Assembly: GCA_030426605.1 (NCBI GenBank)
Contig: JAUHXM010000005.1
Span: 1-64,000 of the forward strand
Source: Phycisphaerae bacterium
GTDB lineage: Bacteria; Planctomycetota; Phycisphaerae; Phycisphaerales; UBA1924
Length of the DNA stretch: 64,000 nucleotides
Reading direction: 5' to 3'
The translations under genes and the position numbers were made by a program. Shown here one piece after another: positions 1-64,000 of the stretch. The notes under the pieces were generated by a model. The model was not told the origin of the DNA. It did no database searches and saw only the letters and a list, made by a program, of their open reading frames with translations. Numbering within the stretch: position 1 is the stretch's first letter; the number at the start of each line of letters is the position of its first letter.

Positions 1-371
1 TCCACCATCGCCCGCAGCGGCGGTTCGGAGAAGAACGCGCGAAGGTGCGCGTGCATGCGCTTGGATTGCTCCAGCGACCCGCCCAGGATGCGGACCTCGA
101 TGCCGTCCTTGAAGACCAGATCGAGCAGCGTGGCGACGGCGGCGAGGAATGTCTTGCCCCCGCCCCGGTTCGCCCACACGACCAGATCGCGCGGCAGCTG
201 CGTCTCCTCGAACGCGTGCCACAAATAATCGAACGGCGACGCGTGCCCCGCGATCAGCGGTCGTGTCGGCACGCTCACCCCGAGATATTCGCGCACGAGC
301 GCGTGCAACGCGTCGCGCGTGCGCGGCCTCGCCAGCGCACGCGGCGTCCCCGACGGATCGATCTCCCCCAC
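1..371 (-). CDS. Phage terminase large subunit-like ATPase, N-terminal part (continues beyond window edge)
   Basis: Reverse-strand reading from GTG at 371: MGEIDPSGTPRALARPRTRDALHALVREYLGVSVPTRPLIAGHASPFDYLWHAFEETQLPRDLVVWANRGGGKTFLAAVATLLDLVFKDGIEVRILGGSLEQSKRMHAHLRAFF; Walker A GGGKT in terminase-type context. Absent from ORF track because it runs off the window. Confidence 0.7.
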   Translation of the reverse strand, partial: MGEIDPSGTPRALARPRTRDALHALVREYLGVSVPTRPLIAGHASPFDYLWHAFEETQLPRDLVVWANRGGGKTFLAAVATLLDLVFKDGIEVRILGGSLEQSKRMHAHLRAFFSEPPLRAMV

Positions 372-383
372 TCCAACCCCCCA

Positions 384-614
384 TCATCCAGGTTTGCAAT
401 CCGAGCCGCGATCCGAATCGCGCTTGATCCCCAACGCCAGCAGCAACGCGCGCGCCCGATCGCGGTCGATCGCCCGCAGCGCCCGGACGACCTCCCGGCG
501 CTGCCCGGCGGTCAGGAAGAACGTCACGGCGCTGGGCAGCGTGTCCGGGTTGGGCGCGGGCATCGGCTTGGTCATGCCGCCCTCCCCGAGGCGTACGCGA
601 CGGCGGGCGTGCAC
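384..614 (-). CDS. Small hypothetical protein between ABC/GNAT gene and terminase-like gene
   Basis: 76-aa ORF overlapping the 3' end of the upstream CDS and ending just before the terminase-like start in the same frame. Confidence 0.5.
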   Translation of the reverse strand: MHARRRVRLGEGGMTKPMPAPNPDTLPSAVTFFLTAGQRREVVRALRAIDRDRARALLLALGIKRDSDRGSDCKPG

Positions 615-1924
615 GCGAGCGACGCCGCCGCGCGGACACGCGTGCCGCCGTCGAGCCCGCGCAGCCCGCGTGCGAGCTTGCGATCACGGGCCCACCGCTC
701 CAGCTCGCGCCGGATCAGGGGGTCCTCCCAGAGGGCCTCCGCGTCCTCGGGCCCGAGGCCCCGCTCGGCGCAGGCGCCCCGCGCATCGAGCGCGTCGAGC
801 CAGCGGGCATCGACGTGCCCCGTCGCGAGGGGGTAGGCGTGCATCCCGGCCCGCTCGAAGAACGGGCTGTACGCGCCCATCTGCGCGACGGCTTCCGTCG
901 CGACGGTCGCGTGCTCGCGCAGGTAGGTCTCGACGAGTCGGCGGGCGATGCCGAGCCCGCGGCTCGCCGGCTCGACGATGACCCGCGAGATGCACCGGAG
1001 ATCGCGGTTGAGGCGTTCGGCGCGCGATCGCTTGTCGCCGGTCGTGAACCGCCCCGGCCACGCCAGGTCGCGCCAGGCACCGTTCAGGGTGGGCATCGAC
1101 GCGACGAGCACGCCCGCGCGTCGTTCGGACCCGTCGGGCAGGGTGCGGACGGCGCGCAGGACCCGTGCGCTTGTCGCCGGGCTCGCCCCCCGGTAGTGGT
1201 GCGGGGCGAGCGCGGCGTGGTCGTCCCGGCCGCCTTGCTCGATCCGGACGCGGACCGGTGACGGGGCGTGCGCGGGCTCGACGACCGCGCCCGCGTTCCC
1301 GACGCGCACGACCGCGTCGGCGCCGGCGAGCGTCGGGAGGTCCTCGTGCGCGCTGGCGGCGACGACGCGGACGCCGCTCACCCGCGCCCAGCGGGAGACG
1401 GTGCGCGCGACGCCCTGGGCCGTCGCCCGGTCGAGGACGGAGGCGAACTCGTCCCACACGAGCCAGCAGCCTGGGGTGGCCCGTCTCATGGCGATCGCGA
1501 GCGAGAGCCTCGCGCGTTCGCCGGCGCTCAGCTCGGCGGGCGTGCGCGGGAGCAGCACCGCGTCGCCCAGCCCCGCCCAGGCGAGGGCGGAGAGCCGCTC
1601 GCGGATCGAGCCGTCGAGGCGGTCGGCGACGGACCGCGCGGTGTCCCGCTCGAGCGACGCGACCGCGGGCGTGTCGGCGAGACGGGCCCCGCGCTCGGCG
1701 AGGCAGCGGCGCAGGCCGCGCAGCAGCGTTGATTTGCCCGAGCCGGAGGGCCCGGTGACGGCGATGAACGGGCTCAGCCCCACCCGATCGAGGACCGCCG
1801 AGGCGTCATCGATCGTCGTGTCCCGTCGCGTGTTTGGGCGCGTGGGCAGAACGCCGAACGGCGCGCACGCGGCGTGCAGGGCCGCCGACATGGGGGCGTC
1901 TGTTGGAACGAGGCGGACGCTCAC
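572..1924 (-). CDS. ABC-type ATPase fused to a GNAT acetyltransferase-like domain (COG2401-like)
   Basis: GPSGSGKSTLLRGL Walker A, ELSAGERARLSLAIAM signature, CWLVWDEFASVLD Walker B; C-terminal VIVEPASRGLGIARRLVETYLREHA GNAT-like acetyl-CoA binding. GTG start at 1924 overlaps upstream TGA (GTGA). Confidence 0.8.
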   Translation of the reverse strand: MSVRLVPTDAPMSAALHAACAPFGVLPTRPNTRRDTTIDDASAVLDRVGLSPFIAVTGPSGSGKSTLLRGLRRCLAERGARLADTPAVASLERDTARSVADRLDGSIRERLSALAWAGLGDAVLLPRTPAELSAGERARLSLAIAMRRATPGCWLVWDEFASVLDRATAQGVARTVSRWARVSGVRVVAASAHEDLPTLAGADAVVRVGNAGAVVEPAHAPSPVRVRIEQGGRDDHAALAPHHYRGASPATSARVLRAVRTLPDGSERRAGVLVASMPTLNGAWRDLAWPGRFTTGDKRSRAERLNRDLRCISRVIVEPASRGLGIARRLVETYLREHATVATEAVAQMGAYSPFFERAGMHAYPLATGHVDARWLDALDARGACAERGLGPEDAEALWEDPLIRRELERWARDRKLARGLRGLDGGTRVRAAASLACTPAVAYASGRAA

Positions 1925-2376
1925 GCCGACACCCGTGGTTCGTTCGCGGCGTTGTAGAGGGCCTCGATGGCTTCTTTGTGGCGTCGCACGGTGTGGTAGG
2001 AGACGCCGAGGCGTTGGGACGCCGCGCGCATGGAGAGGCCTTCGAGGATCGTGAGGTCCGCGACGCGGCGGCGGGTGGGGGTCCACCTGGTTCGGGCGCG
2101 CATCACGAACGCGACGCGGTCGCTCAGGGCCCGATCGACGGCGCGGCGGACGCGTCGGCGGACGGCGCGTGGGTCCTGGCGGGTGAGGTGCGCGATCTCG
2201 ACGGCGGTGCGTCCGTCGCGGAAGACCGACTCGACGAGGGCCCGCTCGGGCGGGGGCAGCCAGCCGGCCCGGTCGAGCACCTGATCGACCCACGCGCCGC
2301 GTCGGCGACGGCGGAGGTCCGCGCCCTCGTCCGGGTCCCACGCGCGATCGAGCCCACTTGATCCACTCCTGCCCAT
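1921..2376 (-). CDS. Small DNA-binding protein with two helix-turn-helix segments (sigma region 4-like)
   Basis: RTAVEIAHLTRQDPRAVRRRVRRAV and GLSMRAASQRLGVSYHTVRRHKEAI; GGAAGGGG Shine-Dalgarno before ATG. Confidence 0.65.
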   Translation of the reverse strand: MGRSGSSGLDRAWDPDEGADLRRRRRGAWVDQVLDRAGWLPPPERALVESVFRDGRTAVEIAHLTRQDPRAVRRRVRRAVDRALSDRVAFVMRARTRWTPTRRRVADLTILEGLSMRAASQRLGVSYHTVRRHKEAIEALYNAANEPRVSA

Positions 2377-2400
2377 CCGTCACCCCTTCCCGAGCATGGC

Positions 2401-2435
2401 ATTCCACAATGGAATACAATCTCACCATTGTATTC
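2401..2435. promoter_or_regulatory. Putative repressor operators: two perfect inverted repeats
   Basis: ATTCCA-CAA-TGGAAT (2401-2415) and GAATACAAT-ctcacc-ATTGTATTC (2412-2435) in AT-rich intergenic DNA between divergent genes. Confidence 0.7.
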
Positions 2436-2456
2436 TTGACTAGAAGACAATTGCAA
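2427..2456 (-). promoter_or_regulatory. Candidate promoter of the divergent HTH/ABC-GNAT/terminase operon
   Basis: Minus strand TTGCAA (2456-2451), 18-nt spacer, TACAAT (2432-2427); the -10 lies in the right arm of the larger inverted repeat. Confidence 0.5.
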
Positions 2457-2464
2457 GGTATATG
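2436..2464 (+). promoter_or_regulatory. Candidate promoter of the CI/LexA-like repressor
   Basis: TTGACT (2436-2441), 17-nt spacer, TATATG (2459-2464). Confidence 0.6.
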
Positions 2465-2470
2465 TTTGGC

Positions 2471-3319
2471 ATGGCATCGAATGAGCGCGCAACCGGGGAT
2501 GATCGAGCCGCGGGCGAGCCCGCCGCGTTGGGCGAACTGATCCGGCGACGCCGACGGGCGCTCGGCTGGACGCTGGCGGAGGCCGCCGAGCGTGTCGGGT
2601 GCCACCGGTCGTACCTGTCGAACCTGGAGCGTGGGCAGCGCGAGAAGCCCAGCGAGGCGATGATCGTGCGGCTCGCGCGTGCGCTGGAGATGGATGAGAA
2701 GACGCTGCGGAGGGCGTCCGAATGGGCGCGGGCGCCTGAGTCGGTCCGGCGGGGCGTCTCGTCGCTGCACGAGGCCGCGCGGGCGACGTCCGCGTTGAGC
2801 GCGCTTCTCCGGCGTGACGGGCTGGACGAGGCGTATCGCTCGGGCGAGCTCGGGCGTGTGCTTGAGCGCTTGCGGGCCGGCGACACGGAGCGTGTGAGCG
2901 CGGCCCTGCCGCACGAGGTCCCCGTGATCAACTCCGTGACGGCGGGGTACCCGCACGATTTCGGGGATCTCGGGTACCCCGCGCGGGTCGCGGACGAGTA
3001 TGTCCGCTGCCCGGATCTGCACGACCCGGACGCGTTCGCGGCGCGCGTGGTGGGCGACTCGATGGAGCCGACGTACGTCGAGGGGGATCTGGTCGTGTTC
3101 AGCCCGATCCGCGACGCGGAGTCGGGCTCGGATTGCTTTGTGCGGCTCGAGCCGGACCACGAGAGCACGTTCAAGCGGGTGTACTTTGAGACGGGGGAGG
3201 CGGGCGAGGAGCTGATCCGGATCCAGCCGATCAACAACCGGTACCCGCCGCGGGTCGTGCCGCGCGATCGGGTCGCGGGGCTGTATCGGGCTGTGAGCCT
3301 GATGCGGCGTGTGCCCTGA
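2471..3319 (+). CDS. CI/LexA-like repressor: XRE HTH plus S24 peptidase domain
   Basis: HTH GWTLAEAAERVGCHRSYLSNLERGQREKPS; VTAGYPHDF possible Ala-Gly cleavage site; VVGDSMEPTYVEGDLVVFSP (Ser) and TFKRVYFE (Lys). Alternative ATG at 2462. Confidence 0.85.
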   Translation: MASNERATGDDRAAGEPAALGELIRRRRRALGWTLAEAAERVGCHRSYLSNLERGQREKPSEAMIVRLARALEMDEKTLRRASEWARAPESVRRGVSSLHEAARATSALSALLRRDGLDEAYRSGELGRVLERLRAGDTERVSAALPHEVPVINSVTAGYPHDFGDLGYPARVADEYVRCPDLHDPDAFAARVVGDSMEPTYVEGDLVVFSPIRDAESGSDCFVRLEPDHESTFKRVYFETGEAGEELIRIQPINNRYPPRVVPRDRVAGLYRAVSLMRRVP

Positions 3320-3484
3320 GTGAGCCGCCTGGTGTGAAGCTGGGCAGGGGGTGTGTGGCGAGGATCCGACGCCGGCCCGGTGCGTACCGGCCTGCCCGGG
3401 TGGGGGACGGGCCCGGACGCCGCCCCTACCATCGAGACCACCCGAGCTGGACCCGGATCGGGGCATCAACCGGAGGCAGGCGCG

Positions 3485-4390
3485 ATGGCGAAGATGTTCT
3501 ACACGGTCGAGGAAGCCGCGGCGAAGCTGGGCATGACTCCCGACGAGGTCCAGGGGCTCGGTGAGTCCGGGCAGTTGCAGGAGTTCCGCGACCGCGACCG
3601 GCTGATGTTCAAGCGTGACCAGGTCGATCTGCTGGCGGGTGACGGCGGCGACGACGATGAGATCGGCGATGAGATCAAGCTCGCCGACTCGGGCGAGCTC
3701 GAGCCCATGAGCCTGTCTTCGTCCGGGTCGGGGTCGGCGTTCAATGACTCGCGTGCCGGTTCCGGGTCGGGCGATACGGGCGTGAGCATCTTTGATCCCG
3801 ACGAGTCGGACGCGGACGCGAACGCGGACACGCTGATCACTGGTTCGCCCGTCGGGATGCCCGACCTGAACGATGCGAGCGCGTCGGGCTCCGGGTTGGC
3901 GCAGCTGTCGCTTGAGGCGGACGACACGAGCCTCGGTTCTGATCTGCTGTCGGACCTCGGGGGCTCGGGCGCCGGTGCGAGCGGCACGGGCATGTCCGCC
4001 GGCTCGGCGGCGCCGGCGGGCGACGCCGGCGCGAGTGGGTTCGGCACGGGGCTGGGGATGGGCGACTCGAACGCGGGCTCGCTGTTCGAGGGCGGGTCGG
4101 CGGAGCCTGATTTCGGCGCGCCCGCCGCGGCGGGGGCGGCGATGGTCGGCGGGATCGCGGCAGAGCCGTACGACGGCGCGTGGTCGGGGATCGCGGCTGG
4201 CGCGGCGCTCGGGGCGGTGCTGTTGCTCGCGGCCACGCTCGGCGTGACGATCCTGGGGTTCGCGGGCGAGGGTGCCGCGGAGCTTCTGGGGGGCGTCGAT
4301 TCGACGATGATCATGATCATCGCGGGCGGCGGGATGGCGGTCGTCGGGCTGTTCGCGGCGGTCGGCTGGTTCATGCTCCGCAAGGGCTGA
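3485..4390 (+). CDS. Membrane protein with N-terminal MerR/excisionase-like HTH and C-terminal transmembrane segments
   Basis: MAKMFYTVEEAAAKLGMTPDEVQGLGESGQLQEFRDRDRLMFKRDQVDLL; Ser/Gly/Asp-rich linker; two C-terminal hydrophobic stretches; GGAGG SD. Confidence 0.7.
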   Translation: MAKMFYTVEEAAAKLGMTPDEVQGLGESGQLQEFRDRDRLMFKRDQVDLLAGDGGDDDEIGDEIKLADSGELEPMSLSSSGSGSAFNDSRAGSGSGDTGVSIFDPDESDADANADTLITGSPVGMPDLNDASASGSGLAQLSLEADDTSLGSDLLSDLGGSGAGASGTGMSAGSAAPAGDAGASGFGTGLGMGDSNAGSLFEGGSAEPDFGAPAAAGAAMVGGIAAEPYDGAWSGIAAGAALGAVLLLAATLGVTILGFAGEGAAELLGGVDSTMIMIIAGGGMAVVGLFAAVGWFMLRKG

Positions 4391-4587
4391 AGCGCCTCAA
4401 CGAAAAATCCGAGCGTGTCGTGTCACCCGTGGGGTGTCGTTGTCTCTTCTCCGGATCCGAGGAGAACGACCACGCACACGATGCGCACCACCAAGGCCTG
4501 CTTGTTGGCGGGGCGGCGTGGGTTTTTAGTGGGGCCTCGTGAGCCCGTCGGGTACCGTGCGCTCCTGACTTGAGAGGAGCCTCCGCC

Positions 4588-5235
4588 ATGAGCACCACCA
4601 CCCGATCGGTCGCCCGCGCTTGCCTCTTTGGCGGCACGCTGTTCGCCGCCGGTCTCTCGGCCGACGCCGCCCCCGAGTTCATCTACGGCCCGTACGCGCA
4701 GGGACGCGTCCTGACCGACCCGGACGGCACCGGGCTCGTCGAGCTCAAGCAGTACACGTTCGGCCCAGCGCCATTCCTGCCGGGGGTCCTGGACTCGTCC
4801 GGCACGACCGCCAGCTTCGGCGCGGGGCTGGGGGAGATGTGGTTCACGCACGATCGTCCGGGCGCGACGCTCAACTACTCCGCGGCGCTTTTTGATGCGT
4901 ACTTCACCGTGTCCGAGCCGGGCACGCTCGAGATCGACTGGGACGCGGGCGGGTGGTTCGACATCGCCCTCATGCTCGACGACGGCAACGTTGTCTTCAG
5001 CCTGGACTTCTCGGGCGCCGGGTCCGAGGTCGTCGCCGTCGTGCCCGGGCATCAGTACCGCGTCTTTCTGGGCACGTACGGCTGGGACCCAGGGGGCAGC
5101 TCGTGGGGGCGTGTGCGGCTGGTGGGCGACTCGGGCCCCACGGGGTGCAACGCCGCGGACATCAACGGCGACGGCGTTCTCAACTTTGACGACATCGATG
5201 CTTTCGTCGATGGATTTCTTGGCGGATGCGAGTGA
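4588..5235 (+). CDS. Secreted GC-type dockerin domain protein (tandem copy 1)
   Basis: Signal peptide-like N-terminus ACLFGGTLFAAGLSADAA; C-terminus GCNAADINGDGVLNFDDIDAFVDGFLGGCE. Confidence 0.85.
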   Translation: MSTTTRSVARACLFGGTLFAAGLSADAAPEFIYGPYAQGRVLTDPDGTGLVELKQYTFGPAPFLPGVLDSSGTTASFGAGLGEMWFTHDRPGATLNYSAALFDAYFTVSEPGTLEIDWDAGGWFDIALMLDDGNVVFSLDFSGAGSEVVAVVPGHQYRVFLGTYGWDPGGSSWGRVRLVGDSGPTGCNAADINGDGVLNFDDIDAFVDGFLGGCE

Positions 5236-5279
5236 GGCACCCCGGGTTTCAACGCTCTTTCTTCCGGAAGGAGCACGCC

Positions 5280-5915
5280 ATGACCACCCGTGCCAACACC
5301 GCCTGTCTGTTCGGAGGGGCCCTGCTCGCCGCGGGCATCGCAACAAGCGACGCGAACGCCGACGGCTTCGCGTTCGCGCTCACCTCGGGCGTGATCTCCG
5401 GCGACCGCGCCGTGGGCAACGACCTGAGTCTCCAGCCTTCTTCGAACACCATCCCGGGATTCGCGGTCGCCGCGTACGGCGTCGGCGACTTCTACGGCAG
5501 CACGCAGGCGACCACGCACGAGCTCTCGTTCGTGCACGAACGCGGCGCATCGGGCACGTTCGTCGAGTCTTACGTGGGGGTCGGTGCGTACGCGTACGTC
5601 CTGACGCAGAGCACGCTCAACATCGCGTGGGAGTTCGGCGCGTGGGACACCACGACCTGCGTGGTGCTCGACGCGACGAACAACGCCACCGTGTTCGACG
5701 CGGGGCTGGCCAGCTCGGGGGAGACCTCGGTGGTCCTTGAGCCAGGGGTGAAATACCTGCTGCTCGCCTCGACGCGCGGCGCGGCGGCGGGAGGGGATGC
5801 CTTCGGGCGGTTCACGTTCAACGAAACCTGCCCCGCGGACATCAACGGCGACGGCGTTCTGAACTTCGACGACATCGACGCTTTCGTCAACAGCTTCCTC
5901 GGTGGGTGCCCTTGA
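5280..5915 (+). CDS. Secreted GC-type dockerin domain protein (tandem copy 2)
   Basis: MTTRANTACLFGGALLAAGIATSDANA; C-terminus TCPADINGDGVLNFDDIDAFVNSFLGGCP. Confidence 0.85.
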   Translation: MTTRANTACLFGGALLAAGIATSDANADGFAFALTSGVISGDRAVGNDLSLQPSSNTIPGFAVAAYGVGDFYGSTQATTHELSFVHERGASGTFVESYVGVGAYAYVLTQSTLNIAWEFGAWDTTTCVVLDATNNATVFDAGLASSGETSVVLEPGVKYLLLASTRGAAAGGDAFGRFTFNETCPADINGDGVLNFDDIDAFVNSFLGGCP

Positions 5916-5960
5916 TCGACGGGCTCGGTTCTGGTCCACTGGGCCCGGAGGGGACCGCCC

Positions 5961-6590
5961 ATGACCGCACCACGCTCAGCGCACCGAACGTGCCTCTTCG
6001 GCGGGACGCTGCTCGCCGCGGGCATCGCGGCGAACTCCGCGCACGCCCAGTCGTTCGCGCACGAGTCGTCGGACTACGCCCTGTTCGCGTCGCCGATCTT
6101 CTTCGGGAACGACACCTCGGGCTCGCTCTTCGGGTTCGGGAGCATCGACCGGTCCATCGCGGACTGGGACGGACAAGCGGTCTCCACGACCGGCGAGATC
6201 TCGGTCTCGCAGAGTCTGGGGACGTCGGGCACGATCACGAGCTCGGGGGCCTATATGAAGACCGTGACGTACGGTCTCAACGGGTGTGCTGCGCAGCTCG
6301 TGTGGGACTTCGGGCCGTGGCCGAACGCGGTCCTGAGCGTCACCGACCTCGACACCGCGACCACCGTGTTTGTCGTTGACGAGGTCACGCCCACCGGGTC
6401 GCAGGTCATCCCGCTGACCGAGGGCGTGCGGTACGAGATCATCGCGTCCATCTCCGGCGCCGCACCCAGCGGCGAATCGTTCGCGGGCGCGTGGGTCTAC
6501 CAACCGTGCCCGGCGGACCTGAACGCCGACGGCGTGCTCAACGTGGACGACATCGACGCCTTCGTCGCCGCGTTCCTCGGCGGGTGCTAG
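5961..6590 (+). CDS. Secreted GC-type dockerin domain protein (tandem copy 3)
   Basis: MTAPRSAHRTCLFGGTLLAAGIAANSAHA; C-terminus PCPADLNADGVLNVDDIDAFVAAFLGGC. Confidence 0.85.
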   Translation: MTAPRSAHRTCLFGGTLLAAGIAANSAHAQSFAHESSDYALFASPIFFGNDTSGSLFGFGSIDRSIADWDGQAVSTTGEISVSQSLGTSGTITSSGAYMKTVTYGLNGCAAQLVWDFGPWPNAVLSVTDLDTATTVFVVDEVTPTGSQVIPLTEGVRYEIIASISGAAPSGESFAGAWVYQPCPADLNADGVLNVDDIDAFVAAFLGGC

Positions 6591-6616
6591 CCGCGGCTGG
6601 AGTGAAAGGCGAAGCC

Positions 6617-7255
6617 ATGCGAAACGGACGACACATCCGCGCCCTGTTCGGGGGCGCTTTGTTCTGCGCGGGCATGACGCCCGGCGCGCAGGCCCAGAAC
6701 TTCGGGCACATGCGCGCGCGAGCGGACATGCAGGCCGAACTCGTGATCGGCTACACGTTTGTGTACCACCAGGACATTGGGGGCGTGCTCGGGCTGGGGT
6801 CCGTAAGCTACGAAATGGCCGCGTGGGTGGGGGAGATCGTCGCCGACCCCGAGCGGATCGGGGTCGCGCAGTCGCTTCCCAGCACGAGCACCGCGTTCGC
6901 GTTCGCGGGCGTTTCGGTCGCTTCCAACGTGTATGCCTTGTCGGACATGACTGTCCGCGTCGAGTGGGACTTTGCCGGGTGGACCGGCGACGCCTATGTC
7001 CTGAATATCACCCAGGGGACGACCCCGTTCACGGACCATGTCTCGGGGCCCGTCGGTACCGAGACGTTCGATCTCGCCAAGGGCGACTACTGCGTGTTCG
7101 TGGGCGTCCTTCAGGGATCCGCCGGCGGAGACGACGGGTTTATCAACTTCACGATCCAAAACGAGCCCGACTGCCCGGCGGACCTCGACGGCAACGGCGT
7201 GCTGAACTTCGACGACATCGATCTGTTTGTGGCCGGTTTCCTCGAGGGGTGCTAG
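6617..7255 (+). CDS. Secreted GC-type dockerin domain protein (tandem copy 4)
   Basis: MRNGRHIRALFGGALFCAGMTPGAQA; C-terminus DCPADLDGNGVLNFDDIDLFVAGFLEGC. Confidence 0.85.
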   Translation: MRNGRHIRALFGGALFCAGMTPGAQAQNFGHMRARADMQAELVIGYTFVYHQDIGGVLGLGSVSYEMAAWVGEIVADPERIGVAQSLPSTSTAFAFAGVSVASNVYALSDMTVRVEWDFAGWTGDAYVLNITQGTTPFTDHVSGPVGTETFDLAKGDYCVFVGVLQGSAGGDDGFINFTIQNEPDCPADLDGNGVLNFDDIDLFVAGFLEGC

Positions 7256-7278
7256 GTCGTGATTGACAGATCGAGTCC

Positions 7279-7310
7279 GTGCCACTGACCCGCCTTCGGG
7301 TTCGTGGCAC
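7279..7310. repeat. Palindromic repeat family A, copy 1 (possible terminator)
   Basis: GTGCCACTGACCCGCCTTCGGGTTCGTGGCAC hairpin; shares GTGCCACTGACCCG with 36484-36564. Confidence 0.65.
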
Positions 7311-7344
7311 GAAAAACCGACGGTCCCGATGCGTCGAACAGGTG

Positions 7345-7929
7345 CTAGCCCTTCTTCGGCGCCTTGACCGTCTTCGCCAGGAGCTTGAGCGCCGTGCGCA
7401 GCCCGGACCCGCCGGGCCCGGCGAACCGGTCGCTGAGCGTCGTCAGGATCGTGAGCACCTCCTCGACGTCGTCGAGGCGTTGGGTGAGCGCTTTGATCTC
7501 TTTGGCGTCGCCCTTGCCCGCCTCGGGGGTGAGCTCTCGGATCTCGCCGAGGCTCTCGAGGAGGGGCTCGATCTCGCGTTTCATGCGCTCGCGCGCGATC
7601 AGGCGGAACATCGCCCAGACGTCCTGCTCGGCCTGGAAGTAGTCCTTCCGGTCGCCGCGCTTCCGCACGCGGGTGACGACGCCCCAGTCCATGAGTGAGC
7701 GGAGGGTCATCGAGGCGTTGCCGCGCGAGATGCTGAGGCGCTCCATGATGTCGTCGGCGTTCATGGGCTCGCCCGTGACGAAGAGGAGCGCGTGGACCTC
7801 GGCCATGGTGCGCGAGATGCCCCACTCGCTGGCCATGCGTGACCAGGACTCGACGAACTGGTCGTGCGCCGCGGCGAGCTGGTCCGCCGCGCTCGCGGCC
7901 CGCTTCGTGCTTGGTTTCCTGGGGGGCAC
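7345..7929 (-). CDS. GbsR/MarR-family transcriptional regulator
   Basis: MARDxGISRTMAEVHALLFVTGEPMNADDIMERLSISRGNASMTLRSLMDWGVV-type winged HTH (here ASEWGISRTMAEV...); GTG start at 7929. Confidence 0.75.
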   Translation of the reverse strand: MPPRKPSTKRAASAADQLAAAHDQFVESWSRMASEWGISRTMAEVHALLFVTGEPMNADDIMERLSISRGNASMTLRSLMDWGVVTRVRKRGDRKDYFQAEQDVWAMFRLIARERMKREIEPLLESLGEIRELTPEAGKGDAKEIKALTQRLDDVEEVLTILTTLSDRFAGPGGSGLRTALKLLAKTVKAPKKG

Positions 7930-7949
7930 GGGCAACTGTACGCGCCGCG

Positions 7950-8897
7950 TCAGAGCAGTACGTCCGCGACGCCCGCGACGCCCAGGGCGATGCTGACCAC
8001 ACCGTTGAGGGTGAAGAACGCCATGGGGATGCCATCGCGCCCGCGCCGCGCGAGGACGATGTGCTCCATCACGAGCGCCCCGAGCACGATTGTGAACCCG
8101 ACGCCGAAGATCCATCCGAACCGGGGCTCGACGAACCACGCGACGCCGAGCGCGACGAGCGCGAGGGCGTGGAAGCCGCGCGACACCCACGCGGCGCCGC
8201 GCCAGCCGAACCGGGCGGGCATGCTGTTGAGCCCGGCGTCGCGGTCGAAGTCGAGGTCCTGCAGGGCGTAGATGACGTCGAAGCCGGCGACCCAGAACAA
8301 GACCATCGCGGCGAGCCACCAGACCGATCTTCCAGCCTCAGCGTGCACGAGCGCTCCGGGGTTGACCGCAATCACGGCGGCGAGCGGGCTCGCGGCGAGG
8401 GCGCCACCCAGAAAGACATGGCACAGCCACGTGAACCGCTTGGTGAACGAGTACAGAGCGATCCACGCCAGGACCGGAAGGCTCAGCGCGAGCGGCCACC
8501 AGTTGCCATCAAGAACCCCGAACCCCGCCGCCGCCGCGCAGAACCCGATCGCGCTGCCCGCGAGCATGAGGGCCCCGTCTCGCCGAGACAGCGCTCCGCG
8601 GGCGAACGCCCGCCCGGCGGTCCTCGGGTTCCCCGCGTCGAACCGCGCGTCGGCGACGCGGTTGACGATCATCGCCCACGTGCGCGCGAACACCATGCAC
8701 ACGACGACGAGCGCGAGCATGACCGCCGCGTCGCGCGCGCCGATCTTGTTCTCACCCGGCAGGACCATCACCGCCGCGAGCAGCGCGAAGGGCAGGGCGA
8801 ACACCGAGTGCGCCAGTTTGATGTCCGCGAGCGCAACGAAAAGCCGGCCCAGGGCGGGTGCCCGGGCCGGCTCGTTGGTCTGATCGGTGCTCGTCAC
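7950..8897 (-). CDS. UbiA-family prenyltransferase (quinone biosynthesis-like)
   Basis: IVNRVADARFDAGNPRTAGRAFARG and VIYALQDLDFDRDAGLNSMP Asp-rich motifs; multiple TM segments. Confidence 0.85.
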   Translation of the reverse strand: MTSTDQTNEPARAPALGRLFVALADIKLAHSVFALPFALLAAVMVLPGENKIGARDAAVMLALVVVCMVFARTWAMIVNRVADARFDAGNPRTAGRAFARGALSRRDGALMLAGSAIGFCAAAAGFGVLDGNWWPLALSLPVLAWIALYSFTKRFTWLCHVFLGGALAASPLAAVIAVNPGALVHAEAGRSVWWLAAMVLFWVAGFDVIYALQDLDFDRDAGLNSMPARFGWRGAAWVSRGFHALALVALGVAWFVEPRFGWIFGVGFTIVLGALVMEHIVLARRGRDGIPMAFFTLNGVVSIALGVAGVADVLL

Positions 8898-8922
8898 CCC
8901 CGACGCTAGGCGGGGTGGGCGA

Positions 8923-11400
8923 TCACGGGCACCCGGCGAGGAAGGCCGCGACGAAGGCGTCGATGTCGTCGATGTTGATCGAGCCGGACCCGTCCACGTC
9001 CGCCGCGAGGTCGCCCGCGAGGAACGCGGCGACGAAGGCGTCGATGTCGTCCACGTTCAGGATGCCGTCGCCAGTGAAGTCCGCCTCGTTGCACCCGGTC
9101 GCCGCGGCGATCGAGCCGACGTAGACGTTGTCCACGAGCCACGAGTCGCCCGCCTCGTTGCCCTGCGCCGTGATGCGGAGCTTGAGGAAGGCGTGGATGA
9201 GCGAGACGTCCATCTCCATCTGGATGAGCGAGAACGAGGCGTCGGGGTTGCCGTCGGAGACGAGCTCGCCCACGGTCTGCCAGACGCCGCCGGCGTCCTG
9301 CGCTTCGACGAGCAGCGACTCGCCCGCGTCGGCGCCCTCGTCCTTGGCGAGCACGGAGATGTACGCCGAGCCCGCCGAGAGGGTCAGCGCGTTGATCGCC
9401 TGGGTCTCGAGGGTCTCGGTGTTGCTCACGCGGGCGGCGTACAGGCCGGTGCCCGCGTCGTCCGTCGTGCGGCTGCCGTCGAACGTCTCCCACATGCGTG
9501 TCATCTCGACCGGGCCCTCGAAGGTGCGGCGGACGGGGGCGAGCAGCGCGCCCGGGTCGGTCACGCGGAAGTCGTCGAGGAACCAGCGGTCGTCCGCCTC
9601 GTCGCCGTCGCCCGTGAACCGGATGCGGAGGTCGTTTGAGACCGCCCCCGCCGGGATGCGCGCGCCCTGCCAGACGAACTCGCCGTGGTCCACGCCGTCG
9701 GAGACGATGTCGATGAGGGGCTGCCAGACCGAGCCGTCGAAGTACTCGACGCCCAGCGACTCGCCCGCCTCCACGCCCGCGTGCTGCACGGCGACGGCGA
9801 GCCCGAGGTCGGTGGACGCGGCGTCGGCGCCGAGCCGGATCGTTGAGACCGACTGGTCGTGGTCGATGTTCATCGCGTTGGACCCGCTGGGCTCGTTCGT
9901 GCCGTCGCCGTTGACGACGGCGCCGTTGATGTCGATCCAGAGCGTGCTGGCGAGTGCGCCCGACTCGAATTCCTCGAACACGGGCAGCGGGGTGTAGAAG
10001 TCGCCCGTCATCGCGGCGACGACGGCCGCCTCGGCGTTCAGGCGCCCCCAGCCGTTGAAGTCGTCGAACCCGGGTGTGCCGATGTCCGTCGCGGTCTCGT
10101 AGAGGATGCCGCGCAGGATCGCGGGCGTGATGTCCGGGTTCGCCTCGACGACGAGCGACGCGACGCCGTTCGCGAGCGGCGCTGCGGCGCTCGTGCCCCC
10201 GAACCACGTGTACCCGCCCGTGCGGCTCGTCGAGCGCACGCTCACGCCGTGCGCCATGACATCGAGCTGCGGCCCGTAGTTGGAGAACCCGACCCGCTGC
10301 CCGTTCGTGCCCAACGCGCCGACGACGACGATGTTGTCGTCCACCGGGTCGCCCAGCTGCTGCCCGTCGTTGCCCGACGAGTAGAAGACCTGCGCGCCCC
10401 GGTCCTCGAGCTGGTCACCGATGTTGTTGCCCGGCGCGTCCACGCCCGAGTAGCTGACGCTGACGGTCGTCGCGCCGTTGTCCGCGGCCCAGCGGGCGCC
10501 GCGCTTGATGTCGCTCTGCGCCGCGCCGCCGCCCGACGCGTTGGAGACCTTCGCGTGGAGGATGCCGGCGTTCCACGAGCACCCGGCGACGCCGATCGAG
10601 TTGTTCCCGATCGCCGCGGCGCACCCGGTGGCGCCGGAGCCGTGCCCGTTGTTGTCGTTCACGTCGCCGCCCTCGGCGATCGTCAGGCGGTCCACGGCGT
10701 TGTACCCGTCCACGATCGACGCCTGCAGGTCGGGGTGGTCGAGGTCGATGCCCGTGTCGCACACGCCGAGGATGGTCGAGGCGCTGCCGGTGACGAAGTC
10801 CCACGCGCCGACGGTGTTCAGGTGGTTGGCGCCGTGGTGGTACTGGTTACCGAACTGCGAATCGTTCGGGAACGTGTCCGCCGGGTAGCAGATCCAGTCG
10901 GGCGCGACCCAGTCGTAATCGCCGGTCGCCATGAGCGCCTCGCCGAACTGTTCTTCGGTCATCCCCGCGGGGACGGTCACGCGGTACTCCTGCACGTCCT
11001 CGAACGACTTGGCGATCGAGGGCGCAATCCGGTCGAGCGCCCGATCGAGGCGCGCGTCGATCAGGCCGGGCAGCGCGGACGCCGGCTCGGGCGCGCCGCG
11101 CAGCAGGCCCGTCGCCCGCGCCTGGGCCCGCTCGCTCGCGATCTGCTGGGCAATCTGCCGGCGGTCCTTCAGCGCCACCTGCAGGAAGCCCGAACGCTCC
11201 ACCTTGCCCGGGCGCTCGGCGCGGGTGAAGTCGAGCCCGATGGGCTGGGCCGCCGCCATCGCGGCGCGGTCGCCCGCGGTGAGGTCCAGCGCCCCGTCGA
11301 GGGCCGCGGCGTGGTTCGCCGTGGGGCCCGCCATCGCCTGACCCGCGGCCAGCACCAGCGTCATGCACGTTGTCCGGATGATCATCGTCGTTGTCCTCAT
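8923..11400 (-). CDS. Secreted subtilisin-like S8 serine protease with double GC-type dockerin
   Basis: Triad: ILGVCDTGIDLDHPD, NDNNGHGSGATG, GGTSAAAPLANG; C-terminus CNEADFTGDGILNVDDIDAFVAAFLAGDLAADVDGSGSINIDDIDAFVAAFLAGCP. Confidence 0.9.
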   Translation of the reverse strand: MRTTTMIIRTTCMTLVLAAGQAMAGPTANHAAALDGALDLTAGDRAAMAAAQPIGLDFTRAERPGKVERSGFLQVALKDRRQIAQQIASERAQARATGLLRGAPEPASALPGLIDARLDRALDRIAPSIAKSFEDVQEYRVTVPAGMTEEQFGEALMATGDYDWVAPDWICYPADTFPNDSQFGNQYHHGANHLNTVGAWDFVTGSASTILGVCDTGIDLDHPDLQASIVDGYNAVDRLTIAEGGDVNDNNGHGSGATGCAAAIGNNSIGVAGCSWNAGILHAKVSNASGGGAAQSDIKRGARWAADNGATTVSVSYSGVDAPGNNIGDQLEDRGAQVFYSSGNDGQQLGDPVDDNIVVVGALGTNGQRVGFSNYGPQLDVMAHGVSVRSTSRTGGYTWFGGTSAAAPLANGVASLVVEANPDITPAILRGILYETATDIGTPGFDDFNGWGRLNAEAAVVAAMTGDFYTPLPVFEEFESGALASTLWIDINGAVVNGDGTNEPSGSNAMNIDHDQSVSTIRLGADAASTDLGLAVAVQHAGVEAGESLGVEYFDGSVWQPLIDIVSDGVDHGEFVWQGARIPAGAVSNDLRIRFTGDGDEADDRWFLDDFRVTDPGALLAPVRRTFEGPVEMTRMWETFDGSRTTDDAGTGLYAARVSNTETLETQAINALTLSAGSAYISVLAKDEGADAGESLLVEAQDAGGVWQTVGELVSDGNPDASFSLIQMEMDVSLIHAFLKLRITAQGNEAGDSWLVDNVYVGSIAAATGCNEADFTGDGILNVDDIDAFVAAFLAGDLAADVDGSGSINIDDIDAFVAAFLAGCP

Positions 11401-11553
11401 CTCGTGTCCCGCAGCGTCGCACGCCGGGCCTGACCCGACCGCGGAGGACCCCCCCACCACGCCGCTGTTGATCTCTGTGAAACCACGCCCGAACGGGCGT
11501 GGAACCTCCGATACGCGGGGGAACCCCCGCCTGTTCCCCGCTCAGAGCGCCAT

Positions 11554-13956
11554 TCAGGGCGTCTGCAGCGAGCCGATGTAGAGCCCCGCGAAGAGCCCCA
11601 GGTCGTCGGGCGTGAACAGCCCGTCGCCCGACAGGTCCGCCCGCGGGTCCGTCGCCAGGTACGCCGCGATGAAGGCGTCGATGTCGTCGTACGAGACGAT
11701 CCCGTCGTCCGTGAAGTCCACGAGGCTCGACACGACGCGGACCGTCAACCCGGGCATGAGCCGAACGGGCCGCCCGCCGTCGAGCACGTCGATCACGATC
11801 TCCTGGTCCATCCCGACCGCGCCCGGGTCCGCCGAGGCGCGGTAGTTGATCTCGAAGAGCCCGCCGCCCAGGTCATCGACCGCCTCGAACGCGACGACCG
11901 AGCCATCGCCGGTCGTCACGTCGAACGCGATGGGCCCGACCACGGGCCCGCCAGTCCGGTCGTAGAGCCGCACGCGCGCCGTGTCGATGGCGCCGGACGC
12001 GATGTACCGCCGGCCCGTGAGCGTGGAGCGCACGGCGTCGGGGCGCCCGACCAGATCGTTCGCCCATTCGTCGAACTGCTCCTGGAGGATGAAGACGGGG
12101 TCGTCCGCGTTCACGCCGCGCCGGCCCGTGTTGAGCTCCATGTAGTGGTTGCCCGCGCCGCACCCGAGCCCGCCGCGCAGGACGCCGTTCACGCTCGCGA
12201 CCGCGAGCACGCCGTTCTGCGAGTTCCCGCCCGTGATGAGCTCGGGGACGCCATCGCCCGCGAGGTCCGCGAGGGTCATCGCGCGGGCACCGCTCGCGTC
12301 GGTCCGCTGCAGCTCGCCGACGATCCACCCGCCCGCGCCGTCGTTGGTGTACGTCTCGAACGACCCGCCGCTGCCCAGGGCGGTGACGTCGGTCAGCCCG
12401 TCGCCGTCGATGTCCGCTGGGACGGCGTCGATCCCGAACCCGCCGCCGATGAAGAGGTCGGTCCGCACGGGCGTGCCCGTGTCGGTCGTGAAGATCGATG
12501 CCTGCCGCGACTGATCGCACGCGACGACGAGGTCGGCCAGCGCGTCGGCGTCCAGGTGCGTCGCGCGCACCGTGACCGGCTCGTCGGGCGTCGCCAGCGT
12601 GCCCGAGAGCGCGAACGCGCCCGCCCCGTCGTTTGAGTAGAGCGCGATCTCGTCGGCGGTGCTCAGGGCGACCGCCAGATCCAGCCCCGGGTTCGCGTCC
12701 AGATCCGCCGCGACGATGCCCTCCCCGCGTGCCCCCAGCGCCATGGTGACCGGCGCGTCAACGCCGGCGCCGTTCGAGAGCAGCACGCCCAGCTCCTGCC
12801 CGGACGAACACGTAAAGGCGATGTCGAGCCCGTTGACGCCATCGAGGTCCGCGACCTCGACGCCCGTCGCGCCGCCCGCGACGTCGAACGCCTGCGAGAC
12901 CGCGAAGGAAAGCACCCCGCCCCCGTCGGTGCCCTGCAGCACCGTGATTCTCGACGGGTTCTGGCTCGCGACGACGAGGTCGGTGACGCCGTCGCCCGTC
13001 ACGTCGCCCGCGTCGATGCCGCGCAACGCGTTCGCGCCGACCTCGACAAACTGCGCCGGGTCGAGCGTGGCGAAGGCGCTGCCCGGCGTCGTCGTACTCG
13101 GGTAGATCTGCACCTGGGTCCCGTTGAACGGTGTCACGGCGAGGTCGTCGCCGAACCGCCCGTCGAGATCGAAGCTCGCGAAGCCCGCCGGGCGGTTGAT
13201 GCCGCGGTAGACGCTCGGGCAGATGTCCGTATCGCCGGCGCGCGAGATGAGCATGTACCCCACGTGCGCGCTCTTGAACGGCGCGGGCGGCGGGATCGTG
13301 TCGCACCCCGTCGGGTCCCCGATCGAGCACGAGCACCGCCCGTCCCCGCCCCACAACCGCGCCGCCTCCATGGACGCCATCAGCTTCGCGGCCAGATCGC
13401 CCGGCGTCGTGATGATCGCCTCGACCGCCATGTCCACGGGCTGCGGGCCCAGCAGGATGTTGCCCTGCACGGCGTAGACCAGGTCGTCTTCAGGGCCCGG
13501 GCGCCCGCGCTCGATGCGGCCCGTGATCCCGCCCTTCCACTGCGCCGCGCCGGTGCCCGAGAACGTCGCCGCGTTCCCGAAGACATCGACGATCCCGTAC
13601 TGCCGCCCCTGGTGCCCGGCGTCGAAGGCGCTGAGCTCCGCGAGCACGTCGTCGGGCGCGAGCCCCTCGAGCAGGCGGTCGCGCGCAAAGACCTTGTTCT
13701 GCCCCGTCTGATCGACGACCGACTGCGCGGTGACGGCGCCGACGCCCGTGACAATCACCGCCGTGTTCTCGCGCAGGTCGATGCCCGAGACGCACGTCGC
13801 CGACGCGAGCGCGATCTCGCCGGTCCGTGTGTCCGCGATGAGGATGGACCAGGTCGCGTCGGCCTGCCCCGCCATCGCCGCGACGAGCGCCGCCGCGCCC
13901 GCACGGACCGTCCGCCGGCACGCACACCCCCGCCACGCGGCATCACGAATCGTCAT
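11554..13956 (-). CDS. Secreted DUF1028 domain protein with VCBS/FG-GAP-like repeats and C-terminal dockerin-like pair
   Basis: N-terminus WSILIADTRTGEIALASATCVSGIDL...GAVTAQS; repeated DLDGNP.LDLAVA units; C-terminal VDFTDDGIVSYDDIDAFIAAYLATDPRADLSGDGLFTPDDLGLFAGLYIG. Confidence 0.75.
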   Translation of the reverse strand: MTIRDAAWRGCACRRTVRAGAAALVAAMAGQADATWSILIADTRTGEIALASATCVSGIDLRENTAVIVTGVGAVTAQSVVDQTGQNKVFARDRLLEGLAPDDVLAELSAFDAGHQGRQYGIVDVFGNAATFSGTGAAQWKGGITGRIERGRPGPEDDLVYAVQGNILLGPQPVDMAVEAIITTPGDLAAKLMASMEAARLWGGDGRCSCSIGDPTGCDTIPPPAPFKSAHVGYMLISRAGDTDICPSVYRGINRPAGFASFDLDGRFGDDLAVTPFNGTQVQIYPSTTTPGSAFATLDPAQFVEVGANALRGIDAGDVTGDGVTDLVVASQNPSRITVLQGTDGGGVLSFAVSQAFDVAGGATGVEVADLDGVNGLDIAFTCSSGQELGVLLSNGAGVDAPVTMALGARGEGIVAADLDANPGLDLAVALSTADEIALYSNDGAGAFALSGTLATPDEPVTVRATHLDADALADLVVACDQSRQASIFTTDTGTPVRTDLFIGGGFGIDAVPADIDGDGLTDVTALGSGGSFETYTNDGAGGWIVGELQRTDASGARAMTLADLAGDGVPELITGGNSQNGVLAVASVNGVLRGGLGCGAGNHYMELNTGRRGVNADDPVFILQEQFDEWANDLVGRPDAVRSTLTGRRYIASGAIDTARVRLYDRTGGPVVGPIAFDVTTGDGSVVAFEAVDDLGGGLFEINYRASADPGAVGMDQEIVIDVLDGGRPVRLMPGLTVRVVSSLVDFTDDGIVSYDDIDAFIAAYLATDPRADLSGDGLFTPDDLGLFAGLYIGSLQTP

Positions 13957-14050
13957 GGCCGATCACCCTTTCACCACCCGAACGGCGGCATGCCCCCTGC
14001 GCCCCCACCATACCGCAGCACCAGCCCGATCCCAAGCCGGATTCCAGCCG

Positions 14051-15886
14051 TCAGAGCCCGCGCCACATCTGCCGCGTCGCCCCCTCAAACTCCCACGTGC
14101 AATCGTGGTACTCGATGTCCGCCGTGCCGCTCGAGTCGTCCCAGAAGAACGTGAAATTCTCATCCCCCCCGGCGTAGAACGCGTAAAAGTCGCACCCGTG
14201 GAAACGCAGGTCCACGACGCCGCGCACGCGGGCCGCACGCGCCCGATCGTCGCCGGGCGGGTCGGCGCTGGGCACGGGCAGGCGCAGCTTCACCGAGCAG
14301 TCGTGCACGTCCGCGTCCACCCCGGTGAGGTAGAAGAACGCGCCCTTGTTCACGTCCGGGTACGTCCGGTACGTGATGTCAACATTCACCCCGCTGAGCG
14401 GGACGTCGTTGCTGCTCAGCGGCAGGCACGGCGTGCCGAACGCCGCGTCGAAGTTCCCGGGGCTTGTGACCGACCCGTCCGCCTTCACCGTGCCCCACCC
14501 GTCGATGTCCATCACGACATCGCCGCAGATCTGCGCGTAGTGCTCGCCCTCACGCATCGAGCTCACGCCGACGTACCGCGACACGCCCGTGAACCCCGTC
14601 GTGCGAACCCGGAACCCGGCGTTGATCACCGACCCCACCGGCGGCGACCCGCGGACCACCGACGAATGGCTGAACAGCAGCGTCCCGCGCGTCCAGTTCG
14701 GGCCGTGCGCGCCGCTGATGTACGTGTTGTGCAGGCTCAGGTAATCGCAATCCCCCCAGTCGGCGTAGTTCACCTCGTGGGTAAAGCCGGCCGCGTCCGC
14801 GCGCCCGCCCGCCATCACGTTCCGCTCGCTCAGGCAGACCGTGCCGTCCGTGCCCGCGCCCGCGGTCCCGACGATGTGCTTGAACGCGTCGGCCATGAAG
14901 CAATCGCGCACGACATACGCCGCGTCGCCCGCGACGCACTTCACGACGTACGACTCGTACGCCTGATCGCCGCCGTTGAGGTGCAGCCCGTCGATGACCG
15001 CGCCGTCCGCTTCGATGGTGACGATGTTGTTCGTCGCGTCGCAGACCTGGAGATCCATAAAGCCCGGGAAACGCCCGCCGCGCGCGTACACGTGCAGGAC
15101 CCCGTCGTGCATGTAGAACGCGTTGGTCGAGTCCCTGAAGATAATGTGCGCGAACGTTTCGGCATCGCCGCAGTCGAGGAACGCCTCGTCGCCGTAGCGT
15201 GCCGAATCGGGGTCGTCCGTCGGCGTGCCGCTCGCGAGGCGTATCGCCGCGGGCCCGGACCACGGCGTCGTGAAGTACACCCGCCCTGTCACGGGCTCGA
15301 CCGCCGGCTGCCACACGACGACGAGGTCGTCCCACTTGTGCAGCGTCGGGCGCCGGCCCGTGCCCAGCGGGTCCCACCCGCGCAGGTGCGTGTAGGGCGT
15401 GATGATGTCCAGGCTCGCCGCGTCGGGGATGCGGACCTCGATCCGCGCGTCCAGCCAGATCTCACACCCCCCCGGATGCAGCGTCTGGATGCCCGCGATC
15501 AGCCCCACCATCTGGGCACCACCCAATTCAGGGTCTTCCGAGAGCACCAGCGGGTCCGACGCCGACCCGTCGCCCCACGCCCATGGCCCTTGGGTGATGT
15601 GGACCTCGGGCAGCATCGGGTTGTCCAGGCGGGTGTACGAACGGATCGCCGCCGCGACCCGCTCGCACTGGCGGAGATACGCCCTCGAATGCGGGCCCGG
15701 ATCGACGGTGATGAGCCCCAGATCCGCGATCCGCGGGAAATCGGGCGCGACGCCCTCCGGCGGGGTCAGGTCCCCCGACGACACCCCGGGCGCATCCCCC
15801 CCGCGGGTCGGGAGCGGACCGACACCCCAGCCCAAGACCGGGCCGCTCGGCAGCGACAGCACGATGGCAATCCACAACGCCAGCAT
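14051..15886 (-). CDS. Secreted right-handed beta-helix-like protein
   Basis: Signal-like MLALWIAIVLSLPSGPVLGWG; repeated short units (NNIVTIEADGAVIDGLHLNGG, AAYVVRDCFMADAFKHIVGT); GGAGGAGG SD. Confidence 0.65.
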   Translation of the reverse strand: MLALWIAIVLSLPSGPVLGWGVGPLPTRGGDAPGVSSGDLTPPEGVAPDFPRIADLGLITVDPGPHSRAYLRQCERVAAAIRSYTRLDNPMLPEVHITQGPWAWGDGSASDPLVLSEDPELGGAQMVGLIAGIQTLHPGGCEIWLDARIEVRIPDAASLDIITPYTHLRGWDPLGTGRRPTLHKWDDLVVVWQPAVEPVTGRVYFTTPWSGPAAIRLASGTPTDDPDSARYGDEAFLDCGDAETFAHIIFRDSTNAFYMHDGVLHVYARGGRFPGFMDLQVCDATNNIVTIEADGAVIDGLHLNGGDQAYESYVVKCVAGDAAYVVRDCFMADAFKHIVGTAGAGTDGTVCLSERNVMAGGRADAAGFTHEVNYADWGDCDYLSLHNTYISGAHGPNWTRGTLLFSHSSVVRGSPPVGSVINAGFRVRTTGFTGVSRYVGVSSMREGEHYAQICGDVVMDIDGWGTVKADGSVTSPGNFDAAFGTPCLPLSSNDVPLSGVNVDITYRTYPDVNKGAFFYLTGVDADVHDCSVKLRLPVPSADPPGDDRARAARVRGVVDLRFHGCDFYAFYAGGDENFTFFWDDSSGTADIEYHDCTWEFEGATRQMWRGL

Positions 15887-16131
15887 CGCCCCTCCTCCGG
15901 GACGTCCCCACGAACCCGAATCTACCCCCAATGCCCCCCGATCCCAAGCAATCTCCGGACGCCGACGCCAGACGTTCCAGGGAACGACCGAGAAGCCCAA
16001 CCCGTGATCCTCGCGGGAGATCCGGGCGTGGTTGACGACCCCGGGGAGGGGCGTACCATTCGCCCCCGCTCGGTCTGTTGCCCGGGCGGTTTTTTGCCGA
16101 TGGACGCCCCCCGGGGCGCCCCCCGGATGCC

Positions 16132-16203
16132 GCCGCTGTAGCTCAGTGGTAGAGCGCACCCTTGGTAAGGGTGAGGTCGAGGGTTCAAGTCCCTCCAGCG
16201 GCT
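16132..16203 (+). tRNA. trnT: tRNA-Thr (GGT)
   Basis: Acceptor GCCGCTG/CAGCGGC; anticodon stem CACCC-TTGGTAA-GGGTG; T-arm GAGGGTTCAAGTCCCTC. Confidence 0.95.
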
Positions 16204-16563
16204 TGTCGGTTCGCCCCCATGTTGCGCGCGGTTCGGCGCGGTATGCCGCGCTTCTCGCGGGGGACGGACCTAGAGTTCCCGCCCGTCCGCCAGATCGCAG
16301 GCGGGCTCTGTGCCGACCGCGAGGGACCGCGGCGAGGGCGGGAGCAAACGGACGGACCAACACCGAGCATTCGGCGCTCGGGCGCACGCCCGGCCCGCAG
16401 GCTCCGGGCCCGCAGCCGCGGGCGACAACCAGTTTCCAAACCGGCTCGCAGAGCCGGACGCATCCGGGTGGGTGGCTCGCGTCGGGCCCCGAGTAGCGCC
16501 CGACGAGTCAGCTTCTGTCAGACACACCGTCGTACGAAAGACCCAATCAAGAGGTAGAGACCA

Positions 16564-17769
16564 ATGGCCAAGGGCACCTTCGAGCGGACCAAGCCGCACG
16601 TCAACGTGGGCACCATCGGGCACATCGACCACGGCAAGTCGACCCTGACCGCCGCCATGGTCGCCCGCGCCGATGCCAAGGGGCTCGTGCAGGGCGCGAA
16701 GTCCTACGCGGAAATCACCAAGGGCGGCACCGTGCGTGACGCCAACAAGACCGTGACGATCCATTCGTCGCACGTCGAGTACGAGACCGAAGGCCGGCAC
16801 TACGCCCACGTGGACTGCCCGGGCCACGCCGACTTCGTCAAGAACATGATCACCGGCGCCGCCCAGATGGACGGCGCGATCCTCGTGGTCGCCGCCGACT
16901 CGGGCCCCATGCCCCAGACCCGCGAGCACGTGCTGCTCGCCCGCCAGGTCGGCGTGCCCCACATCGTCGTCTTCCTCAACAAGGTTGACCTCGTGGACGA
17001 CGAGGAGCTCCTCGAGCTCGTCGAGATGGAAGTCCGCGAGCTGCTCAGCAAGTACGAGTTCCCGGGCGACGACACCCCCGTCATCCGCGGGCAGTCCAAG
17101 CTCGCCCTCGAGAACCCGACCGATGACGAGGCCTGCAAGCCCATCGACGAGCTCTTCGACGCCATCGACTCGTACATCCCCGAGCCCGAGCGCGAGACCG
17201 ACAAGCCCTACCTGATCTCGGTCGAGGACGTCTTCTCGATCAAGGGTCGCGGCACGGTCGCGACCGGCCGCGTCGAGCGCGGGCAGGTCAAGGTGGGCGA
17301 CCCCGCCGAGATCGTCGGCCTCTCGACCGAGAACCTCGCGACCACCATCACCGGCGTCGAGATGTTCAACAAGACGCTCGAGTCCGCGATCGCCGGCGAC
17401 AACTGCGGCGTGCTGCTGCGTGGCGTCGAAAAGAACCAGGTCCAGCGCGGGCAGGTTATCTGCAAGCCCGGCTCGATCAAGCCGCACACCAAGTTCAAGG
17501 GCCAGGTCTACGTCCTGTCCAAGGAAGAGGGCGGCCGCCACACCCCGTTCTTCAACAACTACCGCCCGCAGTTCTACTTCCGCACCACCGACGTCACGGG
17601 CGCCGTCACCCTCCTGGGTGGCGCCGAGATGTGCATGCCGGGCGACAACGTCGAGATCGAGGTTGACCTCAACGACAAGCCCGTCGCCATGGAGGCCGGC
17701 CTCCGCTTCGCCGTCCGCGAGGGCGGCCGCACGATCGGCTCGGGCACCGTCACCGAGGTCATCGAGTGA
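16564..17769 (+). CDS. tuf: Elongation factor Tu
   Basis: [32 protein letters not shown]..., [50 protein letters not shown]. Confidence 0.99.
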
Positions 17770-17896
17770 TATGAGTCGCGTCCCTTCGGACGCGAGCTTT
17801 GATCGCGGGCCCGCCTGGCTCGTGTGAATGTGAGTTTCCCGGTGCCGTCCCGAAAGGGGCGGCACCGACTTCCGAAACCCTGTCCGGGAGCAAGCA

Positions 17897-18079
17897 ATGG
17901 CCAAGAAGAAGGCGATGGCCCGCGAGTATGTCTGGCTGCAGTGCACCGAGTCCGGTGACCTGAACTATCGCACCAGCATCAACGTCAAGGGTGGCATCTC
18001 GGACCGGATCAAGGAGGGGTTCCACAAGTACTCTCCCCGGCTCCGCAAGCACACGCTGCACAAGATCAAGCGCAAGTAA
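17897..18079 (+). CDS. rpmG: Ribosomal protein bL33
   Basis: VWLQCTESGDLNYRTSINVKGG...KYSPRLRKHTLHKIKRK between tuf and secE. Confidence 0.9.
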   Translation: MAKKKAMAREYVWLQCTESGDLNYRTSINVKGGISDRIKEGFHKYSPRLRKHTLHKIKRK

Positions 18080-18083
18080 GACG

Positions 18084-18200
18084 AGGCACTGGGCGTCAGG
18101 CACCAGGCACTGGGAAGACTCCGCCGGGCCGATCATCCGCGGGTTTCGACTGATGCCTGATGCCTGGTGCCCGATGCCTGGCGTCCCGCGAAGCGGGACG
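18084..18200. repeat. Inverted/tandem heptamer repeat (GGCACC/GGCAT family) plus hairpin CGTCCCGC-gaa-GCGGGACG
   Basis: GGCGTCAGGCACCAGGCACTGGG opposed to CTGATGCCTGATGCCTGGTGCCCGATGCCTGGCG; hairpin at 18182-18200. Confidence 0.6.
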
Positions 18201-18204
18201 TGAG

Positions 18205-18277
18205 ACGCCAGTAGCTCAGTTGGTAGAGCAGTGGATTCCAAATCCACCGGTCGGGGGTTCGAGTCCTCCCTGGCGTG
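18205..18277 (+). tRNA. trnW: tRNA-Trp (CCA)
   Basis: Acceptor ACGCCAG/CTGGCGT; anticodon stem GTGGA-TTCCAAA-TCCAC; T-arm GGGGGTTCGAGTCCTCC. Confidence 0.95.
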
Positions 18278-18344
18278 TTGAACCCCGAGCACGCGTGACA
18301 CCGCACGCGACCACGGCGCCCAGCGAAAGGACGCGGCCACCGAT

Positions 18345-19052
18345 ATGGCGATGAAGGTCTACAAGCCCGGTCAGGGATACTGGACACGCGTCCTCAGCGC
18401 CGTCTGCATCGGCCTGCTGGTCCTCGCGGCGGCCGCCTGGGCGTGGGAGCAGGCCGGCACCGTCCGCCTGCCCGCGAAGTCGCACAACATCGCCGTCCGC
18501 GCCGCCACCGGCGACATCAGCGTCGGCGATTCGATCACGTACCTGAGGCCCTCGGACGACTACAACGCCGGGCCCGAGCCCTTCGGCGCGGGCGTCGTCG
18601 AGTCCGTCAACATCTCCGACGACCGCTTCGGCACCGTCGTCGTCGGCTCGTTCACGACCGACGAGGTCCGCGACGACTTCGGGCAGGCGACCGCCCTGAC
18701 CATCGGCACCACCGGCACGGACAACTCCGTCGAGACTTTCGGCGCGCAGATCCAGTCCGCCAGCGCCAACCCCGTCTTCCCCCGCAACTACCTCCAGGCG
18801 AGCGCCGCCGGGCTCATGATGCTCGCCGGCTTCGTCTTCATTTACTGGTTCACCGGCGTCGGGCGCAAGCCCAACGAGTTCCTCATCGCCACCGACGGCG
18901 AGATGAAGAAGGTCAACTGGTCCACCAAGCGCGAGATCATCGGCTCCACCTGGGTCGTCATCATCTCCGCGTTCCTCATCGCCGGCATCCTCTACGGCAT
19001 CGACCAGGTCTTTGCCATGATCTTCCGCGCTGTCGGCGTGCTCGAGACCTGA
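18345..19052 (+). CDS. secE: Preprotein translocase subunit SecE with long N-terminal extension
   Basis: C-terminal FLIATDGEMKKVNWSTKREIIGSTWVVIISAFLIAGILYGIDQVF; position between trnW and nusG. Confidence 0.9.
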   Translation: MAMKVYKPGQGYWTRVLSAVCIGLLVLAAAAWAWEQAGTVRLPAKSHNIAVRAATGDISVGDSITYLRPSDDYNAGPEPFGAGVVESVNISDDRFGTVVVGSFTTDEVRDDFGQATALTIGTTGTDNSVETFGAQIQSASANPVFPRNYLQASAAGLMMLAGFVFIYWFTGVGRKPNEFLIATDGEMKKVNWSTKREIIGSTWVVIISAFLIAGILYGIDQVFAMIFRAVGVLET

Positions 19053-19115
19053 TCCGGCACTCGAGCCCACCCCCCGCGCCACCGGCGCGCCCCGCACACC
19101 ACGGAGGCCCCTCCG

Positions 19116-19880
19116 ATGTTCGAGAACGACAAGCCCGCCGACGCGCACGAGACAGACGCCGCCGTCGAGACCACCGACCAGCCCGCGCCCGACGAGGCCC
19201 CCGCCGCCGAGCCCAAGCCGGATCCGGTCAAGACCGAGCCCGCCGCGGTCTCGAAGGACGCGATGGACGGCCGCCCCGACGAGAAGACCGACCTGCTCGA
19301 CGCCGACGCCCCCGTGCGTCAGGCCGGCATGGACTGGTTCGTCCTCCGCGTCGCCTCCAACAAGGAGTCCGCGGTCCAGAACACCCTGCTCCGCAAGGTG
19401 CAGATCGAGAACATGGAGCACCTCGTCGGGCGCATCCTCGTGCCCACCGAGAAGACCAAGACGATCAAGGGCGGCAAGCAGAAGATCACCGAGACCAAGC
19501 TCTACCCGGGCTACGTCTTCGTGGAGATGCGCCTCGAAGACGACGGCCGCATCCCGCAGGATGTGTTCTTCCTGATCAAAGAGACCACCGGCGTGGGCGA
19601 TTTCGTCGGCACCGCCGGGCGTCCCACGCCCATGGCGCAGCACGAGATCGAGAAGATGCTCCTCGACTCGCAGAAGCCCGACGACACCCCCACGATCAAG
19701 CTCTCGTTCGAGAAGGGCGAGCCCGTCCTCATCAAGGAGGGCCCGTTCGAGAACTACGAGGGCACCGTGGACGAGCTGCTGCCCGAGAAGGGGCTGGTCC
19801 GCGTCCTCGTCACGATCTTCGGCCGCCAGGCCCCGATCGAGCTCGAAGAGTGGCAGATCGCCAAGGTGGACGAGGGCTAA
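19116..19880 (+). CDS. nusG: Transcription antitermination protein NusG with acidic N-terminal extension
   Basis: DWFVLRVASNKE...LYPGYVFVEM...GVGDFVG...KGEPVLIKEGPFENYEGTVDEL. Confidence 0.97.
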   Translation: MFENDKPADAHETDAAVETTDQPAPDEAPAAEPKPDPVKTEPAAVSKDAMDGRPDEKTDLLDADAPVRQAGMDWFVLRVASNKESAVQNTLLRKVQIENMEHLVGRILVPTEKTKTIKGGKQKITETKLYPGYVFVEMRLEDDGRIPQDVFFLIKETTGVGDFVGTAGRPTPMAQHEIEKMLLDSQKPDDTPTIKLSFEKGEPVLIKEGPFENYEGTVDELLPEKGLVRVLVTIFGRQAPIELEEWQIAKVDEG

Positions 19881-19909
19881 GCCCGCTTCCACAAGCCGCA
19901 CACGCCCGA

Positions 19910-19936
19910 AGCCCCGGCCCATGCCGGGGCTTTTTT
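19910..19936 (+). terminator. Intrinsic terminator after nusG
   Basis: AGCCCCGGC-CCAT-GCCGGGGCT followed by T-run. Confidence 0.92.
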
Positions 19937-19968
19937 GTCATCTGATCGTGCCACAGTGTCAAATATTC

Positions 19969-19997
19969 TTGACTATCTGTCGCCAATCACATACCAT
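19969..19997 (+). promoter_or_regulatory. Candidate sigma-70-type promoter
   Basis: TTGACT-17 nt-TACCAT upstream of the ORF at 20024. Confidence 0.65.
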
Positions 19998-20023
19998 GGT
20001 GCTGTCCACCCAGGAGACGCACC

Positions 20024-20476
20024 ATGAACCCCTCCGGCACCGGGGCCGCCTTCCGCGAGCGGTCCAACCTCGCCTGCCTTCTCACGACGGTCCTGATCTA
20101 CCCGGCGGTCCTCGCCTTCGCCCTGCCGTTCGCTTCGCCCGTCGCGCTTGTGATGCCCCTGATCGCGGGCGTGGTGCTGCAGGTGGTCATCCTGATCGTT
20201 CTGCACGCCGTCCTCGCGCTGACGACCCGCGAAGAGCCCGACGACGAGCGCGTCCGGGCGATCGGGCACCGCGCCGACCGGATCGCCGGCGTCGTCCTCA
20301 GCGTGGGCGTCATGCTCGTCGTGGGGTTCACGATCATCCAGCAGGGCGCGTTCCTCGCGAACCTGCCCGACGTGGCGGCGAGCCCGATCTTCACGGGGTA
20401 CGTCCTCTTTGCGGTCTTTGTTGCCTCCGAGGTGATCCGGATGTCGCTCACCGCCCTTGCCTACCGCACGAGCTGA
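20024..20476 (+). CDS. Small multi-TM membrane protein
   Basis: Four hydrophobic segments; AGGAG SD; precedes a small XRE regulator. Confidence 0.75.
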   Translation: MNPSGTGAAFRERSNLACLLTTVLIYPAVLAFALPFASPVALVMPLIAGVVLQVVILIVLHAVLALTTREEPDDERVRAIGHRADRIAGVVLSVGVMLVVGFTIIQQGAFLANLPDVAASPIFTGYVLFAVFVASEVIRMSLTALAYRTS

Positions 20477-20479
20477 CCG

Positions 20480-20716
20480 ATGGCGTGGATCTCCTCGAAC
20501 AAGACGCCCGTCGCCAACCGGATCCGCGAGCTGCGCTTCCACGCGGGTGAGATGACCCAGCAGCAGCTCGCCGACCGGATCGGGGTGAGCCGCCAGACCG
20601 TCGTCGCGATCGAGAAGGCGAAGTACTCGCCGACGCTCGAGCTGGCGTTCCGAATCGCGGGTGTGTTCGGGGTGCCCCTCGAAGACGCCTTCGCGTTCGA
20701 GCGCCCGCCGGGCTGA
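20480..20716 (+). CDS. Small XRE-family HTH regulator
   Basis: MTQQQLADRIGVSRQTVVAIEKAKYSPTLELAFRIAGVFGVPLEDAF. Confidence 0.9.
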   Translation: MAWISSNKTPVANRIRELRFHAGEMTQQQLADRIGVSRQTVVAIEKAKYSPTLELAFRIAGVFGVPLEDAFAFERPPG

Positions 20717-20794
20717 CCCCGTTTCCGGGCGTTCAACGCCGATCGAAACCTGCGAACGCGCGCCCCGTACCATTCGGTTGGGAGGACGCGTTCC

Positions 20795-23700
20795 ATGTCC
20801 AAAGAGACCCGCGAGAGCGTCACGCCGCCCGAGCGTGAGCACCTCACGACCGACGCCGGGACCCCGCCCGCCAGGAAGCCGCGCTGGGGGCGACGCCTGC
20901 TCATCACGGGCACCGTGATCGTGGCGCTGCTCGCGGCGCTCGTGTTCTTCGCGCCCGCGCTCGCGACGCCGTTCGTCAAGGACGCCATCGCGGGCCCGCA
21001 CGCCGACGGATCGACCGTCGAGATCGGCACCCTCAAGCTCTCGTGGACCGGCGACCAGCGCGCTGAGGGCGTCGTCGTGACGGACGCCGACGGCGACATC
21101 ATCGCGGACGTGAATGCGCGCCTCGACCGCTCCATCCTGGACCTGCTGGGGAACCGGACGGACCTGGGCACGGTGACGCTCGCGGGGAAGGCGCGGATCA
21201 AGCAGCGCCCGCCCGGCGCCGAGTCGCCCGCCGAGCCCGCTTCTTCCGGATCCGGGTCGGTCTCCGTGCGTCAGGACCTCGCTGCGATCAATGCCTCTCT
21301 CAAGCTTGATGGGCTCGAAGTCACCGTCGATCAGCCCGCGGGCGACCCGATCGTCGCGGACCTGACGGGCACCGCCGCCCTCGCGCGCGGGCAGAAGATC
21401 ACCGCGGACCTGCGCGCGGACGTCTCTCGTTCCGGGCACGCCGCGCCGATCGATCTGGACATCACGGACCTGACGCTCGACTTCGGCGCGACGCCCCCGT
21501 TCACGTCGCTCGCCGCGACCGCAACGACCGAGCGTGCGAGCGTCGCGCTCATCGACGCGCTGACGAATCAGAACGGCCGACTCATCGCGCTGCTCGGCGA
21601 CGCGGCGGACGCCACCATCAGCATTCACCGACCCGACGACACGACGACCGCGGACATCACGCTCCGGGCGCCCGGCGGTTCGATCGACGCCGCGCTCGTG
21701 CTGAAGGATGACACGCTGCGGGCCAGCACCCCGATCACAGCAGAGCTGGACACGGCCCGCGTGCTCGCGCTGCCCGAGGTGGCCCGCTCGCTCGCCGACG
21801 ACGGGTTCAGCGTGGACGTCGCCCCGCGCGTTACGCTCGAGATCGCCGAGTTCCGGATGCCCGTCCAGATCGACCCGGATGTGGGCGTCCCCACGTCGTT
21901 CGATCCCGCGGCCCTCGACCTCAGCCGCGCGGCGGCGCTCGTCACCGTCTCGCTCACCGAGACGCGTCTGGCCGTGCCCGGGCATCTGCTGGGGACCGAC
22001 GACCCGGCGACGAGCGTGCGCACCGCGCCCGGCACGTTCGTGCTCGACGCGACCGACCCCGCCGGCGCCGTCACCCTGCGCGGCTCGCTGAACGCCGATG
22101 TCGCCGGCTCGCCCGCGGGCTCGATCACCGCGGATCTGCGCGCCGCGGACCTCCTCGACGCCAACGGCCGCCTACGAACGGGCACGCTCCCGCGTCTGGC
22201 CGGGCGTCTGACCGCGGCGGACATCCCCACCGCGCTCGTCCAGCCGTTCGCGGCGGGCACCGGGCTCGATCTGCCGGCCGACCTGGGCCCGAAGATCCGC
22301 GTCTCGCTCGTCGCGGACGCCCCGGCGACGGACCAGCCCGCGCGCCTCACGCTCACCGCGAGCGCCGACCGCCTCACCGCCTCGGGCACGGCGATCATCG
22401 ACGGCGAAACACTGACGACCGAGGGCCCGGTCCGCGTCGAGATGATCGACCCCGCGCCCGCGATCACGCGTTTGCTGACCGACGCGCCCGCCACGCTGAC
22501 GCGGACCGGCCCGCTGGACGTGACCATCACCGACGTGCGCCTGAACACGAGCGCGTTGACGGGCGACACGCCGTCGCTCGCGGGCGCGACGGCGCGCGCC
22601 GTCGTGCGCGTCGGCCCGGTGGAGGGCACGATCGCGCGCGAGGGGCAGGACGCCGTGGCCTTCGGCGCCCCGCGCACCGCGTACAACGCGCGCCTCGCCG
22701 ACGACGCCCTCACGCTCGAATCGTCCTACCCGTCCCTTCGCGTCGGTGCGGGCGAGAGCATCGGCACGACGGACATCGCCCTGCGGCTTGAGAGCCCGCT
22801 CGGCGCGCGCCACCTCACCGGCACGATCGCGATGGCGGGCGTGGATGCGCCCACCCTGGCGGGGCTGTTCGCGTCCGAGCAGGCCGCCCGGCTCGCGCGC
22901 GACCTTGGACCGACGTTTTCTGTCTCCGTCCGTCCGGATATCGCCGCCGGCGCGCCCGCGGCGGCGGAGTTGGACGTCGTGTCACGCGAGATCGACCTGA
23001 CCGCGCGCGCCGCGATGGCACCGGGCGGGCTCGACGCGGTGGCGCGCGTGCACCGCGTCGGGACGTCCGGTCTGGACGCGCTGACCGCGCGCCCCGGGCT
23101 CGCCGCCGCGGCGTTGGGCCCGGCGGTGTCCGGGTTCGTCTCGCTCACCGCGGCGCGGACGCCGGAGGGCACGATCGGGGCGCCGTTCGACGCGACGATC
23201 GAGCTCACGAGCGCCAAGCTGCGCACGAACGCGCCGATGCGGGTGCGGATGACCAACGCCGCCGCCGAGCTGCTCGACGACGCGGAGCTGAACTGGACCA
23301 TCGAGCCCGAGCTCTTCCGCCTGCTCGCGGGCGAGGGCGGCACGTCGCTCGCCCAAACCACCCCCCTCCGCGTCACGCTCACCAAGGCGTTCGTGCCGAT
23401 CTCGCCCGATGCCGGTGCGCCGCTGAACGCGCGCGCCGCGCTCGCGACGGACGCGTTCACGCTCGTCGCGCCGGACGGATCCGAGCAGCGGTTCACCGCG
23501 CTCGCCGCGACGCTGCGCACGACGGACGTGCCCAACCAGCTCGCGCTGAACGCGTCCCTCCGCGCGCCCGACGCCGCGGGTGAGACGCTCACCGCCGCGC
23601 TGACGATCGACGACGCCGTGGCCAGCAACGGGTCGCCCGCCGACCCGCGGATCACGGGGAATGTGAGCGCGGACGCGCTGCCCACCGCCCTCATCGACGC

Positions 23701-24541
23701 CTTCGCGGGCACCGGGGGGACCGCGTCGCGGATGCTTGGCGCGACCGCGGACGCGAAGCTCAACGTGCAAAACCTGCCGCGCGAGAACGCGACGCTGGAC
23801 GTCACCCTCGAAGCGCCGAACGCCACCGCGATCTACCGCGGCGTCGTCCGGGACGGCGCGCTCGTGAACACCGAGCCCGCGAGCGTCAATCTCAATCAGA
23901 TCAAGCAGGACTTCGGGTTCGAGCTCGCGAAGTTCGTCCCGATCCTCGGCGGCATCACCAAGACCGCCTCGGACCAGCCCGCGAACATCTCGATCCCGGC
24001 GCTGTCGATCCCGGTCTCGGGCGGGCTCAAGAACATCGCGTTCGACCTGGTGGCCGACCCGGGGACCGCCGCGATCCAGATGGAGCGCGGCATCGCGGGG
24101 CTCATCGATCCGCGCATCGTTCAGCAGGGGCGGCGCCTGGGCGACTCGTTCGAGCCGTTCAACGTCTCCATGAAGGACGGCGTCGCGCGCATCACGAACT
24201 TCAACCTCCCCATCGGTGACTTCGTGCTGCCCGCCTCCGCAACGTTCGACCTGAACAACAACACCGAGGACGTCGTCGTCCGCCTGCCCGCGGGGATGCT
24301 GCTCGCCGAGAGTCTGGGGGGCGACCTCGGCCCGCTGCGCGACATCCTGGGGACGGCGCTCAACCCGCCGCTGCGCAAGCGTGGCCCTCTCGGCGCGAAC
24401 AACTCATGGAAGATCGACCCGAGCTGGAAGCCGCCCGAGGGCGAGCGCCAGGACCCCGCCGAGCAGATCCTCCGCGGCATCGGCGGGCTGCTTCGCAACC
24501 AGCGCGATAAGGACAAGGACGACAACAACCCGGACGGCTGA
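20795..24541 (+). CDS. Large AsmA-like/periplasmic repetitive protein (1248 aa)
   Basis: Single N-terminal TM (LLITGTVIVALLAALVFFAPALATPFV) followed by long repetitive Ala/Asp/Thr-rich beta-like region with AsmA-type organisation. Confidence 0.6.
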   Translation: MSKETRESVTPPEREHLTTDAGTPPARKPRWGRRLLITGTVIVALLAALVFFAPALATPFVKDAIAGPHADGSTVEIGTLKLSWTGDQRAEGVVVTDADGDIIADVNARLDRSILDLLGNRTDLGTVTLAGKARIKQRPPGAESPAEPASSGSGSVSVRQDLAAINASLKLDGLEVTVDQPAGDPIVADLTGTAALARGQKITADLRADVSRSGHAAPIDLDITDLTLDFGATPPFTSLAATATTERASVALIDALTNQNGRLIALLGDAADATISIHRPDDTTTADITLRAPGGSIDAALVLKDDTLRASTPITAELDTARVLALPEVARSLADDGFSVDVAPRVTLEIAEFRMPVQIDPDVGVPTSFDPAALDLSRAAALVTVSLTETRLAVPGHLLGTDDPATSVRTAPGTFVLDATDPAGAVTLRGSLNADVAGSPAGSITADLRAADLLDANGRLRTGTLPRLAGRLTAADIPTALVQPFAAGTGLDLPADLGPKIRVSLVADAPATDQPARLTLTASADRLTASGTAIIDGETLTTEGPVRVEMIDPAPAITRLLTDAPATLTRTGPLDVTITDVRLNTSALTGDTPSLAGATARAVVRVGPVEGTIAREGQDAVAFGAPRTAYNARLADDALTLESSYPSLRVGAGESIGTTDIALRLESPLGARHLTGTIAMAGVDAPTLAGLFASEQAARLARDLGPTFSVSVRPDIAAGAPAAAELDVVSREIDLTARAAMAPGGLDAVARVHRVGTSGLDALTARPGLAAAALGPAVSGFVSLTAARTPEGTIGAPFDATIELTSAKLRTNAPMRVRMTNAAAELLDDAELNWTIEPELFRLLAGEGGTSLAQTTPLRVTLTKAFVPISPDAGAPLNARAALATDAFTLVAPDGSEQRFTALAATLRTTDVPNQLALNASLRAPDAAGETLTAALTIDDAVASNGSPADPRITGNVSADALPTALIDAFAGTGGTASRMLGATADAKLNVQNLPRENATLDVTLEAPNATAIYRGVVRDGALVNTEPASVNLNQIKQDFGFELAKFVPILGGITKTASDQPANISIPALSIPVSGGLKNIAFDLVADPGTAAIQMERGIAGLIDPRIVQQGRRLGDSFEPFNVSMKDGVARITNFNLPIGDFVLPASATFDLNNNTEDVVVRLPAGMLLAESLGGDLGPLRDILGTALNPPLRKRGPLGANNSWKIDPSWKPPEGERQDPAEQILRGIGGLLRNQRDKDKDDNNPDG

Positions 24542-24645
24542 CGCTCACGCGCCGCACTCGGGGCATCGGGGCGCGTCGTTGCCCGCGCGGACGCAGCCGC
24601 ACGCGACGCCCGGTCGGGCAGGCATCGGCGATGTCTGCCTCTGGC

Positions 24646-25968
24646 TCACCCCTCGCCCAGCACGAACTTCCGCTCGTCCCACAGCTTCTCGACGCGTTCG
24701 GCGAAGCTCGGCGTCTCGGGGAGCCCGAGCCCGCACGCCGCGAGCAGGTCGATCATGCCGAAATAGTCATCGACGCCGACATACTCGCGCCCGACGCGCG
24801 GGCGCGTCTCGTTCGTCCCCGCCTGCACGGCGCTCAGGTCCGCCATGTTGTGGTAGTTGCCCAGGGGCAGGCAGACGCATGTCGAGGTGTACCCGAGCCG
24901 GCAATAGACGCTCGCCTCGCAGGCGCCGCCCGCCATGAGCTTGCGTTGCCACTTCCATCCGCCGGGCGCGGGGGCCTGTTCGGTTGCGCGCGGCGTCGAG
25001 TCCCTGCCAGCGAGCCGGTTCGCGACTTCTGAGATCGCGGACGTGAGTTCTGGCGTGAAGACGCTGACCCGGTCGCCCACGCGCACGATGGGCCCGCCGT
25101 GGATGGGGGAATCGTGCGGGAAGCTCCGCGAGGTCTCCAGCGCGATGACGCGGGAGTTTTTGGGCATGAACCCGCCCTTGCACGCGCCGATCGCGCCGAC
25201 GAAGCCGACCTCCTCGGCGCGCGTAAAGAGCAGGCGGATGTCGCCCACGTCCATCCCGCCCGCGCGCGCGAGGCGGAGCTCCTCCATCGCCGCGAGCGCC
25301 GCCGCCGCCGCGGCGAGGTCGTCGCAGGCGTTCGTGTGCAGGATGCCGCCGAACTCGTCGTCGGTGACCTCCGCGTCGGGGAGCTGCCACGTCGCGACGT
25401 CCCCCACGCTCGCGCCGGCGGGCTCGTCGAACTCGCACGCGAAGACGGGGAAGACGCCGGACGTGCCTTCGGGCGCGCCTTCGGTGCCGCCCTCGGGTTG
25501 CGGGCCCGGGTTGCCGGCGTCCTTGTCGCCCTTGGGGTCGTAGACCTTGCCCGTGAGGGTGCCCGCGATGGTGCGCTCGCCGACATGCACGACGACGCGC
25601 GCGTCCTCGAAGTAGGGCGCCATCACGCCGCCTCGGAACTCGAGCAGCGCGTCCGTTGGTGATCCGACCGACGCGACGACGAACGCGGGGTGGTCCAGGT
25701 GGGCCGTGAAGTAGATCGGTGCGGCGTCGGGGTCCGCGGCGTTGGCGCCCTGGAAGTGGACCTCGATGTTGAAGTGCTCGTCGGTGCGCATCGCGACGTC
25801 CGGGCGCGCCTCGACCCACTCTTTGATCCACGCCGCGGGGCGTCCCTCGCGACCCGTCGCGGTGGGCAGGGTCGTGAGCTCCATCGCCCAGCGGAGGTAC
25901 TCGTCGCGCCTCGGGTGGTCGGTCGTGATCAGCGCGATGGCGCGCTCCGCTCCAGCTTGGGTGGTCAT
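24646..25968 (-). CDS. M42/M28-like zinc metallopeptidase
   Basis: IYFTAHLDHPAFVV, NACDDLAAAAAAL, TRAEEVGFVGAIGA, VIALETSRSFP motifs. Confidence 0.85.
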   Translation of the reverse strand: MTTQAGAERAIALITTDHPRRDEYLRWAMELTTLPTATGREGRPAAWIKEWVEARPDVAMRTDEHFNIEVHFQGANAADPDAAPIYFTAHLDHPAFVVASVGSPTDALLEFRGGVMAPYFEDARVVVHVGERTIAGTLTGKVYDPKGDKDAGNPGPQPEGGTEGAPEGTSGVFPVFACEFDEPAGASVGDVATWQLPDAEVTDDEFGGILHTNACDDLAAAAAALAAMEELRLARAGGMDVGDIRLLFTRAEEVGFVGAIGACKGGFMPKNSRVIALETSRSFPHDSPIHGGPIVRVGDRVSVFTPELTSAISEVANRLAGRDSTPRATEQAPAPGGWKWQRKLMAGGACEASVYCRLGYTSTCVCLPLGNYHNMADLSAVQAGTNETRPRVGREYVGVDDYFGMIDLLAACGLGLPETPSFAERVEKLWDERKFVLGEG

Positions 25969-25990
25969 GCCCGGATCGTACGGGCCCCGC

Positions 25991-27946
25991 TCAGGTATCG
26001 TCCTCGGCGAGGACGATCAGGCTGTCCTCGGGCTGGAGGTCGAACCGTTCGTTCTTTCCGGGGATGAGCTTCACCCCGAAATTGGCGCGCAGGTCGTGCT
26101 CGTTCGCCTTGATCTTGACGCCGATGCAGACCTCCTTGCGTTTCTGTGCGATCCGCATCATGTCCGCGAAGGTGTACGCCGCGGGCAGCGCCTCGAAGTA
26201 CAGGCGCGCCGGCTTGAGGTAGATCTCCGAGCCGTCCTCCTCGAACAGGTCGTCGTACACCGCCTTCATGTCCGCCTCTTCGGAGATCTGCGCGAGCAGC
26301 GAGCTCACGAGCCGGTTCGAGATGATGAAATCGTGCACGCCGGCGCGGGCCACGAGCTCCTGGTTGGACGAGTCCATGAGCTCGGTGATGAGCGACGTTG
26401 TCTCCGCTTCGGGGCGTCCCTCGAGCATCCGGCGCAGCAGCAGCACGATGATGATCGTCTCGGAGTCCACCGTCTCCGAGTCCGACTCCGCCGCGCCCTG
26501 GCTGAGCGCCAGGATGTTGTCGTAGAGCGCGGGCTCGATCTCTGTGTACACGTCCGCCCGCAGGGGGTCGGCGTTCACCACGCGCAGCTTGAGCTTCTTG
26601 AGCTCCTCCTGCAGCTCGCTGATCGTCGCCAGCACCTCGTCGGACGGATCGTTGAGCAGCAGGTCGATCTCCGACCCTTCCATCACGTAGTCCGCGTATT
26701 CGCGGAGGATGACGGGCGCCTTCTCGTTCCACCCGATGATGAGCTCGCGCTCGTGCCGGTGCTCGACGCGCCCGCCGGCGAGGGGGAGGTCGCGCCCGTG
26801 CGCGACGGGCTCGGCCCGGTACTCGATGGTCGAGTCGTCCTCCGCGACAATCAGCACCTCGTCGCCGGTGCCGAGCGTGGTGCCGGGGTCGGGGTTCACG
26901 AGCAGCTCGCCGCCGGCCCGCCGGATGCCCATGGGCACGCCGTCTGGGAAGTGGAACTGGGCCTCGCCGAAGGTCGTCTCGCCCCACGGGCCCTCGTAGA
27001 AGTACATCTCGCACCCGTCGAAGCTCATGATCTCGGCGTACACCAGGCTCAGCCCGATGGACCGCGAGGTCTGCACGATGATCTTCGCGAGCACCTCCAT
27101 CGCGTTGAGCGTGGTGATCTCGCCCGGCGCGATGCCCTCGGCGATCTCGCGGTTCCGCTGATCGAAGATCTCGGCGATGATGTTCAGCTCGCGCCCCTCG
27201 TCTTTGGACGCCATGATGCCGAGCAAGGTCTTGATCACCCGCGCGTCGCTCGCGGACTTGGCCGGCACCGGGTCCGACTCCGAGCACGTGCCCAGCACGA
27301 TCACCGACTTGCACGTGGACAGCGACACGATGTCCAGGTTGACGAGCGACGACACCGACCCGGACCGCGTCACCACCCGCGTGTTCCCGGTGTTGGGCAT
27401 CTGCACGCTCAGGAAGTCGTCCATCTCCTCCTTGTCCTTCTCTGCGAGGATCACGACGCACGGGCGGTCCTCGCTCTCGTTGGCCATCACGAGCTCGCGC
27501 AGGATCTCGACGACCCGGTCGTTCCACCCGAGGATGACGGTGTGGTCCTCCTCGATGACTTTCGAGTGCCCCTTCTTGAGGCGGGCGAGCATCTGGTCGA
27601 GGGCCGTCGTGATGAACGCGATCAGCATGGACAGGATGATCACGCCCGCCAGCCCGGCGATGATCCCCGGGACCTTGAACGCGAGGCTCGACCCGATGTC
27701 CTGGTTCATGTTCCCGGGGTCGGTGAGCTCGAGGAACACGACGTACAGGTTGTTGAAGAACCCCCGGTGCGGGGTGTTCTCCGGCGTGTCGCCCAGCGTG
27801 ATGAGCAGCACGCCCCGGAGGATCGCGACCGAGACCATGATGCCCAGGAAGACCACGACGAGGCTCAGGAAGATCGAGCCGCCGCCCTTGGCCATGAAGT
27901 TGTCGAACCGGTACCGCAGCACCTGACGCAGCGTCGTCTTCGCCAT
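25991..27946 (-). CDS. CASTOR/POLLUX-like RCK-domain ion channel
   Basis: N-terminal TM segments and HRGFFNNLYVVFLELTDPGNM; VIEEDHTVILGWNDRVVEIL; second ELIIGWNEKAPVILREY Rossmann-like unit. Confidence 0.75.
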   Translation of the reverse strand: MAKTTLRQVLRYRFDNFMAKGGGSIFLSLVVVFLGIMVSVAILRGVLLITLGDTPENTPHRGFFNNLYVVFLELTDPGNMNQDIGSSLAFKVPGIIAGLAGVIILSMLIAFITTALDQMLARLKKGHSKVIEEDHTVILGWNDRVVEILRELVMANESEDRPCVVILAEKDKEEMDDFLSVQMPNTGNTRVVTRSGSVSSLVNLDIVSLSTCKSVIVLGTCSESDPVPAKSASDARVIKTLLGIMASKDEGRELNIIAEIFDQRNREIAEGIAPGEITTLNAMEVLAKIIVQTSRSIGLSLVYAEIMSFDGCEMYFYEGPWGETTFGEAQFHFPDGVPMGIRRAGGELLVNPDPGTTLGTGDEVLIVAEDDSTIEYRAEPVAHGRDLPLAGGRVEHRHERELIIGWNEKAPVILREYADYVMEGSEIDLLLNDPSDEVLATISELQEELKKLKLRVVNADPLRADVYTEIEPALYDNILALSQGAAESDSETVDSETIIIVLLLRRMLEGRPEAETTSLITELMDSSNQELVARAGVHDFIISNRLVSSLLAQISEEADMKAVYDDLFEEDGSEIYLKPARLYFEALPAAYTFADMMRIAQKRKEVCIGVKIKANEHDLRANFGVKLIPGKNERFDLQPEDSLIVLAEDDT

Positions 27947-28070
27947 CGCCCGTCCCCCCGGGCATCGCGACGCGCGGGCCCTTCGCCCTCGATTCTAGTG
28001 AAACCCGGCTCCCGTTCCAGTGTTGTTCGGCAACTCCGAACGCCCCGAGAGCCCGTATCCTGTCCCGCGC

Positions 28071-29759
28071 ATGAAGTTCAGCACCACCCACGTCCTCCTC
28101 TTCTTCCAGCAACGCCAGACGCAGCGGAACATCCGCTCGCTCGTCTGGTTCGCGGGGATCCTGACGGGGATCATCGTCACCTACTCCGTCCTCTTTCACT
28201 ACATCATGGCCGCCGAGAACCAGCAGCACAGCTGGATCACGGGGTTCTACTGGACGCTGACGGTGATGACGACGCTCGGGTTCGGCGACATCACGTTCAA
28301 GTCCGACCTCGGGCGGGCGTTCTCGATGCTGGTTCTCTCGACGGGCGTGATCTTTCTGCTGATCCTGCTGCCGTTCACGATCATCCAGTTCTTCTACGCG
28401 CCGTGGGTGGAGGCTCAGGCGGATGCTCGGACGCCCCGCAAGCTCCCGGAAGAGACCAGCGGGCACGTCATCCTGACCCAGCACAACGCGATCACCGAGG
28501 CGCTGATCCGCCGGCTCGACAAGGCGGGCCAGCCCTACGTGCTCCTCGTGCCCGATTTCGAGGACGCCTCGCGCCTGCACGACATGGGCCTGCGCGTCAT
28601 GTTCGGCGCGCTCGACCTGCCCGAGACCTACCGGCTCGCGCGCGCGGACCGCGCCTCGCTCGTCGCGACGACCCACGACGACGTGGTGAACACGAACGTC
28701 GCCTTTATGGCGCGCCAGGCGGCGCCCGACGTCCCGATCGTCTCGACCGCCACGGGCCCGACGGCGACGTCCATCCTCGAGCACGCCGGGGCGACGCGCG
28801 TCCTCCAACTCGGGAGCATGCTCGGGCGCGCCCTCGCGCGGTGCATGGTCGGGGGCGACGCCGTCACCCACGTCGTGGGACGCCTGGACGAGCTCCTCTT
28901 CGCCGAGGCGAACGCGGCGCGCACGCCCCTCACCGGCAAGTCGCTCATCGAGAACCGCCTGAACGAGCTGGGCGTCTCCGTCATCGGCCTCTGGGAGCGC
29001 GGCGAGTTCCAGCACGCCACCCCCGACACCGTTGTGGGCGAGCACTCCATCCTCATGCTCGCCGGCTCGGGCGCACAGCTGCAGAATTACGACGAGGCGT
29101 TCGCGATCTACAACGTCTCGACCGAGCCCGTGCTCATCCTCGGGTGCGGGCGGGTCGGGTCCGCCGCGGCGGACGCCCTGTCGTCACGCGGGGTGGACTG
29201 GCGCGTCGTCGATCTCAGCCCCTCGCCCGCCCTCGACCCCGACCGCCTCGTCCGCGGCGACGCGCGTGACCCGGACATCCTCAAGCAGGCCGGGCTGTTC
29301 GAGGCGCCGGCCGTGCTCATCACGACGCACGACGACGCGCTCAACATCTACCTGACGATCTACTGCCGGTCCGTGCGCCCCGACATCCAGATCATCACCC
29401 GCGCCACGCTCGAGCAGAACATCGACACCCTGCACCGCGCGGGGGCGGACTTCGTGCACTCCTACGCCTCGATGGGCTCGGCGGGCATCCTCGACTTCAT
29501 CAAGCGCGATCGGATCGCGACGATCACCGAGGGGCTGGACGTCTTCCGCACGCCGGTCCCCAAGTCGCTCGACGCGACGACCCTCATCGAGTGCGGCGTG
29601 CGCGAGAAAACAGGGTGCACCATCGTCGCGATCCGCGAGCACGATGGCTCGCTCGTCATCAACCCGCCGGCGAGCACCACCCTGCGCGCCGGGCAGGAGA
29701 TGATTCTCGCCGGCAGCGCCGAGTCGGAAGAAACCTTCCGCGAACGCTTCGGCGCGTGA
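28071..29759 (+). CDS. Two-TM potassium channel with two TrkA-N/RCK domains
   Basis: Pore TLTVMTTLGFGDITF; GHVILTQHNAITEALIRRL; VLILGCGRVGSAAADAL; C-terminal TrkA-C-like. Confidence 0.88.
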   Translation: MKFSTTHVLLFFQQRQTQRNIRSLVWFAGILTGIIVTYSVLFHYIMAAENQQHSWITGFYWTLTVMTTLGFGDITFKSDLGRAFSMLVLSTGVIFLLILLPFTIIQFFYAPWVEAQADARTPRKLPEETSGHVILTQHNAITEALIRRLDKAGQPYVLLVPDFEDASRLHDMGLRVMFGALDLPETYRLARADRASLVATTHDDVVNTNVAFMARQAAPDVPIVSTATGPTATSILEHAGATRVLQLGSMLGRALARCMVGGDAVTHVVGRLDELLFAEANAARTPLTGKSLIENRLNELGVSVIGLWERGEFQHATPDTVVGEHSILMLAGSGAQLQNYDEAFAIYNVSTEPVLILGCGRVGSAAADALSSRGVDWRVVDLSPSPALDPDRLVRGDARDPDILKQAGLFEAPAVLITTHDDALNIYLTIYCRSVRPDIQIITRATLEQNIDTLHRAGADFVHSYASMGSAGILDFIKRDRIATITEGLDVFRTPVPKSLDATTLIECGVREKTGCTIVAIREHDGSLVINPPASTTLRAGQEMILAGSAESEETFRERFGA

Positions 29760-29800
29760 GCCGCGTTGTTCAATCAACACGCCGCGGTTGATCGCCGCGG

Positions 29801-29836
29801 ATCCAGCGGATGACGAACGCGGACGCATCCGCTGGA
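29801..29836. repeat. Palindromic repeat family B, copy 1
   Basis: TCCAGCGGATG...CATCCGCTGGA between convergent genes; core shared with 36876-36974. Confidence 0.65.
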
Positions 29837-29879
29837 ATCGCCCTCCGGGCTCGTCCGCGGTGTGCGTGCGGGCCCGCGG

Positions 29880-31586
29880 TCAGCGACCGCGCGTCCGCGT
29901 CCTGCCGCCGAGGCGTTTCTTGGGCATCTTGCCCGGCACGATGCCGCCCGGGAACTTCGCCGCGAGCTCTTCCTGGTCGAGCTGCTTGACGTCGTCCACG
30001 CTCGGTCCCTCGTGGCGCCCGCGCTTCTCTTCCTCGACGCCCTCGACCTGGTAGGTCGGGCGCCCGCCCGTGGGCTCGTCCTTCCAGCCCTCGGGGCGAT
30101 CGGTCGGCTCGAAGTCGTCGTACGTCTTCAGCGGGATCTCGGCGTTGATCAGGTTCTCGATCTCGGTCAGCATCTTGCCCTGCTCGGTCGTCACCAGACT
30201 CCACGCGACGCCCTCGCGCCCTGCCCGGGCCGTCCGCCCGATGCGGTGCACGTACACGTCCGGGTCGTCGGGCAGATCGTAGTTCACGACGTGGGTGATC
30301 CCCTCGACGTCGATGCCGCGCGACGCGAGGTCACTCGCGACCAGCACGCTCAGCGAGCCCGAGCGGAAGCGTTCCATCACCTTGTTGCGGGCGCTCTGCG
30401 AGAGGTCGCCGTGGATCGCGTGCGCGTCGATCCCCTTCTTGTCGAGGTACCGCACCACGTTGTCCACCGTCCGCTTCATGCGGCAGAAGACGAGCGTGAG
30501 CGCGGGGTCCTCGTGCGTCAGCACGTGGGCGAGCATCCGGCGCTTGTCCCACGGGTTGCAGGTCACGTACTCCTGCTGCACCATCTCGACCGTCAGCGAG
30601 CCAGACGAGACCGTCAGCTTCTCCGGGTCGTTCATGTGCCGGCGGGCCAGCTTCTCGATGTCCTCGGTCAACGTCGCGCTCACGAAGATCGTCTGCCGGT
30701 CCTTCGGGCACTGCGAGAGGATCTTTTTCATGTCGTCGCGGAACCCGAAGTCGAACATCCGATCGACCTCGTCGAGGACCGCGAAGCGGACGTTGTTGAA
30801 CGTCATGTGCCCGCGGCCGACCATGTCCATCACGCGCCCTGGCGTGCCGACGATGATCTCGGGGCGCTGTGCCAGCCGCTCGGCCTGCACGTTGATCGAC
30901 TGCCCGCCGTAGACCGCCGCCGTCGAGACGCCCATCAACCCGCCGACCTCGTCGAAATCCTGACGGATCTGGATCGCCAGTTCGCGCGTCGGCGCCAGGA
31001 TCAGCGCCTGGAAGGGCACGCCGGGCTCGGCCATGCTCAGGACCGGCAGCGCGAAGGCCAGCGTCTTGCCCGTGCCCGTCTTCGCCTGGCCCAGGACATC
31101 GACGCCCGTGAGCGTCAGCGGGATGAGCTGCGACTGGATGTGCGTCGGGTGCACGAATCCCGCGTCCGTGATCCCATCGACGAGCTCTTGCTTGAGCCCG
31201 AGGTCGGCGAACGTCTTGTTCGTGTCGAAGCTCTCCGCGGTGAAGTTCGTGGACTTCTCCTTGCGGTGGCGCTCCGGCTCCTTGTCCGCGGCATCGGAGC
31301 GCTTCTTGCCCGAACGCTTGCGGGTGCGCTTCTTCTTGCCGCCACCATCACGGTCGCGACCATCGTCGTCGCGCTCCTCGCGCTCGCCGAGGCGTTCTTC
31401 GAGGTCCGCGCCCGAGTCGAGGGATTCGCCGCTGTCGGCCGCGCCCTCGGCGCCTTCCTTGCGGCCGCCGCGCTTGCCGCGACGCCGACGTCGGCGCTTC
31501 TTCTTCGCCGGGCCCTCGCCGTCGTGGTTGGTGGTGTTGGTGGTGTCGTCCGCCGGCGCGTCGGCCGCGCTGTGATCGTCGCTCAT
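29880..31586 (-). CDS. DEAD-box RNA helicase with Arg/Lys-rich N-terminal extension
   Basis: AKTGTGKTLAF, PTRELA, VLDEVDRMFDFGF, SATL, HRIGRTARAGREG; N-terminal KKKRRRRRRGKRGGRKEG. Confidence 0.95.
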   Translation of the reverse strand: MSDDHSAADAPADDTTNTTNHDGEGPAKKKRRRRRRGKRGGRKEGAEGAADSGESLDSGADLEERLGEREERDDDGRDRDGGGKKKRTRKRSGKKRSDAADKEPERHRKEKSTNFTAESFDTNKTFADLGLKQELVDGITDAGFVHPTHIQSQLIPLTLTGVDVLGQAKTGTGKTLAFALPVLSMAEPGVPFQALILAPTRELAIQIRQDFDEVGGLMGVSTAAVYGGQSINVQAERLAQRPEIIVGTPGRVMDMVGRGHMTFNNVRFAVLDEVDRMFDFGFRDDMKKILSQCPKDRQTIFVSATLTEDIEKLARRHMNDPEKLTVSSGSLTVEMVQQEYVTCNPWDKRRMLAHVLTHEDPALTLVFCRMKRTVDNVVRYLDKKGIDAHAIHGDLSQSARNKVMERFRSGSLSVLVASDLASRGIDVEGITHVVNYDLPDDPDVYVHRIGRTARAGREGVAWSLVTTEQGKMLTEIENLINAEIPLKTYDDFEPTDRPEGWKDEPTGGRPTYQVEGVEEEKRGRHEGPSVDDVKQLDQEELAAKFPGGIVPGKMPKKRLGGRTRTRGR

Positions 31587-31732
31587 GGAAATGTCCGCCT
31601 CTCGGCCCGGCCTCGTCGCGAACGATCGCGCCGGAGTCAGCCTGGATAGCCCCCCACGACCCGGTGCCGCGGCGGTGCGATCAAGTTGAGCATCATTCTA
31701 GCGGCCCCGAGGGGCCAACCTCGGCTCGCTCT

Positions 31733-31793
31733 TTCTTGCTCTCCCGCCGGAGAGAGACCCGGGGTGCGGGGGCCTACCCCGCATCCCCACCCT
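31733..31793. repeat. REP-like palindromic repeat family C, copy 1
   Basis: CTCTCCCGCCGGAGAGAGACCCGGGGTGCGGGGGCCTACC, aligns with copy at 32580. Confidence 0.6.
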
Positions 31794-32565
31794 TCATCGA
31801 GAGTTCCACCAGCACGGCGTGCTTTTGCAGCGTCGCCGATGCCGTCGCCAACGCCGCCAGCCACCCGGCCCGCCCGTCCCGCCACGCCTGTTTGATCACC
31901 ATCTGCTTGAGGAACGCCCCGATCGGGCTGGTCACGCACCGCAGGCGCGACCCCCGGGCGCCCGCCGCGTGCAGGTTCGTCGCCATCAGCCGGGCGTACC
32001 CGGAGTCCTTGGCGAACTGCTCGGCGAACGTCTCGAAGCTCTCGTGCCGCAGGGTGCCCGAGAGCCGTTCGACCTTGCCGCCGCTTGAGCCAGCACCGGT
32101 CAACTCCAGCTTGTCGTGCGGGTCGTGCCCGCCCCACGCCGCGGTGCCGGCTCGCACCACCCGCAGCCGCCACTCGGGCTGCCACGCGTGACTCAGAAAC
32201 CGGCCGCGGTACCAGATCTTGCGGTTGACCATCGCGCCGTCGTGCCCCCGACCGTCGGCGCGCACAAAGTCCGCGATCGACTCAGCCAAGTCTGGCTCGA
32301 CCGGCTCGTCCGAGTCGAGCGAGAGCACCCAAGGATGCGCGCACGCCTCGAGCGCCTTCTGTTTCGTCTTCACGTGCCCGAGCCACTCGGACCGGATCAC
32401 CCGCGCGCCGAACCGCTCGAGGATCTCGATCGTCCCGTCGGTCGAGCCCGAATCGACCGCGACGATCTCGGACGCCCAGCCCGCGACGGACGCGAGCACG
32501 CGCTCGATCGTGCGGCTCGAGTCCTTGCACACGATCGCCACCGAGATGGGGAGCCGGTCCGCCAT
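31774..32565 (-). CDS. Family 2 glycosyltransferase
   Basis: ISVAIVCKDSSRTIERVLASV...IVAVDSGSTDGTIEIL...VLSLDSDEPVEPDL. Confidence 0.9.
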   Translation of the reverse strand: MADRLPISVAIVCKDSSRTIERVLASVAGWASEIVAVDSGSTDGTIEILERFGARVIRSEWLGHVKTKQKALEACAHPWVLSLDSDEPVEPDLAESIADFVRADGRGHDGAMVNRKIWYRGRFLSHAWQPEWRLRVVRAGTAAWGGHDPHDKLELTGAGSSGGKVERLSGTLRHESFETFAEQFAKDSGYARLMATNLHAAGARGSRLRCVTSPIGAFLKQMVIKQAWRDGRAGWLAALATASATLQKHAVLVELSMKGGDAG

Positions 32566-32579
32566 GACCTGTGAGCCTA

Positions 32580-32626
32580 CCTCCCTCTCCCCATGGGGGA
32601 GAGGGCCGGGGTGAGGGGTCTTCCAA
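32580..32626. repeat. REP-like palindromic repeat family C, copy 2
   Basis: CTCCCTCTCCCCATGGGGGAGAGGGCCGGGGTGAGGGGTCTTCC. Confidence 0.7.
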
Positions 32627-32643
32627 CCTCGTACCCTCCACCG

Positions 32644-33543
32644 ATGCCGCCCCCGCCGACGAGCAACCTGCGAGTCGTGAAATACGCCCAAGGCTGGGGC
32701 TACGCCGCCAGCGAGTGGGAGCGGGCCCTGGGCGCCATCGACTGGACCAAGCCCCACGCCGAGGGCGGGCCCGAGCGCCTCAAGATCAAGACGCTCGCGG
32801 ACGGCACCAAGGACGCCACCGTCTGGCGCGCGACGCTGACGCTGGGCAAGCGCGAGCACGAGGTGGTGCTGAAGGTCGAGCCGCTGGATTCGCTGCGGAA
32901 GAAGATCCAGGCGTTGCTCAGGCAGACCAAATCATTTCGCCAGTGGCGCGGGGCTGATGCGATTGAATCAAGAGGGTTTCGGGCAGCGCGTGCCCACGCC
33001 GTGCTTCGCGAGCGCGGCGTCGAGATTCTCGTAATCGAGTCGTTGTGCGGCCCAAACGTGCTCGAAGCGGTGGCAGACTCGGCATGGCGAATCCGAGATC
33101 AGCTCCAACTCGCTGACGCTCTCGGTGACTGGACCTCGGCGCTCTGCCACGCCGGGATCTACAACCGCGATCACAAGCCCTCGAACGTGATCGTTCTGCG
33201 CGAACCGGCTGTCACTCTCGCGCTTGTTGATACCGTTGATGTTGATGTGCTGAGCAAGATCGGACGGTTTCTTGAGACCGATTCGGAACTCGATCTTGCG
33301 GACATGCTCGCGAAGCTCTACATCGAGGCCAAGGGTGCAGGGCATGCACCCCGACGGGCGCTCTGGGTCCGGGTCCTCCGATCGGCTTGGCTGGCCGCGT
33401 ACGGCAAGGACAAGCGTGCTGAACAGCACGTGTCATGGCGGGAGGACCGCGGGGAAGTGCTCGCCTCCATTCGCGGTCTCTCGCGCTCCGTAGCTCGCCA
33501 CGGCGACCCAACCCCCAAGGACGATCCCCTCGAGCGCGGCTAG
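32644..33543 (+). CDS. Lipopolysaccharide kinase (Kdo/WaaP)-like protein
   Basis: KREHEVVLKVEPL; GIYNRDHKPSNVIVLRE (kinase catalytic loop-like); LALVDTVDVD. Confidence 0.7.
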   Translation: MPPPPTSNLRVVKYAQGWGYAASEWERALGAIDWTKPHAEGGPERLKIKTLADGTKDATVWRATLTLGKREHEVVLKVEPLDSLRKKIQALLRQTKSFRQWRGADAIESRGFRAARAHAVLRERGVEILVIESLCGPNVLEAVADSAWRIRDQLQLADALGDWTSALCHAGIYNRDHKPSNVIVLREPAVTLALVDTVDVDVLSKIGRFLETDSELDLADMLAKLYIEAKGAGHAPRRALWVRVLRSAWLAAYGKDKRAEQHVSWREDRGEVLASIRGLSRSVARHGDPTPKDDPLERG

Positions 33544-33676
33544 CCCGCCCTCCCCCGTCCGGACGGGGGAGGTGGCCCGGCGCACGCCGGGTCGGAGGGG
33601 GTCTTCCGCAAGACCCCCCCTCAGTCTCGCTCTGCTCGACAGCTCCCCCGTCGGGACGGGGGAGCGGGGTGGCGCG
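33544..33676. repeat. REP-like palindromic cluster (related to family C)
   Basis: CCTCCCCCGTCCGGACGGGGGAGGTGGCCCGGCGCACGCCGGGTCGGAGGGGGTCTTCC and CTCCCCCGTCGGGACGGGGGAG. Confidence 0.7.
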
Positions 33677-33686
33677 ATGCGCCGAG

Positions 33687-33715
33687 TTGCGCTACATTGC
33701 ACACCGCGCTATCCT
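33687..33715 (+). promoter_or_regulatory. Candidate promoter of the DNA methyltransferase
   Basis: TTGCGC-17 nt-TATCCT. Confidence 0.5.
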
Positions 33716-33726
33716 GCGAGCTTCAA

Positions 33727-34698
33727 ATGCCCCCACCCACCGCCACTGCCAAGAAGACCACCAAGCGCGCGCCCAAGCCGGCGCCGGCACCCGAGGTCTT
33801 CAAAGCCGCGGCGAGCAAGGGCAAGCCCGCCGCGCGCATCGTGGTGGGTGACTGCCGCGAGATTCTGCCGACCCTCCCCGAGGTCAAGAAGCAGCAGCTC
33901 GACCTCGTCTTCGCCGACCCGCCCTTCAACTGGGCCCGCGACTACGACCGCGACCGGACCGGCGAGGCGTGGGACGACAGCGCGATGACCGAGCAGGAGT
34001 ACCTCGGCTTCACCTACGACTGGATCGACGCCTGCCACGCGGGCCTGCGCGACGGCGGTGCCCTCTGGATCAACATCCCCGACGACTGGGCCGCCGAGAT
34101 CGTGGTGCACTGCAAGCGCGACCTCAAGATGACCATGGTCAACTGGTGCGTCTGGCATTACCGGTTCGGGCAGAACACCAAGAGCCGGTTCATCAATTCC
34201 AAGGTCCACGCGCTCTACTTCGTGAAGGGCAACGCGGGCAAGCGCACCTGGAACGCCGATCCGATCCTCGAGACCTCCGACCGACGCGCGATCTACGCCG
34301 ACGCGCGCACCGAGACCAAGCGCGACGGCGTCCCGCCGGGCCTGCGCGTCCCCATGGACGTCTGGTACGGCAAGTACTGGGGCCGCATCCAGGGCAACAA
34401 CAAGGAACGCCGCCACAAGCACGACAACCAGCTCCCCGAGGTCTACCTCGAGCGCGTCGTGCTCGCGTGCTCGAACGCGGGCGACACCGTCCTCGACCCC
34501 TTCACGGGCACGGGCACAACCGGCGTCGTCGCCCGGGCGCTGGGGCGGAAGTACGTCGGGACGGAGTACGCCCGCCTCAACGCCGAGCGGGCCCTCCAGC
34601 GCATCAAGGCAGGCCCGGTCCGCGAGCTGGGCACTTCTCGGGGCATGTCCACCGCGATCCACGCCCCCCGGCGGGGGTCCTCCCCGAACGCCCCTTGA
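33727..34698 (+). CDS. Site-specific DNA methyltransferase (beta-class order, N6A/N4C type)
   Basis: LDLVFADPPFNW (motif IV) precedes VLDPFTGTGTTGVVARALGRKYVGTE (motif I/X-like). Confidence 0.9.
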   Translation: MPPPTATAKKTTKRAPKPAPAPEVFKAAASKGKPAARIVVGDCREILPTLPEVKKQQLDLVFADPPFNWARDYDRDRTGEAWDDSAMTEQEYLGFTYDWIDACHAGLRDGGALWINIPDDWAAEIVVHCKRDLKMTMVNWCVWHYRFGQNTKSRFINSKVHALYFVKGNAGKRTWNADPILETSDRRAIYADARTETKRDGVPPGLRVPMDVWYGKYWGRIQGNNKERRHKHDNQLPEVYLERVVLACSNAGDTVLDPFTGTGTTGVVARALGRKYVGTEYARLNAERALQRIKAGPVRELGTSRGMSTAIHAPRRGSSPNAP

Positions 34699-34714
34699 CG
34701 CGACCCACGCATTC

Positions 34715-36493
34715 ATGAAACTGAGAGGGATGAGGGGCTCTGCCGCCGCTGTCGCTGCTGTCGTGCTCGCGGGCCTGGCCCACGCGGGCCCCGTGTTCGT
34801 CGATTCCGCGGCGGACACCGGGCTCGTCTCGATCTTCGCGCCCGCCTCGGGCTACCCCGGCCAGTTCGGGCACATGGAGGGCGGCGGCGCCGTCGCGGAC
34901 TTCAACAACGACGGCTGGCCCGACGTCTTCCTCCCCGCCGGCGGCACCGCGCCGGACCGCCTCTTCATCAACCAGGGGCCCGACACCTCGGGCGTCGTGC
35001 AGTTCAGCGAGCAGGCCGCCGCGTGGGGGTGCGACGCGACCCACCGCGCCGGCGGGTGCGCCGTCGCGGACGTCAACGGCGACGGGTACGAGGACCTCTT
35101 CGTCGTCTCGATGGGCGACACCTCGGGCCCCGCCGCCATCTCCGACAACCGCCTGTACCTCAACAACGGGCCCGACGCCTTTGGGAACTGGGCGTTCACG
35201 GACGTCAGCGCCACCTCCGGGGTGCAAGGCCTCCCCGTCTTCCTCGACGGCATGGGCGCCGCCTTCGGCGACTACGACCTCGACGGCGACCTCGACCTCG
35301 TCGTCTGCCACTGGTCGAACTTCACGGGCACCGTCCAGCTCCTCGAGAACGACGGCGCGGGCGCGTTCACGAACACAACGAGCCTGCTCCCCAACGCGGG
35401 GTTCAACGTCCGCGCGTTCCAGCCGCGCTTCGCCGACCTGAACGCCGACCGGTACCCCGAGCTCATCATCACCGGCGACTTCAACACCTCCGTCATCTAC
35501 TTCAACACCGGTCCGGGCGAAGCCGGGCACGGGTTCGAGCTGCGCAACGAGATCGCCGGCATCGGGGACGCCGACTGCAACGCCATGGGCTCCGCCCTCG
35601 CCGACTTCAACAACGACCTCCTCCTCGACTGGTACATCACCAACATCTACCTCGACTTCTCCGACACCTGCGGCAACACGCTCTACCTCTGCCAGGGGTT
35701 CAACGAAACCAACACGCCTGTCTTTGTGGAAGACGGCCAGGCCCGCGGCGTCCGCGAGGGCGGATGGGGCTGGGGCACCGCCCCCATCGACCTCGACCAC
35801 GACGGCGACCTCGACATCGCCGCCACCGGCGGGTGGTCCACCTGGCAGCCGATCCCATCGAGGTTGTACATCAACGACGGCGCCGCCAACTTCACGAACC
35901 AGGCCCCGCAGGCGGGCACCGACTTCGTCGGCTACGGGCGCGGGTACGTCACCCTCGACTTCGACAACGACGGCGACCTCGACCTCCTCCTCATCGCCAA
36001 CTCCAACACCGCACGCCTCTACGAGAACCTCACGCCCGAGGCCGCGACCAACCGCTGGCTCCGCGTGGACGTCTCCACGAACAACCACCCCTGCCTCGCC
36101 CCGGGCGGCTTCGGCACACGGATCCTCGTCACCGCGAACGGCACGACCCAGCTGCGGCACATCGACGGCGCCGAGTCGTACCTCTCCGTCGGGCAACGCA
36201 CCGCGCACTTCGGGCTCGGGACCGACGACACCGCCGAGCTCGTCGAGATCCTGTGGGCCGACGGCTCGACGACGACCCTCTCCGACGTCGCGGCGGGCCA
36301 GATCCTCCACGTCAGCGCCCCGCAACCGGGCGACATCAACGCCGACGGCACCGTCAATTTCGACGACATCGACGCCTTCGTCACCGGGTTCCTCACGGGC
36401 GACCTGATCGCCGACCTCGACGACAACGGCGTCCTCAACTTCGACGACATCGACGCCTTCATCGGCGCGTTCCTGGGCACCTCGTGCCACTGA
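34715..36493 (+). CDS. Secreted VCBS/FG-GAP repeat protein with ASPIC/UnbV-like domain and double dockerin
   Basis: GGGAVADFNNDGWPDVFL, DVNGDGYEDLFV, DLDGDLDLVV; RLYENLTPEAATNRWLRVDV...; GDINADGTVNFDDIDAFVTGFLTGDLIADLDDNGVLNFDDIDAFIGAFLGTSCH. Confidence 0.9.
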   Translation: MKLRGMRGSAAAVAAVVLAGLAHAGPVFVDSAADTGLVSIFAPASGYPGQFGHMEGGGAVADFNNDGWPDVFLPAGGTAPDRLFINQGPDTSGVVQFSEQAAAWGCDATHRAGGCAVADVNGDGYEDLFVVSMGDTSGPAAISDNRLYLNNGPDAFGNWAFTDVSATSGVQGLPVFLDGMGAAFGDYDLDGDLDLVVCHWSNFTGTVQLLENDGAGAFTNTTSLLPNAGFNVRAFQPRFADLNADRYPELIITGDFNTSVIYFNTGPGEAGHGFELRNEIAGIGDADCNAMGSALADFNNDLLLDWYITNIYLDFSDTCGNTLYLCQGFNETNTPVFVEDGQARGVREGGWGWGTAPIDLDHDGDLDIAATGGWSTWQPIPSRLYINDGAANFTNQAPQAGTDFVGYGRGYVTLDFDNDGDLDLLLIANSNTARLYENLTPEAATNRWLRVDVSTNNHPCLAPGGFGTRILVTANGTTQLRHIDGAESYLSVGQRTAHFGLGTDDTAELVEILWADGSTTTLSDVAAGQILHVSAPQPGDINADGTVNFDDIDAFVTGFLTGDLIADLDDNGVLNFDDIDAFIGAFLGTSCH

Positions 36494-36564
36494 CCCGTCT
36501 AGGGGTCGTATTGACCGACTATGGATCAGCAACTCGCATTGACCCGAAGACGGGTCAGTGGCAC
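36484..36564. repeat. Palindromic repeat family A, copy 2 (perfect 17-bp arms)
   Basis: GTGCCACTGACCCGTCT (36484-36500) / AGACGGGTCAGTGGCAC (36548-36564). Confidence 0.85.
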
Positions 36565-36567
36565 GCC

Positions 36568-36891
36568 ATGGCCCCGCCAGCCGTACGCTCTCGCGTGCCG
36601 CTCACACTGCTCATCAAGGCCGTCCCGAACGCCTCGCGCGACGAGATCGCCGGCGTGCTCGACCACCCGGCGGGCAAGCGCGTGAAGATCCGCGTCAGCG
36701 CCCCGCCCGAGGGTGGCAAGGCGAACAAGGCGATCGTCAAGCTCCTCGCGCGCGAGCTGGGGTGCAGGCCCGCGGACGTCGAGGTCGTCGCCGGCGCGTC
36801 GAACCCGGAGAAAACCGTCGCCTTCGCCGCGGGAAGCGTCACCCGCGAGGCGCTCGACGCCCTGCTCGTCTCCAACGAACGCCGCGGATGA
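36568..36891 (+). CDS. DUF167/YggU-family protein
   Basis: LLIKAVPNASRDEIAG...VKIRVSAPPEGGKANKAIVKLLARELG...VEVVAGASNPEKTV. Confidence 0.9.
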   Translation: MAPPAVRSRVPLTLLIKAVPNASRDEIAGVLDHPAGKRVKIRVSAPPEGGKANKAIVKLLARELGCRPADVEVVAGASNPEKTVAFAAGSVTREALDALLVSNERRG

Positions 36892-36974
36892 GCGGAGCGA
36901 ATCCAGCGGATGGGTCGCACCGTGGCCCCGCGGGGTGATCCGCTGGATTCGCGTGCGCTCATCCGCGGCGTTCG
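36876..36974. repeat. Compound palindrome, family B copy 2
   Basis: Outer 19-bp perfect arms CGAACGCCGCGGATGAGCG (36876-36894)/CGCTCATCCGCGGCGTTCG (36956-36974); inner 14-bp perfect arms 36898-36911/36938-36951. Confidence 0.9.
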
Positions 36975-37002
36975 ACCACCCCCGCCCCACTACCATCGCC
37001 CC

Positions 37003-37425
37003 ATGCCCGACGGCACGCACGATCCCTCCCAGCGATTCGCACGCACGCGCGCCGCGCACGCCGACGAGACCGCCGAGGACTACGTCGAAGCGATCGCCCA
37101 GCTCATCGAGCACCGCGGCGAGGCCCGCGTGAAGCACCTCGCCGAGCTCATGGGCGTCAGCCACGTCACCGTCTCACGCATCGTCACGCGACTCGCCAAA
37201 GAAGGGCTCGTGACGACCAAGCCCCGCGCGCCCATCGACCTCACCCCCGCCGGCACCCGGATGGCCAAAGCCGCCCGCGAGCGCCACGAGATCGTGCTGG
37301 CCTTCCTGCTCGCCGCGGGCGTGCCCAAGCGCCAGGCGGAGATCGACGCCGAGGGCATCGAGCACCACTGCTCGAAGGCGACGCTCAAGGCGATGAAGAA
37401 GACAACCGACCGCCTCACCAACTAG
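37003..37425 (+). CDS. mntR: MntR-like manganese-responsive DtxR-family regulator
   Basis: TAEDYVEAIAQLIEHRGEARVKHLAELMGVSHVTVSRIVTRLAKEGLVTTKP. Confidence 0.85.
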   Translation: MPDGTHDPSQRFARTRAAHADETAEDYVEAIAQLIEHRGEARVKHLAELMGVSHVTVSRIVTRLAKEGLVTTKPRAPIDLTPAGTRMAKAARERHEIVLAFLLAAGVPKRQAEIDAEGIEHHCSKATLKAMKKTTDRLTN

Positions 37426-37534
37426 CCGCGAGCGTCAGCGACCGGCTCTTGGTGCGTGCAACGCGACGCGATGTCTGCAACCCCAAGGGGCCGGGCGCTC
37501 ACGCTTCCGGCTCGCCATTGGGTTCGCCGCACTG

Positions 37535-37626
37535 AGCCGGGTGCCGTGGAGACGCCGTCCTCGGCTTCTCCACGACGAATGACCCAACGCGTGGAGAAGA
37601 CTCCGTCGTCTCCACGGCACCCGGCT
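37535..37626. repeat. Large imperfect inverted repeat, about 40-nt arms
   Basis: AGCCGGGTGCCGTGGAGACGCCGTCCTCGGCTTCTCCACG / CGTGGAGAAGACTCCGTCGTCTCCACGGCACCCGGCT. Confidence 0.85.
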
Positions 37627-37639
37627 GCGCACCGGTTGG

Positions 37640-37933
37640 TCATAGCACACCCCAAGCGAACGGACCGACGGTCGTCAGCAACAACCAAGCCGACGCGATA
37701 CTGATGACAACGAGCCGAACCACGCGAAATCGTGTGACTTCAGAACTCGGAGCAATGTCAATGGCAATCGTGCACAGCACAATCGCGAGCCCCTGAATCG
37801 CGTAGAACGGCATGAACGCGTAGGCGTTGGGCCCCGTGTACGTGAGACCGCTCGATAACGAGAGCACAACCGCCACGAAAGCTGCAAGCGTGGCCAATCT
37901 CAAATCACCAACCTCTGCGGGCGATCTGGGCAT
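37640..37933 (-). CDS. Small membrane protein (about 3 TM)
   Basis: 97-aa ORF with three hydrophobic segments in a less GC-rich stretch; no recognised family. Confidence 0.5.
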   Translation of the reverse strand: MPRSPAEVGDLRLATLAAFVAVVLSLSSGLTYTGPNAYAFMPFYAIQGLAIVLCTIAIDIAPSSEVTRFRVVRLVVISIASAWLLLTTVGPFAWGVL

Positions 37934-37968
37934 GGGGATCTATCCGAGTGGATTCCGGATCGGATCCC

Positions 37969-39177
37969 TCACCCCGCGCTCCCCACCAACTGATCGTTCG
38001 TCTCGAACCGGCTCATCGCCGCAAGCAGTTGCTCGACCTGCTGGTGCGGCGGCATGTTCAGCATCCGCTTGCGCAGCGCCGTCACCGTGCCCAGCGTCTT
38101 CGGGTCCAGCAGCAGCTCCTCCTTGCGCGTGCCCGAGCCCGCGAGGTCGATCGCCGGGAACAGGCGGCGCTCCGCGACCTTGCGGTCCAATATCAGCTCC
38201 ATGTTGCCCGTGCCCTTGAACTCTTCGAAGATCACCTGATCGCCCTGCGACCCGGTATCGACGAGGCAGCTCGCGATCATCGTGAGCGATCCGGCTTCCT
38301 CGGTGTTGCGCGCCGCCCCGAAGATCTGCTTGGGGATCTCCAGGGCGCGTGAGTCGATGCCGCCGGACATGGTGCGCCCGGAGCTCGCGTGCTTGTTCGA
38401 CCGGTTGAAGGCGCGCCCGAGCCGGGTCAGCGAGTCCATCACGACCACGACGTGCTTGCCGGCCTCGACCATCCGCTTGCAGCGCTCGAGCGTGAGCATC
38501 GAGATCTGGATGTGCCGGTCGAGGTCGTGGTCGTTGGACGACGCGATGATCTCGACGCGTTCGGGCGACCAGGGCTTGTCCCAGTGTCCCTCCTCGAGCA
38601 TCTTGGGCGTGCCGCAGAACTCACGCTTGAAGTCCGTGACTTCTTCCGGGCGTTCGTCGATGAGCAGGCCGATGAGCACGAGGTCCTCGTGGTTCATGAG
38701 CAGGCCGGTCATGATGTTCTTGAGGAGCGTCGTCTTGCCCGCCTTGGGCGGCGAGACGATCAGCCCCCGCTGCCCGCGCCCGATGGGGCAAAAAAGATCG
38801 ATCAGCCGGCAGGCTGGCGGGCACCCCGGGTGCTCGAGCGTGAGCCGGGGCTGCGGGTCGATGCTCGTCAGATCCTCGAAACAGGGTGCGTCGGCGAAGG
38901 CCTGCGGGTCCATACCCTCGATCTCGAGGAACCGATCGACCACCGGGCGGGGCTTGCGGTTGCCGTTGGGCTTGCCGCGCCGGCGCCTGGGCTTCTTGGG
39001 GACGACCTCGACCGTCACCCTGAGCCCGTTGCGCAGCGGATACTCCTCCCCGAACCGTTGCGGAACGAAGGGATCGTCAGCGCTCTGGAGCACCGTCGAG
39101 GTCTCGCTCACCTGGCGAACGCGACCTTCGGCGCGCTCCGGCCATTCGAGAATGCCGGTCAGCGTCCGTGTTGACAT
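37969..39177 (-). CDS. rho: Transcription termination factor Rho (compact, divergent N-terminus)
   Basis: IGRGQRGLIVSPPKAGKTTLLKNI, VVVMDSLTRLGRAFN, GGIDSRALEIPKQIFGAARNTEEAGSLTMIASCLVDTGS, EEFKGTGNMELILDRKVAERRLFPAID. Confidence 0.95.
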   Translation of the reverse strand: MSTRTLTGILEWPERAEGRVRQVSETSTVLQSADDPFVPQRFGEEYPLRNGLRVTVEVVPKKPRRRRGKPNGNRKPRPVVDRFLEIEGMDPQAFADAPCFEDLTSIDPQPRLTLEHPGCPPACRLIDLFCPIGRGQRGLIVSPPKAGKTTLLKNIMTGLLMNHEDLVLIGLLIDERPEEVTDFKREFCGTPKMLEEGHWDKPWSPERVEIIASSNDHDLDRHIQISMLTLERCKRMVEAGKHVVVVMDSLTRLGRAFNRSNKHASSGRTMSGGIDSRALEIPKQIFGAARNTEEAGSLTMIASCLVDTGSQGDQVIFEEFKGTGNMELILDRKVAERRLFPAIDLAGSGTRKEELLLDPKTLGTVTALRKRMLNMPPHQQVEQLLAAMSRFETNDQLVGSAG

Positions 39178-39382
39178 GCCACTTTTCGCGTGATCACCCC
39201 AAACCCGCGCTTACCCAGCCCGGCCCAGGGTCATCGGGCGGAGCACAAACCGCTCCGCGTGTCGGACAAGTATGCGAGCCTATCCGATCCGGGTCAAGCA
39301 CACCACCCAGAGCCCGATCATCCACACCCCCAAACGCCCACGCCGCGGGTCCCGCCCGCTCATCCCCCTACGATCGTGGCCC

Positions 39383-41161
39383 ATGCAGGTCCTCCAGGGC
39401 ATCCCGGTCTCGTCGGGCGTCGTGATCGGGCGCGTCGCGGTGCTGGACGACATCGCGTCGCCGCGCATCCCGCGCCGCGCCATCGCGTCGGGGGACGTGG
39501 AATCGGAGATCGCCCGGTTCGAGTCGGCCCGCGCCAGCTCCGTCGCCGAGCTGAACACGCTCCACACCGAAGCCCAGGAAGAGCTCGGGCCCGAAGCGGC
39601 CAAGATCTTCCTCTTCCACATCGGTGCCCTGTCGGACAAGCGGGCGGTCACGGACCCGATCCATGAGAAGATCCGGACCGATCTCGTCACCGCCGAGTAC
39701 GCGACCTGGCGCATCCTCCACGAGCTGGCGCAGAAGTTCGCCTCCAAGTCCGACACGACCTTCCGCACGAAGGTCTCCGACCTCACCGACCTCCAGCACC
39801 GGATGCTGCGCCACCTCGTCGGCGCGAAGCTCGACGAACCGAAGCGCCTCGAGCACGACACGGTGATCGTGTCGCGTGACCTGACACCCTCGCAGACCGC
39901 CGCGTTCGACCGCGACCGGATCGTCGCCTTCGCGACGGACCTGGGCGGGCGGACGAGCCACACCGCGATCGTCAGCCGCGCGCTCGGGCTGCCCGCCGTC
40001 GTCGGGTGCTCGCGCCTCACGAAACTCGCCGAGGAGGGGGAGACGATCATCGTCGATGGCACGCGGGGCAAGGTGATCCTCGACCCCGACGACGCCACCA
40101 TCGCGGAATACCGCGACCTCGATGTCGCCGCGAAGGCGCGCATCGAGGCGCTCTCCAAGCTCGCCGAGCTCCCCGCGGTCACCACGGACGGCGTCGAGAT
40201 CGAGCTGCTCGGAAACATAGAGTTCCCCGACGAACTCATCAAAGTGCTCGCCGCGGGCGGCACGGGCGTGGGGCTCTACCGCACCGAGTTTCTCTACCTC
40301 ACCTCGAACCACGCGCCGACCGAAGAGGAGCACTACCAGGCGTACGCCGAGTGCGTGAAGCTCGCGGGCGGGCGCCCCCTCACCATCCGCACGATGGACC
40401 TCGGCGCGGACAAGTACACACAGATGCAGGCGGAGACCCCGGAGCGCAACCCGTTCCTCGGGCTGCGCTCCATCCGCTACTGCCTCCAGAACCTGCCGAT
40501 GTTCAAGGCCCAGCTCCGCGCGCTGCTGCGCGCCAGCGCGCACGGGCCCATGCGCGTCATGTTCCCGCTGGTGACGAACATCGGCGAGTTCCGCCAGGCG
40601 CGGATGATCCTCCGCGACGCGATGGAGGACCTCGAAGACCAGGGGCTCGCCTACGACCGCAACATCCCCGTGGGCATGATGGTCGAGGTGCCCTCCGTCG
40701 CCCTGATGGCCCCAACATTCGCCCGAGAGGCGGATTTCTTCAGTGTGGGGACCAACGACCTCGTCCAGTACACCCTCGCCGTGGACCGGACCAACGAGCG
40801 GGTCGCGAACCTCTACACCCCGGCCCATCCGGCCGTTCTGCGGCTCGTGCGTGATGTCGTCCGCGCATCGGGCCGATACGAGTGCCCGGTGAGCTGCTGC
40901 GGCGAGGCCGCGGGGGACCTCGATTTCGCCCCGTTGCTGCTCGGCCTGGGCGTGCGTACCCTTTCCGTGACGCCCTCGGGCATCCCGCCGCTCAAACGCC
41001 TGATCCGGGCCCTGAGCCTAACAGACTGCGAACGGATCGTCAAGCGGGCGATCGCGTTCGATTCGGAATCACAGGCCGCGGACTACACACGCGACCATCT
41101 CAGACGACTTGCCCCCGAGGTGTTCGACGGTCGTGCCGTCGATGAGCCCACCGGCTTGTAA
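39383..41161 (+). CDS. ptsI: PTS enzyme I (phosphoenolpyruvate-protein phosphotransferase)
   Basis: GGRTSHTAIVSRALGLPAVVG phosphohistidine motif; GLYRTEFLYLTSN; FFSVGTNDLVQYTLAVDR; CCGEAAGD. Confidence 0.95.
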   Translation: MQVLQGIPVSSGVVIGRVAVLDDIASPRIPRRAIASGDVESEIARFESARASSVAELNTLHTEAQEELGPEAAKIFLFHIGALSDKRAVTDPIHEKIRTDLVTAEYATWRILHELAQKFASKSDTTFRTKVSDLTDLQHRMLRHLVGAKLDEPKRLEHDTVIVSRDLTPSQTAAFDRDRIVAFATDLGGRTSHTAIVSRALGLPAVVGCSRLTKLAEEGETIIVDGTRGKVILDPDDATIAEYRDLDVAAKARIEALSKLAELPAVTTDGVEIELLGNIEFPDELIKVLAAGGTGVGLYRTEFLYLTSNHAPTEEEHYQAYAECVKLAGGRPLTIRTMDLGADKYTQMQAETPERNPFLGLRSIRYCLQNLPMFKAQLRALLRASAHGPMRVMFPLVTNIGEFRQARMILRDAMEDLEDQGLAYDRNIPVGMMVEVPSVALMAPTFAREADFFSVGTNDLVQYTLAVDRTNERVANLYTPAHPAVLRLVRDVVRASGRYECPVSCCGEAAGDLDFAPLLLGLGVRTLSVTPSGIPPLKRLIRALSLTDCERIVKRAIAFDSESQAADYTRDHLRRLAPEVFDGRAVDEPTGL

Positions 41162-41407
41162 GCCGGGCGCCAACTCGGGGCGGAACAGACCTCCGCCGAC
41201 CTCGGCGGGACACGGGCCGCCTGGCCTCGCCCCCGGACCGATCCTCGGATCACCGGCCGCGGCGCGCCGGGTGCCCCCATCCCCCGCGTCGGCGACGCCA
41301 GCAGCCCTTCGGGTTCGCTCGGCGGGACCACCACGAGCGCGCGCCTCGGCGAGCGCTCCCCGCCGGATCGATCACGGGCCGCTCGCGCGATTTGCGCAGG
41401 AACCACG

Positions 41408-44071
41408 ATGACCGAAGACACGACCCCCGCGGACCTCGCTGCCGACGCAGCACCCGAGGCCCCCGACGAGACCCCCACCGACGCCGTCGATGCCCCGGCA
41501 ACCGACGAGCCCGCCGCGAAGCCCAAGACCAAGCGGAAGTCCAAGCGCCGGACAAAGAAGAAGGCCGCCACCGCCAAGCCCGCCGACGACACGCCCGAGG
41601 CCGAGCCCGAAGCGGACGCCCCCGACGACGAGGCGGCAGGCGACGACGCTTCCGACGGCACATCAGACGACGAGTCGGACATCGAGACATCCGAGGCGCC
41701 CGACACAGACGAGGCGCCCAAGCGGTCGCGCAAGAAGTCGCCGAAGAAAGCCGCCAAGAAGTCTTCGAAGAAGACCGAGCGCAAGACCGCCGCGGCGAAG
41801 TCGGAATCAGCCGAAGAACCCCCCGCCGAGATGCTCGTGAACTACGCGCCGGGCGAGGAGTGCCGCATCGCGATCGTCGAGGACGGGCAGCTCGAGGAGT
41901 TCTACTCCGAGCCGACCAACGCCGTCTCGCGTGTGGGCAACATCTACGTGGGCAAGGTGACCAACGTCGAGCGCGCCATCCAGGCGGCGTTCGTCGATTT
42001 CGGCACCGAGGAGAACGGCTTCCTCCACGTCTCGGACCTCCACCCGCAGTACTTCCCGGGCGAGGACGAGGACACCAAGGAGCGCGTGGGCAAGAAGACG
42101 CCCCGCCGCAGCCGCCCGCCGATCGAGCAGTGCCTCAAGCGCGGCCAGGAGATCATCGTGCAGGTGCTGAAGGAAGGCGTGGGCACCAAGGGCCCGACGC
42201 TGACGAGCTATCTCAGCATCCCGGGCCGCTTCCTCGTCATGATGCCGCAGATGGACCGGGTCGGCGTGTCGCGCAAGGAAGAGGACGATGAAAAGCGCCG
42301 CGCCGCCAAGAAGATCCTCGACCAGCTCGACCTGCCCGAGGAGTTCGGCTTCATCCTCCGCACCGCCGGGCTCGAGCGGACCAAGACCGAGCTGAAGCGC
42401 GACCTCGCGTACCTCCAGCGCCTGTGGAAGGACATGGAGACGAAGCGCAACAAGGGCAAGGCCCCCCGCCTGCTCTACACGGAGAGCGACCTGCTGCTCC
42501 GATCGCTGCGCGATCTTCTCACGAACCGCGTGACGCGCGTCGTGATCGACTCGGAAGCCGCGATCAACCGGGCCGCGAGGTTCATCAAGATCGTCGCGCC
42601 GCGCTCGGGCGCCAAGCTCGTGCACTACCAGAGCGACCGGCCGATCTTCCACGCGTTCGGCGTCGAGGACCAGATCCGCCAGATCCACGCGAGGGAAGTC
42701 CCGCTGCCCTCGGGCGGCAGGCTCGTGATCGATCAGACCGAGGCGCTCGTCGCGATCGATGTGAACTCGGGCAAGTCGCGCAAGGCGGGCGACGCCGAGT
42801 CCAACGCCTACAACACCAACGTCGAGGCCGTGGACGTCATCTGCCGCCAGCTCCGCTTGCGCGACCTGGGCGGGCTCGTGATCTCCGATCTGATCGACAT
42901 GCGTCACGCGTCGCACCGCAAGGACATCGAGAACCGGTTCAAGGAGCGCCTGAAGCGCGACCGCGCCCGCTCGACGATCCTGCCGATTTCACAGTTCGGC
43001 ATCCTCGAGATGACCCGCCAGCGCATGCGCGGCAGCCAGGAGTCCATGCACTTCGCCGACTGCCCGACCTGCCACGGGCGAGGTCTGGTCCAGCGCCCCG
43101 ACTCCGTCGCCGCGGACGCGATGCGCGAACTCGCGGACCTGATCGACCACGACAAGGTGCACCGCGTCGAGGTGGTGGTCCACCCGCGCGTGGCGGGCGC
43201 GCTGCTGTCCACCCGCCGTCAGAGCCTGACACGCGTCGAGCTCATGACGGGCAAGCACGTGGACGTGCGCATCTCCGACGCCATCCCGCTCGACCGCGCG
43301 ACGTTCTACGCGTACGACGAGACCGGCTCGGACATCGAGCTGAGCCGTTTGCCCAAGAAGCGCCCGAACCCCGAGCTGGTCGACTGGGACGCCGCCGCCG
43401 TCGCCGGCGATTCGTGGGCCGTGGACCTCAAGGCCGAGGCGGAAGAAGCCGCCTCCACCGGCATCGCCGAGCTCGCCGCGTCTGTCGCCGAGGACTTCGA
43501 GGACGAACCCAACGAGTTCATGGAACAGAGCGCCGAGTCTGATGACGACGATCAGACCAGGAAGAAGCGTCGCCGACGCCGACGCGGCGGGCGCGGGCGC
43601 CGCAAGGCCGGCGCCGAGGACTCCAACGACTCGGAGCCCGCGACCGAAGCCGCGGACGCCGCGGGGCCCGATTCGTCCGACGACGACAACGCGTCGGACG
43701 ACGCCGACGAGTCATCGGATGACCAGCCCAGGAAGAAGCGCCGCCGACGCCGACGCGGCGGGCGCGGACGCAACAAGGACTCCGACGCGAACGACAACAC
43801 GGACGACACCGCGGAGCGATCCGACGACGAGCCCCAGGACGATGCCGAAGCGTCGGACGACGACGAGTCCGCCCCCAAGAAGAAGCGCCGCCGGCGCGGT
43901 GGGCGCGGGCGACGCAAGTCGTCGGATGGATCGGACGACGCGTCCGACGCAAAGCCAGCGCCCGCAGAGACACCCGCCGCAGAGGTCAAGCCCAAGCGCC
44001 GGTCGCTCTACGGCGCGGGCCGACGCAAGCTCAGCGCGAGCGAGGTGCAGCGGATCAGCCCGGACAAATAA
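41408..44071 (+). CDS. rne: RNase E/G family ribonuclease with acidic N-terminal and Arg-rich C-terminal tails
   Basis: VGNIYVGKVTNVERAIQAAFVDFGTEENGFLHVSDL; DCPTCHGRGLVQRPDS Zn-link; three C-terminal KKRRRRRRGGRGR-type motifs. Confidence 0.95.
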   Translation: MTEDTTPADLAADAAPEAPDETPTDAVDAPATDEPAAKPKTKRKSKRRTKKKAATAKPADDTPEAEPEADAPDDEAAGDDASDGTSDDESDIETSEAPDTDEAPKRSRKKSPKKAAKKSSKKTERKTAAAKSESAEEPPAEMLVNYAPGEECRIAIVEDGQLEEFYSEPTNAVSRVGNIYVGKVTNVERAIQAAFVDFGTEENGFLHVSDLHPQYFPGEDEDTKERVGKKTPRRSRPPIEQCLKRGQEIIVQVLKEGVGTKGPTLTSYLSIPGRFLVMMPQMDRVGVSRKEEDDEKRRAAKKILDQLDLPEEFGFILRTAGLERTKTELKRDLAYLQRLWKDMETKRNKGKAPRLLYTESDLLLRSLRDLLTNRVTRVVIDSEAAINRAARFIKIVAPRSGAKLVHYQSDRPIFHAFGVEDQIRQIHAREVPLPSGGRLVIDQTEALVAIDVNSGKSRKAGDAESNAYNTNVEAVDVICRQLRLRDLGGLVISDLIDMRHASHRKDIENRFKERLKRDRARSTILPISQFGILEMTRQRMRGSQESMHFADCPTCHGRGLVQRPDSVAADAMRELADLIDHDKVHRVEVVVHPRVAGALLSTRRQSLTRVELMTGKHVDVRISDAIPLDRATFYAYDETGSDIELSRLPKKRPNPELVDWDAAAVAGDSWAVDLKAEAEEAASTGIAELAASVAEDFEDEPNEFMEQSAESDDDDQTRKKRRRRRRGGRGRRKAGAEDSNDSEPATEAADAAGPDSSDDDNASDDADESSDDQPRKKRRRRRRGGRGRNKDSDANDNTDDTAERSDDEPQDDAEASDDDESAPKKKRRRRGGRGRRKSSDGSDDASDAKPAPAETPAAEVKPKRRSLYGAGRRKLSASEVQRISPDK

Positions 44072-44086
44072 CGCGAGACGCCGAGC

Positions 44087-45328
44087 GTGCCGACGACCCG
44101 ACCCGAGACCAGCCCCGCGCCGCCCAGGCGGACGCACGACCCGGCGCTCCGCCGCGTCGCGCTGCTCGGATCGACCGGGTCCATCGGGACGCAGACCCTC
44201 GACGTCATCAACCACCTCAACACGCTGCACGAGCGCGGCGATCACCCCACGCGATACGACGTCGTCGCCCTCGCCACCGGATCGAACACCGACGCCCTGC
44301 GCGCGCAATCCGCGGCGTTCCCCGACGCCGTCACCGCGATCGCGACCGACTCCGACGCGCACGTCGCGCTCACCGGCCCCGACGCCGCGGCGAGCGTCGT
44401 CCGCGAAACGGCGCCCGACCTGGTCGTCTCCGCGATCGTCGGCATCGCCGGGCTGCCCGCGACCCTCGCCGCCTTGGAATCCGGCGCGGACGTCGCGCTC
44501 GCGAACAAGGAGTCGCTCGTCGCCGCGGGCGACCTGGTCACACGGACCGCGTCGCGCACGGGCGCGCGCCTCCTCCCGATCGATTCCGAGCACGCCGCGA
44601 TCTGGCAGGCGATGCAAAGCTCAGACCGATCGCCCGTCTGCCCGCCGTGCCGCGCGCCGGATGAAGTCCGCCGCGTCACGCTGACCGCGTCGGGCGGCGC
44701 CTTCCGCGACACCCCCGCCGACGAGCTCGCACACGTCACGCCCGAGCAGGCGCTCGCCCACCCCACGTGGGACATGGGCGCCAAGATCACCATCGACTGC
44801 GCCACACTCATCAACAAAGCCCTCGAGCTCATCGAGGCCCGATGGCTCTTCGACCTCGCGTCAGACCGGCTCGGCGTCGTCGTCCACCGCGAGTCGGTCG
44901 TTCACTCGCTCGTCGAGTACCGCGACGGCAACGTCCTCGCCCAACTCGGCACGAACGACATGCGCATCGCCATCCAACACGCGCTCACCTTCCCGCGCCG
45001 CGTCGAGACACGGACGGACCCGCTGAACCTCGCGACGCTCGGATCGCTCTCGTTCGAGGAGCCGGACATCGACCGTTTCCCGGGGCTCGCCCTCGCGTGG
45101 CGCGTGATCGACGCCGGCGGCACATCGGGCGCGGTGCTGAACGGCGCGAACGAAGCCGCCGTCGCCGCCTTCCTGGACGGCTCGATCCCCTTCCCGCACA
45201 TCGCGGACCTCTGCGCGCGCGTGCTCGATGAGCACACGCCGCGCCGGCTCGATTCGCTCGCGTGCGCCCTGGAAGCGGACACCGCCGCCCGCGCCGCGGT
45301 GCAGCGCCTCATCGCGGGGGGCGCCTGA
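44087..45328 (+). CDS. dxr: 1-deoxy-D-xylulose 5-phosphate reductoisomerase
   Basis: RRVALLGSTGSIGTQTLDVI; ALANKESLVAAG; LPIDSEHAAIWQAM; TWDMGAKITIDCATLINKALELIEA. Confidence 0.95.
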   Translation: MPTTRPETSPAPPRRTHDPALRRVALLGSTGSIGTQTLDVINHLNTLHERGDHPTRYDVVALATGSNTDALRAQSAAFPDAVTAIATDSDAHVALTGPDAAASVVRETAPDLVVSAIVGIAGLPATLAALESGADVALANKESLVAAGDLVTRTASRTGARLLPIDSEHAAIWQAMQSSDRSPVCPPCRAPDEVRRVTLTASGGAFRDTPADELAHVTPEQALAHPTWDMGAKITIDCATLINKALELIEARWLFDLASDRLGVVVHRESVVHSLVEYRDGNVLAQLGTNDMRIAIQHALTFPRRVETRTDPLNLATLGSLSFEEPDIDRFPGLALAWRVIDAGGTSGAVLNGANEAAVAAFLDGSIPFPHIADLCARVLDEHTPRRLDSLACALEADTAARAAVQRLIAGGA

Positions 45329-47118
45329 TGGCCCGCCGCCCGAGCCCCGGGGCGGACGCACGCCTCGAAGCGCAGCTGCAGCAAGCCATCGACATGCAGG
45401 TGCGTGGGCAGGTCGCCCAGGCGATCGACATGCTCCGCCGGCTCGTGCCGCGTCACGCCGCCCATCCGGGGCTGAACCACACGCTGGCGCGCATGCTCAT
45501 TATGTCGAACAAGCCAGAGCAGGCGGTCTACTTCCTGGAGCGCGCCGAGGCGGCGGCCCCGGACCACCCCGATGTCATCCTGCTGCGCGCCAGCCTGCAC
45601 GAGACCGCGCAGAAGCACGCCGACGCCGTCGCGAGCTACGACGCGATCTTGGCGCGCCAGCCAAACCACGCCGAGGCGCTCGCCGGCAAGTCCCGCATGC
45701 TCATCGAGCTCGAACGCCCGGACGAGGCCCTCGCGTGCCTCGAGCGGGCCGTCGAATGCGAGCCCCACGAACCGGGGTACCGCGTCCAGCTCGGCGTTCA
45801 CACCCTCGAGAACGGGCAGCCGCACGAGGCCTGCGAGATCCTCCGCAAGGCCTGCGCCCTGCGCGCCGACGACCCGGCGCCATTCGCTTCGCTCGCGTAC
45901 GCCCTGAACTACGACCACCACGCGAGCCCGGAGGACGTCTTCAAGGGGCACGCCGACTACGGCCGCGTCGTCGAGCGCGGCATCCCGGCGCGCACCGCCT
46001 TCGACAACACGCCGGACCCCGACCGCACCCTCCGCGTCGCGTTCGTTTCACGCGACCTGAAAGAGCATTCCGTGTCGTACTTCTTCGAGCCCGTGCTCGA
46101 GCACCACGACCCGAGCAAGCTCTTCATGGCATGCTACTCGCTGTCGCGCCACAAGGACGCCGTCACCGAGCGCCTGCAGTCCCACGCGGACCTGTGGCGC
46201 GACGCGGGCCCGCTGGATTTCACGCAGCTCTGCGAGCAGTTCGCGAAAGACAAGATCGACATCGCGGTCGATCTCTCGGGGCTCGGCGCTGGCAACCGCC
46301 TGCTCGCCTTTGCCGCGCGCCCGACGCCCGTTTCGCTGACGTACTGCGGCTACCCGAACACGACGGGCCTGTCGCGCATCACCGCGCGCCTGATCGACGC
46401 GATCACGGACCCACCGCCCGAGGCCGACCGGCTCGCCGTCGAACAACTCGCGCGCATCGACGGGTGTTTCCTCTGCTACCGCCCCCTCGCCGACGCACCC
46501 GAGCCCGTCCCCGACACCATCGGCGACGGCATTGTCTTCGGGTCGTTCAACGCGACCAAGAAGTACACGCCGCAAACACTGGACGCGTGGGCCGAGATGC
46601 TCAAGCGTGTGCCCGGCTCGAAGCTCCTGCTCAAGCACAAGCGCATGCGGATACCCGACGTGCAGAAGCACTTCAAATCCGCCTTCGCCGAGCGCGGCGT
46701 GGACCCCGAACGCATCGACCTCCGACTCGCGGTGGACGACACCCGCGGGCACCTCGCCGTCTACGACGAGATCGACATCGGGCTCGACCCGTTCCCGTAC
46801 AACGGCACCACCACGACCTGCGAAGCGATGTGGATGGGCGTCCCCGTCATCACGCTCGCGGGCGATCGTCACCAGGCGCGCGTGGGCGCCTCGCTGCTGC
46901 ACGCCGTGGGTCTCGATGAGCTTGTCGCCGATTCGTTCGAGGGGTACATCGACACCGCCGTCGGACTCGCCGGGGATCACGAGCGCCGCCGGGCCCTCCG
47001 CGGTGGCATGCGCGCCCGGCTCGCGTCCTCGATGCTCTGCGACGGCCCGGGGTTCGCCGACCGGTTCGAGCGCGCCGTGCGCAGCGTCTGGCGCGACTGG
47101 TGCGCCAACCCGAGGTGA
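45328..47118 (+). CDS. TPR protein with O-GlcNAc-transferase/SPINDLY-type (GT41-like) domain, copy 1
   Basis: N-terminal TPR-like repeats; DIAVDLSGLGAGNRLLAFAARPTPVSLTYCGYPNTTGL; FGSFNATKKYTPQTLDAWAEMLKRVPGSKLLLK; GLDPFPYNGTTTTCEAMWMGVPVITLAG. Confidence 0.92.
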   Translation: MARRPSPGADARLEAQLQQAIDMQVRGQVAQAIDMLRRLVPRHAAHPGLNHTLARMLIMSNKPEQAVYFLERAEAAAPDHPDVILLRASLHETAQKHADAVASYDAILARQPNHAEALAGKSRMLIELERPDEALACLERAVECEPHEPGYRVQLGVHTLENGQPHEACEILRKACALRADDPAPFASLAYALNYDHHASPEDVFKGHADYGRVVERGIPARTAFDNTPDPDRTLRVAFVSRDLKEHSVSYFFEPVLEHHDPSKLFMACYSLSRHKDAVTERLQSHADLWRDAGPLDFTQLCEQFAKDKIDIAVDLSGLGAGNRLLAFAARPTPVSLTYCGYPNTTGLSRITARLIDAITDPPPEADRLAVEQLARIDGCFLCYRPLADAPEPVPDTIGDGIVFGSFNATKKYTPQTLDAWAEMLKRVPGSKLLLKHKRMRIPDVQKHFKSAFAERGVDPERIDLRLAVDDTRGHLAVYDEIDIGLDPFPYNGTTTTCEAMWMGVPVITLAGDRHQARVGASLLHAVGLDELVADSFEGYIDTAVGLAGDHERRRALRGGMRARLASSMLCDGPGFADRFERAVRSVWRDWCANPR

Positions 47119-48887
47119 CCCGCGTGCCGCCCCCCCACCAACAGCCCAACGCCGCTGCCCGCGCCCGGCGCCTGCTCGCGCAGGGCAAGCCGGGCGAGGC
47201 GCTCGCGCTCGTCGAGCCTCTGGCGCGCCGCAAGCCGGACGATCTGGAGCTGCTCGTCATCCTCGCCGAGTGCCATCTGCGCCGGAAGGAGCGCGACAAG
47301 GCGTTCTACTTCGCCGAGCGCGCGCTCGCGAAGCGCCCCGACCACCCCGAGTTGCTGCTCCTGCGCGCAGACGCCGCGCCGCGCGCCGTCGAGACCGAGC
47401 GTCGCCTGGAGTATTACGAAGCCGCGATCGCCGCCAACCCCCGGTCCGCCCCGGCGCACGCCGGGCGGGCCCGCATGCTCGTCAAGCTCGCCCGCGGCCC
47501 GGAAGCCGAGCAGAGCCTCCGCCGCGCGCGCGAGCTCGAACCCGACAACCCCGCCCGCGCCACCGCGCTCGCCCAGCACATCGCCGACAACGGCGACGCC
47601 CAGGGTGCCTCCGCCATCCTGATCGACGCCCTCGCGGATCATCCGGACGACGCCACGATCCTCAGCACGCTCGCGATCACATCCAACTATGCGATCGGCA
47701 TGAGCGCCGACCAGATCGCGACGATCCACCGGCGGTTGGGCGCCGCGGTCGCCAAGCCGCTCCGCCCCCGCGGCGTGTTCGACCACGACCCGGACCCCGA
47801 GCGCCCGCTCCGCTTCGGGTTCCTCTCGCCGGACATGCGCCGCCATTCCGTCGCGTTCTTCCTTGAGCCCGTGCTCGAGCACCTGGGTGCGTCGCTGCAC
47901 GCGACGTGCTACGCGATCTCGCGTGCCGTGGACGAGTTCACCGAACGCTTCCAGTCGCACGCCGACGCGTGGCGCCCGATGCACGGGCGGACGCCATCGG
48001 AGATCGCCGAGGCGATCGTCGCGGACCGGATCGACGTGCTCATCGACATGACGGGCCACTTCGCGGGCTCGCAAGCGCCCGTCCTCGGCGCGCGCCCCGC
48101 GCCCGTCGCGATCACCTACTGCGGGTACCCGAACACCACGGGCATCCCGGGCGTCACCGCCCGCTTCGTCGATTCGATCACCGACCCCGCGCCCGAGGCG
48201 GACGCCCACGCGACCGAGACACTCGTGCGCCTGGACCCGTGCTTCCTGTGCTATCGCCCGCCCGACGAAGCGCCCGAGCCCGCGACGCCCGAGGGCCCGT
48301 TCACGTTCGGGTCGTTCAACGCTGTGCGCAAGTACACCCCCGAGACGCTCGACGCGTGGGCGCGCATTCTGACGGGCACGCCAGGCTCGCGGCTGCTCCT
48401 CAAGCACGAGCGCTTCCGCCAGCCGGACGCCCTCGCGGGCATCGCTGACGCCTTCGCGGAGCGCGGGATCTCGTCAGACCGCCTGGAACTGCTCCCGAAC
48501 GCTCCGGACCCCGCCGACCACCTCGCGACATACCGGCGCGTCCATCTCGCGCTGGACCCGTTCCCCTACAACGGCACCACCACCACCTGCGAAGCGCTCT
48601 GGATGGGCGTGCCCGTCGTCACGTTCGCCGGCGATCGCCACGCGTCGCGCGTGAGCGCCTCGCTGCTCCACGCCGTGGGCCTGCCCCAGCTCGCCGCGGG
48701 CGACCGAGCGGGGTACGAGCGACTCGCGTGTGAGATCGCGGGTGATCCCGGTCGGTTGGCTTCGATCCGCACCGGGCTGCGCGCGCGTGTGGCCGCGTCA
48801 CCCCTGTGCGACGGTCCGGCGTTCGCCGAGCGGTTCGAGCGCGCCGTCCGCGGCGTCTGGCGGTCGTGGTGCGAGAACCCCGTGTAG
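47115..48887 (+). CDS. TPR protein with O-GlcNAc-transferase/SPINDLY-type (GT41-like) domain, copy 2
   Basis: DVLIDMTGHFAGSQAPVLGARPAPVAITYCGYPNTTGI; FGSFNAVRKYTPETLDAWARIL; ALDPFPYNGTTTTCEALWMGVPVVTFAGDRHASRVSASLL; GTG start overlapping TGA of copy 1 (ORF track gives 47100). Confidence 0.92.
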   Translation: MTRVPPPHQQPNAAARARRLLAQGKPGEALALVEPLARRKPDDLELLVILAECHLRRKERDKAFYFAERALAKRPDHPELLLLRADAAPRAVETERRLEYYEAAIAANPRSAPAHAGRARMLVKLARGPEAEQSLRRARELEPDNPARATALAQHIADNGDAQGASAILIDALADHPDDATILSTLAITSNYAIGMSADQIATIHRRLGAAVAKPLRPRGVFDHDPDPERPLRFGFLSPDMRRHSVAFFLEPVLEHLGASLHATCYAISRAVDEFTERFQSHADAWRPMHGRTPSEIAEAIVADRIDVLIDMTGHFAGSQAPVLGARPAPVAITYCGYPNTTGIPGVTARFVDSITDPAPEADAHATETLVRLDPCFLCYRPPDEAPEPATPEGPFTFGSFNAVRKYTPETLDAWARILTGTPGSRLLLKHERFRQPDALAGIADAFAERGISSDRLELLPNAPDPADHLATYRRVHLALDPFPYNGTTTTCEALWMGVPVVTFAGDRHASRVSASLLHAVGLPQLAAGDRAGYERLACEIAGDPGRLASIRTGLRARVAASPLCDGPAFAERFERAVRGVWRSWCENPV

Positions 48888-48895
48888 GATCGCCC

Positions 48896-49690
48896 ATGCA
48901 GATCGTCTGGCTCGCGAGCTATCCAAAAAGCGGCAACACCTGGGTGCGGTTCCTGCTGTATTCCCTCCTCCACGGCCCGCCCGCCAAGTCGATCGATGTC
49001 TCGAAGCGCATCCCGGACGTGCACCGCCCGATCCCGTTCAGCGCGCCGCCCTCGGGCCCGCTGTACGCCAAGACGCACGCCGCCCTGACCGAGCGCCACC
49101 CGCACCTCGACAAATCCGTCCGCGCCGTCTACATCGTGCGCCATCCCAAGGACGTCCTGCTCAGCGGCCTCAACTACCACCGACTCGCGGGCACGGATGA
49201 GAAAGCGCTCCCATCGGCCCAGTACGCGCGCACGTTCCTGAACTCGTTCGGGGACCCCATGTGGGCCCGCCAGGGGTACGGCTCGTGGGATCAGCACGTG
49301 CGATCCTGGACCGAGACCGACCGGTTCCCCGTGCACACCGTTCGCTACGAGGACCTCAAAACGGACGCGCCCGCGCGGCTGCGCGCCATCGCGGAGTTCC
49401 TTGGGATCGACGCCGACGACGCCGCCATCGAGCGCGCCGCCAAGGCGTCCAGCTTCGACGCCCTCCGTGCGCTCGAGGTGCGTGAGAAGGCCGCCGCGCC
49501 CGCGGCACGCTCGGACGACCGCCTGTTCATCGGCGACCGGTCCGTCGCGCGCAAGGGCGTCTTTTTCATCAACGCCGGCAAGACCGGGCAGTCGCTCGAC
49601 CAGATCGCCCCGGGGCTCGACGACGCGTTCGCCAAGTCGTTCGGCACCAGGCACGCCGATCTGCTCGAACGCTTCGGGTACGACGCCTGA
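48896..49690 (+). CDS. Sulfotransferase domain protein
   Basis: IVWLASYPKSGNTWVRFLLYSLL (PAPS loop), VRAVYIVRHPKDVLLSGLNYH. Confidence 0.92.
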   Translation: MQIVWLASYPKSGNTWVRFLLYSLLHGPPAKSIDVSKRIPDVHRPIPFSAPPSGPLYAKTHAALTERHPHLDKSVRAVYIVRHPKDVLLSGLNYHRLAGTDEKALPSAQYARTFLNSFGDPMWARQGYGSWDQHVRSWTETDRFPVHTVRYEDLKTDAPARLRAIAEFLGIDADDAAIERAAKASSFDALRALEVREKAAAPAARSDDRLFIGDRSVARKGVFFINAGKTGQSLDQIAPGLDDAFAKSFGTRHADLLERFGYDA

Positions 49691-50482
49691 TCATTCGTCG
49701 GGGTAGCCCAGCAGCTCCAGCGTGCGTGCGTAGTCGGGGTTCGCGCGGAACGACTCGAGCAGCCCCTCGGGTGTCTCGCGTCGGGGCAGCGGGCGGATGC
49801 GCGCCTCGGCGGCGCCGCGCCCGGTGTTCCCCTTCGCCGTGTCCCCCGTGATCTTGTCGTACGCCGCCCATCGCTGGGCGTACGCCGGGTCGAAGTCCAC
49901 CCGCAAGCGCTCACAGATGGTCGTGAGCGTCGCGTCCGGGTCCTCGGTGAAGTCTTCGTATTTCACGAACCCCTCGGCGTGCGCCCATTCGGCGAACACC
50001 CGGCAGCCGCGCAGATACTCCTCGACCGTCAGCCCCTTGATGACCTCCAGGCGGACCAGGCTCAGGTACTGGTCCACCGGATGACGCACGGTGACCGCCT
50101 GCGCGATCTCGAACCGGTCCTCCAGCTCGGCCAGCAGCAGCGGGCGCATCGCCGGCGGGCAGAACGGGCGCCCGATCACGTCCAGGTGCGACCACTCGCG
50201 CACGACGAGCGACAACCCGCGCTCGCGCGCCCGTTTGTTGATCTCGGCCATCACGTCGGCAAAACCCAGGCGCTTGCGCGTGCGCGACCAGCTCTTCGCC
50301 TCGCCCTTCGTGATCAGGTTGTGCCACGCGACCGCTTGTTGCAGCGGATTGAACTGCTCGGCGCCCAGCGGGTGGATCTCGCTGAGCAGCGCCACCGAGC
50401 CCATGGACCCGATGCACTTGGAGATCACCGTCCCGCCGGACCGGGCCATGTGACGCAGCACGCGGATGACGGGTCGGGACAT
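49691..50482 (-). CDS. Sulfotransferase-like protein
   Basis: RPVIRVLRHMARSGGTVISKCIG; QAVTVRHPVDQYLSLVRL; FVKYEDFTEDPDATLTTICERLRV. Confidence 0.7.
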   Translation of the reverse strand: MSRPVIRVLRHMARSGGTVISKCIGSMGSVALLSEIHPLGAEQFNPLQQAVAWHNLITKGEAKSWSRTRKRLGFADVMAEINKRARERGLSLVVREWSHLDVIGRPFCPPAMRPLLLAELEDRFEIAQAVTVRHPVDQYLSLVRLEVIKGLTVEEYLRGCRVFAEWAHAEGFVKYEDFTEDPDATLTTICERLRVDFDPAYAQRWAAYDKITGDTAKGNTGRGAAEARIRPLPRRETPEGLLESFRANPDYARTLELLGYPDE

Positions 50483-50566
50483 GGGCCCATGGTACGCGCA
50501 CGAAAAAGCGGGCGGCCCGCGAAGGAGCCGCCCGCCGTGATGGAGTGCAGAATCAGACCCGCGTGA

Positions 50567-53500
50567 TCACTCCTGACCCTCGGCCCCGAAGAGCGAGAAG
50601 GGCAGCGAGATGCTCAGGTCGGGCACGTTGTAGATGTATTGCGCGTCCAGGGCACGCGTAATACGCTCGCGGCACTCGGCGAGGTGGGCGCGGGTGTAGG
50701 CGTCCGCCTTGCCCCGGGCGCCGTTCGAGAGCGACGCCTCGAGCTTGCCATCAAGGTCCCGCAGCGACTGGGCCGCGAGCTGCTTGATCGGGTTCTCCGA
50801 CGCGCTCAGCCCGTTGTCCATCATCGACAGGTCGATGAGGCGGCCCAGGTGCTCACGCTGAAGGTTCCGGCGCGTGCTCGAGATCATGGGCTTGCGGGCC
50901 GTGAAGCGCGTGCTCGGCGACCCGTCCAGCTCGGACCAGATCGCGTTGGTGATCGTGTCGAACACCTCGGGCAGCGTCAGGGCGTCCTCATCGGCGGGCA
51001 CGAAGGCCTCGATGTCGTAGACGCGCTGCAGGGTCCGCGGGTTCATCACCTGCGTCAGCGACGACGCCTGGACGCCCAGGATCCGGTCGTGCAGGTCGTA
51101 GGTCGCGTCCTGCGTCACGGTCGAGAGGCCCGCCTCGTCCCACCACTTGTCCACGGTCATGTGCCGCAGCATCTCGGGGGTGAGCCCGAAGGCCTCGTCC
51201 TGGAAGGCGTTGTCGCACACAAACTGGAGCGCCGCGCGCTGCTTGGCCGCGGGCACCGGCTCGACGGGCGCACGCCCGTCCGGGTCGCCCTTCTTGTCGC
51301 GGTAGGTGTACGCCGAGCCGACCCAGTTGGCCATCATGCTCAGCGCCCGGGTCTGCTGGCCCAGGGTGATGTTGTAGCCCGTGCGGGCGCGGGCCCAGCT
51401 CTCGCCGTCCTCGACGAAGTGGGTCAGCATGTCCTCACGCAGCTTCTGGGCCAGCGCCATCGAGTTGTTGGCGTAGTCCAGGGGATCGGCCGACAGGGCG
51501 TACCGGCGGGCCAGCGGGTCCGGGCCCCACGTGTCCTCGTCGGTGCCGTACTGCAGCTTCGGGTCCGCGGCACGCGCGGCGACCTTCTCGGGGTCGCCGA
51601 ACCCGTACCCGTACTCGATCGCCCACATGTCGTAGGGCCCGATGTTGATCACCGAGTAATCGCCCTGGACCTCACCAACGCCCGGCATGCGGATGTTGAT
51701 GCCGTTGTAGTCCATGACCGACATCGACCAGGGCTCCTTGCCCTTCACCTCGTCCGAGTTGATCTCGGCGAGCGTGAAGTAGCTCGACGCCTTGAAGTTG
51801 TGACGCAGCCCGATCGTGTGACCGACCTCGTGGGCCGTCAGCTCGGCCAGCGCCGGGCCGACGAACCACTCGGGCACGCCGTCGATGGTCTGCTCGTCGC
51901 TGTCCGAGTCCTCGGCGACCTCGGGCTCGTCGTCGCCCTCGTCGTCGGCGTCCTCGGCTTCCAGCGCCGCGCGGATCTCCTCGGGGAGGTTGTCGATCAG
52001 CTCGGGGTTCTCCTCGAGCTGCTTCTTCATCATCGCGAGGATGGCCGGATCGACCTTGTCGTCCGCCTCGGCCCGCTCGGCGGCGCGGAGGGCGTCGAGG
52101 TGCATGCGCATCTCGGCCATCCCCATCGCCATGCCGCGCGACGCCTGGCAGAACCCGTTGACCTGGCTGATCCGCCCGGTCAGGCCGTCGAACTCGTCGT
52201 CGCCGATCAGGGTCGGGTCGGCGTTGAACGCCGGGTGCCCGCCGAAGCGCTGCACGCCGCGCGCCCGCTGCTCGATGATCTCGTCACGCTTCATCGAGGG
52301 CGCCAGACGCACGCGCGGGTCCCACTTCGGGTTCTTCGCGAGCCACGCCGTCAGCTCCGGGTCCATGCCCTCCATCGCCAGGTCGGGCAGCAGCTCTTCC
52401 CAGCGGTAGGTGAACACGCGGAGCCAGCCGTCGGTCAGCACGACGTCGGCATCAAGGATCTCGCCCGTCTCCGGGTTAACCCGGCTCGGCCCGATCGCCG
52501 TCGAGATGTCGTTGCTCAGCCAGCGGATGAAGTTGTAGCGGACGTCCTCGGGGTCCTTCTCCATGTGCGCGCCGGACTTGGAGTCCTGGTAGCGCACCTC
52601 GATCGCGCCGTCGATGCCGATGGCGCGGTAGGCCTCGTTCCAGTACTCGATGCCCTCACGCACCCAGCGCCGGTAGCGCACGGGCATCGTGTGCTCGACG
52701 TAGTAGATGATGGGCTCCTTGGGCGGCGACAGCTTCAGCTTCGGGTCCGCCTTCTCGAGGTGCCACCGGTTGATCAGGCGGTTGTCCACGTTGTACCGGT
52801 CGAACTGACCCAGATCGCGGTAGCTCGTCGTGAAGTACCCGACGCGCTCGTCCGCCTTGCGCGGTTTGTAGCCCGGGGTGCCCTTGATGTGGCTGATCGA
52901 GTAGTGGAACTCCTTCATGGTCCCGCCCGCGACGGGGCCCTCGACGGAGATCTCGATGTTCTCGGGGAACGCCTTGACGGACTTCACCGCCGTCAGGCTG
53001 CGGTTGAGCCCGCGGGCCTGGTTCCCGAAGAACTCGGTCGCCTGATTCACGAGCAGCGCGTCCATGTCGATGACGGGCTGCCCGCTCGGGCCGGTGCAGA
53101 CGATGGGCACGTCCAGCAGCACGCGGTCCGTGAAGATCATCTTGACGGAGTCCTTGGACTCCTGGTCGCCCGTCGAGCGGACGTACAGCTGCGGCTCGAC
53201 CAGCGCGAGCCGGTCGTCGTACTTGCGCCACTGGGTGTACATGTCCCCGCCCTGCAGGCCGGCGAAGATCTGCCCGCCCGCGACGGTCATCGCAAAGAAG
53301 TGCTTCTGCGCCTGATACCCGCGGGGGAGCTCGGCGAGGATGTCGCCCGAGTCTTCCTTGACCCACAGGTTGTAGAAGCTCTTGCCGTCCGTCGTGGAGG
53401 TGACCTTGGTGTACCCCTCGGAGACGTCCTTGAAGTCCTTGCCGTCCTTCTTCTTGTCGCCGCCGCCGCCGCCGCCGGCCCGCTCGGCCATCGCTCGGAT

Positions 53501-53659
53501 CTCGGCGAGGCTCAGCTGGACGCCGTCGATCGTGATCACGGGCTCCGCGGACGTGTCCGCCGCGGGCTCGGCGGTCACCGAGGCGCCGCCCATAATCACG
53601 CTCAAGCCGGCCGCCGCCCCGGCGAGACGCCACAGGCTCCGCCGCTCATTCCTTTTCAT
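50567..53659 (-). CDS. Secreted zinc-dependent metalloprotease (DUF5117-like)
   Basis: LTAHEVGHTIGLRHNFKASS (HExxHxxGxxHN); YVEHTMPVRYRRWVREGIEYWNEAYRAIGI; signal peptide after MKRNERRS. Confidence 0.92.
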   Translation of the reverse strand: MKRNERRSLWRLAGAAAGLSVIMGGASVTAEPAADTSAEPVITIDGVQLSLAEIRAMAERAGGGGGGDKKKDGKDFKDVSEGYTKVTSTTDGKSFYNLWVKEDSGDILAELPRGYQAQKHFFAMTVAGGQIFAGLQGGDMYTQWRKYDDRLALVEPQLYVRSTGDQESKDSVKMIFTDRVLLDVPIVCTGPSGQPVIDMDALLVNQATEFFGNQARGLNRSLTAVKSVKAFPENIEISVEGPVAGGTMKEFHYSISHIKGTPGYKPRKADERVGYFTTSYRDLGQFDRYNVDNRLINRWHLEKADPKLKLSPPKEPIIYYVEHTMPVRYRRWVREGIEYWNEAYRAIGIDGAIEVRYQDSKSGAHMEKDPEDVRYNFIRWLSNDISTAIGPSRVNPETGEILDADVVLTDGWLRVFTYRWEELLPDLAMEGMDPELTAWLAKNPKWDPRVRLAPSMKRDEIIEQRARGVQRFGGHPAFNADPTLIGDDEFDGLTGRISQVNGFCQASRGMAMGMAEMRMHLDALRAAERAEADDKVDPAILAMMKKQLEENPELIDNLPEEIRAALEAEDADDEGDDEPEVAEDSDSDEQTIDGVPEWFVGPALAELTAHEVGHTIGLRHNFKASSYFTLAEINSDEVKGKEPWSMSVMDYNGINIRMPGVGEVQGDYSVINIGPYDMWAIEYGYGFGDPEKVAARAADPKLQYGTDEDTWGPDPLARRYALSADPLDYANNSMALAQKLREDMLTHFVEDGESWARARTGYNITLGQQTRALSMMANWVGSAYTYRDKKGDPDGRAPVEPVPAAKQRAALQFVCDNAFQDEAFGLTPEMLRHMTVDKWWDEAGLSTVTQDATYDLHDRILGVQASSLTQVMNPRTLQRVYDIEAFVPADEDALTLPEVFDTITNAIWSELDGSPSTRFTARKPMISSTRRNLQREHLGRLIDLSMMDNGLSASENPIKQLAAQSLRDLDGKLEASLSNGARGKADAYTRAHLAECRERITRALDAQYIYNVPDLSISLPFSLFGAEGQE

Positions 53660-53959
53660 CGTGTGCACTCCATCACATGAGGCGTCCGCAGAGCGACCCC
53701 GCCGGCACAACCGGCGACGCCCCCCGACATGACTTTCCTGACAATCTGAACCACGTTTCACCCAGGTGCAGGACCGACGCTCGCACGACACGCGGCGGGG
53801 CTGCCCCAAAGACGCGCATCGATGCGACATGAGACCGTCCGCGCACATCCTGACCCGGATCGATCGACTATACCGCCAGGCTCCGCCGGGGTTTCGGCCC
53901 GTCCATCGGACCAACCCCCACGCGAGCCCAAGATTCCGACCCCCTGCGCGCCCTCTTTT

Positions 53960-54955
53960 TCACCCCGCATCCGGCATGAACACCGTCAACGCCAGTGTGA
54001 GCCCCGCGAACAGGGCCGCGGCGAGCTGAAACGCCCGGTCCTTCGCCGCCAGCTCCGTCGGATCGTCGAACTTTCCCTGCTCGAGCAGCAGCATGGCCCG
54101 CAAGAGGCCGTAGGTCGCCGGCAGCATCGTCACCCAGAGCAGGTTGAACCCGAACCCCGCCAGCGGGCCCGAATCGAGCACGATCTGGTACGACCCGTCG
54201 CGCGTCTGCACGTAACCCGCGTATCCCAATAGAGTTGCGACCGCCGTGACGACCACGACCATGCGGAGCAGGTCATCGGAGTACCGAGCCTGGACCTTGC
54301 GGGCCCCGGTCGCCGCCTCGGCGGACCCCATGGACCGCCGCTCGCCCAACCGTTTCCCAAACGCGAGGAACATGCTGAGGAAGAACGTGACGTTCAGCAG
54401 CCACGTGGTCGGCACGATCGCGACCGCCGCGCACCCGCCGATCACGCGCAGAACGAACCCCATGGAGAGCGAGATCACATCCGCGATGGGTCGGTGTTTG
54501 ATCCAAACCGAGTAGAGCAAGACATTTGCGACGTGCGCCCCCGCCGCGACCGCGACCCACGGGGCGACCGCGCGGTCCAGCAAAAACAGCGGCACCGCTG
54601 CGGCGATGAGCAGCGCGACGCCGTACACCCGCGCCAGCCCCGGCGCGATGAGCCCGGACGCGATCGGGCGTCGGCACTTGCGCGGGTGGGTCCGATCGGC
54701 CTCGGCGTCCGCCAGATCGTTGAAGACGTAGCACCCGGACGACGCGAGCGCGAAGGTCGCCGCCGCGAGCGTCGCCGCCCAGATCATGGGCCACCACGGG
54801 CGGTCCGACTCCTGTGTGAGGTGGTAGAGCGGGCCGATGTAGACAAACGCGCTCTTCGCCCACTGGTGCGGGCGGGCGAGCTTGATCAGCCCCTTCACGA
54901 CGGACCCGGCGGACGAGGCCGCGTTGCCCGCAGGCGGCTCGACCGCGCCGCTCAC
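53960..54955 (-). CDS. UbiA-family decaprenyl-phosphate phosphoribosyltransferase-like
   Basis: LARPHQWAKSAFVYIGPLYH; YVFNDLADAEADRTHPRKCRRPIASG; multi-TM. Confidence 0.88.
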   Translation of the reverse strand: MSGAVEPPAGNAASSAGSVVKGLIKLARPHQWAKSAFVYIGPLYHLTQESDRPWWPMIWAATLAAATFALASSGCYVFNDLADAEADRTHPRKCRRPIASGLIAPGLARVYGVALLIAAAVPLFLLDRAVAPWVAVAAGAHVANVLLYSVWIKHRPIADVISLSMGFVLRVIGGCAAVAIVPTTWLLNVTFFLSMFLAFGKRLGERRSMGSAEAATGARKVQARYSDDLLRMVVVVTAVATLLGYAGYVQTRDGSYQIVLDSGPLAGFGFNLLWVTMLPATYGLLRAMLLLEQGKFDDPTELAAKDRAFQLAAALFAGLTLALTVFMPDAG

Positions 54956-55151
54956 CGTGTCACCCCGCTGCGGGCATCAGATTGGAGACCGTCCACGCGC
55001 ATCCCGTTCCCTCAGTCGGCGATCCGACCCCACCCCGCCCAGCCCGATCGCCCGACAGCCGCCTGCGGGCGTCTAAACTCGACTCCCGAGCGTTTCCCTC
55101 GGCCGCCCGCCCGATCGACTTCACCCCCGCTCCCCCCGCGACACCCCCACA

Positions 55152-56600
55152 GTGCCCCCACGAGCCCGCCCCAGCCCGACGGTGAGCCTGCTCTCGGGGC
55201 TCGGGTTCGGGCTCGCGTTCTACGCCGCGGCCCAGGCGGTGGGTTTGTCCGATCTCCGGTATCGCGGCCGGTTCGCGTTCGACGCCCTCAACTATCACGA
55301 GCCGACGGTGAGGGTCTTCGCCGAGACGTTCCCCCGGGCGGACGTCTCGGACTACTGGTCCGCCACGACGCCCCTCTACCACTACCTGCTCGCGGGCGTC
55401 GCGCAGATCGACGGGTCCCGCACCACCCTGATGGCGGCGGGCGGGCTGTTCACCCTCGCCCTGCTCACGATCCTCGGCGCGTGGTGTGCGCGCACGTTGG
55501 GCGTCGCGCTCGGGCTTGCCTTCGCGCTCCCCGTCGCGACGTCGATGTACGTCTTTACGCAGGGCGTGTGGATGCTGCCCGACAACGCGGGGTGGCTGGG
55601 CGTCTTGCTCATGCTCGCAGTCGCGTGGCGCCCTCGGTTCGACTGGTTCACGATCGTCGCGGGCGGGATGACGCTCGCGTTGCTCGTCGCGACGCGTCAA
55701 ATCCACGCGTGGACGGGCGGGCTGATCGTCGCCGCGGCGTGGCTCGGGTCGGCATCGCACACCCCGCGTTCGTTCACCGGCTTGTTCTCGGATCTCCCGA
55801 TCCGCGCGCGCCGCGCGGTGCTCGGGCTGCTCGCGACCGCCCCCGCCGCGGCGGTCGTCATCGGGTTCATCGCCCTGTGGGGCGGGCTGATCGTGCCGCA
55901 TTTCCAAGGAAAGTACAGCGGCGCCAACCCCGCGACGCCCGCGTTTTTCCTGTCCGTCACCGGCGTGGTTGCCTGCTTCTTCGCCGGCGCGATCGCGCCC
56001 GCGCTGGTCAACGCATGGCGCCGGCACCGCGTGCTGCTCGTCGGGTCGTTGCTCGCGGCGCTCGCCCTCGCGGCGGTCCCCGAAACGAGCTACGACACCG
56101 ACGCCTGGCGCTACAGCGGGCTCTGGAACGTCGTCCGCGCGCTCCCGCTGATCGCCGGGCGGACTTCGCCGCTGATCCTGATGCTCGCTCCCATCGGCGC
56201 CGCGGCCCTCGTCGCGATCTGCACGAGCGTGCGTCCGCGCACCGGGTGGATCCTCGCGGCGACCGCGGCGGGGTTCGTGACCGCCCAGACCGCCAGCCCC
56301 GTCCTCTGGCAGCGGTACCACGAGCCGATGGTGCTCATGCTGCTCATCCTCGGTTCGGCCGAACTCGTGCACCTCCGCCGAGACCGTTGTGGTGGCTCGT
56401 CCGACCCGGGCCCGCTCGCCCTGTTCACGTTCGTGGGCCCGGTCGTGCTGAGCCTGCTCTTCGTCGGGCTCACGGTGACGACGATCACGAAGAACGCGAA
56501 CTGGGTGACGCCCGTCCACGACGGCGCCCTTGAGATCGCCCACGCCGCCGAGCCGATCCCGGCCGAGCCCGGATCCGAGACCCCGATCCCGGACCCCTGA
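55152..56600 (+). CDS. Multi-TM lipid-linked-sugar glycosyltransferase-like membrane protein
   Basis: Many TM segments; FDALNYHEPTVRVFAETFPRADVSDYWSATTPLYHYLLA resembles GT39/ArnT-type luminal loop. Confidence 0.6.
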   Translation: MPPRARPSPTVSLLSGLGFGLAFYAAAQAVGLSDLRYRGRFAFDALNYHEPTVRVFAETFPRADVSDYWSATTPLYHYLLAGVAQIDGSRTTLMAAGGLFTLALLTILGAWCARTLGVALGLAFALPVATSMYVFTQGVWMLPDNAGWLGVLLMLAVAWRPRFDWFTIVAGGMTLALLVATRQIHAWTGGLIVAAAWLGSASHTPRSFTGLFSDLPIRARRAVLGLLATAPAAAVVIGFIALWGGLIVPHFQGKYSGANPATPAFFLSVTGVVACFFAGAIAPALVNAWRRHRVLLVGSLLAALALAAVPETSYDTDAWRYSGLWNVVRALPLIAGRTSPLILMLAPIGAAALVAICTSVRPRTGWILAATAAGFVTAQTASPVLWQRYHEPMVLMLLILGSAELVHLRRDRCGGSSDPGPLALFTFVGPVVLSLLFVGLTVTTITKNANWVTPVHDGALEIAHAAEPIPAEPGSETPIPDP

Positions 56601-56774
56601 CCGGCCCGGTTGTGCGGGCACCCCGCCCGAAGTGGCGGGCCCGCCGAACACCCCGCGCGCCGCCCGCGTATCCACCCCCCCGCGAGCGGTCTCCTACCCT
56701 CGCATTCGCCTCAGCACGCCCGCCCGCGGGCCGATACCACCGGGACCTCTCACCCGGACACAGGACCGAACGAC

Positions 56775-57839
<1,065 letters not shown>

Positions 57840-57851
57840 CCGGAGCGTCCG

Positions 57852-58661
57852 TTGGACAAGGCCACGATCATCGCGGCTGCCGGGCGCGTCCCCGGGCTCT
57901 CCAAGGCCCTGCGTTGGTACGCGAACCGGTACCCCGAGGGCTCCGCCGTGACGATCAAGTCCGGGCTCGCCGCGGGCATGAAGTGGCGGCGTCACCACCG
58001 GTACGTCAACGGGTACTGGACCGGGCAGTACGAGCTGCCCATGCAGCGGGCGCTGCAGCGTGAGCTCAAACCGGGCGACTGCTTCTATGACGTCGGCGCG
58101 AACGCGGGGTTTTTCTCCCTCGTCGCGGCGAAGCTCGTGGGAGACACGGGCAGCGTCGTCTCCTTCGACCCCGACCCGGACAACGGCTCATCGATCCGAG
58201 AGCAGATCGAGCTCAACAACCTCGGCGCGCGCTGGGTTCTGGAGAACAAGGGCGTCGCCGACAAGGCGGGGACCACCACGTTCGAGCGCGACAAGCCGGG
58301 TTCGCCCAAGGGGCACCTGCGGGCGACGGGCGCCGACGGGTTCGACGCCGCGGGCGGCAAGGCGATGCAGGAGCTCGAGGTCGAGCTCGTCTCTCTGGAC
58401 GGCGTGCTCGCGAACCACCGCCCGCCGAACGTGATCAAGATGGACATCGAGGGCGCCGAGATCATGGCGATCCGCGGGTGCGAGCGTGTGCTGAGCGAGG
58501 CGCGCCCGACGTGGCTCTTCGAGCTGCACGGGCCGGAGACCGAGCGCGCCGTTCGCGGGGCGCTCACGCGTCACGGGTACGCGTACTTCACGGTCGAGGG
58601 CGCGCCGATCGGCGACGCGGTGCCCGAGCTGCCGCGTCACTTCATCGCGCGTCCGTCTTGA
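57852..58661 (+). CDS. FkbM-family methyltransferase
   Basis: CFYDVGANAGFFSLVAAKLVGDTGSVVSFDPDP; VIKMDIEGAEIMAIRG; TTG start. Confidence 0.85.
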   Translation: MDKATIIAAAGRVPGLSKALRWYANRYPEGSAVTIKSGLAAGMKWRRHHRYVNGYWTGQYELPMQRALQRELKPGDCFYDVGANAGFFSLVAAKLVGDTGSVVSFDPDPDNGSSIREQIELNNLGARWVLENKGVADKAGTTTFERDKPGSPKGHLRATGADGFDAAGGKAMQELEVELVSLDGVLANHRPPNVIKMDIEGAEIMAIRGCERVLSEARPTWLFELHGPETERAVRGALTRHGYAYFTVEGAPIGDAVPELPRHFIARPS

Positions 58662-60252
58662 CGGTCTTGGGCATGACCATGATCCAGCGCAGGGCCGGGC
58701 GCACGCGCGCCGGGACCGACCCGATCACGACGCGCACGTCCATCGGGCGCAGCCGGCGAAGCCCGATCGCGTAGAGCACCACGAACACGCCGCCGAGGAT
58801 GAGCAGGCGCGCCCCCGCGAGCGCGAGCTCTTCCGTGGTCGAGTGGCTGGGCATCCTGACGATCGCGGGCAGGACGTACGCGGCGTCGATCCAGAAGCTC
58901 GCCGCCGCCGCGGCAATCCCGATCCCGATCGCGGGCAGGATCCCGCCGAGGATCCGCACCGGGCTGACCCCGATCGTGCGCAAACCCACGACCATCAGCG
59001 CCAGCGCCGCGGTCCCGTGGTAGGCACCGAGGACGAGCGCGTACGCGCGGACGTCGTCGGTCAGCACCCCGACGATGCCCGCCGAGAGCATGACGCCCAG
59101 CGCCATCGCCCACATGAGCACCGCGCGCGAGACGAACCGCCCGCGCGACATCATCGCGGAATTGAACACCACGATCATCATCCGCAACGGGAAGAAAATC
59201 GCCAGGATCTGCACCGGCACCACGGCGTCCGCCCACTTGGAGCGCCACACGATCTGCTCGAGGGGCCCGATCACGCACGCCGTCCCCAGCGCCAGCGCCG
59301 TCCCCAGCACGACGAGCACCCGCGCCGCGCGCACCACCCCCTCGGCGTGGCGCTCCGGCTCGCCCGCGAGCACCGACAACGCCGGGAACAACGCGGCCTG
59401 CAGCGACACCGCGATCAGCACGTTCGTCTGGTCGATCAACTGGAACGCGAAGTAGTACACGCCCACGACCGACGCCGCGTGCAGCAGGCTCAGCACGAGA
59501 TAATCGCCCGTGTTAATCAGCGAGTTGCCGATCTGCCCGATCACGAGCCAGATCGTGCGCTTCAGGATCGCGGGCCACGCGCGCAGCTTCGGGCGCCGCA
59601 TCCAGGGCGTGTCCCGCGTGACGGACCACCCGTACGCGAACTCGACCAGCGCCACGATCACCCAGGGCAGCGCGAGCGACATCGCCCCGAATCCCATCAG
59701 CGCCAGCGTGATCATCGAGCCGTAGCGGGTGAACGAGACGAGCACGTTCAGCTCGGCCAGCCGGCGGTACTGCAGGTCCGTCGCGATCTTCCCGCGGAAG
59801 ACCGCCGGCATGCCCGCGAGCGCCACGCCCAGCCCCATCACGGCGAGCAGCCCCCCCACCGGCTTGCCCGAGCCGACCGCGAGGATCGGGCCCAGGATCG
59901 CGAGCAGGGAACCCGCGGCGACGCTCATGGTGACGCTCAGCCAGAACGCCGGGCCAGACAGGCGCTCGTATTTCCGCGCCCCGCGCTGGATGATGAGCTG
60001 GCGGACGCCGCCGTCGCGGAAGACGGCGGCGAACCCGGCGACGCCCGCCGCGAAGGCGAAGAGCCCGAAATCGGCCTTTGCCAGCACCCACCCGAGGACG
60101 ACGTTGCTGACGAGCGCACCGAGCTTGCCGCACGCCGCCGCGACCATGAGCCACGAGACGCCCTGGCCCAGCTGGGCCCCCATCGGGTCGGGCGTCGTGA
60201 CGACCGCCGACTCGATCGGGTCTGTCTTCGAACTCGAATCCCAGCGGGTCAT
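58642..60252 (-). CDS. Oligosaccharide flippase (Wzx-like)
   Basis: Multi-TM; VLGWVLAKADFGLFAFAAGVAGFAAVFRDGGVRQLIIQR typical N-terminus. Confidence 0.85.
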   Translation of the reverse strand: MTRWDSSSKTDPIESAVVTTPDPMGAQLGQGVSWLMVAAACGKLGALVSNVVLGWVLAKADFGLFAFAAGVAGFAAVFRDGGVRQLIIQRGARKYERLSGPAFWLSVTMSVAAGSLLAILGPILAVGSGKPVGGLLAVMGLGVALAGMPAVFRGKIATDLQYRRLAELNVLVSFTRYGSMITLALMGFGAMSLALPWVIVALVEFAYGWSVTRDTPWMRRPKLRAWPAILKRTIWLVIGQIGNSLINTGDYLVLSLLHAASVVGVYYFAFQLIDQTNVLIAVSLQAALFPALSVLAGEPERHAEGVVRAARVLVVLGTALALGTACVIGPLEQIVWRSKWADAVVPVQILAIFFPLRMMIVVFNSAMMSRGRFVSRAVLMWAMALGVMLSAGIVGVLTDDVRAYALVLGAYHGTAALALMVVGLRTIGVSPVRILGGILPAIGIGIAAAAASFWIDAAYVLPAIVRMPSHSTTEELALAGARLLILGGVFVVLYAIGLRRLRPMDVRVVIGSVPARVRPALRWIMVMPKTVKTDAR

Positions 60253-60324
60253 GCGTCACGATCCTACCGGCACCCGCGGCGCCACCTCAGAACCCGGCCC
60301 GTGCGCCGGTCTAGGGTTGTCGTC

Positions 60325-61650
60325 ATGCCGACGCCCCGCGAGACACTCGAATCCAAAATCGACGACGCGTCCGCCCTGATTGGGATCGTGGGGCTGGGGT
60401 ACGTCGGGCTGCCGCTCGCCCGGGCGTTCCACCAGGCAGGATTCCGCGTGCTCGGGTTCGACGTCGATCAGTCCAAGATCGACGCCCTCGCCCGCGGCGA
60501 CAACTACCTCGCCCACCTGGGCAACGACTTCGTCGAGGAGATGGTCGCATCGGGAACGTTCGAGGCGACCGCCGACTTCGGACGCCTGGGCGAGCCCGAC
60601 GCCGTCCTGTCGTGCGTGCCGACCCCCCTGGGCAAACACCTCGAGCCCGACCTGAGCTACGTCGAGCGGACCACGCGGGACATCGCCAAGACCCTCCGCC
60701 CGGGCCAGCTCGTCGCGCTCGAATCGACCACCTATCCGCGCACGACACGCGACGTGATGCTGCCCGTTCTCGAAGCCACGGGCATGACCTGCGGCGACGA
60801 CTTCTTCCTTGCCTACTCCCCGGAACGCGAGGACCCGGGCCGCCAGGACGCCTCCACCCAGACCATCCCGAAGCTCGTGGGCGGCATCGACGCCGAGTCC
60901 GGGAGGCTGGCCCACAAGCTCTACTCCATGGCCATCTCGTCGGTCATCCCCGTCGCGTCCGCCGAGATCGCCGAGAGCGCGAAGCTGCTCGAGAACATCT
61001 TCCGCGCCGTCAACATCGCGCTCGTCAATGAGATGAAGGTCGTGCTGAGCGAGATGGACATCGACATCTTCGAGGTGGTCCGCGCGGCGAGCACCAAGCC
61101 CTTCGGGTTCATGCCCTTCTACCCCGGGCCCGGGCTCGGCGGGCACTGCATCCCCATCGACCCGTACTACCTCACCTGGAAAGCACGCGAGGTCGGGCTC
61201 TCGACCAAGTTCATCGAGCTCGCCGGCGAGGTGAACCGCTCGATGCCCAAGTACGTCGTCTCGCGCCTCGTCGAAGCGCTCAACACACGCGGGAAGGCGG
61301 CGAGCACCTCCAGGGTCCTGGTCCTCGGGCTCGCGTACAAGCCCGACGTGGACGATGTCCGCGAATCGCCGACGTTCGAGCTCATCCAGATCATGCAGGG
61401 TCTGGGGGTGGACGTGTCGTACAACGACCCGCACGTGCCCAAGACGCACGAGATGCGGCACTACGACATCGACATGGCATCCGTCCCCCTGAGCGCCGAG
61501 ACGCTCGGGACCTACGACGCCGTGGTCATCGCGACGCACCACAAGGCGTACGACTGGCAGATGATCGCCGACCACGCCAAGCTCATCATCGATACCCGCG
61601 ACGCGCTGCGGTGCGTTGACGGGCCGCGCGACCACATCGTCATCGCGTAG
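60325..61650 (+). CDS. UDP-N-acetylhexosamine/UDP-sugar 6-dehydrogenase
   Basis: IGIVGLGYVGLPLARAFHQAGFRVLGFDVD; ALESTTYPRTTRDV; AYSPEREDPGR; GPGLGGHCIPIDPYYLTWKAR; YKPDVDDVRESP. Confidence 0.93.
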   Translation: MPTPRETLESKIDDASALIGIVGLGYVGLPLARAFHQAGFRVLGFDVDQSKIDALARGDNYLAHLGNDFVEEMVASGTFEATADFGRLGEPDAVLSCVPTPLGKHLEPDLSYVERTTRDIAKTLRPGQLVALESTTYPRTTRDVMLPVLEATGMTCGDDFFLAYSPEREDPGRQDASTQTIPKLVGGIDAESGRLAHKLYSMAISSVIPVASAEIAESAKLLENIFRAVNIALVNEMKVVLSEMDIDIFEVVRAASTKPFGFMPFYPGPGLGGHCIPIDPYYLTWKAREVGLSTKFIELAGEVNRSMPKYVVSRLVEALNTRGKAASTSRVLVLGLAYKPDVDDVRESPTFELIQIMQGLGVDVSYNDPHVPKTHEMRHYDIDMASVPLSAETLGTYDAVVIATHHKAYDWQMIADHAKLIIDTRDALRCVDGPRDHIVIA

Positions 61651-61653
61651 CCC

Positions 61654-62799
61654 TCAGCGACGCTCCACGTCCACAGCCTGCAGCGCGTGTCCGCCGACCG
61701 GCCCGGGGTGCACGTCGTACCCGCGCACGCGCCAGGCGGGATCGACGAACGTCAGATCGATGTGCCACAGGCGCGGGATGAACGACCAGCCGGACTGCTG
61801 GGGCTGCCAGCTCGCGTCGGGCCCGAACCCCGCCGCGCTGTGCGCCTCGGTGAGCCCGTCCACAATCAAATCGAGCGACGCCGAGCCGCGCGGCGCGTTG
61901 AAGTCTCCAACGACGACGTCCGGCGCCGGGAAGCCCCCGGGCGCGTCCGCCGGGCGCCAGAGCCCGACGGCGTTCGGCGCCTTCGCCGGGCCCGCCCACA
62001 TGTCGATCGCACGCCGGGCCTCGCGCATGACGTCCATGCGCCATAGCCGTGGGTCGCTGGGCAGATCAACCACCCACACCACGAGCGACCTTCCGAGATC
62101 GGGGTACCGCGCCGATGCGTCGAACTCAAAAAACGCGATCCGGCCGTGGTCCCACCATGTCACCCATTCGCGGTCGGTGTCCGCGAGCCGGTGCAGCGGC
62201 GCCTCGCCCGAGCGCACGATCGGGAACGTGCTCGCGACCGCGAAGCGCCCGAACCGCGCGAACGTCGGGCGCGCCGGGTCCTCAGAGTCGCCGATCCGCG
62301 TGAGCCCTGTCAGCAGCGGCTCGAAATGCTCGTCCCGCCTCGGGTTGGCAACAACCGCGATGTCCGGGTCCAGATCCAACACCGCTTGCGCGAGGTCCGG
62401 GCGTCCGGGTGCCTGCGCCAGGTTCCAGTGCACGATCCGGACCGGGTCGCCCGCGCCCCCGACGCGCACCACGCGGTAGAGCCGCCATTCGACGAGCGCG
62501 ACCCACACCGTCGCGACCAGGCACGCCACGAGCAGGAACGGCCGCACGAACGCGCCGCCCAACCTCGTGCTCAGCGCCCCGAGCGCGGCGCTCACGCCCC
62601 ACGAGATCCACGCGAGCACGAGCACAGGCCAGCTTGGCACCCACCACACGTACTGCGACCAGTGCGATTCGTCCGTCAGCACCGCGCCGAGCCCCCACAC
62701 GAGCAGCACGGCGGCGCCCACGAGCGCCGTCAACCGCGCCGCCCAGGGGAGCGCCCGCCGGCGAAGCCACTTGATGGGTCCCTTGGGGGGCTCGCGCAT
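61654..62799 (-). CDS. Membrane-anchored endonuclease/exonuclease/phosphatase family protein
   Basis: N-terminal TM segments; VRIVHWNLAQAPG; VVVGDFNAPRGSASLDL; RLWHIDLTFVDP. Confidence 0.8.
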   Translation of the reverse strand: MREPPKGPIKWLRRRALPWAARLTALVGAAVLLVWGLGAVLTDESHWSQYVWWVPSWPVLVLAWISWGVSAALGALSTRLGGAFVRPFLLVACLVATVWVALVEWRLYRVVRVGGAGDPVRIVHWNLAQAPGRPDLAQAVLDLDPDIAVVANPRRDEHFEPLLTGLTRIGDSEDPARPTFARFGRFAVASTFPIVRSGEAPLHRLADTDREWVTWWDHGRIAFFEFDASARYPDLGRSLVVWVVDLPSDPRLWRMDVMREARRAIDMWAGPAKAPNAVGLWRPADAPGGFPAPDVVVGDFNAPRGSASLDLIVDGLTEAHSAAGFGPDASWQPQQSGWSFIPRLWHIDLTFVDPAWRVRGYDVHPGPVGGHALQAVDVERR

Positions 62800-62841
62800 C
62801 ACAGCATCATTGCGCGCCCGATGCGACAAACCCCGACGACC

Positions 62842-62929
62842 TCCGAGCCGCGGCTTCTGACCACGCGGTCTCCCAGCCGCACACCCAGAGGGCACAGACC
62901 CTCGCGTGGGCTGAAGCCCGCGGCTCGGA
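62842..62929. repeat. Inverted repeat between EEP and fcl-like genes
   Basis: TCCGAGCCGCGGCTTC (62842-62857) / GAAGCCCGCGGCTCGGA (62913-62929). Confidence 0.75.
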
Positions 62930-62973
62930 ACCCGTGGGTCCCCGTCCCTACCCTTCGCCCCCGGAGGACCGCC

Positions 62974-63978
62974 ATGAACATCGCCTGGCCCGACCACAAG
63001 ATCATCGTCACCGGCGGTGCCGGCTTCCTCGGGCACCACGTCCTCGAAGGCCTCAAAGCCCGAGGCGTGCCCGAGTCCTCCATCTTCGTCCCGCGTCGCA
63101 AGGACTACGACCTCACCGAAGCCGCGGATGTCGGGCGGATGTACGACGACGCGTTCGGCGGCGCGTGGACCATGGTCATCCACCTCGCCGCCGAGGTCGG
63201 CGGCATCGGCGCCAACCGCGAGAACCCCGGCCGATACTTCTACGCCAACATGGCCATGGCCCTCCACCTCATCGAGCAGGCCCGCACCCGCGGCCTCATC
63301 GACCGCGGCGGCACGTTCGTCCAGACCGGGACCATCTGCGCCTACCCAAACCTCACCCCCGTCCCCTTCAACGAAGACAACCTCTGGAACGGGTACCCCG
63401 AAGTCACGAACGCCCCGTACGGCGTCGCCAAGAAAGCCGCATGGCAGATGCTCGACGCGTACAAGCTCCAATACGACATGCACGGCGTGTACGTCCTGCC
63501 CGTGAACCTCTACGGCCCGCGCGACAACTTCAACCTCCACTCCTCGCACGTCATCCCCGCGCTCATCCGCAAGTGCATCGAGGCCCAGGACCGAGGCGAC
63601 GACCACATCGAGGTCTGGGGCACCGGAAGCGCCAGCCGCGAGTTCCTCTACGTCGAGGACGCCGCCGACGGCATCCTCACCGCCGCCGAGAAGATGGAGG
63701 GCCCCACCCCCATCAACCTGGGCACGAACATGGAGATCACGATCCGCGACCTCGTGCACCTGATCGCGAAGCTGACCGGGTTCGCGACCGAGGAGACGAT
63801 CGAGAGCAAGATCCGGTGGGACTCGACCAAGCCCGACGGGCAGCCGCGGCGGTGCCTGGACGTCTCCCGCGCGAAAGAGATGATGGGCTGGCAGGCGAAG
63901 GTCGGGTTCGAGGAAGGGCTCGAGCGGACCATCGCGTGGTTCCGCGAGCACCGCGAGGACGCCGACGCACGGATGTAG
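62974..63978 (+). CDS. fcl: NAD-dependent epimerase/dehydratase, GDP-L-fucose synthase-like
   Basis: IIVTGGAGFLGHHVLEGL; VIHLAAEVGGIGANRENPGRYFYANMAM; APYGVAKKAAWQM; SREFLYVEDAADGIL; GGAGG SD. Confidence 0.85.
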   Translation: MNIAWPDHKIIVTGGAGFLGHHVLEGLKARGVPESSIFVPRRKDYDLTEAADVGRMYDDAFGGAWTMVIHLAAEVGGIGANRENPGRYFYANMAMALHLIEQARTRGLIDRGGTFVQTGTICAYPNLTPVPFNEDNLWNGYPEVTNAPYGVAKKAAWQMLDAYKLQYDMHGVYVLPVNLYGPRDNFNLHSSHVIPALIRKCIEAQDRGDDHIEVWGTGSASREFLYVEDAADGILTAAEKMEGPTPINLGTNMEITIRDLVHLIAKLTGFATEETIESKIRWDSTKPDGQPRRCLDVSRAKEMMGWQAKVGFEEGLERTIAWFREHREDADARM

Positions 63979-64000
63979 CACCGCATGGGGAAACGGGCGG

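Follow-up and report, generated by a model that had tools for sequence, protein, structure and literature searches.

The gene transfer agents (GTAs) that have been well studied are mostly alphaproteobacterial, with isolated cases elsewhere; besides the RcGTA type of Rhodobacter and Caulobacter, others are known in Bartonella, Brachyspira, Desulfovibrio and Methanococcus. We know of no described GTA with an ABC-GNAT/ParB module and an S24 repressor, and a literature search for such a GTA found none. GTA operons have been described as dispersed (PMC12946183). How widespread GTAs are, and whether the distant ones are outliers, are questions raised in a recent review (PMC11841831). Acylation of DNA bases has been predicted for GNAT systems coupled to an ABC ATPase (Iyer et al. 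2013, cited by PMC7824862). A ParB-ABC-GNAT-TerL module is present in SSU5/Cyrano, RHEph10 and Gordonia phages, and the ABC-GNAT homologue of phage Cyrano is annotated as MK0520.

The window analysed here is a stretch of 64,000 nucleotides whose position 1 is the end of contig JAUHXM010000005.1 of a Phycisphaerae draft genome. Its first five genes (Table 1) are arranged as an S24 repressor diverging from an operon of the order HTH, ABC-GNAT, (ParB remnant) and TerL, and they resemble the portion of a domesticated virus that serves DNA packaging and control, long kept by the whole class. We read this cassette, with a probability of roughly 0.8, as the locus for packaging and control in a Phycisphaerae GTA that is inherited vertically and is not of the Rhodobacter type; such a GTA has probably not been described before.

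Like described GTAs, the system has phage-derived TerL, portal and capsid genes that are inherited vertically and spread over separate chromosomal loci. In contrast to them, the host belongs to the Planctomycetota, the capsid is SU10-type and the portal SPP1-type. Portal family PF04860 and capsid family PF05065, our initial choice of GTA markers, both detect the Caulobacter control; they occurred in 5 and 3 of 22 genomes, respectively, and in neither case in the window's own, so the system is not RcGTA-like by these markers. The cassette is best read as using the ParB/ABC/GNAT/TerL module known from phages like SSU5 and RHEph10. In RHEph10 the families follow one another as they do here, ending in TerL and then the portal. 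In these phages, however, the module lies within a complete phage or phage-plasmid, whereas here it is chromosomal and without virion genes, the ABC and GNAT parts are fused and ParB is only a remnant. The coupling of an ABC ATPase to a GNAT domain that characterises the predicted DNA-acylation systems (COG2401/MK0520) is present here, but on the chromosome and linked to TerL. The major capsid protein (MCP) shares its family (PF17236, phrog_1328) with SU10-type phages and related elements, which are viruses or virus-like contigs, whereas here the capsid locus is chromosomal, class-wide and without an adjoining TerL. Among these relatives, the MCP of L208 is 57% identical, and one phage-like contig (L142) carries TerL, MCP and c1 homologues together, which counts in favour of the GTA reading. 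Encapsulins share a host-kept HK97-fold shell protein and differ from the present system, which has a portal, a scaffold-like gene and a terminase.

Table 1. Features of the cassette at the beginning of the window
Feature	Position	Strand	Basis
TerL, N-terminal 123 residues, cut by contig end	3..371	-	Homology and Walker A
ParB-like C-terminal remnant, 63 aa	384..575	-	Alignment to ParB model
ABC ATPase fused to GNAT acyltransferase domain	572..1924	-	Motifs; ABC_tran over cutoff
Double-HTH protein, first gene of the operon	1921..2376	-	Sigma70_r4_2 over cutoff
Probable repressor operator, inverted repeat GAATACAAT-N6-ATTGTATTC	2412..2435	.	Repeat in divergent promoter region
S24-family autocleavable repressor, HTH and peptidase	2462..3319	+	Peptidase_S24 and HTH_31 over cutoff

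The first-pass annotation had described four tightly coupled minus-strand genes diverging from a CI/LexA-like repressor, and all five ORFs were found in place. The GTGA overlap at 1921-1924 between the double-HTH and ABC-GNAT genes was likewise borne out, as was the TerL start (GTG, 371) 12 nt past the stop of the small ORF. The overlap reported at 572-614 does exist as a stop/start overlap, but it is best read as ATGA at 572-575, with the small ORF at 384-575; the longer frame (384-614) starts at an upstream GTG. Contig C44 carries the remainder of a TerL, and its overlap of about 54 nt with the window contig shows differences, so C44 is not a clean continuation of that contig.

The TerL of the window is 79% identical to residues 1-123 of a full TerL from the same genus, carries the Walker A motif WANRGGGKTF and matches the family model at 2e-49. 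By itself, the partial protein gave a weak PHROG match in the profile search. The earlier call of a terminase-like ATPase was upheld by a full-length homologue from the same genus (P0006, 512 aa), which is a clear TerL (phrog_2, 5.6e-16) and falls below threshold in Pfam. Both TerL catalytic centres are invariant among the aligned homologues, and a PDB sequence search with TerL returned no meaningful match. The ABC-GNAT protein possesses a Walker A (GPSGSGKST), an ABC signature (LSAGE) and a GNAT motif (RGLGIA), and it matches PHROG 293/886. The GNAT domain is sub-threshold in the fusion and exceeds the cutoff in an unfused homologue (L091). Since it aligns to positions 146-194 of a 199-position ParB model built from relatives (2e-6 in the window scan), the small ORF is a C-terminal remnant of a ParB-like protein. 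The double-HTH protein contains two sigma-70 region-4-like domains, with Sigma70_r4_2 over the cutoff in two stretches.

In the S24 repressor, the Ala-Gly site, Ser and Lys are conserved in all eight aligned homologues. A perfect 9-6-9 inverted repeat within the divergent promoter region is the probable operator. In a regulon search allowing up to 3 mismatches, the window copy was the only one in the genome. This confinement of the operator to the packaging locus was counted against the GTA reading and concerns joint induction of the two loci.

TerL was found in 115 of 150 relatives and strong ABC-GNAT matches in 106, of which 105 also have TerL; outside this set, all 10 genomes examined from other parts of the class Phycisphaerae have TerL. 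The cassette arrangement recurs throughout the order, in tens of genera, and is therefore not due to chance. The first-pass annotation had staked its proposal on conserved linkage between the ABC-GNAT and terminase-like genes, and a neighbourhood survey agreed, with TerL in 28 of 29 ABC-GNAT loci and the double-HTH gene in 25. It had also regarded an ordinary complete prophage beside the cassette as contrary evidence, and none was found in the relatives read, where the surroundings are ordinary chromosomal genes. Its remark that no portal or capsid gene lies on this side cannot be judged from a window that begins at a contig end; in the loci of relatives read, neither adjoins the cassette. The TerL, MCP and portal trees agree with the host families, requiring no more than the minimum of changes. 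Values of dN/dS are about 0.1-0.3 in most pairs, indicating purifying selection (for the GNAT genes of G000/G001 the ratio was computed over 188 codons, and an automatic 51-codon row was left out). Vertical inheritance of the cassette with the host lineage is strongly supported.

The head genes lie elsewhere. An SU10-type MCP was detected in 107 of the 150 relatives, in 29 of 30 near-complete genomes and, in the window's own genome, on contig C161. That genome thus holds TerL (as fragments), portal and capsid genes, and no tail genes were identified in it, which was counted against the GTA reading. An SPP1-type portal (PF05133) and a scaffold-like gene precede the MCP in every locus read. The locus contains further conserved genes and, after the capsid genes, a small membrane-type protein and a lipoprotein. 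As a guess, the last two are candidates for a role in lysis or release. In G287 the capsid locus also holds a GNAT gene, which we count in favour of the GTA reading. Among the 150 relatives, the presence of MCP goes with that of TerL (both in 102, TerL alone in 13, MCP alone in 5, neither in 30; p=2e-16). The 13 genomes with TerL and no MCP, a group that includes the contiguous G109, G011 and G110, and a split MCP gene in about 10 genomes were counted against the GTA reading. Examples of the split gene are G037 and G115, and the element concerned measures 11 kb. The two loci are 11–982 kb apart, in several cases more than 600 kb, so the gene set cannot travel in one virus head; this one-particle limit applies directly to the distant cases and by inference to the others. 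A search with a two-sequence model of viral portals, run without a positive control, found nothing.

Of the options offered by the first-pass annotation, a GTA-like module and a domesticated packaging machine are strongly supported by the vertical cassette, its chromosomal surroundings and the unlinked, co-occurring portal/scaffold/capsid locus, and a defence island found no support. A phage satellite or capsid-less island, which would use its own terminase to borrow the heads of a helper phage, was suggested by packaging genes without capsid genes under a repressor in the window. A PICI-like satellite has a patchy, mobile distribution; here it is vertical and class-wide with host-like trees, and portal and capsid genes co-inherited with the cassette are present in the same genome, so we give this option very little weight. 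No integrase was noted in our reading of the ORFs. The phage-like layout of repressor and operator, the phage-like gene order and the viral relatives of TerL and MCP could likewise mean that the cassette and capsid locus are ordinary or decaying prophage pieces left by phages inserted at different times. In an ordinary prophage, however, the genes for packaging, head and tail lie side by side within a single element, and here the capsid genes occupy a separate locus. Class-wide vertical trees, purifying selection, invariant catalytic residues and the joint presence or absence of both loci also speak against this reading. Save for weak TerL/ABC matches in G114, neither the cassette models nor the capsid models match the few prophage loci with PF04860/PF05065 in these genomes. 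The prophage explanation is highly improbable and already contradicted.

A domesticated packaging and capsid system that does not deliver DNA would be GTA-like up to packaging and could serve damage-triggered lysis, DNA disposal or repair, or phage interference. Conservation and purifying selection suit any role useful to the host, the SOS-type repressor suggests a damage response, and a lone TerL gene adjoins dnaA in some of the other class members. Yet portal, scaffold-like and capsid genes are retained with TerL across the class, and in some families the capsid locus encodes a LamG-domain protein that resembles a component for surface binding; we consider this role unlikely. The unlinked loci might also suggest an encapsulin-like shell beside an unrelated nuclease/ATPase, with no DNA packaging, as HK97-fold shells are known to have been domesticated as encapsulins (PMC8346489). 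The portal and scaffold-like genes before the capsid gene, the joint loss of TerL and MCP, a GNAT gene within the capsid locus of G287 and the phage-like contig with both homologues make this the least credible of the alternatives.

Under the GTA reading, the S24 repressor would keep the operon off by acting on the inverted repeat. DNA damage would trigger its self-cleavage and so switch on the HTH regulator, ABC-GNAT, ParB or its remnant, and TerL. The second locus would supply the portal, scaffold-like protein, SU10-type MCP, further conserved genes and the membrane and lipoprotein genes, and TerL would dock on that portal and fill the heads with chromosomal DNA. Such induction would end in particle formation, random packaging, lysis and delivery. 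Probably, the ABC-GNAT protein (together with ParB and a TerS-like protein in genomes that have them) handles or marks DNA and so brings it to the terminase. In the window's lineage the front half of ParB has been lost, as has TerS, which would favour non-specific packaging. A bolder and more doubtful proposal is a planctomycete-wide GTA in which ABC-GNAT (+ParB) marking replaces the small terminase under an SOS-type repressor, with a serine-recombinase element parasitising one site in the capsid gene.

If the GTA reading is correct, a class-wide Planctomycetota GTA with different head genes would represent an independent and very old domestication. With so many genera carrying the cassette, a relative in culture can be expected. 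The uncharacterised ABC-GNAT (COG2401-like) family would also gain a context, being tied to terminase in both phages and chromosomes. An AlphaFold model of the ABC-GNAT protein from three sequences reached a pLDDT of 55 and was not carried into a fold search. Matches to this protein also occur in Xanthomonas, where the one locus read (L009) proved to be an ordinary ABC transporter neighbourhood.

The cassette lies at the edge of its contig, C138, of which the window covers bases 1-64000, in a draft genome of 3.29 Mb in 165 contigs where window position 1 is the contig end. The gene content that the first-pass annotation described for it was fully recovered in the window (see the table), and the tight coupling was likewise borne out, with a GTGA overlap, an ATGA overlap and then a 12-nt gap. 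Fragments of the terminase large subunit (TerL) at the window edge and at the end of C44, another contig of the same genome, share coded residues 106-123, and their sequences are not identical over the overlap of ~54 nt. This mismatch may come from mixed strains, from a binning error or from a second copy; the broad picture is safe in spite of it because of the synteny with G001, a genome of the same genus.

Features of the cassette, the capsid locus and neighbouring or inserted sequences
Feature	Sequence	Position	Strand	Remark
TerL, first 123 residues	Window	3-371	-	Operon member, at contig end
63-aa ORF	Window	384-575	-	Matches C-terminal quarter of ParB model only
ABC ATPase fused to GNAT domain	Window	572-1924	-	Operon member
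Double-HTH protein	Window	1921-2376	-	Operon member
Inverted repeat, 9-6-9	Window	2412-2435		Perfect; in divergent promoter region
S24-type repressor	Window	2462-3319	+	Divergent from minus-strand operon
Secreted-type paralogues	Window	4570-6590	+	Tandem
TerL fragment	Window	1-60		Compared with C44
TerL fragment	L072 (C44 end)	1-60		Compared with window
Major capsid protein (MCP)	C161 (same genome)	47139-48272		PF17236 match
Insert splitting MCP gene	L197 (G037)	5597-16701
Insert splitting MCP gene	L198 (G115)	4303-15784
Insert splitting MCP gene	L200 (G086)	4377-14781

The cassette forms a chromosomal locus that is conserved among relatives. Of 150 relatives, 106 gave strong ABC-GNAT matches (E<1e-12) and 115 gave TerL matches; counts taken from the two search tables gave 105 genomes with both, 10 with TerL only, 1 with ABC-GNAT only and 34 with neither (p about 1e-23). 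The expected linkage of the ABC-GNAT gene to a terminase in other genomes held, as TerL was present in 28 of 29 ABC-GNAT loci; of the 29, an HTH gene was present in 25, a divergent repressor in 23, a ParB-type remnant in 20 and a TerS-like gene in 11. In other families of the same order, ABC and GNAT are separate genes, and two extra genes precede TerL, encoding a full ParB-like protein and a ~150-aa protein, the latter called TerS-like because its homologue also precedes TerL in the viral contig L106. Outside the order, TerL was detected in all 10 sampled genomes of the class at 1e-142 or better, including several members of one family (f9: L134, L138 and L139) where it adjoins dnaA without other cassette genes; matches in the rest of the phylum were mostly weak or partial.

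Comparable gene orders occur in phages: ParB, ABC, GNAT, DNA-binding, TerL and portal in RHEph10; ParB, ParB, ABC and GNAT in SSU5 and Cyrano; and ParB, ABC, tRNA-methyltransferase and TerL in Gordonia phage BiggityBass, with the portal a few genes further. HMMs built from the planctomycete genes recover these proteins of the phages. The cassette is therefore a phage arrangement, here without virion genes, and no portal or capsid genes were seen adjoining it in the chromosomal loci read. ABC-coupled GNATs are predicted to acylate DNA bases, as related in PMC7824862 from Iyer et al. 2013. In G114, a complete genome without the proposed gene transfer agent (GTA), a prophage-like locus (L146) with a PF05065 capsid and a PF04860 portal was observed, in which the cassette model also matches an ABC gene close to the TerL of that locus.

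The usual markers, PF04860 for portal and PF05065 for capsid, exceeded cutoff in few genomes only, in prophage-like loci. Of 30 near-complete genomes, 29 carry the SU10-type major capsid family PF17236, the window genome among them, and the E-values range from 1e-73 to 1e-91. The 11 capsid loci read have a constant core of portal, scaffold-like protein, capsid protein and a ~220-aa protein, followed by variable genes, among them those for a LamG-domain protein (some families), a ~90-aa protein containing a single hydrophobic segment and a ~180-aa putative lipoprotein. PF05133 exceeded cutoff in both portals tested, one of them from the window genome.

The cassette and the capsid locus belong together. 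Of the same 150 relatives, 102 carry both TerL and MCP and 30 carry neither; 13 have TerL alone and 5 have MCP alone (p=2e-16). All five genomes that have MCP alone are draft assemblies in 130-310 contigs; the TerL-only cases include the contiguous genomes G109, G011 and G110, which are perhaps decayed systems. The distance between the two loci ranges from 11 to 982 kb, with a median of 62 kb in 25 genomes. The TerL, MCP and portal trees, all built from the same 25 genomes, each require the minimum possible number of host-family label changes. Additionally, the GNAT gene of one genome (G287) sits within the capsid locus, and TerL, MCP and the 220-aa protein all have homologues on a single phage-like contig (L142). 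Family f30 belongs to another planctomycete class (L219, L224 and L218; genomes G170 and G194); there a fused ABC-GNAT gene overlaps TerL, which is divergent from it, and G170 encodes the same SU10-type MCP on a different contig; the proposed system may extend past the class Phycisphaerae. Between related genome pairs, dN/dS was about 0.1-0.3 for TerL and in most comparisons of ABC, GNAT, HTH, portal and MCP, with 0.34 for the GNAT half between G000 and G001.

The cassette terminase is real. P0006, the full-length homologue from G001, combines an N-terminal ATPase with a C-terminal nuclease (PHROG 2, 5.6e-16); its Pfam match to TerL is sub-threshold. Across 20 genomes there is no variation in the Walker A region, the Walker B residues DE, an STxH motif, four cysteines in an insertion, or D347, D401, D487 and D491, which are putative nuclease acids; these residues are assigned to catalytic roles from what is generally known of TerL proteins.

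The Ala-Gly cleavage site and Ser/Lys dyad of the repressor are kept in all eight aligned homologues. Since the inverted repeat in the divergent promoter region has no other copy in the window genome at up to 3 mismatches, and AT-rich inverted repeats occupy the same place in several relatives, the repressor probably controls the cassette directly. A candidate for switching on the capsid locus is the HTH protein. Of the proposed GTA mechanism, only the genetic parts are shown; the predicted dynamic steps would be these: DNA damage would trigger repressor cleavage, the packaging cassette would be expressed, TerL would dock on the portal encoded by the capsid locus, and heads would be filled with chromosomal DNA before lysis and delivery. 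In known GTA small terminases, the DNA-binding domain is reported to be undetectable (PMC11841831); the window lineage, which has lost TerS and the front half of ParB, fits this. No described planctomycete GTA was found in the open-access literature searched.

A contig filed as viral in IMG/VR (L214, 3300031673_016560) carries portal, scaffold, MCP, c1, c4, c5 and c12 in the proposed GTA order and is probably a planctomycete GTA locus. In three genomes, an insert of 10-12 kb interrupts the MCP gene at about the same codon (~residue 57-73) and carries a large serine recombinase beside one junction plus other conserved ORFs; similar split matches occur in about ten of 107 genomes. This looks like a site-specific element parasitising, silencing or switching the proposed GTA. 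Furthermore, at least two of the secreted-type paralogues in the window end in a dockerin-like repeat (CPADxNxDGVLNxDDIDAFV).
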